Assembly: GCF_018305005.1 (NCBI RefSeq)
Contig: NZ_JAGQEG010000039.1
Span: forward strand, 1-47,957
Reading direction: 5' to 3'
DNA length: 47,957 nucleotides
DNA from: Collimonas silvisoli
Lineage (GTDB): Bacteria; Pseudomonadota; Gammaproteobacteria; Burkholderiales; Burkholderiaceae_D
The position numbers were made by a program, and so were the translations under genes. The notes under the pieces were generated by a model that was not told the origin of the DNA, made no database searches, and worked only from the letters and a program-made list of their open reading frames with translations. Positions 1 through 47,957 of the stretch are shown piece by piece (position 1 is the stretch's first letter; the number at the start of each line of letters is the position of its first letter).

Positions 1-1
1 C

Positions 2-493
2 AAACTGAACAGACCGAAAATGACGCTGCCGTCGAAACAGGACAAAGTGAAGATCGGACAGTCACCGCAGCAACGGCTTACCGAAATGGGTTATGTCGTA
101 CAAGTGATGCCGGGCCTGGGTAACGATTGCGCGCTGCGTACAATTTACGACCAGCTTGTCAACCGCCATAGCCTGGCGATTCTCGACTTCGGTCCTTTTG
201 CCAACTATGTGCGCACCCATGCCAACCTGGCATTCGGCTCGATGATCGACATTCTCAATAACGGCACTCCTATGCTCAACGCGGTACGCGGCTATCTGAT
301 CAACGTACTGCACCTGTACAACGACCCGGCAGAGGTGCAGCTCACCATCAACCTGTGGTCGGCAGTTGGCGATGGCGGATTGATGCAGTTTGATCAGGTC
401 GCGGAGACAGCTCCTGGCGCCGATAATTTGATACTGATGTTTTACTTTAACGGCGTGAATCACTTTGATTCGCTGCGGGGCGGTCCGGGTTAG
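2..493 (+). CDS. C-terminal part of an OTU/papain-like protein (partial, tentative)
   Basis: The frame is open to the left edge, so the first ATG (position 20) need not be the start and this may be the tail of a larger protein. About 157 residues follow that ATG. Two elements resemble the active site of OTU-type cysteine peptidases: GNDCALRT near residue 36, where the Cys begins a helix as in the family's D-G-N-C motif, and NHFDSL near the C-terminus, matching the family's catalytic His followed by an aromatic and Asp/Asn. No signal peptide or membrane segment is visible. OTU-like folds occur as effector or polymorphic-toxin ends, but nothing adjacent (immunity gene, RHS repeats) confirms that here. 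The family assignment is an inference from two short motifs. Confidence 0.4.
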   Translation, partial: KLNRPKMTLPSKQDKVKIGQSPQQRLTEMGYVVQVMPGLGNDCALRTIYDQLVNRHSLAILDFGPFANYVRTHANLAFGSMIDILNNGTPMLNAVRGYLINVLHLYNDPAEVQLTINLWSAVGDGGLMQFDQVAETAPGADNLILMFYFNGVNHFDSLRGGPG

Positions 494-686
494 CCCCATC
501 CTAGGGAGATGCTAGTTCAGCAGACTGACGGCCTTCGCTGGCATTGAACTACTGGCCGTGCCTCCAGGTGACCATCAACCTACCTCTTGGCGCGTTGAAC
601 AAGAATAGCCATGTTCTTACTCACACAGCAACGCCTTGTAAATTAATCAATCTAATCTAAACTCATCAAGAGGCAACCAAGATTAA

Positions 687-881
687 AAAGAAAGTGCCGA
701 GCCGAAAAAAGAAGCGCGGGAAGATACGCGCGACGAAGAGCATAGCGCCGCGCTAGAAAAATGCGGTGCATTAGTCAGTGCGGCGAAGGATGCCTGTATC
801 GCATCGAACAAAGCCAATACGGCAAATAGGATTAGCCGCGGCCAGTGCAATCCGCAAGATTTTGGTGGCAACCGTGCCTGA
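687..881 (+). pseudogene. Remnant of a small Cys-pair (periplasmic-type) protein gene
   Basis: An open frame without a start codon encodes about 64 residues and is preceded immediately by an in-frame TAA at 684-686. Its core reads ALEKCGALVSAAKDACIAS, preceded by a charged Lys/Glu/Ala-rich stretch. This resembles small exported proteins common in Burkholderiales that end in a C-x9-C 'KCDAL..DAKDAC' block. The signal peptide and N-terminal half are missing, so I read it as the 3' remnant of such a gene. The remainder of 494-974 holds nothing else I can support. Confidence 0.4.
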
Positions 882-974
882 CTGGTCCTGACTCCCATAG
901 TTCGACCAAACGATAATAATCAGTGTAGGAAGCGTTTCAAATCTGCGCTTTTGGTTCTGCCGATGGAGTTCATC

Positions 975-1559
975 ATGTATCGACGTGATTTCATGCTGAA
1001 GATGGCCGCATCGCTTGCGGTCACCGGTTTGACAGTTATAGGCTGTACGACTACCACACCGTCCGACGCGAATGCAGACCGGGACAAGCGTCGCCATGAA
1101 ATCGATGCGGGGATTGACGCCACCTTGGCACGTCTGCAGACGGCCGCACCAGGGGCGAATGAACTTCTGGCAAAGGCGCAAGGCGTGCTGGTATTCCCGT
1201 CGGTCATCGCCGCCGGCTTCTGGATCGGCGGCCAGTATGGCGAAGGCGCGCTGCGCACCGGCAATACGACGGAGGGCTACTACAGCACGGCGTCGGCGTC
1301 GATTGGATTGCAGATCGGCGCCCAGTCGAAAGCGCTCATCTTCCTGTTCATGACGCAAGACGCACTCGACAAATTCCGCAACCGCGACGGCTGGTCGGTC
1401 GGCGGCGACGCATCGGTCGCGGCACTGAAGATCGGGGCCAACGGCAACATTGATACCAGTTCGGCGACCTCATCGATTCTGGCATTCGTATTGACCAACA
1501 GCGGGTTGATGGCGAACTTGACGCTGGAAGGCACGAAAGTATCGCGTCTCAATATCTAG
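975..1559 (+). CDS. SYLF-domain (YSC84-like) lipoprotein
   Basis: The product has 194 residues. The ATG at 975 is preferred over in-frame TTG 951 and ATG 963 because a GGAG motif sits about six bases upstream. The N-terminus is a lipoprotein signal: YRRDF, then a hydrophobic stretch ending in a V-I-G-C lipobox followed by TTTTPSD, so the protein should be lipidated and held in the envelope. The rest matches the SYLF/YSC84 lipid-binding family: a helical segment (LAKAQGVLVFPSV), a Gly-rich middle (GGQYGEGALR) and the closing LTLEGTKVSRL. Members bind phospholipids or phosphoinositides in eukaryotes; the bacterial role is not established. It is flanked by unrelated or decayed genes and appears monocistronic. 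Confidence 0.85.
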   Translation: MYRRDFMLKMAASLAVTGLTVIGCTTTTPSDANADRDKRRHEIDAGIDATLARLQTAAPGANELLAKAQGVLVFPSVIAAGFWIGGQYGEGALRTGNTTEGYYSTASASIGLQIGAQSKALIFLFMTQDALDKFRNRDGWSVGGDASVAALKIGANGNIDTSSATSSILAFVLTNSGLMANLTLEGTKVSRLNI

Positions 1560-1729
1560 CAGGCAACATGTTCCGACCCGATACTGCTGGTCAGATTTCC
1601 GCATAGCGGTACCTATCGCATTGCGGCGAAAGTCGGCGGGAATGCGCAGACGAAAACCGGGCAACTGTCAGATCCGATCGTTTACTACAACTTGGTCAAA
1701 TGTCTGAAATTCCGGGGCCACCGTGACCG

Positions 1730-2335
1730 CTACGAAAAACGGAGGTCAAGTTTTTCAGGTTGATAAAAGGATGAAAAGACTGGAATCGATGCCAAGGGTC
1801 GCTGCCGCACCGTCCCCTCGGATTGCTGGTGCGTTTTATTTTCTGCGTAGAGTGATAGAAATTGCGCCCCAATGGCAAACCACTCTTCGCTCGATATAAC
1901 CCGCTCCGCCAGCGGTAACAATTCCTGTTCTTCCTTGACTAACCGCTGTAGCAGGTTGTTGCAATAAAGTTCGATGGATGAATACAACTCTTTTACTTCG
2001 GTCACCCCTTGATCGAAAGCTTGCCGCACCCACTTCCTGACGGATTCGAGAATGCGCAGGCCGGTAGCACTTAACGATTCCAACTCGGCCAGGAGCGAAT
2101 CCGCTTCTTTTGTTGCTTTCTGGATCGCGGGAATGACGTAAATTTCCACTTTGCGTCGATGGCAGGACGCATCAAGCCTGGCAAGCTGACTGACGACCGA
2201 TTCAAGAATAGCCGGGTTGGTGCGCTGCCTGTCTGCTGAGCTGTTCTGGAATAATTGTTGGACCGTGGATAAGAGCTTATGCGCCCTCTTTTGCTCCACT
2301 GAAAGACTGATAAGAGCGTAAGTAGTTGTTAGCAT
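1730..2335 (-). CDS. Hemerythrin-like (HHE-type) protein with degenerate metal ligands
   Basis: The product has 201 residues. The start at 2335 is chosen because GAAGGAGACGAA lies directly upstream; an extension of 18 residues is possible but lacks this site. The layout is all-helical, as in HHE/hemerythrin-like proteins. CHRRKVEIYVIPAI (near residues 60-75) sits where the family has HHxxEDxxLFPAL, and KEEQELLPLAERVISSEEW (near 145-165) sits where it has H-x-x-EExxLLPLAEr. Several His positions that bind the di-iron centre are replaced, so iron binding is doubtful. The family assignment comes from this two-helix match. The tail after about residue 175 is unmatched. Confidence 0.5.
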   Translation of the reverse strand: MLTTTYALISLSVEQKRAHKLLSTVQQLFQNSSADRQRTNPAILESVVSQLARLDASCHRRKVEIYVIPAIQKATKEADSLLAELESLSATGLRILESVRKWVRQAFDQGVTEVKELYSSIELYCNNLLQRLVKEEQELLPLAERVISSEEWFAIGAQFLSLYAENKTHQQSEGTVRQRPLASIPVFSSFYQPEKLDLRFS

Positions 2336-2546
2336 TTCGTCTCCTTCATTGTTAATTACATGCCACCCAAACAAAATTGGGGGAGTCAACAGAATCAGGT
2401 GAAATCAAAACAAACGTCGGTAGGAAGCGCTTGAGAGGTGAAGCAGAATAGCAAGTATAGGACAAAAATCAGATAAAGAAACGTCAACACAGCTACGTAT
2501 TGCACAATATTGATTCAGCGCTAAAATTTAACCAACTCCTGCCAGA

Positions 2547-2611
2547 TGTCAATTGCAGCGCTGTCGGAATACGATCCGACTGCTAGCAAGATCGGTGCGT
2601 CGCAATTGACA
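2547..2611. repeat. Nested inverted repeat downstream of phbB
   Basis: The outer arms TGTCAATTGC (2547-2556) and GCAATTGACA (2602-2611) are perfect inverted repeats. Inside them GTCGGA (2563-2568) and TCCGAC (2575-2580) form a second small hairpin. The structure begins just past the phbB stop in the direction of phbB transcription and could act as a terminator or 3' mRNA stabiliser. No T-run follows on either strand, so a classical intrinsic terminator is not demonstrated. Confidence 0.45.
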
Positions 2612-2617
2612 GGAGCC

Positions 2618-3358
2618 CTAGTACATGTGTTGTCCGCCATTGATGGCGATATTCGCGCCGGTCACAAACGCCGCCTCATCCGCGGCTAGATAGGCGACCA
2701 GGCCGGCGACTTCCTCCGGCTTGCCCAGGCGCCCCATCGGAATCTGCGGAATGATCTTGCTGCCGAGTATGTCCGGCGCAATCGCCATCACCATCTTGGT
2801 GCCGATATAGCCAGGCGAAATCGTGTTCACCGTCACGCCTTTGCGCGCCACTTCCAGTGCCAGCGCCTTGGTGAAGCCATGCATGCCGGCCTTGGCAGCC
2901 GAATAGTTGCTTTGTCCGAACGCGCCTTTTTGTCCATTCACCGACGAAATATTGATGATGCGCCCCCAGCCGCGCTCGACCATGCCGTCGCACACCGGTG
3001 TGGTCATGTTGAATACAGAGTCGAGATTGGTATGCATCACCGCATCCCAGTCGGGCTTGTCCATTTTCTTGAAACTCATGTCGCGCGTGATACCCGCATT
3101 GTTGACCAGCACATCGATCGGACCGATTTCCTTCTCGATGGTGCCGATGCACTCCTTGGCCGACTCGTAGTTGGACACATCACATCGATAGGCATGGAAG
3201 TGGTAACCCTGTTGCCCCATCAACGCCAACCATTCGTTGGCCTTGGTATTGCCGGGCGAATAGGTCGTGATTACCTGGTGGCCCAATGAAGCCAATTTGA
3301 TGCACACCGCTTCGCCTAAGCCGCCCATGCCGCCGGTCACCAATGCAATTCTTGCCAT
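2618..3358 (-). CDS. phbB: Acetoacetyl-CoA reductase
   Basis: The product has 246 residues, the usual length for PhaB/PhbB. The ATG at 3358 follows CAGGAGACAAC, a good ribosome binding site; the 26-residue upstream extension is not needed. It reduces acetoacetyl-CoA to (R)-3-hydroxybutyryl-CoA with NADPH, the second step of polyhydroxybutyrate synthesis in the cytoplasm. It is a classical short-chain dehydrogenase: TGGMGGLG cofactor loop (residues 8-15), NNAG (about 88-91), catalytic Ser in NISSVNG and Tyr/Lys in YSAAKAG. The closing GANIAINGGQHMY is typical of PhaB. The phasin gene lies upstream on the same strand, which supports a PHB function. Confidence 0.95.
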   Translation of the reverse strand: MARIALVTGGMGGLGEAVCIKLASLGHQVITTYSPGNTKANEWLALMGQQGYHFHAYRCDVSNYESAKECIGTIEKEIGPIDVLVNNAGITRDMSFKKMDKPDWDAVMHTNLDSVFNMTTPVCDGMVERGWGRIINISSVNGQKGAFGQSNYSAAKAGMHGFTKALALEVARKGVTVNTISPGYIGTKMVMAIAPDILGSKIIPQIPMGRLGKPEEVAGLVAYLAADEAAFVTGANIAINGGQHMY

Positions 3359-3500
3359 GTTGTCTCCTGGCGTTGTAGTTTGCGATATCGTTGAAAATGA
3401 CGCTGCTTGCTGAACGCCCTGCCTTTTACTGCCCATGCTGCGTCAATACACAGGCGTGCGAGCATTTTTTCCCTGCCGCGCGGTTTTGCTGCTCCGAGCG

Positions 3501-4030
3501 TCAGGCGGCGCTTGCTTTAGCAGCCGTCGCGGCTTTTCCTGCGCCTTGTGGCGCCTGGTTGGCCGCCGACGTTAGCCCACCACCGCTCAGTACGCCAACA
3601 GCGTGCTGCACCGGCTTGGTCAACACGGCGTACCCTGCAGCAGCATTGTCGGTGGCGGACTTGATCAGTGAAAAGCCTGGTCCGAACCGGCCAGCGCACT
3701 TTTTGCGATTTCTTCCATCATTGCCGTCCCGTTGCGGCGGATCTCTGCGGTGGCGGTTTCGGTGGCGTGGCTGAACTCGGCATGGGTGGCGGCGGTGGAT
3801 TCAACCAGCGAGCTTCCCGGATAAAATTGCGCGTCTCTTGCTGACGAGTAAGCAGCCGCGGCTTTTAACTTGCCTTCCAGTCGCGCAATGCGCGCGTTAA
3901 GGAGATTTACCTGGGCCTGGACATGCTCCTCATCATTCTCTGCCGACAATAACTGCAATCGGGCAACTGCCAGCTCATCATTAATGATCGCGAGAGGCGT
4001 GGGAGTAAACAAACGTTTGAATATGTTCAT
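3501..4030 (-). pseudogene. Phasin (PHB granule protein) gene with a one-base frameshift
   Basis: The intact reading starts at 4030 (MNIFKRLF, with GGAGAAAG just upstream) and as written stops at 3665 after GSDQAFH. If one base is added to the T4 run (A4 on the plus strand, 3671-3674), the frame continues as AFSLIKSATDNAAAGYAVLTK and ends at TGA 3501-3503 after an Ala/Lys-rich tail (KAATAAKASAA). The restored product is 176 residues, the usual phasin size, and its second half matches the phasin pattern AGS-x-A-x-x-L-x-K-S-A...AY...TK...Q. Phasins coat PHB granules, consistent with phbB 142 bases downstream. The first 55 residues (coiled-coil-like, rich in Leu, Ala and Gln) are not typical phasin. 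A true frameshift or a homopolymer sequencing error are both possible. Confidence 0.65.
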
Positions 4031-4638
4031 ATCTTTCTCCTGTACGTGCGTAATGAAGCTCAACGTTGATATTCGGGCAAAAACGTCGTTTTTTTTACCG
4101 CGAACGTATGTTTGCCGAGGACTTCTATCTTTACTTGTAACAGCCAGATTTAATTCTGGCGAAGTTGTGGCTATACATGCACGCGAAGGAGTAAGTTGTG
4201 TACTGAATACAGGCAAAGCTCTTTTGTGGGCCAAGCTGCGACGCCCAACTCTGCTTACTGCCTTGCCTTTTGATGAGCCTTCATTTTCTCCCCGCTTTTT
4301 TTTGAAACAACGCTTGAATCTGCGCTGCAGGATCAGGTTTTTTCAGCTCATTTGCAGCCTAATTCCTGTTATTCCCGATGGGATTATTATTGTTATTGAA
4401 TGTATATTAATTTATGTTTATGTCAAGTGATAAATAAGCAATATCCGCACAGCCGACAATCCGGAAGGCGACTACGCGCCCTCATGCCGAGAATCATTGC
4501 GCTGTGGCTTTTTTATGCCCGCACGCACTGACTACTCTATGCGTCTTGGCTTTTATCATTGGAACAGGCCCGGTAACGGCTCGTTGGACGGAAACCTACA
4601 GGGGGCGCCCGATAGAAACCTGCTGCCCGATTGGCCGC
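4031..4638. other. Gene-poor gap upstream of the phasin gene
   Basis: About 600 bases without a supported gene. The part from 4031 to about 4440 is more AT-rich than its surroundings and should contain the phasin promoter (minus strand). A plus-strand frame across roughly 4420-4668 is free of stops but has no recognisable motif or clear ribosome binding site; I do not call it. Confidence 0.5.
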
Positions 4639-4968
4639 TCAGTCCACCACAAACAGCTTGGCCCCGACCGCAGTAAAAGACCTGTGCGGCTCCGCGCCAT
4701 CCGCAACCTGATAGCTCATTCCAGCTTTCAACAAAAACTTGCGGCCGTCTTCGAGTTCGGTGTGCAGCTCGCCCTCAAGGCAAAACAGGATATGCCCCTT
4801 GCTGCACCAATGGTCGGCCAGGTAACCCGGCGTGTATTCGACCATGCGCACCCGGATGCCGCCGAAATGACGGGTCCGCCAATAGGCCATCCCTGTCTCG
4901 CCTTTGTGTTCGGTACGTTCAACCGTTTGCCAGTCGGTCGTGCCAAACGGGATATCCGCCATCTTCAT
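4639..4968 (-). CDS. Small cupin-fold protein (DHCW-motif type)
   Basis: The product has 109 residues; ATG 4968 follows AAGGAAAAAC (an ATG two codons later is also possible). It is a single cupin barrel: RMVEYTPGYLADHWC, then SKGHILFCLEGELHTEL, then GMSYQVADGAEPHRSF. The D-H-W-C/H arrangement and the paired G-H-x-L-F/E-G-E-L strand are those of the DHCW-motif cupins, cytoplasmic proteins of unknown reaction. The usual metal-binding His set is only partly present. It lies 61 bases downstream of xdhC on the same strand and may be cotranscribed with it. Confidence 0.7.
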   Translation of the reverse strand: MKMADIPFGTTDWQTVERTEHKGETGMAYWRTRHFGGIRVRMVEYTPGYLADHWCSKGHILFCLEGELHTELEDGRKFLLKAGMSYQVADGAEPHRSFTAVGAKLFVVD

Positions 4969-5029
4969 GTTTTTCCTTTTTACGCTTAGTTATTTATGCC
5001 GCAGCCTGAAGCAAAGCCAGCGGGCCAAT

Positions 5030-6031
5030 TCAAGGCCGTTCGACCAATCGCAGATCGTCGGTAGCGATGGCGCAGGCAGAGGGCGATACTGTCACCCGCC
5101 CGCGATTGCGCAGCATCACCAGTTCAGCCAGCACCGATACCGCGATCTCTGCCGGCGAGCGGCTCAGGATAGACAAGCCGATGGGCGCATGCAAGCCTTG
5201 GATTTGCTCGGGGCTCAGGTCCAGCATCAGCAATCGCTCCTTGCGCGCCTCGCTGCTGGCCATCGAGCCGATCGCGCCGACATAAAACGCATCGGTCTTG
5301 AGCGCCTCCATCAGCGCCATGTCATCGATTTTCGGATCATGGCTGAGGGTGACGATCACGGTGCGGCGATCCGGCTTGAACGCCAGCACCGCATCGTCCG
5401 GCATGCCGTCCAGCCAGGTGACGTCGCCGGCTTGCCAGTTGCGGCGCTGCTCTTCGCGCGGATCGTTCAGATAGACCGAGAAATCCAGCGCCGGCGCCAT
5501 CTGCGCCAGGTATTCCGAAACCTGGCCGGCGCCGATGATCAGCAAGCGCCAGCGCGGGCCGAATACCTGCAGCAATTCCTGCTCGTCGAAATGCAGAGCG
5601 AAATCGGCGTCGCTGGGTTCAATGCTGGCCTCGCCGCTGCGCATGTCCAGGCGGCGCTGCACCAGCTTGCGGCCGGCGACGGCGTCCAGCAGAGGCGTCA
5701 GCGCCGCGGCGTCGCGCAACGGTTCGATCACCAGTTCCAGCGTGCCGCCGCAGGGCAAGCCGAAACGCTGCATCTGTTCGGCGCTGATGCCGTAACGCAC
5801 CAGTTCAATCCGCTCGGGAAACGCTACACCAAAGCGCTGCATCAAGTCATCCTCGATACAGCCGCCCGAGACCGAGCCGGTAAATGCGCCATCGTCGGTA
5901 ATCGCAAACAGCGAGCCCAGCGGACGCGGCGCCGAACCCCAGTTGCGCACCACCGTGACCAAGGCCACCCGCTTCCCTTGCTGCAACCAGCTGACGGCGC
6001 TTTTCAGCACTTGATAATCGACTGCATTCAT
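5030..6031 (-). CDS. xdhC: XdhC family protein (molybdenum hydroxylase maturation)
   Basis: The product has 333 residues. XdhC proteins bind molybdenum cofactor, help sulfurate it and insert it into xanthine dehydrogenase-type enzymes. The N-terminal XdhC/CoxI domain is clear: VTVVRNWGSAPRPLGSLFAI (about 26-45) and the GSVSGGCIEDDL signature (about 52-63). A C-terminal Rossmann domain starts at LLIIGAGQVSEYLA (about 163-176) and includes VTLSHDPKIDD and AIGSMAS. The expected partner enzyme is not intact here: only a remnant of a molybdopterin subunit lies just upstream (6139-6249), separated by a terminator. It may now serve an enzyme encoded elsewhere. Confidence 0.9.
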   Translation of the reverse strand: MNAVDYQVLKSAVSWLQQGKRVALVTVVRNWGSAPRPLGSLFAITDDGAFTGSVSGGCIEDDLMQRFGVAFPERIELVRYGISAEQMQRFGLPCGGTLELVIEPLRDAAALTPLLDAVAGRKLVQRRLDMRSGEASIEPSDADFALHFDEQELLQVFGPRWRLLIIGAGQVSEYLAQMAPALDFSVYLNDPREEQRRNWQAGDVTWLDGMPDDAVLAFKPDRRTVIVTLSHDPKIDDMALMEALKTDAFYVGAIGSMASSEARKERLLMLDLSPEQIQGLHAPIGLSILSRSPAEIAVSVLAELVMLRNRGRVTVSPSACAIATDDLRLVERP

Positions 6032-6080
6032 GGCTTGTTTGATCCCTACCGAATCCTTTTTGGATTTTTATCAGTGTAAT

Positions 6081-6120
6081 GAAAAACAGGATCGGCCGCT
6101 GATACGGTCGATCCTGTTCT
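6081..6120 (-). terminator. Intrinsic terminator after the ABC transporter operon
   Basis: Perfect 10-bp arms (6085-6094 and 6109-6118, AACAGGATCG/CGATCCTGTT), extended inward by four further pairs including one G-U. On the minus strand the stem is followed directly by a run of five T. This ends transcription arriving from the transporter operon before xdhC. Confidence 0.8.
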
Positions 6121-6138
6121 GAAACCACCTGGTCGAAG

Positions 6139-6249
6139 TTAATGCGACATGTCGCGCGCGAACACTTTGGCGCCGGTTACCTTGGCAATGCCATCGATAC
6201 GGAATTTAACGTGACCACCGAGCTGACCGTTACTGCTGTCCCAGGCGGC
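6139..6249 (-). pseudogene. Remnant of a xanthine-dehydrogenase-type molybdopterin subunit
   Basis: Immediately after the permease stop and in the same frame, about 36 codons encode a recognisable piece: SSNGQLGGHVKFRIDG followed by IAKVTGAKVFARDM, then stop. R-x-D-G-x-x-K-V-T-G-x-A/K-x-F/Y-x-x-D is the N-terminal hallmark of the large molybdopterin-binding subunit of xanthine dehydrogenase and aldehyde oxidase enzymes, normally 700-1,000 residues. Here it has no start codon and ends at TAA 6139-6141. Most of the gene has therefore been lost between the transporter operon and xdhC. The xdhC neighbour independently supports this reading. Confidence 0.7.
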
Positions 6250-7101
6250 TCACAAACGCTCGGTCTCGCCGCTCTTCGGCTGCCATTTCATCAGGCGTTT
6301 TTCGATCATCCCCACCAGCGTATCGAGCACCAGCGCAAACGCCGTCAGCATCAGAATCCCGGCGAACACAGTGTTGATGTCGAAACTGCCTTCGGCTTGC
6401 AGGATCAGGTAGCCGACGCCACGCGCCGAACCGAGGTATTCGCCGACGATGACGCCGACGAACGCCAGCCCGACCGAGGTATGCAAACTGGAAAACACCC
6501 AGGAAGTGGCCGACGGCAGGTACACCGTGCGCAACAGCTGACGCTGGTTGGCGCCCAGCATGCGGGCGTTGTCCAGCACCACCGGGCTGACTTCCCGGAC
6601 GCCTTGATAGGCGTTGAAGAAAACGATGAAAAATACCAGCGTCACCGCCAGCGCCACCTTGGACCAGATGCCGAGTCCGAACCACATCGCAAAAATCGGC
6701 GCCAGGATCACCCGCGGCATGGCGTTCGAAGCCTTGATGTAGGGATCGAGGATCGCCGAGGTTAGCGGCGACAAGGCCAGCCACAAGCCGACGCCCAGGC
6801 CGAACACCGTGCCGATGCCGAACGCCAGCATGGTTTCGGTCAGAGTCACCAGCAGATGCGAATAAATCTCCGCCGGGAAAGTCAGGGTGAACCAGGTATG
6901 GTCGCCGAAGCCGACTTCCACAGCACCGCTGCCGACCGTAAACCATTGCCAGATGCGTTGCAGCACCTTGATCGGCTCGCCGAAGAAAAACGCGGTTTGC
7001 GGATTGCGCGTGGCCAGGTGCCAGATGCAGAAAAATATCAGCAGCACCAACACTTGATAGACGCGCAGATTCTTATAATTCGGCTTGATGACTTTCCACA
7101 T
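6250..7101 (-). CDS. ABC transporter permease (nitrate/sulfonate/taurine family)
   Basis: The product has 283 residues and about six membrane helices (LVLLIFFCIWHLA near 17-29, HLLVTLTETMLAFGIGTVFGLGVGLWL near 83-109, later pairs around 145-160, 205-220 and 250-270). The coupling (EAA-like) loop contains DNARMLGANQRQLLRTVYLPSA, contacting the ATPase. This is the SsuC/TauC-type inner-membrane subunit. It is the third gene of the minus-strand operon after the binding protein and ATPase. The substrate is not evident; adjacent molybdenum hydroxylase traces suggest an N-heterocycle or related compound (inference). Confidence 0.9.
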   Translation of the reverse strand: MWKVIKPNYKNLRVYQVLVLLIFFCIWHLATRNPQTAFFFGEPIKVLQRIWQWFTVGSGAVEVGFGDHTWFTLTFPAEIYSHLLVTLTETMLAFGIGTVFGLGVGLWLALSPLTSAILDPYIKASNAMPRVILAPIFAMWFGLGIWSKVALAVTLVFFIVFFNAYQGVREVSPVVLDNARMLGANQRQLLRTVYLPSATSWVFSSLHTSVGLAFVGVIVGEYLGSARGVGYLILQAEGSFDINTVFAGILMLTAFALVLDTLVGMIEKRLMKWQPKSGETERL

Positions 7102-7158
7102 GATTCTGTTTTATCCCTGTTTTTCTGATTCCGAGAGCAGCAGCTCACTGGCAGCTAA

Positions 7159-7968
7159 TTAAGCGATCTTCTTTTGCTGCTGATACCCCTTCAGCACCTC
7201 GTCGCGCAGCACACTCCAGATCTGCTGGTGCAATTCGACGAAGCGCAGTTCGTTGCGGATCTCCGCCACATCGCGCGGGCGCGGCAGGTCGATCGCGAAT
7301 TCGCCGATCGGATGGGTGCCGGGCCCGGCCGACAGCACCACCACCCGGTCCGACATGGCGATCGCCTCATCCAGATCGTGCGTAATGAACAGCACCGCCT
7401 TGCGCTTGGCGCTCCAAAGCTCCAGCACTTCGTTTTCCATCAGTTGCCGGGTCTGGATATCCAGCGCCGAAAACGGCTCATCCATCAGGATGATGTCGGG
7501 ATCGAGAATCAGGGTCTGCGCCAGGGCCACCCGCTTGCGCATGCCGCCTGACAGTTGATGCGGGTAACGGTCGCCAAACCCTTGCAGGCCGACCCGCGCC
7601 AGCCATTCTTCGCCCAACTGGCGCGCACGGCTTTCATCGGTTTCTCGATACTGCAAGCCGGCGATGACGTTTTGCAGCGCGCTGCGCCACGGCATCAAGG
7701 CTTCGGCCTGGAACATATAGCCGGCGCGGCGATTGATGCCGAGCAGCGGCTCGCCGAACACCTTGACGCTGCCGGACGAGGGCTGCAGCAAACCCGCGCC
7801 CACATTCAGCAGGGTCGATTTGCCGCAGCCGGTGGGCCCGACCACGGAGACGAATTCGCCCGGCGCAATCGACAAGCTGGTGTCAGCTACTGCGGTGTAG
7901 CGCTGGGAACGGTCGTCTTTGGAGATGAAGGTGCAACTGACGTTGTCGAGATGGAGAGCTGGAGTCAT
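7159..7968 (-). CDS. ABC transporter ATP-binding protein (nitrate/sulfonate/taurine family)
   Basis: The product has 269 residues. All nucleotide-binding motifs are present: Walker A GPTGCGKSTLL (about 44-54), Q-loop in MFQAEALMPWR, signature LSGGMRKRVALAQ (about 143-155), Walker B ILMDEPFSALD (about 164-174) and the H-loop in FITHDLDEAI. The M-R-K-R variant after LSGG is typical of the SsuB/TauB group. It energises the permease encoded 57 bases downstream and is preceded by its binding protein. Confidence 0.93.
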   Translation of the reverse strand: MTPALHLDNVSCTFISKDDRSQRYTAVADTSLSIAPGEFVSVVGPTGCGKSTLLNVGAGLLQPSSGSVKVFGEPLLGINRRAGYMFQAEALMPWRSALQNVIAGLQYRETDESRARQLGEEWLARVGLQGFGDRYPHQLSGGMRKRVALAQTLILDPDIILMDEPFSALDIQTRQLMENEVLELWSAKRKAVLFITHDLDEAIAMSDRVVVLSAGPGTHPIGEFAIDLPRPRDVAEIRNELRFVELHQQIWSVLRDEVLKGYQQQKKIA

Positions 7969-8003
7969 GGGAGTAGGGATTGGCTTGTTGCTGCTGCCGG
8001 TTC

Positions 8004-8083
8004 AAGCATCCGAATTGCCTGCAATCCGGATGCTTCATTTGCATGACGGAGGGACAAAGCAGCAGGTCTTAACGACTGCTGCT
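8004..8083. repeat. Two intercistronic hairpins between binding protein and ATPase genes
   Basis: Stem 1: AAGCATCCG (8004-8012) with CGGATGCTT (8027-8035). Stem 2: AGCAGCAG (8058-8065) with CTGCTGCT (8076-8083). Both lie in the 130-base spacer after the binding-protein stop on the minus strand. Hairpins here are known to stabilise the upstream message or attenuate readthrough, giving more binding protein than membrane components; this role is inferred. Confidence 0.5.
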
Positions 8084-8098
8084 CCCCTGCCCCGCAAA

Positions 8099-9136
8099 TT
8101 ATTTGTACTTGGCGTTGGCCTTCTTTACAAACTCATTGGTATAAGTCTGCGACAGATCGATATTCTTGCCGGCCAGCTCGGGATCGAATGCTTCCAGTGC
8201 CTGCAGCGCGACTTTCGGGCCGGCCTCTGGAATAGTGCCATCCGGCGAAATCGCCTCGCGCACTTTCATGAAGGCTTCGAGGTACAGGGCGCGGTCGCCC
8301 AGCTGATAGCTTTCCGGCACCGCCTTGGCGATGTCCGAAGGGCCGGCTTTCTGCAGCCATTTCAGCGCGCGCACCATGGCGTTGGTCAAGGCCTGGGTGG
8401 TATTGGGATATTTCTTGATGAAATCGGCGGAGGCATACAGGGTCGCGGCCGGCATCGGGCCGCCGAATACGGCGTTGGTATCTTTCAATGTGCGCGTATC
8501 GGAGATGATCCTAATCTCGTTATTCTGCTGCATCATGGTGATCAGCGGATCGAGATTGACGATCACGTCGATAGAACCGGAACGCAACGCCGACAACGCA
8601 CCAGCCGAAGCGCCGACGCCGATGTACGACACATCGGTCGGTTTCAAACCGCCCTTGGCCAAGACGAAATTGGCCATCATGCTGGTCGAGGAACCGGGCG
8701 CGGTGACGCCGATCTTCTTGCCTTTCAGATCGGCAATCGACTTGTAGTTAGGCATGGTCTTGTTGGACACGCCCATGACGATTTGCGGCGCCCGCCCTTG
8801 CAGCACGAATGCAACGATATGCTGGTTCTTGGCCTGCATGCTGATGGTGTGCTCGAAAGCGCCGGAGACTACGTCGGCACTGCCGCCGACCAATGCCTGC
8901 AACGCCTTGGCGCCGCCGGCGAAATCGGAGATCGTTACATCCAGGCCTTCATCCTTGAAATAACCGAGCTGCTCGGCGATCGTCAACGGCAGGTAATAAA
9001 ACAGGTTCTTGCCACCCACCGCGATGGCCACTTTGGTTTTCTCCGGGGTCTGCGCAAACGACTTGCCATTGAATGTCAGATAACCCGCCAAGAACAAGCA
9101 AAGGGCGATACCGAACTGCTTCCAGCTGAATTTCAT
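8099..9136 (-). CDS. ABC transporter periplasmic substrate-binding protein (NMT1/SsuA type)
   Basis: The product has 345 residues; ATG 9136 follows CGAGGAGACAAT. The N-terminus is a cleavable signal (MKFSWKQFGIALCLFLAGYL...SFAQ), so the mature protein is periplasmic. The NMT1/THI5-like fold is shown by GKNLFYYLPLTIAEQLGYFKDEGL, then AGGAKALQALVGGSADV, and DLKGKKIGVTAPGSSTSMMANF, which form the two-lobed ligand cleft of SsuA/TauA-like proteins. It heads the transporter operon. The ligand cannot be read from sequence; aromatic or heterocyclic compounds are plausible given the neighbouring molybdenum hydroxylase traces. Confidence 0.88.
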   Translation of the reverse strand: MKFSWKQFGIALCLFLAGYLTFNGKSFAQTPEKTKVAIAVGGKNLFYYLPLTIAEQLGYFKDEGLDVTISDFAGGAKALQALVGGSADVVSGAFEHTISMQAKNQHIVAFVLQGRAPQIVMGVSNKTMPNYKSIADLKGKKIGVTAPGSSTSMMANFVLAKGGLKPTDVSYIGVGASAGALSALRSGSIDVIVNLDPLITMMQQNNEIRIISDTRTLKDTNAVFGGPMPAATLYASADFIKKYPNTTQALTNAMVRALKWLQKAGPSDIAKAVPESYQLGDRALYLEAFMKVREAISPDGTIPEAGPKVALQALEAFDPELAGKNIDLSQTYTNEFVKKANAKYK

Positions 9137-9331
9137 ATTGTCTCCTCGTATATCCAGGGTTATTTCACTACTGCGTATAAGTAAATGCGCCAGCAATGGT
9201 TCTTTTTCTTTGCCATCTTGACGTGGCTGTGTGGAAACTGGGGTACTTGCGGGCTCTATGATAATGCCGCCCGCTTGAAAATTAACAGCTGGTAATTATT
9301 ATATTTGTAGCATGGCGGCTCGGCCAACTCG

Positions 9332-9928
9332 TCAGGTCGAGCGCCTATCCAGCATCGCCCTTGCAATAGTGCCGGCGTCGACGTATTCCAGCTCGCCCCC
9401 CACCGGCACGCCACGCGCCAGACGGCTGACTTGCAGGCCGCGGGCTTTCATGGTTTCGCTGATGTAGTGGGCGGTGGCTTCGCCTTCGTTGGTGAAATTG
9501 GTCGCCAGCACGACTTCCGTCACCACGCCGTCGGTGGCGCGGGTGATCAGTTTTTCCAGCTGGATGTCTTTCGGACCGATGCCGTCCAGCGGCGACAAAC
9601 GCCCCATCAGGACAAAATACAAACCCTTGAAAGTCAGGGTCTGTTCGATCATCAACTGATCGGTGGGCGTTTCCACCACGCACAGCAAGCTAGGATCGCG
9701 CTCCGGATCGAGGCAGGTTTCGCACACCTCGTTCTCGGTGAAGGTATTGCACAGCGCGCAATGGCGGATCTGCTCGACCGCCTGGGTCAAGGCTCGCCCC
9801 AGCAAGGCCGCACCGTCGCGGTCATGCTGCAACAGGTGATACGCCATGCGCTGTGCCGATTTGGGACCGACACCGGGCAGATGACGCAAGGCTTCGGTGA
9901 GTAAGGTAAGACTGGAAGGAGTTTTCAC
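9332..9928 (-). CDS. recR: Recombination mediator protein RecR
   Basis: The product has 198 residues, the usual length, starting at GTG 9928 with AAGG upstream. With RecO and RecF it helps load RecA on gapped single-stranded DNA. Motifs in order: helix-hairpin-helix [17 protein letters not shown] (about 18-34), four-Cys zinc motif C-x2-C...C-x2-C in [16 protein letters not shown] (about 57-72), and a Toprim domain beginning [15 protein letters not shown]. It follows ybaB closely, the order conserved across proteobacteria. Confidence 0.96.
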
Positions 9929-9979
9929 GGCTAGCCTTGGATCATGCTGCTCTCACGGGCGAATTTAAAGCGGTTTTAA

Positions 9980-10300
9980 TCAGAATGGCAGTTTGAAACC
10001 AGCCGGCATGCCGGCAGTCAGGCCCGACATTTTTTCCGCCGACAATGCTTCAGCCTTACGCACTGCATCGTTAAAGGCGGCAGCCACCAGATCTTCCAGC
10101 ATGTCTTTGTCGTCAGCCAGCAAGGAAGCATCGATAGCGACCCGTTTGACGGCGTTTTTACAAGTCATCACGACCTTCACCAGGCCCGCGCCGGATTCGC
10201 CTTCGACTTCGATCAAGGCCAATTGGTCTTGCATCTTTTTCATGTTGTCCTGCATTGCCTGGGCTTGTTTCATCAGCCCTGCCAGTTGGCCCTTCATCAT
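9980..10300 (-). CDS. ybaB: YbaB/EbfC family nucleoid-associated protein
   Basis: The product has 106 residues; ATG 10300 follows TATAGGAGAAGCACC. It is a small dimeric DNA-binding protein. The N-terminal helix is Met/Gln-rich ([21 protein letters not shown]), followed by the conserved strand region [27 protein letters not shown], then [25 protein letters not shown], and ends MPAGFKLPF. It sits between dnaX and recR on one strand. Confidence 0.95.
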
Positions 10301-10386
10301 GGTGCTTCTCCTATAAAAACAAACAATTTATCTGGTGTTTCAAATGACAGACAGCGCTACGCTGCTGCGCCTTGCTTCCTATTATG

Positions 10387-12486
10387 TCAGCCCAAAGGCT
10401 TGATCGATCCCGGCACTATCGAAGCGCCGAATTCGCGCATCATGCTCTGGATGAAGGGATCGTTTTGCGCGGTCTGCTCGGCCAGACGCTGGCGCTCTGC
10501 CTGCGCCGCCAGCATCTGCGCGTTGGCGGTATGGCGGACCGGACCAAGCTCGGTTTCAACCTTGACCGGGCGGCCGAAATGCTCGCTCAGCGCAACTTCC
10601 AACTTATCAACACTGCCGGCCGAACGCAAGGTATCGAAAGGAATCCGCAAATGGAACTGCGCCGCTACGCCGCTGCTGTCGGACTTGATCAGCTCGCTCT
10701 GCTGCGCCAGCTGATGCGCCACGCCGCGTACCGCCAGAGTGGACGCCAGCAACGGCCAGTTGCCGTCCCAGTTCAGATTCGGATCGGGCTGCAGGACTAG
10801 CGGCGGCAGCGGCTCTGGCGGCGCCACAGGCTGCGGCGCTACGGGTTCGGGGCGCACAGCTTGACGGCCGTTGTTGGCGGCAGGCGAGCGCTGCGGCGCA
10901 GATTGTGGATACGATTCAGTTTTTTTTTCAGCCGCCGAACTGGAAAATTCGGTATCCGGCAAATCCATGGGCAGCGGAATCTCCTCTTCCCACGGCGGGA
11001 CAGAAGAATTTTGCGGCGCTGGCTGTACATAAGCCGGTGCTGCAGGTGTGGTTTCCACGGCGACTGGCTGAGTGGCTGGCGCTACCGGCGCCTGGCTTGG
11101 CTGCGGCCGCGCCGCCGCGCCGCCCTTGCGGGAGGATGCGGCGCGTGCCGCTTCCAGCGCAGCTCTGGCCGGGCTCATGGCGCTGTTACCGTTAGGGGGA
11201 GGCGCTACCGGCGCGCTGGTGCTGACCGGTGGCGGCGCACTGCTCAAGCGCGCGGCGGTCGGCGCTGCTGCAGCCGGTGCTTGCGGCGCGGCCGGCCGCG
11301 ATGCAGGAACCGGCTGAGCGGCTGGTGCGGCGCTCAACTGAGGCCGCGGCCGGCTGACTGGCGGCGGCGCCACCGTACTGCCGTCGGCTTGCGGCCGGAA
11401 CGCCAGCATGCGCAATAAAGTCATCGAGAAACCGGCATATTCGTCCGGCGCCAATCCCAGTTCATTGCGGCCATGCACGGCAATCTGGTAAAACAGCTGT
11501 ATTTCTTCGGCATCGAACAAGCCGGCCAGCCGGATCACTTCTTCGCGTTCCGGCAAATCGTCTGCCAGCGCTGCAGGCACGCTTTGCGCCAGCGCGACCC
11601 GGTGCAGCAAAGTGCCCAGGTCCTGCAGCGCAGCGTTGTATGACAAGCTGCGGCTGGCCATGTCGTCGGCCACCGCCAGCAAACCCGGACCATCTTTCAA
11701 GGCCAGCGCATCCAGCACGCGGATCAGGTAAGACTGGTCGAGCGCACCCAGCATGCCTTGTACCGCTTCCAAGGTGACTTTGCCGGCGGCGTAGGCAATC
11801 GCCTGATCGGTCAGCGACAGCGCATCGCGCATCGAGCCGTGGGCGCCTTGCGCCAGCAAGCGTAAAGCCGGGGTTTCGAATTCGATTTGTTCCTGGCCCA
11901 GGATATTATCCAGATGGCTGATGATATGGCCGGGCGGCATCTGCTTCAGATTGAACTGCAGGCAGCGCGACAATACCGTTACCGGGATCTTTTGCGGATC
12001 GGTAGTGGCCAGGATGAACTTGACGTGCTCCGGCGGTTCTTCCAGCGTCTTCAGCATCGAGTTGAAGGCGTGGTTGGTCAGCATGTGCACTTCGTCGATC
12101 ATGTAGACCTTGAAGCGCGCGTTCGACGGCGCATAGACAGCTTGTTCCAGCAACTGCGCCATTTCATCGACGCCGCGATTCGAGGCGGCGTCCATCTCGA
12201 TATAATCGACAAAACGGCCGGCATCGATCGCCACGCAGGCTTCACAGACGCCGCAGGGTTCTGCGGTGATGCCGCCGTTGCCGTCGACGCCGATGCAATT
12301 CAGCGATTTCGCCAGGATCCGCGACAAGGTCGTCTTGCCGACGCCGCGCGTGCCGGTGAACAGATAGGCGTGGTGCAAGCGCTGTTGTTCCAAGGCGTGC
12401 GTCAAGGCCCTTACGACGTGTTCCTGGCCGACCAGCGTACCGAAGCTTCTGGGGCGATATTTGCGGGCGAGAACTTGGTAGGACAT
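10387..12486 (-). CDS. dnaX: DNA polymerase III subunit tau (and probably gamma)
   Basis: The product has 699 residues. The start at 12486 (MSYQVLARKYRPRSF) is the universally conserved DnaX N-terminus; a 17-residue upstream extension is rejected. It is the clamp-loader ATPase: Walker A GTRGVGKTTLSRI (about 45-57), zinc-binding Cys cluster in CGVCEAC, DEVHML Walker B (about 128), SRC sensor (about 170). Residues about 385-560 form a long Pro/Ala-rich linker and the C-terminus is the tau-specific polymerase/helicase-binding region. A run of nine A (10920-10928, codons 520-523) lies in the linker and could yield a shortened gamma form by slippage (see its own entry). Confidence 0.96.
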   Translation of the reverse strand: MSYQVLARKYRPRSFGTLVGQEHVVRALTHALEQQRLHHAYLFTGTRGVGKTTLSRILAKSLNCIGVDGNGGITAEPCGVCEACVAIDAGRFVDYIEMDAASNRGVDEMAQLLEQAVYAPSNARFKVYMIDEVHMLTNHAFNSMLKTLEEPPEHVKFILATTDPQKIPVTVLSRCLQFNLKQMPPGHIISHLDNILGQEQIEFETPALRLLAQGAHGSMRDALSLTDQAIAYAAGKVTLEAVQGMLGALDQSYLIRVLDALALKDGPGLLAVADDMASRSLSYNAALQDLGTLLHRVALAQSVPAALADDLPEREEVIRLAGLFDAEEIQLFYQIAVHGRNELGLAPDEYAGFSMTLLRMLAFRPQADGSTVAPPPVSRPRPQLSAAPAAQPVPASRPAAPQAPAAAAPTAARLSSAPPPVSTSAPVAPPPNGNSAMSPARAALEAARAASSRKGGAAARPQPSQAPVAPATQPVAVETTPAAPAYVQPAPQNSSVPPWEEEIPLPMDLPDTEFSSSAAEKKTESYPQSAPQRSPAANNGRQAVRPEPVAPQPVAPPEPLPPLVLQPDPNLNWDGNWPLLASTLAVRGVAHQLAQQSELIKSDSSGVAAQFHLRIPFDTLRSAGSVDKLEVALSEHFGRPVKVETELGPVRHTANAQMLAAQAERQRLAEQTAQNDPFIQSMMREFGASIVPGSIKPLG
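10915..10929 (-). other. dnaX: A9 slippery site in dnaX
   Basis: On the coding strand the frame reads GAA AAA AAA ACT GAA. Slippage that adds one A, or a ribosomal -1 shift, changes this to GAA AAA AAA AAC TGA, ending the protein after residue 523. That is where a gamma subunit lacking the tau C-terminus would end. Thermus dnaX uses an A9 run in this way and E. coli uses A-AAA-AAG. No strong internal Shine-Dalgarno is obvious upstream. Confidence 0.6.
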
Positions 12487-12778
12487 AGGCGGCGAATATG
12501 GGCTGCAGGTTGTGAAACTGAGGGTTGCGAAATACAAGCAGCATTTTACCTGACAGAAGAAGTTAACACGGTTTTAAAAAATTAACTGCGGGCTGGCTTC
12601 GCTCAGCAGGCAATTCTGCTTTGCCAGCTCCCGGCAATCCAACTCCGGTTCAGGAACGAAGGGATTGAGTATAGCCTCTAAACAATTGCAAGACAGCAGC
12701 ACCCGGAGAACCGGTGCGAGAGGTAAAGTCGAGAGATAAAGCGCAGCGATCCAGCCCAACAATATCAGGAGACCAATC
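12487..12778. promoter_or_regulatory. Divergent intergenic region dnaX / aidB
   Basis: About 290 bases that must hold the promoters of both genes. An AT-rich segment (about 12565-12590) could contain them, but I cannot pick -35/-10 boxes with confidence. The AidB start is set by CAGGAGACCAATC before ATG 12779. No 4.5S RNA signature, sometimes found near dnaX, is visible here. Confidence 0.4.
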
Positions 12779-14425
12779 ATGCAAGGGCAAACCCATGAAG
12801 TGACCAATCAGGTGGCTGAACTGTATGGCAATAATCTGTTCCTTGACGACACCATCCTGCAAGCCGGCGTCCAGCGTTTGCAGGGGCAATGGCACGCCGA
12901 CCAGCTGGCGCGCTACGGCGCCGAACTGGGCCGCAAGGAAACCTGGCAACTGGCTGAACTGGCGAACCGCCATCCGCCCGAACTGAACACCTTCGACCGT
13001 CTCGGCAACCGTATCGACGTAGTCGATTTTCATCCGGCCTGGCATGCTTTGCTCGGCCTGCTGCGGCGCGAGGGCCTGCACGCCCTGCCCTGGATCAAGC
13101 CGCAAAGCGGCAGCCACGTGGCGCGCGCCGCCGGTTATTTCCTGCACGCCCAGGTGGAAGCCGGATCGCTTTGTCCGACCACCATGACCTTTGCCTCTAT
13201 TCCGGTGTTGCAGCAAGAACCTGCGCTGTTTGCCGCCTTGCAGGCCAAACTCTTGTCATGTGAACATGACAGCCGCGATCTGCCGCTGGAACACAAGAGC
13301 TCGATCCTGATCGGCATGGGCATGACGGAAAAACAAGGTGGCTCGGACGTGCGCAGCAACACCACGACGGCGACACCGCTGGCTGGCGGCGGCGGCCGCG
13401 GCGCCGGCTACCTGCTGACCGGCCATAAATGGTTTTTCTCGGCGCCGATGTGCGATGCGCACATGGTACTGGCCCGCACCGAGATGGGCTTGAGCTGCTT
13501 TTTTGTGCCGCGCTGGCGGCCCGACGGCAGCAAGAATCCGGTGCAGATACAGCGTTTGAAAGACAAGCTCGGCAACCGCTCCAACTCCAGCAGCGAAGTG
13601 GAGTTCCGGGAAGCCTTCGGCATCATGGTCGGCGACGAAGGCCGCGGCATCCCGACCATTATCGAAATGGCCAACCACACCCGCCTCGATTGCGTCATCG
13701 GCGCTGCCGGCCTGATGCGCCAGGCGCTGGTGCAAGCGCTGCACCACACGCGCCACCGCAGCGCTTTCGGCCGCCATCTGGCAGAGCAGCCGCTGATGCA
13801 AAACGTCTTGTCCGACCTGGCCCTTGAAAGCGAGGCGGCGACGCTGCTGATGCTGCAACTGGCGAGCGCTTTCGAAAGGCCCGACGATCCGCTGCAGCGC
13901 GCCTGGCGCCGCATCGTCACGCCCGCCGCCAAATTCTGGATTTGCAAGCGGGCGCTGGAGTTCACCGGCGAATGCATGGAAATCTGGGGCGGCAACGGCT
14001 ATGTCGAAACCGCGCCGATGGCGCGCTTTTACCGCGAAGCGCCGGTCAATTCGATCTGGGAAGGCTCGGGCAATGTGATGTGCCTGGACGTGCTGCGCGC
14101 AATTGAACGCGAGCCGGCCAGCTTTGGCGAGCTGCTGGCGCAGTTGGGCGAGACCGCCAGCGGCCACCCTGGCCTGCGCACCATGCTGGACGATTTAATG
14201 AAGGATCTGGCGGCGCCGGCCGAACAGCGCGAGATGCTGGGACGGCGTTTTGTACAGCGCCTGGTGCTGACGATTCAGGGCGCATTGATGTTGCAGCACG
14301 CGCCGGGAGCCATCGCCGACGCCTTCATCGCCAGCCGCAGCGAGGCGATGGGCGGCCGGGTCTATGGCACCTTGGCGGCAACGCATCTGCAGCAGCAGAT
14401 TTTGCAGCGGACCTGGGCGCAATAG
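12779..14425 (+). CDS. aidB: AidB-like acyl-CoA dehydrogenase family protein
   Basis: The product has 548 residues, close to E. coli AidB (541), and similar throughout: QTHEVTNQ at the N-terminus, FHPAWHALL (about 83-91), HAQVEAGSLCPTTMTFA (about 122-138), LIGMGMTEKQGGSDVRSNTT (about 179-198), GHKWFFSAP, LSCFFVPR, RLKDKLGNRSNSSSEVEF and PVNSIWEGSGNVMCLDVLR. AidB is a FAD-binding, DNA-associated member of the acyl-CoA dehydrogenase superfamily, induced with the Ada response to alkylation in E. coli. No ada or alkB gene is nearby, so regulation may differ here. It is transcribed alone, away from dnaX. Confidence 0.9.
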   Translation: MQGQTHEVTNQVAELYGNNLFLDDTILQAGVQRLQGQWHADQLARYGAELGRKETWQLAELANRHPPELNTFDRLGNRIDVVDFHPAWHALLGLLRREGLHALPWIKPQSGSHVARAAGYFLHAQVEAGSLCPTTMTFASIPVLQQEPALFAALQAKLLSCEHDSRDLPLEHKSSILIGMGMTEKQGGSDVRSNTTTATPLAGGGGRGAGYLLTGHKWFFSAPMCDAHMVLARTEMGLSCFFVPRWRPDGSKNPVQIQRLKDKLGNRSNSSSEVEFREAFGIMVGDEGRGIPTIIEMANHTRLDCVIGAAGLMRQALVQALHHTRHRSAFGRHLAEQPLMQNVLSDLALESEAATLLMLQLASAFERPDDPLQRAWRRIVTPAAKFWICKRALEFTGECMEIWGGNGYVETAPMARFYREAPVNSIWEGSGNVMCLDVLRAIEREPASFGELLAQLGETASGHPGLRTMLDDLMKDLAAPAEQREMLGRRFVQRLVLTIQGALMLQHAPGAIADAFIASRSEAMGGRVYGTLAATHLQQQILQRTWAQ

Positions 14426-14462
14426 GTCATGGTTCGCTCATTGATCGGCCCAAAATCGGCCC

Positions 14463-14503
14463 AAAAAGAAAAACCGGCAATACCCTGAAGGAGTATTGCC
14501 GGT
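14463..14503 (-). terminator. Intrinsic terminator of the PBP1A gene
   Basis: Perfect 11-bp arms (14473-14483 and 14493-14503; ACCGGCAATAC / GTATTGCCGGT) with a 9-base loop. On the minus strand a T-rich tract (TTTTTCTTTTT) follows, giving a canonical terminator for the leftward penicillin-binding protein gene. It may also stop convergent aidB transcripts. Confidence 0.85.
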
Positions 14504-14530
14504 CCGCCTGCAGCCTGACTCCATGCCGCT

Positions 14531-16963
14531 TCAATGACCGCTAAATAACTTGAGAATATTCTGCTTCTCATCCTCTTGCGGAGAGGTTTGCGGCATAGGT
14601 ACAGGCATGCCATCGGGACCGATTTCGACAGGTGCGCCGCCGTTTGCGCCCAGCCCGAGCGAAGCGATGAAGCCATTGCCCGGCGTCAAATTATCGAAGT
14701 AAAACTCATTGTTGATGGTGGTTACGCCTTCCGGCATCGGCATCTGCTGTTCCGGCACGCCGCGCAAGGCGCGCGCCATGTATTCGACCCAGATCGGCAA
14801 CGCCAGTTGCGCACCGAATTCGCGGCTGCCCAGGCTCTTCGGCTGGTCGTAACCCATCCAGGCCACCGCCACCAGGCTATTCTGATAACCGGCAAACCAG
14901 CCGTCAAAAGCATCGTTGGTGGTACCGGTCTTGCCGGCCAGGTCGGTCCGGTGCAGCACATTGGTGCCGGCGCCGGTGCCGCGTTGCGCCACCGATTGCA
15001 GCAGGCTGGTCATGATGAAGCTGTTACGCGCATCCAGTACCCGCGTCGCATTCTGGCCGGCGATTTGCGGCTCGACCTTGGTCAGTACCGCGCCGCGTGA
15101 ATCGGTCACTTGTGCAATCAGGTAGGGATTGACCCGATAACCGCCATTCGCCAGCACCGCGTAAGCGCCGGCCAGTTGCAGCGGCGTGACTTGGCCCGCG
15201 CCCAAAGCCAGAGGCAGATAAGGCGGAGTCTTGTCGACGTCGAAACCGAAATGGCTGGTGACGAATTCCTGGGCGTATTTGACGCCGATCGCATCCAGCA
15301 AACGGATCGATATCAGATTCTTCGAACGCTGCAAACCGGTGCGCAACGGCATCGGGCCGTCGGGCTGATCGTCATCCTTCGGTTCCCAATTGCCCTGGCC
15401 GGGTGCGCCGGGGTAGGACACCGGCGCGTCGTTGATGATGGAAGCCGGCCCGAAACCTTTTTCCAGCGCCGCCGAATAAATGAACGGCTTGAACGCCGAA
15501 CCGGGCTGACGCCAGGCTTGGGTCACATGGTTGAATTTATTCTGGTTGAAATCGAAACCGCCTATCAAGGAACGGATGGCGCCGGTCTGCGGCGTCAGCG
15601 ACACCATGGTGGCCTCGACCTGCGGCAACTGGGTGATTTGCCAGCCTTTGGCGGTATTGATGACGCGTATCACCGAGCCTTTTTGAATCTTCAGATTTTT
15701 GCCGGCTTTCGGGCTCAGGGCTGAGGCGGCAAAGCGCAAACCATCGCCGCTGATGGTGGCTGCGCTATCGTTGCGCAGCATCACTTGCACCTGCTTGGGG
15801 TCCGCGCTCAAAACCACGGCCGGTACGATGTCGTCATTGTCGGGTTTATCCGCCAAGGCGTCTTCGATGGCCTGGTCACGCTCGTCGCCGGCTGCCGGCA
15901 ACTCGATGGTCGACTCCGGCCCGCGATAGCCGTGGCGGCGGTCGTAATCCATCACGCCCTTGCGTACCGCGTTGTACGCTGCCAGCTGATCGGCCGCATT
16001 CAGGGTGGTGGTGACGCTCAAGCCGCGGGTGTAGGTATCTTCCTTGAATTGCGCGTACAGCATCTGGCGCACCATTTCGATGGCGTACTCGGCATGCACG
16101 CTGTAGTTGTTACCCTTGGTCTTGACCTGAATGTCTTCTGCCAAGGCATGATCGTATTGTTCCTGGCTGATGAATTTCAGATCGAGCATGCGCTTCAGGA
16201 TATATTCCTGGCGAATTCTTGCGCGCTTGGGATTGACCACCGGATTGTAGGCAGAAGGCGCTTTCGGCAAACCGGCCAGCATCGCGGCTTGCGCCAGCGT
16301 GACGTCCTTCAGGTCCTTGCCGAAATAGGTGCGCGCGGCGGCGGCGAAACCAAACGAGCGCTGCCCCAGGTAGATCTGATTCATGTAGACCTCAAGAATC
16401 TGATCCTTGCTCAGCGCTGTCTCGATCTTGTAGGCCAGCAGGATTTCATAGATCTTGCGCGAATAGGTTTTTTCGCTGGACAGGAAAACGTTGCGGGCGA
16501 CCTGCATGGTGATGGTGCTGGCGCCTTGCGAAGCGCCGCCATGCAAGATGTCGGTCAGGCCGGCGCGCAAAATGCCGATGACGTCGATGCCGCCATGCTG
16601 ATAGAAACGCGCATCTTCAATCGCCAGCACCGCATTCTTCATGTCCGCCGGAATGTCGTCCAGCTTGACCAGGCTGCGCCGTTCCTCGCCAAACTCGCCG
16701 ATCAGGACATGGTCGGCGGTGTAAATGCGCAAGGGCACTTTGGGACGATAGTCGGTGATCGCATCCAAGGGCGGCAGTTGCGGCGTCATGACTACCAGTG
16801 CATACGTCAGCAGCAAGCCGCCGATGACAACGCCGGCCAGCACCAGGCCGCCAATGGTAAGCAACAGCGCGTTCGCGACACTGCCCTTGCCGTTGTTTCT
16901 TGCCTGGTCAAGGCCGGATTTGGCGTTGTTTGTATCTTGCTTGGTTTTCTTTGTTGATGACAT
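14531..16963 (-). CDS. mrcA: Penicillin-binding protein 1A (bifunctional peptidoglycan synthase)
   Basis: The product has 810 residues. It polymerises lipid II and cross-links peptidoglycan from the inner membrane. A short basic cytoplasmic tail is followed by one membrane helix (about 30-58). The GT51 glycosyltransferase domain contains the catalytic Glu in IEDARFYQHGGID (about 115) and GASTITMQVARNVFL. The transpeptidase domain has the S-x-x-K motif in PGSAFKPF (about 487), a middle S-L/N-type region and K-T-G-T-T (about 678). A family OB-like insertion lies between the catalytic domains. It has its own terminator and stands alone on its strand; the downstream hydrolase is transcribed toward it. 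Confidence 0.95.
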   Translation of the reverse strand: MSSTKKTKQDTNNAKSGLDQARNNGKGSVANALLLTIGGLVLAGVVIGGLLLTYALVVMTPQLPPLDAITDYRPKVPLRIYTADHVLIGEFGEERRSLVKLDDIPADMKNAVLAIEDARFYQHGGIDVIGILRAGLTDILHGGASQGASTITMQVARNVFLSSEKTYSRKIYEILLAYKIETALSKDQILEVYMNQIYLGQRSFGFAAAARTYFGKDLKDVTLAQAAMLAGLPKAPSAYNPVVNPKRARIRQEYILKRMLDLKFISQEQYDHALAEDIQVKTKGNNYSVHAEYAIEMVRQMLYAQFKEDTYTRGLSVTTTLNAADQLAAYNAVRKGVMDYDRRHGYRGPESTIELPAAGDERDQAIEDALADKPDNDDIVPAVVLSADPKQVQVMLRNDSAATISGDGLRFAASALSPKAGKNLKIQKGSVIRVINTAKGWQITQLPQVEATMVSLTPQTGAIRSLIGGFDFNQNKFNHVTQAWRQPGSAFKPFIYSAALEKGFGPASIINDAPVSYPGAPGQGNWEPKDDDQPDGPMPLRTGLQRSKNLISIRLLDAIGVKYAQEFVTSHFGFDVDKTPPYLPLALGAGQVTPLQLAGAYAVLANGGYRVNPYLIAQVTDSRGAVLTKVEPQIAGQNATRVLDARNSFIMTSLLQSVAQRGTGAGTNVLHRTDLAGKTGTTNDAFDGWFAGYQNSLVAVAWMGYDQPKSLGSREFGAQLALPIWVEYMARALRGVPEQQMPMPEGVTTINNEFYFDNLTPGNGFIASLGLGANGGAPVEIGPDGMPVPMPQTSPQEDEKQNILKLFSGH

Positions 16964-17083
16964 AGCAATATTCGATGGAAATAGCCCTGTATCCTACAAC
17001 ATGCTGAGCACAGGACCTCGAATGGCTACTATTTGTTACGAATCGATACTCAAGTATCCAATTCGCATCCGCTTGATTTTCAC

Positions 17084-17887
17084 CTAAGCAGCGCGGGAGG
17101 CCAACAGGGATACGATCATCTGACGCGTGGTGGCCGCAGCGAGTTCCGGCGTTTCCATCGGGAACAGGTGGCCGCCAGGGATTTGCCTGAAATATTTTCC
17201 GACCAGGCGTTTGGTTGCATCCAGGCCGGCCTGCCGGCATTCGACCGAGTCGACGCCGCCGACAAAACCGATAGGCACCGGGAATCCGCCCTTCAACAGG
17301 TTTCCCATATGGTGCGGCAGGGTCCGGTAAACCGCCGTTTCGATATCGCGCCGGAAGCGCAGAACCACATTGCCCTGATCCTCTTCCAGCCCGTAAGTAA
17401 TATAGTCGCGCAATACTTCCGGAGCCCAGTTGGCAAACACCTGCTTGCCGGCGAAATGCTGATAGGCGGCTTCCGCGCTCGGCCACAGATTGCGCCGCTT
17501 GGCCGAAAACCTGGCTTGCGATACCCGCTTATCCAGCCCCAGCGCTTTGGCGCCGCGCAACAGGCCTGCGCGCCAGCCCACCACCACCGGCGTATCCAGC
17601 ATCACTACGCAACTGACCAGATCCGGACGCTGCAACGCCGCCAGCAAGGCCAGGCCGCCGCCCATCGAATGGCCGACCAGGATCACCGGCTGGGCGTAAC
17701 GCGCCGCCAGTTCATCGATCAATTCCTGCACCAGCGCCGGCCAGCCGTCGGTTACAGGGTATTTGGGATTGTGGGCGTGGATGTCGAGCGAACGCACATC
17801 ATAGTCGTGCCCCAGATAGTCAAGGAACTGCCGATAAGTCCCTGCAGGGAAACTGTTACCGTGGATAAAATGCAAAATCGGGCGCAT
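17084..17887 (-). CDS. Alpha/beta-fold hydrolase
   Basis: The product has 267 residues. Nucleophile elbow GHSMGG has Ser near residue 74, an oxyanion HGN motif sits at residues 9-11, and the likely catalytic His is in PGGHLFPMETPE near the C-terminus. This is a monomeric cytoplasmic esterase/lipase-like enzyme with no signal peptide; the substrate cannot be inferred. The ribosome binding site is weak. It lies upstream of the PBP1A gene on the same strand with a 120-base gap. Confidence 0.85.
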   Translation of the reverse strand: MRPILHFIHGNSFPAGTYRQFLDYLGHDYDVRSLDIHAHNPKYPVTDGWPALVQELIDELAARYAQPVILVGHSMGGGLALLAALQRPDLVSCVVMLDTPVVVGWRAGLLRGAKALGLDKRVSQARFSAKRRNLWPSAEAAYQHFAGKQVFANWAPEVLRDYITYGLEEDQGNVVLRFRRDIETAVYRTLPHHMGNLLKGGFPVPIGFVGGVDSVECRQAGLDATKRLVGKYFRQIPGGHLFPMETPELAAATTRQMIVSLLASRAA

Positions 17888-18056
17888 GGCGTCAGTAATA
17901 AATCAGTCGTAAATAAGAAAACAGCGAAGAAAACAGCGAAGAAGACAGCAAACCTGTTTCAATAGGGATCTTATTTAAAACCGAAAGCAGCGATGTTCCA
18001 ATGGGAATTTTAGAGCCGCTGCTCAGAACGAATGCCAAGGGCCATGCCCGTATACG

Positions 18057-18091
18057 CTATTGCGCAGGAGCTGAACGCAGCTGCGCAATAG
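18057..18091. terminator. Hairpin after the siderophore receptor gene
   Basis: Perfect 11-bp arms CTATTGCGCAG (18057-18067) and CTGCGCAATAG (18081-18091), just beyond the receptor stop on the minus strand. No long T-run follows, so it may stabilise the 3' end or work with Rho rather than be a fully intrinsic terminator. Confidence 0.5.
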
Positions 18092-18116
18092 TTTCAGCGA
18101 CAAAAAACAGAAGCAA

Positions 18117-20210
18117 TCAGAAGCGCGCATTCAAGCCCAGCCACAAGCGGCGGCCTTCGTCCACCAGCCAATTGCCGTTGATGGTGGCACGCGGCCGGCG
18201 GTCGACATCGACCACCTTGTCGGTCAGATTCAGCAGCGCCGCGTTCAGCGTCAGCATTTTATTAATCGCATACGATCCGCCCAGATCGAAGGTAGTGGTT
18301 GCCGGACGAGTGCGCACGCCGGCGCCGCCGTTACGATATGCAGCCCAGAACTGTTCGCTGACATAGTTGGCTCTGGCAAACGCCGAGACGCCGTCGCGCG
18401 GCAGCCAGTCGAGTTTGAGATTGGCTGCGTGTTTCGGGGTTTTATCCAGCGGCTGCCCTTTCAAAGAACGGCCGTTGAACGCGGTTTCGCCATCGCTCTC
18501 GCGCTTCGAATCCGTATAGGTATAGTTGCCGGACAGTTTGAAGACATTCGACAGCGGCACCGTCAGCCCCATTTCGACGCCGCGGATATTTACCTTGGCG
18601 ATGTTGTTGTAGGTATATAGGGGAAGACCGGTCAAAGGATCTTTCCTGCCTGCAAAATCGCTGACGATCTTGTCCTTGAAATCGTTATTGAACACCGTCA
18701 CGCTGCCGCTCAAGCCTTCCGGCCCATCGTAGCGCAAGCCGATTTCCTGATTGACGCTGGTTTCGGCTTTCAGATCCGGATTGCCGTATAACACGCCTGG
18801 CATCGAAGTCGGGCCGCCGCTGGACATCACGTAATCGGCTGAACTCTGACGCAAGTTGGGAGCCCGGAAGGCTTTGGCGACGCCGCCGCGCACGGTCAGC
18901 GTCGGCGCCAATTGATAGACAGCATAGACCCGAGGGTTGAAGTGCTGGCCGTATTTGTCGTCATGGTCCAGGCGCAAACCGCCGGTCAACGATAATTTGC
19001 TGGTGACGAAGTATTCGTCTTCGGCGAACAGCGCCCACGACTTGCGCGTGATCGATCCCGGATTCACATAGTTCAGCGGGGTTCTGCCGATTCTGGCCGG
19101 GCTTTCCGCAGCGGTGCCGTCCAACTGATTATGCGTGTACTGGCCGCCCATCCTAAGAATGTTGCTGGTGAACGGCAAAGTCACTTGCGCATCGAGGATG
19201 GTGTTGGTGATTTTAGGGCTGGCGGCAGCGGCTTCAGGCCCAAGCGGGCCGTTGGTCTTGCCGTTGAATTCGCCGATTTCCTGGTACAGGGCAAGATCGG
19301 TGCTACCGAAATTCCAACGCCCGGTATGCGATGCAGCCCAATGGGTGCGGGTATTTTCAGAGATGGTCTGGCTATCGTCCAGCGCCAGCGATTTGCCCGG
19401 CGTATAGGTCCGTTTCAATTCTTCATGGCCGGCCTCCAGCGTAATGTCTTGATTGCTGGCCGGCTTGATGCCCAGTTTGGCGGTGATCGAGCGGGTGTCG
19501 GTCTGGCTGGTGCCATCCACCACTTTGTCCTCTTCGCGGGTGTTCAGATTGCCGTATACCTGCAAGCCGACTACCTCGTCCTTGATCGGCCCGGCCAGAT
19601 AGAAATCGCCCTGATATTCGTTACCCAGATTGGAGCGTTGCTGGGTAGTGGTGCTGGCGTTCAGCGCCCCGCCCCAGGTCTTGGGAACTTTGCGGGTAAT
19701 GATATTGATCACGCCGCCGATCGCGTCCGAGCCGTATAACGAAGACATCGGGCCGCGCACCACTTCGATCCGTTCGATCGCAGCCAGTGGCGGGATCAGG
19801 CTGGACTGGATGCCGCCGGTGCCGCGCGAGCTGGTTTCGCGGGTACCCTGGCGCTTGCCGTCGACCATGATCAAGGTATATTCGCCGGGCATGCCGCGGA
19901 TCGAAATATCCTTGGAATTATTATCGCCGCCGACAATGCTGACGCCTTCCAGGTGACTGACCGCGTCTTGCAGATTATTGAAAGGCTGTTTTTCCAGCTG
20001 CTCTCGGGTAATCACGCTGATGGTGGCAGGCGCGTCCTTGATTTGCTGTTCATAACCGCTGGCGGTGACCACCACCTCTTTCAAGGTGGTCTCGGCATAG
20101 GCAGAGCCGGCGCTGATGGTGCCAACAAATACGCCGCCGCACAAAGCCGGCAGTGCCCGTGCGCAACCTGGGACAAAACCCAGGGTAAGACTTTTCAATT
20201 TCAGATTCAT
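18117..20210 (-). CDS. TonB-dependent catecholate siderophore receptor (FepA/IrgA type)
   Basis: The product has 697 residues. ATG 20210 is preferred over the in-frame GTG six bases upstream because GGGAG lies at the right distance. It begins with a signal peptide ending near AGSAYA, followed by the TonB box region (ETTLKEVVVTAS). The plug domain has KDISIRGMPGEYTLIMVDGKR and VVRGPMSSLYGSDAIGGVINIITRK. A 22-strand barrel ends ...LWLGLNARF with the terminal Phe needed for outer-membrane assembly. Plug motifs fit the FepA/BfeA/IrgA/CirA catecholate receptors. Its own Fur box is at 20265-20283; it follows the synthesis and transport operon and should import that ferric siderophore. Confidence 0.92.
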   Translation of the reverse strand: MNLKLKSLTLGFVPGCARALPALCGGVFVGTISAGSAYAETTLKEVVVTASGYEQQIKDAPATISVITREQLEKQPFNNLQDAVSHLEGVSIVGGDNNSKDISIRGMPGEYTLIMVDGKRQGTRETSSRGTGGIQSSLIPPLAAIERIEVVRGPMSSLYGSDAIGGVINIITRKVPKTWGGALNASTTTQQRSNLGNEYQGDFYLAGPIKDEVVGLQVYGNLNTREEDKVVDGTSQTDTRSITAKLGIKPASNQDITLEAGHEELKRTYTPGKSLALDDSQTISENTRTHWAASHTGRWNFGSTDLALYQEIGEFNGKTNGPLGPEAAAASPKITNTILDAQVTLPFTSNILRMGGQYTHNQLDGTAAESPARIGRTPLNYVNPGSITRKSWALFAEDEYFVTSKLSLTGGLRLDHDDKYGQHFNPRVYAVYQLAPTLTVRGGVAKAFRAPNLRQSSADYVMSSGGPTSMPGVLYGNPDLKAETSVNQEIGLRYDGPEGLSGSVTVFNNDFKDKIVSDFAGRKDPLTGLPLYTYNNIAKVNIRGVEMGLTVPLSNVFKLSGNYTYTDSKRESDGETAFNGRSLKGQPLDKTPKHAANLKLDWLPRDGVSAFARANYVSEQFWAAYRNGGAGVRTRPATTTFDLGGSYAINKMLTLNAALLNLTDKVVDVDRRPRATINGNWLVDEGRRLWLGLNARF

Positions 20211-20264
20211 AGCCACAACTCCCTTATATTTTTAATGTGCGCTTCGATTGACAACGTCTTTATT

Positions 20265-20283
20265 GATAATGATTTTCATTATC
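20265..20283. promoter_or_regulatory. Fur box of the siderophore receptor gene
   Basis: GATAATGATTTTCATTATC matches the 19-bp Fur consensus at 17 positions and is a perfect palindrome with 8-base arms around TTT. It lies about 55 bases upstream of the receptor start, where it would block transcription when iron is plentiful. Confidence 0.88.
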
Positions 20284-20374
20284 ATTTACATGATAGTATT
20301 TCGACACGAAAAAATCCACAACACATTTGCGGTAGACGCGAATATCTTTTATGACGGGGTCTGTCGAGCTGGCC

Positions 20375-21151
20375 TTAAGCGCCGAGCGTGGCGCCGCCAT
20401 CCACGCATAGTTCATGCATGGTGATATGCCGGGCGCGGTCCGAAGCCAGAAACACTACCGCCTCGGCGATGTCTTCAGCGTCGGCAATCCGGCCCAGCGG
20501 AATCCCCAGGCGATAGTGTTCCAGCGAGCCATTGATCACCGCCTGCTTATGCTCCGGGCTGGTCCACAATAGACGCTGCATGGCGGTATCGGTGGAGCCG
20601 GGTGAAACCACGTTGCAGCGTATGCCGTGCTCCGCCAGTTCCAGCCCCAGGCAGCGGGTGAAATGCGCCGATGCTGCCTTGGACGCCGCATAAGCAGCCA
20701 TCTGCTGGCGCGGCACCGCGGACGCATTGGAGGCGACCGTCACGATCACGCCGCGCTGACGCGGCGCCATGCGGCGCGCCACTGCACGGCAGAGCCGGAA
20801 CACGCCGCCGACATTGACTGCAAAAGTCTGCTCCCAGTCGGCGTCGCTGCAATCGAGCGCTGCGCCGAGGCGCAAGATGCCGGCGGCGTTGACCAGGATA
20901 TCGATCGGCCCCAATGCGAGCTCAACCCGTTCCACCGCCGCGTCCACCGCCGCGCTGTCGGCAACGTCGAGCGCGATGCCAAACGCGGCGTTGCCCGCGC
21001 CGTTCAATTCAGCAGCCAGCGCCGCCACCGCGTCAGCCTGAAGATCGAGTAAAGCCAGCTTCGCACCTTGTTGCGCCAATGCCCGTGCGACGGCGGCGCC
21101 GATACCTTGCGCCGCGCCGGTTACCAGTACTACCTTGTCTTGAAATTCCAT
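20375..21151 (-). CDS. entA: 2,3-dihydro-2,3-dihydroxybenzoate dehydrogenase
   Basis: The product has 258 residues. It oxidises 2,3-dihydro-2,3-dihydroxybenzoate to 2,3-dihydroxybenzoate (DHB) with NAD+, completing the DHB pathway that EntC and EntB begin. Short-chain dehydrogenase motifs: TGAAQGIGAAVA (about 11-22), NAAG (about 87-90), the Ser-Tyr-Lys set including YAASKAAS, and VSPGSTDT. Context selects EntA over other family members: it is the last gene of the ent/fep operon, 23 bases after fepC, with AAGGACGAC before its ATG. Confidence 0.92.
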   Translation of the reverse strand: MEFQDKVVLVTGAAQGIGAAVARALAQQGAKLALLDLQADAVAALAAELNGAGNAAFGIALDVADSAAVDAAVERVELALGPIDILVNAAGILRLGAALDCSDADWEQTFAVNVGGVFRLCRAVARRMAPRQRGVIVTVASNASAVPRQQMAAYAASKAASAHFTRCLGLELAEHGIRCNVVSPGSTDTAMQRLLWTSPEHKQAVINGSLEHYRLGIPLGRIADAEDIAEAVVFLASDRARHITMHELCVDGGATLGA

Positions 21152-21174
21152 GTCGTCCTTGTGTGAGATATTCG

Positions 21175-22032
21175 TCAGAGTTCCAGCGCCAGCGCGCTGT
21201 CTGCATCGGCTTCATTGGCTTGATCCGCAATGCCTGGGCTAGCCACCGGCACCACCACCGGCGCGCCGTCGCCAGGCGCCGCCAGCACGTCCACATCCAC
21301 TTGATACAGTTGCTGCACCAACGCCGGGGTAACGATCTCGCGCGGCGCACCGGCCGCCAGCACCCGGCCGTTGCGCATCGCCACCAGCGTATCGGCGTAG
21401 CGGGCGGCGGCCATCAGGTCATGCAGCACCATCACCACGCTGCGTCCCGCTGCGGCCAGCATCCGTATACGGTTCAAGACATCGACCTGATGCCCCAGAT
21501 CGAGCATGCTGGTCGGTTCATCCAGCAGCAGCAGCGGCGTCTCCTGCGCCAGCACCATCGCCAACCAGCAGCGCTGGCGCTGGCCGCCGGATAGCTGATC
21601 GAGACGCCGCTCGGCCAGCGCCAGCACGTCAGTCGCCTGCAGCGCGTTGCGCACCGCCCGTTCATCCTCGGCCGACCATTGCTGCAACAGCCCTTGATGC
21701 GGATGGCGGCCGTAACGCACCAGGCCGCTGACGCTGATGCCTTCCGGCGCCTGCGGTGCTTGCGGCAGCAAGGCCAGACGACGCGCGGCCTGTTGCGGAC
21801 GCATCTGCCACAGATCTTCGCTACCCGACAGGACACTGCCCCGGGACGGCTTATGCAAGCGCGCCATGCAGCGCAACAGCGTCGATTTACCGCAGCCATT
21901 GGGGCCGACGATGACGGTTATTTTTCCTGGCGCGATGCTCAGGTTTATGCCGTGCAATACCTGTGTTTTTTGATGACAGGCGTGCAATCCCTGCACCACC
22001 AACATCTGATTTTTCTTAACTATTTCCTGCAT
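21175..22032 (-). CDS. fepC: Ferric siderophore ABC transporter ATP-binding protein
   Basis: The product has 285 residues. It powers import of ferric catecholate across the inner membrane with FepD and FepG. Walker A GPNGCGKSTLLR (about 42-53), signature LSGGQRQRCWLAMVLAQ (about 148-164), Walker B LLLLDEPTSMLDLGHQ and the H-loop MVLHDLMAA are all present. Its ATG shares one base with the fepG stop (TAATG), indicating translational coupling. The C-terminus carries an extra 25-30 residue Ala/Asp/Val-rich tail after VYQLYQVDVDVLAA. Confidence 0.93.
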   Translation of the reverse strand: MQEIVKKNQMLVVQGLHACHQKTQVLHGINLSIAPGKITVIVGPNGCGKSTLLRCMARLHKPSRGSVLSGSEDLWQMRPQQAARRLALLPQAPQAPEGISVSGLVRYGRHPHQGLLQQWSAEDERAVRNALQATDVLALAERRLDQLSGGQRQRCWLAMVLAQETPLLLLDEPTSMLDLGHQVDVLNRIRMLAAAGRSVVMVLHDLMAAARYADTLVAMRNGRVLAAGAPREIVTPALVQQLYQVDVDVLAAPGDGAPVVVPVASPGIADQANEADADSALALEL

Positions 22033-23117
22033 TAGCTATCCCCCCTGCGCTCGCTCAACAGCAGCCATAACAAGAACGGCCCGCCGAGCAAATTACAAAT
22101 CACGCCGACCGGTAATTCGGCCGCCGCCAGCAACACTCGTCCCAAGGTATCGGCGCCGACTACCAGTGTCGCCCCCACCAGCGCGGCGCCGAGCAAAGCG
22201 ATGCGGCCGCCGCCGACCAGCCGCTCGGCGACAAACGGCGCCGCCAGTGCAACGAACGCGATCGGGCCGCAGACGCCGACCGCCAGGCCGGCCAGCAATA
22301 CCGCAGTCAACAGCGCTTGCCACTGGGTGGCGCGGACCGGCAAACCGAGTCCGCTGGCAATCTCCAGATCGAAACGCAGCAAGGCCAGACGGCGCGTACT
22401 TAACAAGGTCAGCGGCAGCAACAACAGCAGGCCCAGCGCCAGCGGCAAGGCAGCGATGTAAGAACGGCCGTTAAGACTGCCGATACTCCAGGCATACAGC
22501 GAGCTGGCGTGCATCAGTTCCTGACGTGACAGCGCCAGCTCGGTCACTGCGCGCAACAAGCTCGACAAGGCCAGGCCGACAATCAACAGGCGCTGTCCGC
22601 GACGCCCCAGGTTGCCGGAGGCGATCAGCAATAAGACCACCGCGCCGAGAGCCCCTAGAGGGCCGACCCACCAAGGCCCGAACATGCCAGCAGCGCTGCT
22701 GATCAGCGCCACGAATACTCCCAGCGTGGCGCCATCGGCGACGCCCAGCAGATCCGGCGTCGCCAGGCGGTTGCGGGTCAAGGCTTGAATCAGGCAACCG
22801 GCCATACCCTGCGCCGTGCCGGCCAGCAAGCCGACCAGCACCCGCGGCAATCTGAACTCCAGCACCAGCAGTTGCATGCCCGGCGCGGCCTGCCCCTGCA
22901 GCACGGCCAGCAATTGGCGCGGCGACAGCCAGGTCGAGCCGGCCAGCAAGGCCATGCCGACCGCCGCGGCCAGCAGCATGCTCAAACCCACCGTCACCCA
23001 TAAGGAACGACGGGCGAACAACAAGGAAAGACGGCCGCAACGCAGCATGCGCATGTCGGCGTCGAGCACTGCAGCTTGAACGACCCGCGGTGCAATTTCC
23101 GGCAGCAAAGCGCTCAT
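22032..23117 (-). CDS. fepG: Ferric siderophore ABC transporter permease
   Basis: The product has 361 residues starting at ATG 23117, which overlaps the fepD stop as ATGA; the much longer upstream reading in this frame is the antisense-like shadow of fepD. It is a multi-helix inner-membrane permease of the FecCD family: LEFRLPRVLVGLLAGTAQGMAGCLIQALTRNRLATPDLLGV, then CGPIAFVALAAPFVAERLVG, and the closing GVICNLLGGPFLLWLLL. It pairs with FepD to form the ten-plus-ten-helix channel. Confidence 0.92.
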   Translation of the reverse strand: MSALLPEIAPRVVQAAVLDADMRMLRCGRLSLLFARRSLWVTVGLSMLLAAAVGMALLAGSTWLSPRQLLAVLQGQAAPGMQLLVLEFRLPRVLVGLLAGTAQGMAGCLIQALTRNRLATPDLLGVADGATLGVFVALISSAAGMFGPWWVGPLGALGAVVLLLIASGNLGRRGQRLLIVGLALSSLLRAVTELALSRQELMHASSLYAWSIGSLNGRSYIAALPLALGLLLLLPLTLLSTRRLALLRFDLEIASGLGLPVRATQWQALLTAVLLAGLAVGVCGPIAFVALAAPFVAERLVGGGRIALLGAALVGATLVVGADTLGRVLLAAAELPVGVICNLLGGPFLLWLLLSERRGDS

Positions 23118-24202
23118 AAGGCAGCACCGTTCTGCCACGCCCGCGAACGCGCCAGCCAGATCAGCAATGGCGCACCGGCCAAAGCGGTCATCACGCTGAT
23201 CGGCGTCTCGAATGGCTGCACCGCCAGCCGTGCAGCAAGATCGGCGGCCAGCAGCAGGCCGGCTCCCAGCCAGGCCGCGACCAGCAATTGCGCGGCCAGA
23301 CTGGCATGCCGCAATAACGGTGTCAAAGCGCGCGCCAAGAACGGCGCCAGCAAACCCAGGAAGCCGATCGGACCGGCCAGCGCCACCGCGCTCCCGGTCA
23401 GCAAAGTCACGCTGAAGGCCACGCCGAGCCGCAACGGCAACGGCCGATGGCCCAGCGAACGGGCGATATCGTCGCCCAGCAGCAATGCCGACAAGGGCCG
23501 CGCCAGCAACAGCGCAGACAACAAACCGGCGATGACGACGGGCGCGGTCCAGAGTGTCATGCTGGGTGTAATGCCAGCCAGGGAACCGAGCACCCAGAAA
23601 CGGTATTGATCGTAGCCGGCAGGTTGCGACAACAGGATGGCGGAACTGATGCCGATGAAAGTCGCGCCTAGCGCAACCCCGGCCAGCACCAGGCGCAGCG
23701 GTGCGACAGCCTGATGGCCAAACTGGGCAACCGCCAATACGCAAGCATTGCCTAGCATTGCCCCAAGCCCGGCCCATAACAGATAGCCAGGGCCGTTTTC
23801 CACCCCGGCCCAGGCGATGCCCACCACCACGCCCAGCGCCGCGCCGGCGTTCACGCCGAGCAGACCGGGTTCAGCCAGGGGATTGCGCGTCACGGTTTGC
23901 ATCAACATGCCAGCCACGCCCAAGGCGCTACCGACCAATAAAGCCGCCGCCATGCGTGGCAGGCGCAAGCTCAGCAAAACGGTCTGCAATTGCGGATCGC
24001 TGCGTGCTCTGGCCTCGCCTGATAAAAAAGCCAAGGCATCCATCGCGCTAAACTCACCGGCGCCGACCAGCAAGGACGCCAAAGCCAGCGCCGGCACCAC
24101 CAGCGCCAGCAAAATAAACAGCACCCGCCGTAGCGCCGGGCGATAAGCATGATCAAACACAAGAACTCCGGGAACGCGTTGCAAAAAACTGCTTGAATTC
24201 AT
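23114..24202 (-). CDS. fepD: Ferric siderophore ABC transporter permease
   Basis: The product has 362 residues of the FecCD/BtuC family. Core motifs: LSLRLPRMAAALLVGSALGVAGMLMQTVTRNPLAEPGLLGVNAGAALG, then GPIGFLGLLAPFLARAL, and PISVMTALAGAPLLIWL at the end. The start overlaps the fepB stop by four bases (ATGA). It sits between fepB and fepG, in the classic order of catecholate uptake genes. Confidence 0.92.
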   Translation of the reverse strand: MNSSSFLQRVPGVLVFDHAYRPALRRVLFILLALVVPALALASLLVGAGEFSAMDALAFLSGEARARSDPQLQTVLLSLRLPRMAAALLVGSALGVAGMLMQTVTRNPLAEPGLLGVNAGAALGVVVGIAWAGVENGPGYLLWAGLGAMLGNACVLAVAQFGHQAVAPLRLVLAGVALGATFIGISSAILLSQPAGYDQYRFWVLGSLAGITPSMTLWTAPVVIAGLLSALLLARPLSALLLGDDIARSLGHRPLPLRLGVAFSVTLLTGSAVALAGPIGFLGLLAPFLARALTPLLRHASLAAQLLVAAWLGAGLLLAADLAARLAVQPFETPISVMTALAGAPLLIWLARSRAWQNGAAL

Positions 24203-25128
24203 TCTTGCTTAAAACCCAGCATGGCCTTTTCCACATCCTGCAAAATCGCCAGTGCCGCCAACGGGCCGCCAGGGCTGGTCCACAACGATCCATCCACTGC
24301 CACCATGTGGCCCTTTTGCACCGCACCCAGTTGACGGAAGGCCGGACTCTGACGTGCTGCACTCAGCGCATCGTTAGCCTGACTGGTGTTGAGGGTGCCG
24401 ACAAACAACCAGTCGGCGTCGATACGCGACAGCGCTTCCAGGCTCAAGGGCGGCGAGTGCGCAACCCCGGCCTGCATTTGCGCCGCCGGCCGCCGCAATT
24501 TGAGATCGGCCAGCACCAGGCTGGCGAATGCGTCTTTCAACATGTATGAAGGCCCTTGCGGATTCCAGCGCACCACGCTCACGGTCGTATTGGCTTGCGC
24601 ACCCAATTTGCCGCGCAGCGCATCGGCGCGCTGCCGATAGGCCGTCAGCAAGGCGTCGGCTTGAGCTGGCCGCCCTACCACGTCGGCAATACGGCGCAGA
24701 GCCAGTTGCCAGTCTTCGCCTTGCTTATAGCTGACCACGGTGGGCGCGATCTTGCCCAATTGCGCCAGTAATTCAGGATCGGGCAAGCTGCCGACCAGGA
24801 TCAGATCCGGCTGCGCGCTGATCACCAGATCCAGTACCGGGCTGCCGAAATTACCGACGCTGGCAAGGCCGCTAACGGCGTTGCCAAGGTAATGCGGCAT
24901 GCCGCCCTGGCCGCGGCCGTTGGTGGCGCCGACCGGCTTGATCTTCAGCGCCAGCAGGGAATCCAGATCGATTTCGGACAAGGCCAGCACGCGTTGCGGT
25001 TGCACCGGCACTTGCACTGCCCTGCCCGCTGCATCGACAATGCTGCGCCCGGCGCTAAAGGCTGACATCGCGGAAAATGCCAGTAGCGCAAACAGCGCCG
25101 TGCGGATAAATGAAAGACGGTTATTCAT
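24199..25128 (-). CDS. fepB: Ferric siderophore periplasmic binding protein
   Basis: The product has 309 residues. The signal peptide is MNNRLSFIRTALFALLAFSAMSAFSAG, so the protein is periplasmic. The class III siderophore-binding fold is visible: VQPQRVLALSEIDLDSLLALKIKPVGATN, then VISAQPDLILVGSLPDPELLAQLGKIAPTVVSY and the later ADWLFVGTLN segment. It delivers the ferric catecholate to FepDG. The start overlaps the stop of the upstream siderophore-interacting protein gene by four bases. Confidence 0.92.
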   Translation of the reverse strand: MNNRLSFIRTALFALLAFSAMSAFSAGRSIVDAAGRAVQVPVQPQRVLALSEIDLDSLLALKIKPVGATNGRGQGGMPHYLGNAVSGLASVGNFGSPVLDLVISAQPDLILVGSLPDPELLAQLGKIAPTVVSYKQGEDWQLALRRIADVVGRPAQADALLTAYRQRADALRGKLGAQANTTVSVVRWNPQGPSYMLKDAFASLVLADLKLRRPAAQMQAGVAHSPPLSLEALSRIDADWLFVGTLNTSQANDALSAARQSPAFRQLGAVQKGHMVAVDGSLWTSPGGPLAALAILQDVEKAMLGFKQE

Positions 25129-26036
25129 ATCGAGGTTTCCTTGATGACGGTGGTAGTGGCAGGAACGGCGGTGCGGCGCTCTTGCTGAGCAACCTGGTCC
25201 AGCTCAAACGCATCCATGATTCGATGCCGTTCGGCGTGGTAATCCTCTTCGGTGTGCTCATCTTTCCAGTACGGCACGGCATACATGGCGCGCCGCGGCA
25301 CGCCGCGCTGCTTGAGCAGATACTCGCGCAGGGCCACCACTTGGGTGCTCTCGCCGGCCAGCGTCACCGACAGCCCGGAGGATGGCAGGTTCAGAGCAGA
25401 CACCTGCTGCAGTAACAGCGTGCTGCTGCCGGCCGGTGCGCCGTTGCGCGACAGCCAGTGCAGATCGATGCCAGGCGGATGACGCAAGGGCTGGATTTCG
25501 CTATTGTCCGGCACCTCTATCAAGGCATGGCCGCGGGCATGCTCGGGCAAGGCCGCGAGGACTGCCGCCAGCACCGCGAAAGCGCTGGGATCGCCCAGCA
25601 GAAGAAAATACGCGGCGTCCGGCAAAAAGCGCGGCGGACCACCCGGGCCAGCGACACCGATGGCGGCGCCAGGCTCGGCGTGCAAGGCCCAGCTTGAGGC
25701 CGGGCCATCGTCGCCGTGCAAGACGAAATCGATATCCAGTTCGCCGGCTGCCGCGTCGTAACGGCCAACCGTATAAGTGCGGGCAATCGGCCGGATGTCG
25801 TCCGGCGGCCAGATCGGACCGTCCGGGCCCAGCGTCGGCAGTACCGGTTCAATTTGACCTGGGCGCGGCAACAGCAATTTGATATGCGCGCCGTCGCTGG
25901 CCGGCGGAAAACCGGCCAGCGCCTCGCCGGCCAGCGTAATGCGCCGCATGTGCGGCGTCAGTTGTTGCGTGCGCCGCACACGCAACAGGCGTGGCGGCGT
26001 GCGAGGAGTAGATGTAGTTTCGGATGTTTTACTCAT
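25125..26036 (-). CDS. Siderophore-interacting protein (ViuB-type ferric reductase)
   Basis: The product has 303 residues; ATG 26036 is preferred, overlapping the NRPS gene stop by eight bases, and a TTG extension of eight codons is possible. SIP family flavoproteins reduce ferric siderophores in the cytoplasm and release iron. Motifs: the FAD-binding RxYT region is RTYTVGRYD (about 88-96), then ELDIDFVLHGDDGPASSWA, GPGG, a nucleotide-binding LLGDPSAFAVLAAVL, and the C-terminal YWKDEHTEEDYH of the family. In this operon it replaces a Fes-type esterase, implying release by reduction. Confidence 0.9.
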   Translation of the reverse strand: MSKTSETTSTPRTPPRLLRVRRTQQLTPHMRRITLAGEALAGFPPASDGAHIKLLLPRPGQIEPVLPTLGPDGPIWPPDDIRPIARTYTVGRYDAAAGELDIDFVLHGDDGPASSWALHAEPGAAIGVAGPGGPPRFLPDAAYFLLLGDPSAFAVLAAVLAALPEHARGHALIEVPDNSEIQPLRHPPGIDLHWLSRNGAPAGSSTLLLQQVSALNLPSSGLSVTLAGESTQVVALREYLLKQRGVPRRAMYAVPYWKDEHTEEDYHAERHRIMDAFELDQVAQQERRTAVPATTTVIKETSI

Positions 26037-29000
26037 GGTGTCTGCGCGTAATGGATTCAAGACTCAACCGCCTGGCCAACTCGCGGCCGATATGCGCCAA
26101 CGGCGCCGGCTTGCTCATGCCGATATGCGTGCTGTCGATATCGATGCGCTCCATGCGGCCTTGCACATAGGGCTTCCAGCCCAGCCAGTCGGGTGCTTCG
26201 GGGGTACGGCGGGAGGCATGGAAAAACAGCAGATCGCCGTGGTAAGGCTGATGCCGCAAATCGCGATACTGCAACATGCCGTGCAAGGCGCTCTTTACCA
26301 ATCGCGCCAGGTGCGCCTCATCGGAGCCGGCCAAGGTGCTGTCCGGCTGTTTGAAACGGGCCAGCATGGCTTCATGCGACAGCGCCTGGCCGTCGGCGTC
26401 CAGCGGCGAAGCGCCGATCACGTCGAGCAAGGTCAGCAGCGCATCGCGTTCTTGCGGTTCCGGTTGGCCTTGCCAGATATCGCTCGGATAGGCGTCCATC
26501 ATCGCCAGCAGGGCCACCGTTTCACCGGCCTGTTGCAGCTTGACCGCCATTGCATGGGCGATGCCGCCGCCGGACGACCAGCCAAGCAGGCGATACGGCC
26601 CGTGTGCCTGCACACTGCGCAGCAAGGCCAAGTAGGCATCCACCTGAGCTTCAACTCTGGTAGGGGCTTCGCCGCTGATGCCGATGGCTTGCAAACCGTA
26701 GATAGGGGTATCCGGCAGTTGCATGGTGAGACCCAGATAACACCAGGCCAAGCCTTCTGCCGGGTGCACGCAAAACAGCGCCGGCGACTGGCTGGCGCCG
26801 CGCTGGATCAGCAGCAGCGGTGCAAATTCGGAACCGGCGGCGGCTGGCGGCGGCGAATGGCCGGCCAGCGCGCTCAAGGACTGCGCCAGCGCCGCCACGG
26901 TGCGATGACGGAACAAGGCCGATACCGCGATCTCGCGCTGCAAGGCAATGCCGAGCCGGTTGGCGACCTGGATCACCTGCAAGGATTTGCCGCCGAGGGC
27001 AAAAAAATCGTCCGCCGGGCTTAAATCGCTCACCCCCAATACTTCGCGCCAGACCGCCATCACGGTTTGTTCCAGCTTGCTGGCGACGACATTGGATTGA
27101 TCTTCGGCAGTGATGGTCATCGGCGACAGCTCGCGCAGCGCCTTGCGGTCTATCTTGCCGTTGACGTTGCGCGGCAATTTCGGCAGCGCCGGATAACTGC
27201 CGGGAATCGCCGCCGCTGGCAAATGCCGGGCCAGGAAATCGCGCCAGATGGCCGCTGTCGGCAAGCTTTGGTCGCTGACAACGAACGCCACCAAACGTTT
27301 GCCGCCACTGGCGAGCGGCTGCGCCACCACCGCGACTTCGCGCACGCCCGGATACAACAGCATGGCCGCTTCGATTTCCAGCGGATCGATGCGATGGCCG
27401 CTGAGTTTGAACTCATCGTCCAGGCGTCCCAGATAGCGCAATTCGCCATCGCCGCCCAGCAGCGCGCGGTCGCCGGTGCGGTAGGCATTGCATGGCGCCG
27501 AGTGTCCTGGCAACCCATCCAGTTGCACAAAACGTTCTGCGGTCAACGCCGCTCGTCCCAGATAGCCAAGCGCCAAAGCGCCGCCCATCAGGCATAACTC
27601 GCCAGCCTCGCCGCACATCACCGGACGCATCTCAGCGTCGACCACGGCAATCTCGACGCCCGCCAGCGGCCGCCCGATCGGCACCGTATCGCCATCGAAA
27701 TCAATCGCCCCGGGTCCGGCCAGCTCTGCCGTAGTGCAAATCACCGTGGCTTCAGTCGGCCCATAGGTATTCAGCAATTGCACATGCGGCGCTACCGCTG
27801 CACGCCAGCGCGCCACTCGTTCGGCCAAGGCTGCCTCACCGCCGATGATGAGCAGCCGCACGTTGTCCGGCAGCGCGGCCTCGTGCTGGCTGATGCAAAA
27901 ACTGAGTTCGTGCCAGAAAGCGGTCGGCAAATCCATCACGCTGATGCGCAGCCGCTCGCATGCCTGCAAGAAACGCGGCAGCGATTCCAGCATCTCTTCG
28001 TTACGCAAAATCAAGCTCGCGCCGGCGCACAGTGTCAGGAAGATTTCTTCCACGCTGGCGTCGAAATGCAAAGGCGAGAATTGCAACACCCGGTCGCTGG
28101 CGCTAATGCGGTAGCACGCCGTTGCGCCGGCCACAAAATGCGCCAGCGCAGCGCGGCCGACCATGACGCCGTTCGGCCGGCCGGTGGAACCGGAGGTATA
28201 GATCACGTAAGCCAGGGAATCCGCCGCGACCGCAACCGGTTCAAGCAAAGGCGCGACACCCGGCAGATTGTGGCTAACGCTGTCATCCAGACAAAGCAGC
28301 GGCGCGACCCCGTTTACCTTATCGGCGTGCAGGTGCAAACTCAGCACCAGCGCCGGTTGTGCATCTTCCAGCACCGCTGCGATGCGCAGCAGTGGGCCGT
28401 CCGGATCGAGCGGCACATAACCGCCGCCGGCCCACAGCACCGCCAGCATGGCCACCACGGTATCCGGCGCACGCGGCAGCAACAGCAGCACGCGGCTTTC
28501 CGGCAGTACGCCGTGAGCAAGCAAGACGGCGGCCAGCGCCTGCACTTGCGCCAGCAGTTCGGCATACGTCAGGGAGACGCCGTCCTGCGCTAACGCGATC
28601 TGCCGCGGCGTGCTGGCGGCATGCTTGCGCAAAGCATCGAGTACCGCTTCTGGCGCGGCGGGCAGCGGGCCGCCGGATAACACGGCCGGCTGCGTGGAGA
28701 TCGTGGCGGCTGTGCCGAGTAACGAGCTCAATGGCGTGGCGGTGTGGTGCGGCGCGTTCGCCAAAACATCCAAGGTCGCCAGCAAACTTGCATGCAAGGC
28801 GCTCAATGTGGCGCTATCGTAAGCATCCGGATTGGCTTCAAAATCCAGCCGCACGCCGTCGGCGCCGGGGGCAATGACAATCGACAGATCCTCAACCGGA
28901 CCGGCCGCGATCGGATGCGCAGTCGCCGCCAGTTGGCCGAACGCCAGCGGCCGGTCGAACGGCATCAGGTTGATCACCGGCCCGAACAGTCGCCGCGTGC

Positions 29001-30030
29001 CATCGTTCAGGCCGAGATCGTGTTTGAGTTGTTCATAGCGATAACGCTGATGCGGCCGTATTGCGCGCAGTTCAGTCATTACCTGCTGCGCCAGATGGTT
29101 CAGGCCAGCCTGGCTGTCTACCTGCAACCGCAAGGGCACGATATTCATCGCCATGCATGGCACGCTTAGCGCTGCCGAACCGAGCCGTCCCATCACCGGC
29201 AAACCAAGCGTGATCTCGCTGGCGGCGCTTTTCTGTTGCAGCCAGGCGGCGATGGCGGCAATCAGCCACGCCGTCCAATCGACCCCGGCGGCACTAGCCG
29301 CGACGTGCCAGCGCTGCAAGGCAGCAGCCGACAAATTGCCGCGCTGGCGCCGCACGCCATGTGCCACCGGCATTGCCGGCCCCAGCAGCACAGGCGGTGG
29401 CGCGTCTTTCAGACGCGTACGCCAGAATTCCCGATCTCGTTCATAGGCAGCGGAAGAAAGATAGAGCTGATCTTCGGCAATTACCGGCGCCAATGCGCTC
29501 GGGCGCGCCGGCGGCAAGCCGCTGCCCGCGATGCGCGCCGAATACAGATCGGCCACCCGCTGCGCCAGCAAGGCGTAGCCGAAGCCATCCAGCGCCACGT
29601 GATGCACCCGCAAATACCACAGCATGCGCTCAGCGCCAAGCTGCAATAGCGCGCTGGCAAACAAAGGGCCGTGCGCCAGATCGGCGGTTTGCAGCAGGTC
29701 AGCCTGCATCCAACGCTGCGCTGCTTCGAATGGCGCCGCTGCAGCGCTGAAATCCAGCCGTTGCAAGCTCCAGCCAGAATCTGGCGCAGGCGTTTGCCAG
29801 ACATTTTTGCCGTCGCTGGCATAGCGTTGATGCAAAGCGTCGCACTCTGCTATCATCTGGCTCAACGCCGCCGCGAATGCTGCCTGATCCAGCACGCCGC
29901 GCAGCTCAACCGCTTCGGCGGTCCAGTAAGCCGGGCTGCCGGCGTCGAGTTGCTGCCCCAGCCAGATACCGTATTGTGCGGCCGACAGCGGTAATGGCTC
30001 CGCCAGCTCTTGCATCTGGGCGATTCCCAT
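26029..30030 (-). CDS. Non-ribosomal peptide synthetase, EntF-like (C-A-T-TE), predicted basic amino acid
   Basis: The product has 1,333 residues, EntF-sized. Domains: condensation about 10-430 with HHVALDG at 143-149; adenylation about 455-965 with YTSGSTGRPNG (611-621), YGPTE (756-760) and NGKIDRKAL; thiolation about 980-1050 with the phosphopantetheine Ser in GGKS (1016); thioesterase about 1070-1325 with GWSSG (Ser 1152). The pocket residues, aligned to the standard ten positions, are D657, A658, E661, D700, I728, G730, T755, V763, I764, K959. This differs from the EntF serine code (D-V-W-H...). Two acids at positions 239 and 278 favour Lys, Orn or Arg. It should condense DHB from EntB onto that residue and release an amide-linked catecholate. 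No MbtH-like gene is nearby. Confidence 0.93.
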   Translation of the reverse strand: MGIAQMQELAEPLPLSAAQYGIWLGQQLDAGSPAYWTAEAVELRGVLDQAAFAAALSQMIAECDALHQRYASDGKNVWQTPAPDSGWSLQRLDFSAAAAPFEAAQRWMQADLLQTADLAHGPLFASALLQLGAERMLWYLRVHHVALDGFGYALLAQRVADLYSARIAGSGLPPARPSALAPVIAEDQLYLSSAAYERDREFWRTRLKDAPPPVLLGPAMPVAHGVRRQRGNLSAAALQRWHVAASAAGVDWTAWLIAAIAAWLQQKSAASEITLGLPVMGRLGSAALSVPCMAMNIVPLRLQVDSQAGLNHLAQQVMTELRAIRPHQRYRYEQLKHDLGLNDGTRRLFGPVINLMPFDRPLAFGQLAATAHPIAAGPVEDLSIVIAPGADGVRLDFEANPDAYDSATLSALHASLLATLDVLANAPHHTATPLSSLLGTAATISTQPAVLSGGPLPAAPEAVLDALRKHAASTPRQIALAQDGVSLTYAELLAQVQALAAVLLAHGVLPESRVLLLLPRAPDTVVAMLAVLWAGGGYVPLDPDGPLLRIAAVLEDAQPALVLSLHLHADKVNGVAPLLCLDDSVSHNLPGVAPLLEPVAVAADSLAYVIYTSGSTGRPNGVMVGRAALAHFVAGATACYRISASDRVLQFSPLHFDASVEEIFLTLCAGASLILRNEEMLESLPRFLQACERLRISVMDLPTAFWHELSFCISQHEAALPDNVRLLIIGGEAALAERVARWRAAVAPHVQLLNTYGPTEATVICTTAELAGPGAIDFDGDTVPIGRPLAGVEIAVVDAEMRPVMCGEAGELCLMGGALALGYLGRAALTAERFVQLDGLPGHSAPCNAYRTGDRALLGGDGELRYLGRLDDEFKLSGHRIDPLEIEAAMLLYPGVREVAVVAQPLASGGKRLVAFVVSDQSLPTAAIWRDFLARHLPAAAIPGSYPALPKLPRNVNGKIDRKALRELSPMTITAEDQSNVVASKLEQTVMAVWREVLGVSDLSPADDFFALGGKSLQVIQVANRLGIALQREIAVSALFRHRTVAALAQSLSALAGHSPPPAAAGSEFAPLLLIQRGASQSPALFCVHPAEGLAWCYLGLTMQLPDTPIYGLQAIGISGEAPTRVEAQVDAYLALLRSVQAHGPYRLLGWSSGGGIAHAMAVKLQQAGETVALLAMMDAYPSDIWQGQPEPQERDALLTLLDVIGASPLDADGQALSHEAMLARFKQPDSTLAGSDEAHLARLVKSALHGMLQYRDLRHQPYHGDLLFFHASRRTPEAPDWLGWKPYVQGRMERIDIDSTHIGMSKPAPLAHIGRELARRLSLESITRRHHE

Positions 30031-30915
30031 TCAATGGCTCCGCGACGCAGCGAGCAAATTCCACCAGTCCGCCAGCGTCGGCCGCTCGGCCAGATCGACG
30101 AAAGTGGCGCTAGCGCCGCCACGCCGCCAACGCTCGACCAGGCTCATCAAACGGATCGAATCAAGGCCGACGTGCAGCAAGTTATCGTCGATCCGCAAAT
30201 CGGTAACCGGCATTTGCATCAATTGCGCCACCTCTGCTTGCAGTGCCGCCAGGCTGGCCGGCAGACTGACTGCGACAGCCGGTTGCAAGGCGCTGACGAC
30301 GTTATCCGTATGGGTGACCACGCCGCAGCGTTGCGACACATAGTCCAACGCCATCGCATGCTGTTCGGCGGAGAAATCGGCCAGGGCGTCGCCCACCAGA
30401 AGCGCTTGCACATCGTGCATGAAGGCGTCCGCACTGGTCATCAGGCAGCCGATGTGGGCGTAGACGCCGCATACAATCAATTGATCGCGGCCCTGCTGCT
30501 GCATGCGCTGCAACAGATCGCTGCGCACAAAAGCGCTGTAGCGCCATTTGGTCAGCACCGTGTCTTGCGCACGCGGCGCCAAGGCGGCAACCACTGGCGC
30601 CCGCCGCGGTCGCGCAGTCAGCCCCGGCCCCCACCATGCCTGCAGCAGGCCGCGCTGCTCGGGTGCTTGTTGCGCCGGCTGAGCGGTATACACCACCGGC
30701 ACGCCGGCAGCATCGCAAGCATCGCGCAGGCGTTTGATATGTTCGATCAAGGCGGGTATCGGCGCGGCCTGGACATCGTAGAAATCGAGAAAATACTCTT
30801 GCATATCGTGAATCAGCAACACCGCGCGCGCCGGGTCCGGAGCCCAGTCGACACGATTGGTCGGCATGGCGCTAACGGCGGGCATTGGATAAGAGGGAAT
30901 TTTTGGAATGCTCAT
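30031..30915 (-). CDS. entB: Isochorismatase / aryl carrier protein
   Basis: The product has 294 residues with two functions. The N-terminal isochorismatase converts isochorismate to 2,3-dihydro-2,3-dihydroxybenzoate; it shows LLIHDMQEYF (Asp 37), LTKWRYSAF (Lys 123) and GVYAHIGCLMTSADAF. The C-terminal aryl carrier domain (about 220-290) carries the phosphopantetheine site VGLDSIRL (Ser 253), loaded with DHB by EntE. Its stop is directly followed by the NRPS start (TGAATG). No 4'-phosphopantetheinyl transferase gene is in the window. The 37-base gap from entE is the only non-overlapping junction among the synthesis genes and has no clear ribosome binding site. Confidence 0.95.
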   Translation of the reverse strand: MSIPKIPSYPMPAVSAMPTNRVDWAPDPARAVLLIHDMQEYFLDFYDVQAAPIPALIEHIKRLRDACDAAGVPVVYTAQPAQQAPEQRGLLQAWWGPGLTARPRRAPVVAALAPRAQDTVLTKWRYSAFVRSDLLQRMQQQGRDQLIVCGVYAHIGCLMTSADAFMHDVQALLVGDALADFSAEQHAMALDYVSQRCGVVTHTDNVVSALQPAVAVSLPASLAALQAEVAQLMQMPVTDLRIDDNLLHVGLDSIRLMSLVERWRRGGASATFVDLAERPTLADWWNLLAASRSH

Positions 30916-30952
30916 AAAGATAATTTTTGGTAAGTAGTGTTAAGTGAGTGAG

Positions 30953-32620
30953 TTAGAGGCTCTTCCCTGCACTGGCCAACTGCTCCGCGATGCGTTCGCG
31001 CAGCACACGTTTATTGACCTTGCCGACGCCGGTTTTCGGGAAACGATCGATGAACTCGATCCGGTCCGGGATCTTGTATTGGGCAATGCCGCGCTCACGC
31101 AGGAAATTGTTCAGCTCCAGCGCTCTTGGCACTACGCCACGCGGAATCACAAAGGCGCAGCTGCGCTCGCCCAGATAGGCGTCCGGCATGGAAACCAGCG
31201 CCACGTCATGGACATTCGGGTGCGCCAGCAAATGGTTTTCGACTTCATCGGCAGCCACTTTGTCGCCGCCGCGATTGATCTGATCCTTGGCCCGGCCCTC
31301 GACCACCAGATGGCCGGACGGCAGCTGCGACACCAGATCGCCGGTGCGGTAAAAACCATCGGCGGTGAAGGCGCGGGCGTTGTGTTCTTCGGCCTTGTAA
31401 TAACCGCGTATGGTGTACGGCCCGCGCGTCAGCAAGTGGCCGACCTCGCCGGGAGTCACATCGCGATCTTCGTCATCCACCACGCGCACCTCATCGGCGG
31501 CGGAAATAGCGCGGCCCTGGGTGCCGACAATTAGTTGCTCCGGATCGTCGTGACGGGTGTAGTTGACCAATCCCTCGGCCATGCCGAATACCTGTTGCAG
31601 GGAGCAACCCAGCACCGGACCCACCCGCTGCGCTACCTCGGCGGTGAATTTGGCACCGCCTACCTGCAGCAATTGCAGGCTGCTCAAATCGTGGCCGCCG
31701 CCGGCACGCTCATTGACACGATTATTGACAGCGTCCAGCCAGACCATCGCCAGCGGCGGCACCAGTGCCGTCAGGGTGACGCGCTCGGCCTCGATCAGCG
31801 GGAAAGCATCGTCCGGGCTAGCGCGCCGCGCCATCACCACACAACCGCCGGCATATAGTACGCCGAAGCTGCCGGGCGAACTCAGCGTGAAATTATGCGC
31901 CACCGGCAATGCGCACAAGTAGATGCTGTCCGCTGTCAGGCCGCAGATTTCCGCGCTGGCGCGGATGCTGTACAGGTAGTCGTCAGGAGTGCGTGGAATC
32001 AACTTGGGCAAACCGGTGCTGCCGCCCGAGAGCTGCAGGAAGGCGACGTCGTCCGGACGCGCTTCAGCGAAGGTTTGCGGTTGATCGTACAAACTATCGA
32101 GTGCGCAAAATTCCTCTGCTTGTCCGACCACGATGATGTGCTGCAGACCAGGCTGCTCGGCACGGACCTGGCGCGCCAGCTGGCGATAATCGAAACCGCC
32201 GTCCTGGTCGGCAATCACATAGGCCGTGGCCTCGGCATGGGCGCAGAAATAACTGATTTCGGCACGCCGGTGCGGCGGCAGCGCGAACACCGGTATCGCA
32301 CCCAGGCGGAATAATGCGAAACACACGGCGAAAAATTCGGCGATGTTGGGCAACTGCACCACCACCCTGTCGCGCGGGCGTATGCCGATTCGGGCAAAAC
32401 CTGCGGCCAGTTGATCGCTGCGCTGATCCAGCTCGGCATAAGTCCAGCGCCGCACACCGCATACCAGCGCCAGCCGTGCCGGATATTGCTGCGCCCGCGC
32501 CCGCAGTATGGCGCCGAAAGTCTCGCCAGTCCAGTAACCGGCGGCGCGGTAATGCGCGGCGGCTTGCTGCGGCCAAGGTGTAAATCCGGGCAAATATTCA
32601 GGTAGATCAGCGTTGCTCAT
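30953..32620 (-). CDS. entE: 2,3-dihydroxybenzoate-AMP ligase
   Basis: The product has 555 residues; the start at 32620 ([17 protein letters not shown]) overlaps the entC stop by four bases and matches the family N-terminus, so the 61-residue upstream extension is rejected. It activates DHB with ATP and loads it onto EntB. Motifs: [17 protein letters not shown] (A3 core), [13 protein letters not shown] in the aryl pocket, FYRTGDLV, and [14 protein letters not shown]. The C-terminus ends [17 protein letters not shown] with the catalytic Lys region. Confidence 0.95.
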
Positions 32621-33861
32621 TGCCCTGCCTCGACTTGATCTTCCAACATCAGCTCCAGATTCATCGCCGCCAGCATGGTGCGCAGCTTGCCCGAGGTTTC
32701 CAGCAATTCCAGCTGCGGTTCGGAACCGGCAACGATGCCGGCGCCGGCATACAGCGTTGCACTGTGGGCGCCGACTTCGGCGCAGCGCAGAGTTACCGCC
32801 CACTCGCCGTCGCCGTGGTTATCGCACCAGCCGACCAGGCCGGCGAAATAGCGGCGGTCGAAACCTTCCGTATCGGCGATGAATCTGCGCGCGGCAGCGG
32901 TCGGATGGCCGCATACTGCCGGCGTCGGGTGCAACGCCAGCGCCACTTCCAGCGAGGTGGTGGTGAGATCGGCCAGTTCGCCGCGGATTTCCGTGCCCAG
33001 ATGCCACATGGTCGGCGTCGCCAGCAGACTGGGGGCGCTCGGAACCCGCAAGGTTTTACAGTAGGGGCGCAAGGCGGCGGCAACCGCATCAACTACCAGT
33101 GCGTGCTCATGCAAATCCTTGACGGAGCGCAGCAAAGCGTCTGCGCGACGGCGGTCTTCCGCCGCATCGGCGCTGCGCGGAATCGATCCCGCCAGCGGAT
33201 GGGAAACCAGTTCCTTGCCGTAGCGCGCCAGCAGCAGCTCGGGGCTGGCGCCAATCAAGGTACGTCGCTCGGACTGCGCAGCGGCGCGCTCGGCGGCCAG
33301 ATCGATGGCGAAGGTATAGCCGTGTAAATTACGCGCCGCCAGGCGATGCAGCAAGGCCGGAACTTCGATCTGCGCATCCAGGGTGAGCGAGCGCGAGAGT
33401 ACCGTTTTTTCGAACTCGCCATTGCGAATCTGCGCCAGCGCGCTACGCACATTGCTGCGATATGCCTCCGGCGCAGGTTGCATCAATGGCGCTGCCGACA
33501 AGTTCTCCCCGGCCGGTTTTGCGGCAGGACTCAGAGCCGCTACTGCGCTATCCATGCCCGTGCCGCTGATCAGTTTTTGCGGCATGAACAGGTGAGCCGG
33601 CGCCGAACCCGCGTCCATGCGAAATGGCAGCGCGCCCATCAACACTGGCGCCGGCTGCCCTTCCAGTTCTGCATTCTTAAGATATTGCGCCGCCATGACG
33701 GCCAGCTGATTAGGGTCACATGGCGGCAATACGGCTTTGATTCCATAGGCTAGCAGGCTACGCCTGGGTGAGGAGAAAAAGGTGGCGCCTGTTTGATATT
33801 GCTGCAGCAAATCTGTAGCGCTGACTTGCTTCAGAAATGCATGGTGGAGTCTGTCGTTCAC
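32617..33861 (-). CDS. entC: Isochorismate synthase
   Basis: The product has 414 residues from GTG 33861, preceded by GAGGACC. It converts chorismate to isochorismate, the entry step to DHB. Family signatures run in order: [15 protein letters not shown] (about 150), [28 protein letters not shown] (about 205-235), [49 protein letters not shown] and [20 protein letters not shown]. First gene of the ent/fep operon, reading from the Fur-box region. Confidence 0.95.
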
Positions 33862-33999
33862 GGTGATGGTCCTCGCAAGAATCGGGTAAGAATCGGATAA
33901 GAATCGTGTCGTGGCGTGGCATTCCGCTGGCCGAATGAATGGTCGCTCCGCTTGAAATCAAGACGGATCGCGCCGACGCCAAGCGAGCTCAAGAGGCAG

Positions 34000-34041
34000 A
34001 TGCAAATGAGCAAAGAGCAATTTATTGTAAATGCAAATGAG
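34000..34041 (+). repeat. Repeated 11-mer next to the Fur box
   Basis: ATGCAAATGAG occurs at 34000-34010 and again at 34031-34041, where it forms the first half of the Fur box. The centres are 31 bases apart, about three helical turns, so the distal copy could be a second, weaker Fur contact. Confidence 0.4.
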
Positions 34042-34053
34042 AATGATTTGCAA
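34024..34053 (-). promoter_or_regulatory. Candidate sigma-70 promoter of the ent/fep operon
   Basis: Reading leftward: -35 TTGCAA (34053-34048), 18-base spacer, -10 TACAAT (34029-34024). The Fur box lies across this spacer and -35, the expected arrangement for iron repression of entC onward. A weaker rightward pair for the DAHP synthase gene is TTGATT (34054-34059), 17 bases, TAATAT (34077-34082). Confidence 0.5.
34032..34052. promoter_or_regulatory. Fur box in the divergent ent / DAHP synthase region
   Basis: A 21-bp site with perfect arms TGCAAAT and ATTTGCA around GAGAATG, of the AATGAGAATGATT type common in proteobacterial Fur sites. It sits between the start of entC (minus) and the DAHP synthase gene (plus), so both transcripts could be repressed by one Fur complex. 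Confidence 0.75.
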
Positions 34054-34190
34054 TTGATTTATTGATGAAATGGAATTAATATCCAATCCAGCCATGAATT
34101 TCTCGCCGCTCTCGCCTCACCAAACGCCCGCATTCAAGGGCGCTATTGACCAAACCCCAATCTACCTACCGAACCCCTCCGAGCGCTCCC

Positions 34191-35330
34191 ATGAAAAGAG
34201 ATCAACTTGTCGTCGACGAAGAAAATTTTCTAAACCTTGCCGGCATCGATCCCATGCCCTCGCCTGCCGAACTGAGGGCGCAGTTGCCGCTCAGCGCGGT
34301 TGCCGCAGAAACAGTAGCCAGCGCCCGCCGTGTAGTCAGGAATATTCTGGAACGGCGCGATCCGCGCTTGCTGGTGGTGGTCGGTCCCTGCTCGATCCAC
34401 GATCCCGAGGCCGGCCTGGAATATGCGCGCCGCCTGCAGCAACTGGCCGCCGAACTGGCCGATACGCTCTACATCGTGATGCGCGTGTATTTCGAAAAAC
34501 CACGCACCAGCGTCGGCTGGAAAGGTTTGATCAACGATCCCGGCATGGATCAGTCGTTCCGCATCGAGGACGGCATGCACCTGGCGCGCCGCTTCCTGCT
34601 GCAAGTCAACCAGCTCGGCTTGCCGGCCGCGGCCGAAGCGCTTGATCCGGTCTCGCCGCATTACCTGGGCGAGCTGATCAGCTGGGTCGCGATCGGCGCC
34701 CGCACCACGGAATCGCAAACCCATCGCGAGATGTCGTCCGGCTTGCCGATGCCGGTCGGTTTCAAGAACGGTACCGATGGCAGTGTCGAAACGGCGGTGA
34801 ACGCCATCTTGTCGACCTCGCGTCCGCATGCCTTCCTCGGCATCGACAGCGATGGCCGCGCCGCCATCATCCGCACCCGCGGCAATCCGCACAGCCACCT
34901 GGTATTGCGCGGCGGCAGCGCCCGCCCCAACTACGATAGCGTCAGCGTCAACCTGGCCGAGCAAGCGCTGGCCAAGGCGCAGCTGGCTCCCAACATCGTC
35001 ATCGATTGCGCACACGGCAACTCTTACAAAAATCACGCACTGCAAGCAGCCGTGATGAGCGACCTGGTGCATCAGATATGCCAAGGCAATCGCAGCATCC
35101 TCGGCAGCATGATTGAAAGCTTCCTGGAACCCGGCAATCAGCCGATACCTGGCGATCTGTCGCAGCTGCGCTACGGCTGCTCGGTGACAGACCCATGCGT
35201 CGACTGGGAGAGCACCGCCGCCATGTTGCGGGCAGCGGCGGATGCCTTGCGCCACGTACTGCCCGGCCGAATTCCCGGCGCACACCTGACTGCGAACGCA
35301 GATACCTCATGTACCCTAAGAAAGCAATGA
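34191..35330 (+). CDS. aroG: 3-deoxy-7-phosphoheptulonate (DAHP) synthase, class I
   Basis: The product has 379 residues from ATG 34191; a TTG 45 bases upstream with AAGGG before it is an alternative. It joins phosphoenolpyruvate and erythrose 4-phosphate, the first step to chorismate. Motifs: VVVGPCSIHDPEAG (about 64-77), YFEKPRTSVGWKGLINDP (about 102-119), SWVAIGARTTESQTHRE (about 161-177), GFKNGTDG and IDCAHGNSYKN. Divergent from the ent operon across a Fur box, it is probably an iron-regulated copy dedicated to siderophore precursor supply. It ends with an unusual extension past the normal family end (HLTANADTSCTLRKQ) that overlaps the next gene. Confidence 0.92.
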   Translation: MKRDQLVVDEENFLNLAGIDPMPSPAELRAQLPLSAVAAETVASARRVVRNILERRDPRLLVVVGPCSIHDPEAGLEYARRLQQLAAELADTLYIVMRVYFEKPRTSVGWKGLINDPGMDQSFRIEDGMHLARRFLLQVNQLGLPAAAEALDPVSPHYLGELISWVAIGARTTESQTHREMSSGLPMPVGFKNGTDGSVETAVNAILSTSRPHAFLGIDSDGRAAIIRTRGNPHSHLVLRGGSARPNYDSVSVNLAEQALAKAQLAPNIVIDCAHGNSYKNHALQAAVMSDLVHQICQGNRSILGSMIESFLEPGNQPIPGDLSQLRYGCSVTDPCVDWESTAAMLRAAADALRHVLPGRIPGAHLTANADTSCTLRKQ

Positions 35331-36520
35331 AACAGCTGTCCCCGACTCAGGCCATCATCATCGTTGCCGCCATCCAGTTCGTCTATATCCTCGATTTCAT
35401 CATGCTGCTGCCGCTGGGGCCGGACCTGGCGCAAGCGCTGGCTTTCCCTAGCGACAAACTAGGCTGGCTATCGGCGGCCTACACTTCGGCAGCGGTAGTT
35501 TCCGGCCTGCTTTCGGTGCGCCTGCTGGACAGGTTCGACCGCAGATCGGTGCTGCTGCTGGCGTTCGGCGCAGTCGGCCTGTGCACGCTGGCGGCGACCT
35601 GCGCCAGCAGCCTGTGGACGCTGATGCTGGCGCGCGGCCTGACCGGTCTCTGCGGCGGCCCCGCGATTGCGCTCGGGATGGCTATCATCATCGACAGCAC
35701 GCCGCCGGAACGGCGCGGGCGCGCCATCGGCAAGGTCATGCTGGGGTTCTCGATGGCGGTGATCGTCGGCGTGCCGCTGACGCTTGAACTGGCGAGCTGG
35801 GGCGGCTGGCGCATGCCGTTCTATACGGTGGCCGGCCTGGCTACCATGGTCTGGCTGCTGGCCGCATGGCGCTTGCCCAAGCTGCGCCAGCATCTCGATC
35901 AACCGCGCAAGCAGCTGGTCAGCGCCCGTAGTCTGCTGGCCCGGCCTGCGGTACGAGCGGCTTGCCTGGTGCAAGCGCTCAGCCAATTCTCGGCGTTCCT
36001 GGTGATTCCTCAATTCTCGGCTTACCTGCTGCTGAATCTCGGTTTCCCGCGCGAACGGCTGGGTATGCTGTATTTTGCGGGCGGCGTAACCGCGATGTTG
36101 ACGGTGCAATTGCTGGGACGGTTGGCCGATCGCGCCGGCCCTCTTCCTGCGGCGGCGATCGCCTCGCTGGCTTTCTGCGCCGGTCTTGCGCCATTTTTCA
36201 ACATGAATGCGCTACCGCTGGTAGTAGCGTTCATCTTGTTCATGGCTGGCAACGCCGGCCGCAACGTCACCTTGGCGGCGCTTACCAGCCAAGTACCGGG
36301 GCCGCACGAACGCGCCGGATTCATGTCCTTGCAAAACATCGTGCAGGATCTGGCAATCACCGTGGCAGCGTTGACATCCAGCCTGATGCTGGGGGAAACC
36401 GTGGACGGTCGCTTGACTGGAATGAACATGATCGCGCTGCTGTCTGCGGCGCTGGCGATCGCCGTGTTATGCGCTGTACCGCGTTTGCATAGGCCGCTGG
36501 CGGAGCTGGCGTCAAAATAA
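35327..36520 (+). CDS. MFS transporter, probable siderophore exporter
   Basis: The product has 397 residues from ATG 35327, which overlaps the DAHP synthase stop (ATGA); ATG 35309 is an alternative. About 12 membrane helices, with the MFS A-motif region RLLDRFDRRSVLLLAFG after helix 2 and a central cytoplasmic linker (about 190-215). It is cotranscribed with the DAHP synthase gene and opposite the ent operon, as expected for an EntS- or CsbX-like catecholate exporter. Sequence alone does not distinguish it from other drug/H+ antiporters; the role rests on context. Its stop lies one base from the convergent comEC stop. Confidence 0.8.
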   Translation: MKQLSPTQAIIIVAAIQFVYILDFIMLLPLGPDLAQALAFPSDKLGWLSAAYTSAAVVSGLLSVRLLDRFDRRSVLLLAFGAVGLCTLAATCASSLWTLMLARGLTGLCGGPAIALGMAIIIDSTPPERRGRAIGKVMLGFSMAVIVGVPLTLELASWGGWRMPFYTVAGLATMVWLLAAWRLPKLRQHLDQPRKQLVSARSLLARPAVRAACLVQALSQFSAFLVIPQFSAYLLLNLGFPRERLGMLYFAGGVTAMLTVQLLGRLADRAGPLPAAAIASLAFCAGLAPFFNMNALPLVVAFILFMAGNAGRNVTLAALTSQVPGPHERAGFMSLQNIVQDLAITVAALTSSLMLGETVDGRLTGMNMIALLSAALAIAVLCAVPRLHRPLAELASK

Positions 36521-36521
36521 A

Positions 36522-38948
36522 TCAGCGGCCGTACCAATAACGACGGTGCTGATTCCGGTAGGTATCGACACTAACCGTGTCGCCGAATTTCAGCAGGATC
36601 GCACCGTCGCTGTCATTGCGGAAATTCTCTATCCCCAAATTCTGATAGCGCTCCAGCACCTGCTGTTTCGGATGACGGAAGCGGTTGCGATAGCCAAGCT
36701 GGAACAGGGCGATTTGCGGTTCGACTTCCGCCAGAAATGCGGCAGTCGACGAAGTGCCGCTGCCATGATGCGGCACCAACAATACATTCGCCTTCAGTTG
36801 CCCGGCGTGGCTGGCGATCAACTGTCTTTCCTGTGCCGCTTCGATATCCCCTGGCAGCAAAATGACCTGCTGACCATGCGTGATCTTGAGGGTGCAGCTG
36901 ACAGTGTTCGCGTTGAATTTTCCCGGCGCAGCCGGCGCCGGATAATACGCAAGATTCGGGTACAGCATTTCAAATTTCATCGTCTCCGATTGCCATGCTT
37001 GACCGTCGTGGCAACGCCTGTGATCGGTCGCGGCCTGAACAATCGGATGGTTCAGTGCCAAAGATGAATATACAGTGTCCACCTTGACGCTCTCCATGAT
37101 CGATAGCGCACCGCCGGAATGATCGTTATCTGCATGCGACACCACCATCGCCTCCAGCCTGGTTATGCCGCGCGCTCTCAGATAAGGAATGATGACGCGG
37201 CTGCCGCCATCCGATGTTGGCGAATAGTATGGCCCGCTGTCGTACAACAGACGGTGATCGGCAGTCTCTATCAATACAGCCATCCCTTGGCCGACATCGA
37301 GCGCCGTCACCCACATTTCACCGGCGCCGGGGCGGCTGCCGTTATCCAGCAGCAAAGGCAGCCAGCCGGCCAGCGCCAGCCAACGCAACGGCCAACCGCG
37401 CGGCGCCAGCAACCATAGAGTCGCCAGCAGCGCCAGCGCGAAAGTCCATGTTTGCGGCGTCGCCGCCTGCCACACTGCAAACGGCAAAGCGCTGAGCCAG
37501 TTCAGAAAGTTCGCCAATTGCTCCATCAGCGCATGCGCGCCGCGCCACAGCCAGGTCGAGAGCGGTGCCGGCAGAGCGCTGGCGATCAGCGTCAGCGGCG
37601 TCACGACCAGGCCGACCAATGGAATCGCCAGCGCATTGGCGAGCGGGCCTATCAATGAAACCCGGCCAAACAGCAATGCCGTCAGCGGCAGCAAACCGAC
37701 GGTCACCGCATATTGGGTAGCGCCGGCGGCTTTTAAGTTGCTGCGCCAGCGCGCCAGCCGGGTTTTCCCTTCAAGCGCCATGCCCGGACTGCGGCCGACA
37801 CTGGTGTAGAGGATCACGCCGACGGCGCAGAAGGACAGCCAGAATCCCGGCCACAGCAAGGCCCAGGGATCGATCAGCAACACCAGCGCCAGCGCCGCGC
37901 ACAACACATGCGAAACACTGGCGATACGTCCGCTCCACAAGGCCAGCGCCACCACCAGCAGCATATATAAGGTGCGTTGCGCCGGTACGCCGAATCCTGC
38001 CAGCGCGACGTAGCACAGCGCAACCAGCGCACCGCTTAATGCGGCGACTTTTTGCGTCGGCAATAACAAGGGCAAGGCAGCTCTGGTGAAACAGGAGCGC
38101 CGCCACAACGCCACTATAATGGCCGCGAACATGCCGGCAATCATGGTGATATGCAGGCCTGAAATAGCGACCAGATGACTGATGCCGGTGCGGTTGAATA
38201 CCTCCCAGTCGGATTGATCGATGGCGTTCTGATCGCCCACCGCCAGCGCCACCAGCACACCGGCATAGCGATGCTCCGGCAAGGCTTGCAAAATCCGTTG
38301 GCGCAAGCGGCTGCGCAACACCTCGATCAGATTGCCGGGACTGAGGACAAACGCCTGCAATTGGCGGTTCTTTACATCCAGTTTCTGATCAGGACGCACG
38401 TAACCGGTGGCGCGCAGATTGCGTTCCAGCAGCCATGCTTCGTAATCGAAGCCGTGCGGATTGGCGTTGCCGTGCGGACGCTTCAAACGCACGGTCAACT
38501 GCCAGCGCGCACCTGCCTGAACCTGAGCCGGCGGCGGCTGGCCTGCTGCCCGATACCAGCCCAGCGCCAGGCGCCCCGGAACGACAGGCGATTCGCCATC
38601 CTGATCCAGCGCTTGTTCCACTGCAAAAGTAAAACGGACGCCGGCCTCGAAATAAGAGGGCAAGCTGTCGACCGTGCCGATCACAGTGATGTCGCGCCCT
38701 TCCCACGCCGGCGGTAATTCATGCTGCAAATAGTAATGAGCAAACAGTCCAGCCCAGGCAATGCCGAACAAGGCGCCGGCCAGCAGGTTCGCGGCCGATT
38801 TGAGATAGGGATAAGGAATCTTGCAAGCGGCCGCAATCGACAACGTCGCCAATGCCAGCAAACAACATAGCAGCCAAACCGTAGGCAATGCCGCCTGAGT
38901 TTGCAAAAAGCCAACACCAAGGGCAAAACCGATGACAGCGCTGCGCAT
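36522..38948 (-). CDS. comEC: DNA internalization competence protein ComEC/Rec2
   Basis: The product has 808 residues. It forms the inner-membrane channel for single-stranded DNA in natural transformation. N-terminal helices (residues 1-60) and an OB-like DUF4131 region (to about 190) are followed by the multi-helix competence core (GVLVALAVGDQNAIDQSDWEVFNRTGISHLVAISGLHI near 225-265). The C-terminal metallo-beta-lactamase-like domain (about 550-800) carries VVSHADNDHSGG and LLPGDIEAAQE with LLVPHHGSGTSS. tatD lies just upstream on the same strand. Confidence 0.94.
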   Translation of the reverse strand: MRSAVIGFALGVGFLQTQAALPTVWLLCCLLALATLSIAAACKIPYPYLKSAANLLAGALFGIAWAGLFAHYYLQHELPPAWEGRDITVIGTVDSLPSYFEAGVRFTFAVEQALDQDGESPVVPGRLALGWYRAAGQPPPAQVQAGARWQLTVRLKRPHGNANPHGFDYEAWLLERNLRATGYVRPDQKLDVKNRQLQAFVLSPGNLIEVLRSRLRQRILQALPEHRYAGVLVALAVGDQNAIDQSDWEVFNRTGISHLVAISGLHITMIAGMFAAIIVALWRRSCFTRAALPLLLPTQKVAALSGALVALCYVALAGFGVPAQRTLYMLLVVALALWSGRIASVSHVLCAALALVLLIDPWALLWPGFWLSFCAVGVILYTSVGRSPGMALEGKTRLARWRSNLKAAGATQYAVTVGLLPLTALLFGRVSLIGPLANALAIPLVGLVVTPLTLIASALPAPLSTWLWRGAHALMEQLANFLNWLSALPFAVWQAATPQTWTFALALLATLWLLAPRGWPLRWLALAGWLPLLLDNGSRPGAGEMWVTALDVGQGMAVLIETADHRLLYDSGPYYSPTSDGGSRVIIPYLRARGITRLEAMVVSHADNDHSGGALSIMESVKVDTVYSSLALNHPIVQAATDHRRCHDGQAWQSETMKFEMLYPNLAYYPAPAAPGKFNANTVSCTLKITHGQQVILLPGDIEAAQERQLIASHAGQLKANVLLVPHHGSGTSSTAAFLAEVEPQIALFQLGYRNRFRHPKQQVLERYQNLGIENFRNDSDGAILLKFGDTVSVDTYRNQHRRYWYGR

Positions 38949-38966
38949 GCTCGCCGCCTGGCTGCG

Positions 38967-39767
38967 TTACTTGGCCAGCGCCGCCAGACGCGGTAAAGCT
39001 GCGCGGGCATTGGCGGCAGTTGCCTGCGCAAGTTCAGCTGGCGCAATCCCGCGCAGCTCGGCCAGCACGGCGCCGATACGGGGAATTTCCTGCGGATGGT
39101 TGATCTGCGGATGCAGCCAGGAAGGCGACATATCGGGCGCGTCGGTCTCCAGCACCAGCGCTTCCAATGGCAGTTCGACCGCCAGCCGGCGGATTTGCAG
39201 CGCCCGCGTAAACGTCATCGCACCGCCGAAACCCAGCCGGAAACCCAACCCGATAAATGCTTGCGCTTGCTGAAAACTGCCGTTGAACGCATGCGCAATA
39301 CCGCCCGGTACTTTGATCCGGCGCAAATGCTTGAGGAGAATGTCTTGCGAGCGCCGCACATGCAGCAAGACTGGCAAATCGAATTCGCGCGCCAGTTTCA
39401 ACTGTTCGACGTAAAAATGCTCCTGCTTTTCACGCATGGGACCGCTATCCAGGCCGGGGACAAAAAAATCGAGGCCGATTTCGCCGATTGCTACAAAACG
39501 CGGGTCGGCCAGCGCCGCGACGATCGCCGTGCGCAACGCCAGGAGATCGGCTTCATCGGCCTGCGGCACATACATGGGATGGATGCCCAGCGCATAAGTG
39601 CAATTCGGCAGTTTTGCGGCCAGCGCCGCGACCGTGGCGAAATTGGCGCGCGCCACCGCCGGCATCACGATCCAACTGACGTTCTGCTGCGCCGCCGCTG
39701 CCGCGACCAGCGCCTGTTCACCGCCGAATTCAGCGGCGTCGAGATGGCAGTGAGTGTCTATCCACAT
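38967..39767 (-). CDS. tatD: TatD family metal-dependent hydrolase
   Basis: The product has 266 residues. TatD enzymes are TIM-barrel DNases/hydrolases with two metal ions. Ligands: H6 and H8 in DTHCHLD, Glu in IGEIGLDFF (about 95), His in LLHVRRSQ, His in GIAHAFNGS and Asp in LETDAPDMSP. It ends 18 bases before comEC and is probably cotranscribed. Some TatD paralogs act in DNA repair; the exact substrate here is unknown. Confidence 0.9.
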   Translation of the reverse strand: MWIDTHCHLDAAEFGGEQALVAAAAAQQNVSWIVMPAVARANFATVAALAAKLPNCTYALGIHPMYVPQADEADLLALRTAIVAALADPRFVAIGEIGLDFFVPGLDSGPMREKQEHFYVEQLKLAREFDLPVLLHVRRSQDILLKHLRRIKVPGGIAHAFNGSFQQAQAFIGLGFRLGFGGAMTFTRALQIRRLAVELPLEALVLETDAPDMSPSWLHPQINHPQEIPRIGAVLAELRGIAPAELAQATAANARAALPRLAALAK

Positions 39768-39807
39768 TGGGTGATCTTTTCAAAATTAAAAATGTCCAGC
39801 AAGGCGC

Positions 39808-39965
39808 TAATGCCGTTCAGTTAGGCGGCACGAATTCCCCCGTTGCGTCATTCCCGCGAACGCGGGAATCCATTTTCGCCGCCATACTCAGCAACCTGGA
39901 TTCCCGCGTTCGCGGGAATGACGGGGCTGCCATATGGGGGAATTGCCCCTAACTGAACGGCATTA
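39808..39965. mobile_element. MITE-like palindromic element with 12-bp direct repeats
   Basis: A 158-bp element bounded by perfect 18-bp inverted termini (39808-39825 and 39948-39965, TAATGCCGTTCAGTTAGG and its complement). Identical 12-mers CCAGCAAGGCGC flank it at 39796-39807 and 39966-39977, consistent with target-site duplication. Inside are two REP-like hairpins built on ATTCCCGCG and its complement (about 39850-39873 and 39899-39920), and the whole element is nearly one long inverted repeat. It has no coding capacity, so it would need a transposase in trans. The parent insertion sequence family is not recognised. Confidence 0.8.
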
Positions 39966-40107
39966 CCAGCAAGGCGCGGCTTGATAGATTGTCATCCTAG
40001 CACGCACTGGGAATGCTTTATATAAGCACCCCCATAAACAATCCCATCGCTCCGCCTCAGAGCCTGATAACATGATGCCAAAAAGTATTTGTCAGAAAGC
40101 ATTGTAG

Positions 40108-41097
40108 ATGTCCATACCGTCAATCCCGTTCGACCAGCGCGAATTCCGCAACGCCTTGGGAACCTTCACTACCGGCGTCACCATCATCACCGCTTGCCAG
40201 GCCAACGGTAAACTGGTTGGCGTCACCGCCAACAGCTTCAATTCGGTCTCGCTCGATCCGCCGCTGGTGTTGTGGAGCTTGTCGAAATCGTCCAACAGCC
40301 TGGCGGCTTTCGAAGCCGCCGAATATTGGGCGGTGCACATCCTGTCGCACGATCAGGACCAGCTGGCCACCCACTTCAGCAAACGCGCCCACGACAAGTT
40401 CGCCGGTCTCAACCTGGAAGCCGGCATGGGCGGCGCGCCGCTGCTGACCGGCTGCACCACCCGCATGCAATGCAAGACCGCCTACCGCTACGATGGCGGC
40501 GACCATATCATCATGGTCGGCGAAGTCATGCACTTTGAACATTCCGACATCGCGCCGCTGGTGTACCAGCGCGGCAATTACGCCATCGCCACCCGCAAGG
40601 AACTGGCCGACGAAGCCGAAGCCTTGATCAAGGCCACCGCCGCCTCCGACAGCTTCGATGAAAATTCGATGAGCTATCTGCTCGGCAGCGCCTATTTTCA
40701 TTTATACGGAAAGCTGCGCGAATTCGGCGCGCTGCAAGGCTTGAACGATGCCGAATTTTTCGTGCTGAACACGCTGGCCGCACGCAACGGCCGCAGCCTG
40801 GCCGAGTTGAACCGTTTATTCGTCTACGCCGGCCATACGCCGCTGATCAATGTACTGGACGACATGACCGCACGCGGCTTGCTGCAAGTGGTGGTGGATC
40901 AGGGCGAACGCAACGAGCGCGGCCTGTTTTTCCTGACCGCCATCGGTCACGAACTGGCGCAAAAAATCGCCAGCGCCGGCAAGCAAACCGAACAAGCTTT
41001 GTTGAACAGCCTGGGCGCAGTCGACACCGTTGCCTTGCGCACCCTGCTGCGGCGTTTCATCACGCTCACCGACGAAGGCAAGCTGCCGGGCGAATGA
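40108..41097 (+). CDS. Flavin reductase with C-terminal MarR-like domain
   Basis: The product has 329 residues. Residues 1-165 form a HpaC-like flavin reductase: FRNALGTFTTGVTIITA, VGVTANSFNSVSLDPPLVLWSL and HIIMVGEVMHFE. Such enzymes supply reduced FMN/FAD to a separate monooxygenase. The C-terminal 150 residues look like a winged-helix MarR-type domain (LNDAEFFVLNTLAA..., THGHTPLINVLDDMTARGLLQ-type helices, then ERGLFFLTAIGHELAQKI), which in p-hydroxyphenylacetate hydroxylase reductase senses the substrate and controls flavin reduction. No monooxygenase gene is in the window. LysR, MFS, DUF2848 and amidase genes follow on the same strand. Confidence 0.85.
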   Translation: MSIPSIPFDQREFRNALGTFTTGVTIITACQANGKLVGVTANSFNSVSLDPPLVLWSLSKSSNSLAAFEAAEYWAVHILSHDQDQLATHFSKRAHDKFAGLNLEAGMGGAPLLTGCTTRMQCKTAYRYDGGDHIIMVGEVMHFEHSDIAPLVYQRGNYAIATRKELADEAEALIKATAASDSFDENSMSYLLGSAYFHLYGKLREFGALQGLNDAEFFVLNTLAARNGRSLAELNRLFVYAGHTPLINVLDDMTARGLLQVVVDQGERNERGLFFLTAIGHELAQKIASAGKQTEQALLNSLGAVDTVALRTLLRRFITLTDEGKLPGE

Positions 41098-41164
41098 GCC
41101 ATGAACCCGGGGCGGCAATGTATTACACTGAAATTCTACCCATGATGGATTGCCGGCCGCGCCA

Positions 41165-42115
41165 ATGAACATCCGCTTCCTCGAAACCTTCGTCTGGCTG
41201 GCGAAGTTGAAAAACTTCCGGCTGACGGCGGAAAAACTGCACACCACCCAGGCCGCGGTATCGAGCCGCATCGCCACGCTGGAACAGGATTTCGGCGTGC
41301 GCCTGTTCGATCGCGGCGCGCGTGAAGTGGCCCTCACCACCGACGGCAGCAAAGCCTTGGTCTACGCCGAACGCATCGTCAAGCTGATGCGCGAAATGAA
41401 GGACGACATGTCGGCGCGCGACAACTATTCGGGCGTGCTGCGGATAGGCGTGATCGAATCGATCGTGCACAGCTGGTTCCCGGATCTGATCGGCCGCATC
41501 CACAAACTGTTTCCGCAACTGGAAATCGAAATCGCCAGCGACACCACCATCCACCTGCGCGAACAGTTCAGCAAGGGCGATCTGGATCTGGTGCTGCAGG
41601 CGGAGCCGGTGATCGCGCCGAATATCCGCAATCTCAAGTTGTGCGAATTGCCGATGCGCTGGGTCGGCAGCAGCAAGCTGGAGATCGGCAATGAAACCCT
41701 GAGCCTGTCCGATCTGGCGGCTTTCCCGCTGGTCAGCTTTGCCCGCAATTCCGGTCCCCACACCATCATCGAGCAGCTGTTTTCCAACAGCGAACGCGGC
41801 TCGCTGCACATCAATTGCATTACCTCGGTAGCGACCATGATACGGCTGGTCAGCGACGGTTTCGGTGTCGCCGCGGTGCCGCCTGCCATCATCCAGCGCG
41901 AGCTCAACGACGGCAGCCTGCAGCTGCTGCGGGTCGACGCCGATTTCCCGGCGCTGCTGCTGATGGCCTCGTTTCGCAACGATCCCGAAAATGCCTTGAC
42001 CGAAACAATTGCCAGCATCGCCCAGGAAACCGCCTCCGAATTCGCACTGAATTGGGGCCCTGAAATCGCCCGGCTGCCGTCCGGCCCGCTGGAACTGCCC
42101 TTCCCGCCTGTCTAA
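41165..42115 (+). CDS. LysR family transcriptional regulator
   Basis: The product has 316 residues from ATG 41165; a TTG five codons upstream is less likely. The N-terminal winged helix is standard (MNIRFLETFVWLAKLKNFRLTAEKLHTTQAAVSSRIATLEQDFGVRLFDR). The C-terminal two-lobed effector domain starts near LRIGVIESIVHSWFPDLIGRI. It sits inside the probable catabolic cluster and is followed by a 284-base region with a candidate T-N11-A site, so it likely controls the downstream MFS/DUF2848/amidase genes in response to their substrate. Confidence 0.92.
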   Translation: MNIRFLETFVWLAKLKNFRLTAEKLHTTQAAVSSRIATLEQDFGVRLFDRGAREVALTTDGSKALVYAERIVKLMREMKDDMSARDNYSGVLRIGVIESIVHSWFPDLIGRIHKLFPQLEIEIASDTTIHLREQFSKGDLDLVLQAEPVIAPNIRNLKLCELPMRWVGSSKLEIGNETLSLSDLAAFPLVSFARNSGPHTIIEQLFSNSERGSLHINCITSVATMIRLVSDGFGVAAVPPAIIQRELNDGSLQLLRVDADFPALLLMASFRNDPENALTETIASIAQETASEFALNWGPEIARLPSGPLELPFPPV

Positions 42116-42223
42116 GCCGGCAGCGGCGCCCGCTTAAGCGCCCCACTTTTGCTCATAAGATTTTCCATTCAATTGCGCTGACAATTTCTTGTTGGACAGC
42201 CGTGCATTGGCTACGCATACTCG

Positions 42224-42242
42224 ATTCATCCGGTTTCGGAAT
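42224..42242. promoter_or_regulatory. Candidate LysR-type (T-N11-A) site
   Basis: ATTC-N11-GAAT (42224-42242) in the gap between the LysR gene and the MFS gene matches the classical T-N11-A operator pattern with inverted arms. The rest of 42116-42399 shows no gene. The motif is short and could be chance. Confidence 0.35.
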
Positions 42243-42399
42243 ACAGCGCGCTGCCACAAGCGGCCCGGCAGGCAACCTTCCGGTCAAACTTCCCGGCGAC
42301 GGTCGTCATCGAAACGCCGCGCCATCCTTCGCCTTCGATATGCCTATTTCAGCATTCTTCGTTGCGGGGCAGAATCTATTACATGCAAGGTGACATCAC

Positions 42400-43707
42400 A
42401 TGAGCAACGCCATGAGCAACACCATCAATACCGCAGACACGCTGGACGACACCTACAGGAAAATCGCCTGGCGGCTGATTCCCTTCCTGGTCTTCCTGTT
42501 CATCCTGGCCTGGATAGACCGGGTCAATGTCGGTTTTGCCAAACTGCAAATGTTGCAGGACCTGCAATTCAGCGAAGCCATCTACGGCCTCGGCGCCGGC
42601 ATCTTTTTTATCGGCTACTTCCTGTTTGAAGTCCCTAGCAATCTACTGCTGGAAAAAATAGGCGCCCGCAAAACCCTGGCCCGCATCACCATCCTCTGGG
42701 GCTTGACCTCGATGGCGATGGTGTATGTCAAGACGCCGGCGACGTTTTATGTGATCCGCTTCTTCCTGGGCGTATTCGAAGCCGGCTTTTTCCCCGGCGT
42801 GGTGCTGTACCTGACCTACTGGTTCCCGGCCGCACGGCGAGCCCGCGTCAACGGCTTGTTCATGACTTCGTTCGCCATTGCCGGCGTGGTCGGCGGGCCG
42901 ATTGCCGGCTTCATCATGAGCAGGATGGATGGGGTCGGCCATTTCGCCAACTGGCAATGGCTGTTTCTGCTGGAAGGCATACCGTCGGTCCTGGCCGGCC
43001 TCATGGTGCTGCTGTACCTGCCGGAAAAACCTCGCAACGCTAAATGGCTGAGCGAGGCGGAACAACAGGCGGTAAGCAATGCGCTGGCGATGGAAAACCA
43101 TGACCATGATCACGATCATAAGCACACTTCGCTACGCGACGCCTGCCGCGATTACCGGGTCTGGATCTGCGCCGCGGTGTATTTCTGCGTGGTCAGCGGC
43201 AATGCCACGATTGCCTTCTGGTCGCCATCCATCATCAAGGAAATCGGCGTCGCCGGCAATCTGCAGATCGGCCTGATCTCGGCGGTTCCTTTCCTGGCCG
43301 GCACCATCGCCATGATCTGGAACGGCATTCATTCCGATAAAAGCGGCGAACGGCGCCTGCACTGTGCACTGGCGACGCTGGTGGCCAGCATCGGCTTGAT
43401 ACTGACCGGCTTTTTCATCGGCAATGCAGTGCTGGCGCTGTGCGCGCTGACGCTGGCGGCGATCGGGATCCTGGCGGCGTTCCCGGTGTTCTGGTCGATT
43501 CCGGCGGCATTCCTGACCGGCACCGCAGCCGCCGGCGGCATTGCGCTGATCAACTCGATCGGCAACCTGGCAGGCTTCGCCGCGCCGTATCTGATCGGCT
43601 CCCTGAAAACCACTACCGGCAGCGTCGCCTCCGGACTCTACTTCGTGGCGGCGCTGGAATTCTGCGCGACGATCTTGGTTTTACTGTTTATCAAAAAAGT
43701 CCGCTAA
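42400..43707 (+). CDS. MFS transporter, anion:cation symporter (ACS) family
   Basis: The product has 435 residues; CAAGGTGACATCAC precedes ATG 42400 (an ATG four codons later is possible). Twelve helices; the ACS family opening IAWRLIPFLVFLFILAWIDRVNVGFAKLQM and GIFFIGYFLFEVPSNLLLEKIGARK are clear. Members import organic anions such as phthalate, tartrate or hydroxylated aromatics. The central cytoplasmic loop holds a run of alternating His and Asp (NHDHDHDHKH, about 231-240) that could bind a metal. As the first gene after the putative LysR site, it is the likely importer of the cluster's substrate. Confidence 0.9.
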   Translation: MSNAMSNTINTADTLDDTYRKIAWRLIPFLVFLFILAWIDRVNVGFAKLQMLQDLQFSEAIYGLGAGIFFIGYFLFEVPSNLLLEKIGARKTLARITILWGLTSMAMVYVKTPATFYVIRFFLGVFEAGFFPGVVLYLTYWFPAARRARVNGLFMTSFAIAGVVGGPIAGFIMSRMDGVGHFANWQWLFLLEGIPSVLAGLMVLLYLPEKPRNAKWLSEAEQQAVSNALAMENHDHDHDHKHTSLRDACRDYRVWICAAVYFCVVSGNATIAFWSPSIIKEIGVAGNLQIGLISAVPFLAGTIAMIWNGIHSDKSGERRLHCALATLVASIGLILTGFFIGNAVLALCALTLAAIGILAAFPVFWSIPAAFLTGTAAAGGIALINSIGNLAGFAAPYLIGSLKTTTGSVASGLYFVAALEFCATILVLLFIKKVR

Positions 43708-43738
43708 ATCTGCTTCAAATCCATCTTAAACCCGCACC

Positions 43739-43758
43739 GCCTGGCGTTGACGCCAGGC
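43739..43758. repeat. Intercistronic hairpin between MFS and DUF2848 genes
   Basis: GCCTGGCG (43739-43746) and CGCCAGGC (43751-43758) form an 8-bp stem with a TTGA loop in the 75-base spacer. There is no T-run, so it is more likely an mRNA stability or attenuation element than a terminator. Confidence 0.5.
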
Positions 43759-43782
43759 CATCCCTTTAAAACTGAAATCATC

Positions 43783-44469
43783 ATGCACATCTCTTTTCAA
43801 GTCGAGACCGAGCAAGGCTCGCATCAACTCGACACCGATATCCAAATCCTGATCGTGGCCGGCTGGGCCGGGCGCGACCACGCCGCCATCGAACATCACA
43901 TCGAAGAACTGGCCGCGCTCGGCATCTCCCGCCCTAGCGCAGTGCCGCTGTACTACCGCATCGCCAGCAACCAGCTGACCCAGGCCTCGCAAGTCCAGGT
44001 GGTCGGCCCCGATTCATCGGGCGAAGTGGAAACCTTTGTCTTCGCCGCCGATGGCGAACTGTACGTCAGCATCGCCTCCGACCACACCGACCGCAAGCTG
44101 GAAGCGCACAGCGTGGCGCTGTCGAAACAGGCATGCGTGAAACCGGTCGCCGGCAGCGCCTGGCGGCTGGCCGAGGTAGCCGGCTATTGGGATGAACTGG
44201 TGATCCGCTCCTACATCGAAGAAAACGGTGAACAACGCTTGTATCAGGAAGGTCCGCTGGCCTCGCTGCGCACTCCGCAGGACCTGATCGCCGGCTACAC
44301 CGATGGCGCCGCCATGCTGCCGCCGGGCAGCGGCATGACCTGCGGCACCGTCGCCGCCATCGGCGGCATCCGCCCGGCGCAGTCATTTACAATGGAGCTG
44401 TTTGATCCGCGCCGGCAACGCACGCTACGCCATCACTACCAGGTTGAAGTGCTGCCGGAAGTTGCCTAA
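43783..44469 (+). CDS. DUF2848 family protein
   Basis: The product has 228 residues from ATG 43783; a TTG start 36 bases upstream falls inside the hairpin and is less likely. The family has no fixed function but often neighbours amidases and aromatic-acid transporters; its C-terminal part resembles fumarylacetoacetase-like folds (inference). Features: VAGWAGRDHAAIEHHIEELAALGI (about 30-55), PSAVPLYYRIASN, SDHTDRKLEAHSVALSKQACVKP and a Gly-rich AAMLPPGSGMTCGTVAAIGGI. The conserved DHTDR/E and His residues could bind a metal. Confidence 0.8.
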   Translation: MHISFQVETEQGSHQLDTDIQILIVAGWAGRDHAAIEHHIEELAALGISRPSAVPLYYRIASNQLTQASQVQVVGPDSSGEVETFVFAADGELYVSIASDHTDRKLEAHSVALSKQACVKPVAGSAWRLAEVAGYWDELVIRSYIEENGEQRLYQEGPLASLRTPQDLIAGYTDGAAMLPPGSGMTCGTVAAIGGIRPAQSFTMELFDPRRQRTLRHHYQVEVLPEVA

Positions 44470-44505
44470 GGCAGTGTTGGATTTCATTCATTTTATCGAG
44501 GCCGC

Positions 44506-45864
44506 ATGACTACCACGCACCCCACCCTGAACCAGCTATCCGAAGCGCTAAGCCAGAACCGCGTCAGCTCGGCAGCCCTCACCGAAGCTGCGCTGCAACG
44601 CGCACAGGAGCCGTCCGGCGAAGGCAGCCGGGTATTCACCGAAATCTATGCAACCGCAGCACGGGCGGCGGCGCAAGCATCGGATCTGCTGCGCGCCAGC
44701 GGCCAGACCCGCTCGCCGATAGACGGCTTGCCGATCTCGGTCAAGGATTTGTTCGATGTCGCCGGCAGCACCACCCGCGCCGGCTCGGTGGCGCTGCGCG
44801 ACGCCGCACCGGCCAGCGTCAGCGCGCTGGTGGTGCAGCGTTTGGCGGCAGCCGGCGCCGTCATCGTCGGCCGCACCAACATGACCGAATTCGCCTATTC
44901 CGGCCTCGGCCTCAATCCGCACTACGGCACCCCGCGCAACCCCTGGGATAGAGCCAACGGCCGCATCCCGGGCGGTTCCTCGTCCGGTGCGGCGGTGTCG
45001 GTCAGCGACGCCATGGCGGCCGCCGCCATCGGTTCCGACACCGGCGGTTCGGTGCGGATTCCCGCTGCGCTATGCGGCCTGACCGGTTTCAAGCCGACCG
45101 CACGCAGGGTCTCGCTGCAAGGCGTATTGCCGCTGTCGGCACAACTGGATTCGATTGGCCCTATCGCCAACAGCGTCGCCTGTTGCGCCACGCTCGACGC
45201 CATCCTGGCCGGCGAGCCGATACCGGCGCTGCGGCCATATTCGCTGCGCGGCCTGCGCCTGGCGTTGCCGGCCACGCTGGTGCTCGATGGCGTTGACAGC
45301 CAGGTCGCGGCGGCATTTGCCAACGCCCGCCAGCGGTTGCATGCGGCTGGCGCACTGATCGAAGAAATCGAGATACCTGAATTTGCTGCGCTGGCTGCCA
45401 TCAATGCCAAAGGCGGCTTCAGCGGCGCCGAAGCCTACGCCTGGCATCGCACCTTGATCGCCGAGCGCGCCGCCGACTACGATCCACGCGTGATCTCGCG
45501 CATCTTGCGCGGCAAGGAGATCAGCGCCGCCGATCTGATCGATCTGTTTGCGGCGCGCAAGCAATGGATCGCCGCAGTCGAAGCCAGGATCTCCGGCTAC
45601 GATGCGCTGCTGATGCCAACCGTGCCTATCGTGGCGCCGACCATCGCCGCGCTGGAAGCCAGCGATGAGGCCTATCACGCCGCCAACGGCTTGATCTTGC
45701 GCAATCCATCGGTGATCAATTTCCTCGACGGCTGCGCGCTTTCGCTGCCTTGCCATGCCATCGGCGAGGCGCCGGTTGGATTGATGCTGGCTGCTGCCGG
45801 CGGCAATGATCGCAAGATCCTGGAGATCGGGCTGGCGGTGGAAGCGGCGCTGGCAATTGCCTGA
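44506..45864 (+). CDS. Amidase (amidase signature family)
   Basis: The product has 452 residues. The Ser-cis-Ser-Lys triad is visible: Lys 80 in ISVKDLFD, the G-G-S-S-S-G block at about 156-161, and Ser 182 in SDTGGSVR. These cytoplasmic enzymes hydrolyse amides, carbamoyl groups or aryl amides. Its position after the ACS transporter and DUF2848 suggests it acts on an imported amide or a ring-opened intermediate. The substrate is not evident. The gene ends before a strong hairpin. Confidence 0.9.
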   Translation: MTTTHPTLNQLSEALSQNRVSSAALTEAALQRAQEPSGEGSRVFTEIYATAARAAAQASDLLRASGQTRSPIDGLPISVKDLFDVAGSTTRAGSVALRDAAPASVSALVVQRLAAAGAVIVGRTNMTEFAYSGLGLNPHYGTPRNPWDRANGRIPGGSSSGAAVSVSDAMAAAAIGSDTGGSVRIPAALCGLTGFKPTARRVSLQGVLPLSAQLDSIGPIANSVACCATLDAILAGEPIPALRPYSLRGLRLALPATLVLDGVDSQVAAAFANARQRLHAAGALIEEIEIPEFAALAAINAKGGFSGAEAYAWHRTLIAERAADYDPRVISRILRGKEISAADLIDLFAARKQWIAAVEARISGYDALLMPTVPIVAPTIAALEASDEAYHAANGLILRNPSVINFLDGCALSLPCHAIGEAPVGLMLAAAGGNDRKILEIGLAVEAALAIA

Positions 45865-45875
45865 AACAGGCTTAG

Positions 45876-45928
45876 TGCCAGAAGAGGCGCTGGCTGCGTT
45901 GCGCTCCTTGCCAGCGCCTCTTCTGGCA
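45876..45928. terminator. Strong 19-bp hairpin between convergent amidase and tssM
   Basis: Perfect 19-bp arms (45876-45894 and 45910-45928, TGCCAGAAGAGGCGCTGGC and its complement) with a 15-base loop. It lies between the convergent amidase and tssM stops and should end both transcripts, although no T-run follows on either strand. Confidence 0.65.
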
Positions 45929-45962
45929 AGAACGAATCTCACGGATATTGATGAAATGAGTT

Positions 45963-47957
45963 CTAGATATTTCCCGGACAAACGAAGCCCCTCAACACAT
46001 CCGATATCAAGGGATTGGGCAAATTGCCCGTATCCAGGCCAATCCGCGCTTTGCGCCCGTCGACATCAAACGTCACCATCGAGCGTCCGGCAACACCAGA
46101 ATTGCTCAGCGTTCCACGTTCGAGTAAGCGGAATAATGCCCACGGTCCGTTGGTAATGATGCCGGAGGTTTCCGGGCGCACGCTTGGCGTAGCGCGTATT
46201 TCTGCCGCCCTTCCGCCGTTTGGCCCCGGCCAGTTGATGGTAAAGGGTCGTACCGGGCCATGCGAATAACGCTCTGCTTGCCCGTCAAAATCCATGACCA
46301 ATTCTGTGATGGTTGGATCAAGTTCGTTTATTCTCATATCCACTTTCCATGCCACTTTTTTGCTATTCGGATCTTGGAAAAAGGTTTCATGTATAGCTTG
46401 AACTTGGGCAAAGTGCTCAGGGTTCGGGCCTTCCTTTGCCAGTAACTTGAGCATCTCGCTCAACAAGGTGGGACCGGCATTGGCGCTTGCGGCGGGTATG
46501 CCGGCGGCCGCTGTCATGGCGTCCGCCGGTGACAATAGATTGGTGACGCCGGGGGCTTTATAGCGCCATGGCCGTCGGCTCATATCTACGAACGGGGCCA
46601 GCTGCTTTTGGAAAAAAATTTCCGCTGCATTGCCAGCGCCGAATATGCGAGCAAAATCATCCAGTGAGACTTCTTGCGCGCTGGTCGCAAATGGATAACG
46701 CCCCGCTATAGTTTGTCGACACACGCTACTCACTTGAGAGGTCAACATGCCGTTGATTTGATCGACTTGTTGCTGTGCTTGCACGCGCAAGATAGCGGCG
46801 CTGCCATCAGCTATTTTTTGTACGCCGCTGTCAGCTAGAGCAGTCAGAACCGCTTTGAATGGCGCCGGCAATTTATCGCCTTCCAGCTTCAAATTCACCC
46901 CCGCATCGACACTGTTCGACGGCAAATTCTTGCTATTGAGTGCGTTGTCGGCCACTACCAGCAAGTTGTAATACGCATTGAGCAATGACGCAATGTTGTC
47001 TAAACCCAGTTTGCTGGTGTCGCCCGCAGGCGTTGCTTGTGTTAGTCCGGCATCGGCTTGACCGGTGACGACTTCGCGTAGCGCCGCAAAGCGGTTATCG
47101 ACCAGTTCCCTTTCTTGCCGCTCCTGCGCGCTCGTGCCCAAGACGTCGCGGCTCTTTTGATTGAATTTGTCGGCCGCTTTATCAAGAAAGTTCTTGTCAG
47201 TCTCACTCTTCGCAGATAACGGACGCGATAAAGTGGTTTCACGTGCAGCCGCTCGTGCCACGCGCGACAACGGTGAATCAGGTGCTGCGAACGCCCGCAA
47301 TATGGTTACATCAAACGACAAATTGCTACCGTTGACGGCACGGATATCCTCTAAAAACATCGTCCACTGTTGCGTATATTCTTCCAGATATTGGCGGCGG
47401 ATATCCTGCATTACCGGATCATTTTTGAGAGTGGCTTTGGCAACATCGCTGACTATTCTTGACGTATCTCCCATGACCCAGGCATCGTCGAGTTTGGCCT
47501 GATTCACAAATTCCGACAAATGCTTGTCAAACACATCATGATAGCCGTCGTAGGTAAATATGCCGGGAATCCCGCTTGCGAGCGGTTGACGCGAGGCGCG
47601 GCTAAACACCGTGCCTGCTTGCGGTCCGACCGCTTGATTCAATGTGAAGTCCGGCGGTGCATCGGCAAGCATGGCTGCTTTTACCCGCTCATAGATTCGT
47701 CGCGTAGAAAGGTTGGCTCCAAGAAAAGCACGGGCTTCGTCTACCAAGGTGAGATTTTGCCGGAAGGGAGATTCGACTACACGTTGATCAGAAAACAATT
47801 GATTCACATGCGTGACCATGGCAGCGCGGCTGCCAAACACGGTGCCGCTGCCACTTGAATCCCAATCGTTTTGTACCCAGGCCTTGAGATCATTCGCCTT
47901 GTAATGGGTTTTGTCATGCAATTGCAAATACACGCGCAAGGTGTCGTAAGTGGTTTG
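45963..47957 (-). CDS. tssM: Type VI secretion membrane protein TssM (IcmF), C-terminal part
   Basis: About 664 residues of the C-terminal part of a protein usually 1,100-1,300 residues long; the frame runs off the right edge (QTTYDTLRVYLQLHD... reads before the first internal TTG), so it is partial only because of the window. TssM spans the inner membrane with TssL and TssJ; this periplasmic portion contacts TssJ. Matching blocks: LRVYLQLHDKTHYKANDLKAWVQNDW near the edge, the ImcF-related region around the segment FTYDGYHDVFDKHLSEF, and the beta-rich end (FTINWPGPNGGRAAEIRAT ... WALFRLLERGTLS). No other T6SS gene is inside the window. Confidence 0.93.
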   Translation of the reverse strand, partial: QTTYDTLRVYLQLHDKTHYKANDLKAWVQNDWDSSGSGTVFGSRAAMVTHVNQLFSDQRVVESPFRQNLTLVDEARAFLGANLSTRRIYERVKAAMLADAPPDFTLNQAVGPQAGTVFSRASRQPLASGIPGIFTYDGYHDVFDKHLSEFVNQAKLDDAWVMGDTSRIVSDVAKATLKNDPVMQDIRRQYLEEYTQQWTMFLEDIRAVNGSNLSFDVTILRAFAAPDSPLSRVARAAARETTLSRPLSAKSETDKNFLDKAADKFNQKSRDVLGTSAQERQERELVDNRFAALREVVTGQADAGLTQATPAGDTSKLGLDNIASLLNAYYNLLVVADNALNSKNLPSNSVDAGVNLKLEGDKLPAPFKAVLTALADSGVQKIADGSAAILRVQAQQQVDQINGMLTSQVSSVCRQTIAGRYPFATSAQEVSLDDFARIFGAGNAAEIFFQKQLAPFVDMSRRPWRYKAPGVTNLLSPADAMTAAAGIPAASANAGPTLLSEMLKLLAKEGPNPEHFAQVQAIHETFFQDPNSKKVAWKVDMRINELDPTITELVMDFDGQAERYSHGPVRPFTINWPGPNGGRAAEIRATPSVRPETSGIITNGPWALFRLLERGTLSNSGVAGRSMVTFDVDGRKARIGLDTGNLPNPLISDVLRGFVCPGNI

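Follow-up and report, generated by a model that had tools for sequence, protein, structure and literature searches.

The gene cluster analyzed here most likely specifies an azotochelin-type catechol siderophore, with two catechols on one lysine, and not enterobactin. It lies in a 47,957-nucleotide stretch of Collimonas silvisoli DNA (henceforth the window) and includes an NRPS that, judging from its sequence, is probably a bis-DHB-lysine synthetase; the rival product cepaciachelin shares this core, and the estimates for the two readings overlap. Taken separately, the parts of the prediction differ in firmness: lysine is very likely the amino acid loaded, acylation of both its amino groups is likely, and azotochelin (calculated [M+H]+ 419.145) is favored, with less assurance, as the main product. 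For the other candidate compounds the calculated [M+H]+ values are 489.234 (cepaciachelin), 625.250 (protochelin), 283.129 (DHB-Lys), 405.129 (bis-DHB-Orn) and 670.151 (enterobactin). The synthetase family is already known, and both pocket and predicted product type are as in known relatives. Features of the locus are collected in Table 1; published work is cited for the accessible part of each text.

Table 1. Features of the predicted azotochelin-type locus, in window coordinates
Feature	Position	Strand	Remarks
TonB-dependent receptor	18117..20216	-	29% to E. coli FepA
Fur-box-like 19-mer, upstream of receptor gene	20265..20283	.	17/19 to consensus
EntA-like 2,3-dihydro-DHB dehydrogenase	20375..21151	-	49% to E. 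coli EntA
FepC-like ATPase	21175..22032	-	46% to E. coli FepC
FepG-like permease (FecCD)	22032..23117	-	
FepD-like permease (FecCD)	23114..24202	-	
FepB-like periplasmic binding protein	24199..25128	-	32% over 141 aa to FepB
Siderophore-interacting protein (SIP), FAD/SIP ferric reductase type	25125..26036	-	
Single-module NRPS C-A-T-TE, predicted bis-DHB-lysine synthetase	26029..30030	-	ORF, ATG start, 1333 aa
Thioesterase domain (TE)	26041..26781	-	Pfam Thioesterase 1084-1217; motif GWSSGG; C-terminal end placed by inspection
Carrier domain (T)	26881..27069	-	Pfam PP-binding, residues 988-1050; motif LGGKS
Adenylation domain (A)	27154..28629	-	Residues 468-959; code DAEDIGTVIK
Condensation domain (C)	28738..29994	-	Pfam Condensation, residues 13-431; motif HHVALDG at residue 143
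EntB-like isochorismatase with aryl carrier domain	30031..30915	-	48% to E. coli EntB
EntE-like 2,3-DHB-AMP ligase	30953..32620	-	47% to E. coli EntE
EntC-like isochorismate synthase	32617..33861	-	38% to E. coli EntC
DAHP synthase, divergent from entC	34146..35330	+	
MFS exporter	35309..36520	+	Homologue likewise divergent from biosynthetic genes in A. vinelandii locus L037

The domain order of the NRPS bears out a preliminary description of this DNA, which had read the enzyme as one module followed by a thioesterase: every Pfam domain match exceeds its curated cut-off, the A domain being made up of AMP-binding (468-824) and AMP-binding_C (885-959). Neither a second module nor an epimerase domain was detected by Pfam in the 1333-aa protein, and the terminal NADPH-dependent reductase characteristic of MxcG is likewise absent, with the TE in its place. 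The ten pocket residues named in the same description were all found where it had placed them, D657, A658 and E661 in core motif FDASVEEIF, D700 in ISVMDLPTAFW, I728 and G730 in LLIIGGEA, T755, V763 and I764 in LLNTYGPTEATVI, and K959 in NGKIDR. The core motifs are in register with a solved A domain, the first module of LgrA; alignment with the second LgrA module leaves a one-residue uncertainty at position '278'. That the pocket does not carry the serine code was also correct, as serine controls passed through the same mapping read differently: E. coli EntF yielded DVWSFSLVDK, which is of Ser type apart from a one-column slip at '278' (where the literature code has H), and a module of the other NRPS in the same genome gave the serine-type DVWHISLVDK.

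The acidic pair emphasized in the preliminary description, an E in position '239' with a D in position '278', is no chance feature, for it recurs in 82 of 83 aligned rows (the window, 79 relative loci and three loci from a scan of Collimonas genomes). The sole exception is a partial relative with 35% identity (L112), whose code is unlike all others. The remaining codes comprise DAEDIGTVVK (32 rows), DAEDIGTVIK (21, including the window), DAEDIGSIIK and DAEDIGTIIK (10 each), DAEDIGSVIK (5), a cut-off DAEDIGTVV- (2), and DAEDVGTVVK and DTEDIGTVVK (one each). In this known family a DAEDIGTVIK-type pocket is the norm, and hence less surprising than the preliminary description had taken it to be.

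Relatives of the NRPS were collected by scanning named genomes, which gave 93 matches; 80 were kept, corresponding to 79 distinct loci. The terminal domain is a TE in 43 of these and a reductase in 33; the remaining three have neither as far as they could be read. The closest named relative is the enzyme of Collimonas humicola RLT1W51 (78% identity), followed by those of Massilia (62-64%) and the catecholate NRPS of Azotobacter vinelandii CA (58%); the last shares the C-A-T-TE order and all ten code residues with the window enzyme. Identity to EntF amounts to 32-34%. By their record titles, 22 of the 33 reductase-ended relatives are myxobacterial, and these match the published description of MxcG, a C-A-T enzyme that joins DHB to each of the two amines of L-lysine (PMC8400222, accessible text). 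The window code agrees with that of the myxobacterial reductase-ended enzymes at nine of ten positions, as it does with those of 10 Burkholderia rows, and at eight or nine with the cepaciachelin-chromobactin synthetases of Burkholderia, Chromobacterium and Methylophilaceae. One Skermanella stibiiresistens locus (L050) is the only TE-ended one with DAEDIGTVVK, a code otherwise of reductase-ended enzymes.

Since the code is the same or one residue off in relatives with lysine products, lysine is strongly favored over ornithine, arginine and serine. By homology this strongly supports the earlier proposal of a non-enterobactin DHB-Lys product: the A. vinelandii NRPS has the very same code, and the MxcG-type and Burkholderia cepaciachelin-type enzymes differ from it at a single residue. 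The ornithine or arginine equivalents proposed alongside it find no such backing: acidic pocket residues suit basic amino acids in general, but the code equals, or departs at one or two positions from, those of groups tied to lysine products, and the named relatives whose products can be traced in papers are all lysine-based. We have set these equivalents aside as very improbable. The comparison with myxochelin holds for the core and fails for the mode of release, as MxcG-type relatives end in a reductase and the window enzyme in a TE; for that reason myxochelin itself was also set aside. One module with a TE would further permit a mono-acylated DHB-lysine, or an oligomer of it, as main product; the preliminary description had listed the mono-acylated form. 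We consider either improbable, given that MxcG acylates both amines (PMC8400222, accessible text) and that the window NRPS has neither second module nor epimerase.

The genes around the NRPS had been taken for the enterobactin set, which is accurate in part. Homologues of entF and of fepA, fepB, fepC, fepD and fepG are present, as are the linked DHB genes entA, entB, entC and entE. However, tblastn searches of the window with E. coli fes, entH and ybdZ came back empty (entD was outside the query set), the MFS exporter is weakly EntS-like (32% over 124 aa), and there is a gene for a SIP-type ferric reductase. The SIP gene, together with the lack of a fes match in the window, fits a product held by amides only. 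EntF yields a cyclic triester. It shares the C-A-T-TE order with the window enzyme and differs from it in its Ser pocket and in having fes and ybdZ nearby. The entABCE- and fep-like genes notwithstanding, an enterobactin synthetase appears exceedingly unlikely, in view of the pocket, the low identity to EntF and the lack of fes, ybdZ and entH matches in the window, and this reading was set aside. Within the host genome, an MbtH gene occurs only beside the other NRPS, no IucA/IucC (NIS siderophore) was found, and the phosphopantetheinyl transferase family gave three matches, all on other contigs. As to regulation, the best Fur-like sites in 20 Markov-sampled sequences reached 15 matches (0.05 per window), as compared to the 17 of the site upstream of the receptor gene; a second site, between entC and the DAHP synthase gene, matches at 13 of 19 positions and is weak, 1.15 such sites being expected per window.

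In the azotochelin pathway that we envision, EntC, EntB and EntA would convert chorismate to 2,3-DHB, with the DAHP synthase of the cluster feeding the chorismate pathway, and EntE would load DHB onto the aryl carrier of EntB. The A domain of the NRPS would place L-lysine on the enzyme's own carrier, and the single C domain, acting twice, would attach DHB to both lysine amino groups; hydrolysis of the thioester by the TE would then release azotochelin, that is, bis-DHB-lysine. The MFS protein presumably exports it. The ferric complex would return through the TonB-dependent receptor and the FepBDGC-like ABC importer, the SIP reductase would free the iron, and Fur may place the locus under iron control.

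Comparison with other loci bears on this scheme. In C. humicola RLT1W51 the whole cluster and its flanks occur in the same order, with genes 78-89% identical, and neither this locus nor those of Massilia showed any difference in kind from the window. A. vinelandii produces aminochelin, azotochelin and protochelin, and its MFS exporter CsbX is encoded in a catechol operon (PMC10669500, accessible text). The A. vinelandii locus L037 shares with the window the order MFS< EntC> EntE> EntB> NRPS> EntA>. The two differ in that the former continues after entA with an esterase and a stand-alone C domain, which the window matched only with the C domain of its NRPS, whereas the SIP, fepBDGC-like and DAHP synthase genes of the window were not seen in 24 kb of L037. 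The pair of esterase followed by stand-alone C domain (L037:14691-17248) also occurs in Uliginosibacterium (L038:2475-4673); in both, the NRPS of the same locus has the other C type, and the stand-alone domain adjoins the esterase as in Methylobacillus-type clusters. A further A. vinelandii C-domain place identified by Pfam (L135) gave no BLAST match to the C-domain queries, and locus L136 holds other NRPS genes.

Release of the same lysine core by the TE onto putrescine would yield cepaciachelin instead of azotochelin. Clusters for this compound have a similar gene set and a one-module C-A-T-TE synthetase: a [Cstarter-A-Te] NRPS with the Lys code goes with cepaciachelin in B. ambifaria (PMC4906002), the same kind of NRPS makes it in Methylophilus and in Chromobacterium violaceum, whose chromobactin is cepaciachelin (PMC13251462), and Burkholderia clusters except those of B. 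ambifaria and B. pseudomultivorans carry a DAHP synthase, as the window does (PMC5681537), all according to the accessible text. The window enzyme, however, is less similar to these synthetases (44-46% identity to Burkholderia, 49-53% to Chromobacterium) than to that of A. vinelandii, and its domains fall outside their clade. In a C-domain tree of 58 rows, sequences from Chromobacterium, Burkholderia, Methylobacillus and others form one 26-row clade (SH-aLRT 100), which also contains the two stand-alone C domains, one from the locus of A. vinelandii and one from that of Uliginosibacterium. Outside this clade, the window C domain groups with Collimonas (99) and, less surely, with Massilia and Herbaspirillum (89); it is likewise apart from the cepaciachelin clade in the A (57 rows) and TE (46 rows) trees. 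AU tests, on groups picked post hoc, rejected three arrangements: the Collimonas rows as part of the cepaciachelin C clade (p 2.3e-53), the stand-alone C domains grouped with the C domains of the NRPSs encoded beside them (p 5.9e-5), and a group of the 24 cepaciachelin-type NRPS C domains from which the stand-alone ones are excluded (p 6.5e-4).

These trees come from quick searches and have long branches and many unsettled deep forks; in the C tree, the order in which the reductase-ended enzymes, A. vinelandii and the window branch is weakly supported and establishes no joint clade of the last two. Six of the 83 rows, partial or divergent ones, were removed, 21 of 31 additional reductase-ended rows were omitted for size, and the cepaciachelin type is represented by other Burkholderia and Chromobacterium species and a Methylobacillus, not by the published producer strains. 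No single residue passed the filter for cleanly separating the two C-domain types. The 241-contig draft genome of the host yielded three C domains, that of the window and two in the other NRPS, none of which is nearest to the cepaciachelin type. It is on the three trees and on this last result that azotochelin is favored and that cepaciachelin seems a rather unlikely, if serious, contender. The Methylophilus producer of cepaciachelin releases azotochelin too (PMC13251462, accessible text), and a cepaciachelin-type enzyme may accordingly yield either.

The other NRPS of the host, on another contig (L004, G000:C122, 1752-9329, minus strand), is arranged C-A-T-C-A-T-reductase; its codes are the Ser-like one cited above and DAMLVGAICK. 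It adjoins an MbtH gene and, by eye, a glycosyltransferase-looking gene. Of the C-domain types compared, that of the reductase-ended, myxochelin-type enzymes comes closest to its first C domain (about 40%) and the cepaciachelin type is farthest from it; by this resemblance the enzyme may draw on the DHB pool as well.

Within the genus, the NRPS is present in four of 15 genomes, namely the host's own and three others (G202, G205, G209) at 76-79% identity. The cluster occupies the interval between the PBP1A gene and comEC (G000:C174 16964-36524 in the host), which spans about 20-24 kb in the four carriers, measured in G205 to the nearer, partial comEC copy, and 0.7-2.7 kb in the other 11. That second, partial copy stands at the cluster border (G205:C11:1712954-1714609). 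The host comEC is 81-83% identical, over a full-length match, to those of six cluster-free species, as against 75-76% to those of the other three carriers; in two further cluster-free species it is more distant (72 and 74%). Loss and old within-genus exchange both fit this patchy distribution. Strong matches to the ornithine-monooxygenase family PF13434 occur in six of the 11 cluster-free genomes (340-400 bits in five; in G201 two overlapping pieces score about 190 each), whereas the four carriers have none. Among these carriers is G205, of the same genus as the host; in the trees its C, A and TE domains coincide with those of C. humicola, which assigns the host to the genus of C. humicola. 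In the host genome, two PF13434 matches score 43.4 and 41.9 bits, and no true ornithine N-monooxygenase was found. The catecholate and hydroxamate markers, in four and six of 15 related genomes, thus do not overlap, which has a chance probability of 0.092 and is not significant.

In the accessible parts of the literature, malleobactin is described from Collimonas (PMC12542777; PMC11320959) and ornibactin-like clusters from six strains (PMC4690342). Iron chelation in the CAS assay is reported for C. humicola and C. silvisoli, with no structure named (PMC11288634); the CAS-positive C. humicola carries the whole cluster, and the assay does not tell a catecholate from other siderophores. A study of 23 endophytes with a color test for catechol-type siderophores included one C. 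pratensis strain, whose siderophore level was negligible overall (PMC6862297). Among the matches listed for Collimonas siderophores, catechols and C. humicola in a collection with few subscription journals, titles and opening lines of abstracts named no catecholate product of the genus.

To our knowledge, the step that uses putrescine in protochelin and cepaciachelin formation has no assigned enzyme. It is tempting to speculate, with due reserve, that the C domain decides whether a DHB-lysine synthetase also uses putrescine and that the window, with no C domain besides its azotochelin-type one, holds a natural azotochelin-only system, replacing hydroxamates in part of Collimonas. As part of this same tentative reading, A. 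vinelandii would look as if an azotochelin cluster had acquired a cepaciachelin synthetase trimmed down to the C domain, giving rise to aminochelin and protochelin. If the idea about the C domain is true, the putrescine step would be assigned to one domain that can be deleted and tested. The prediction itself provides a concrete, testable product for Collimonas, a genus described, in the texts accessible to us, with malleobactin or ornibactin-like siderophores.
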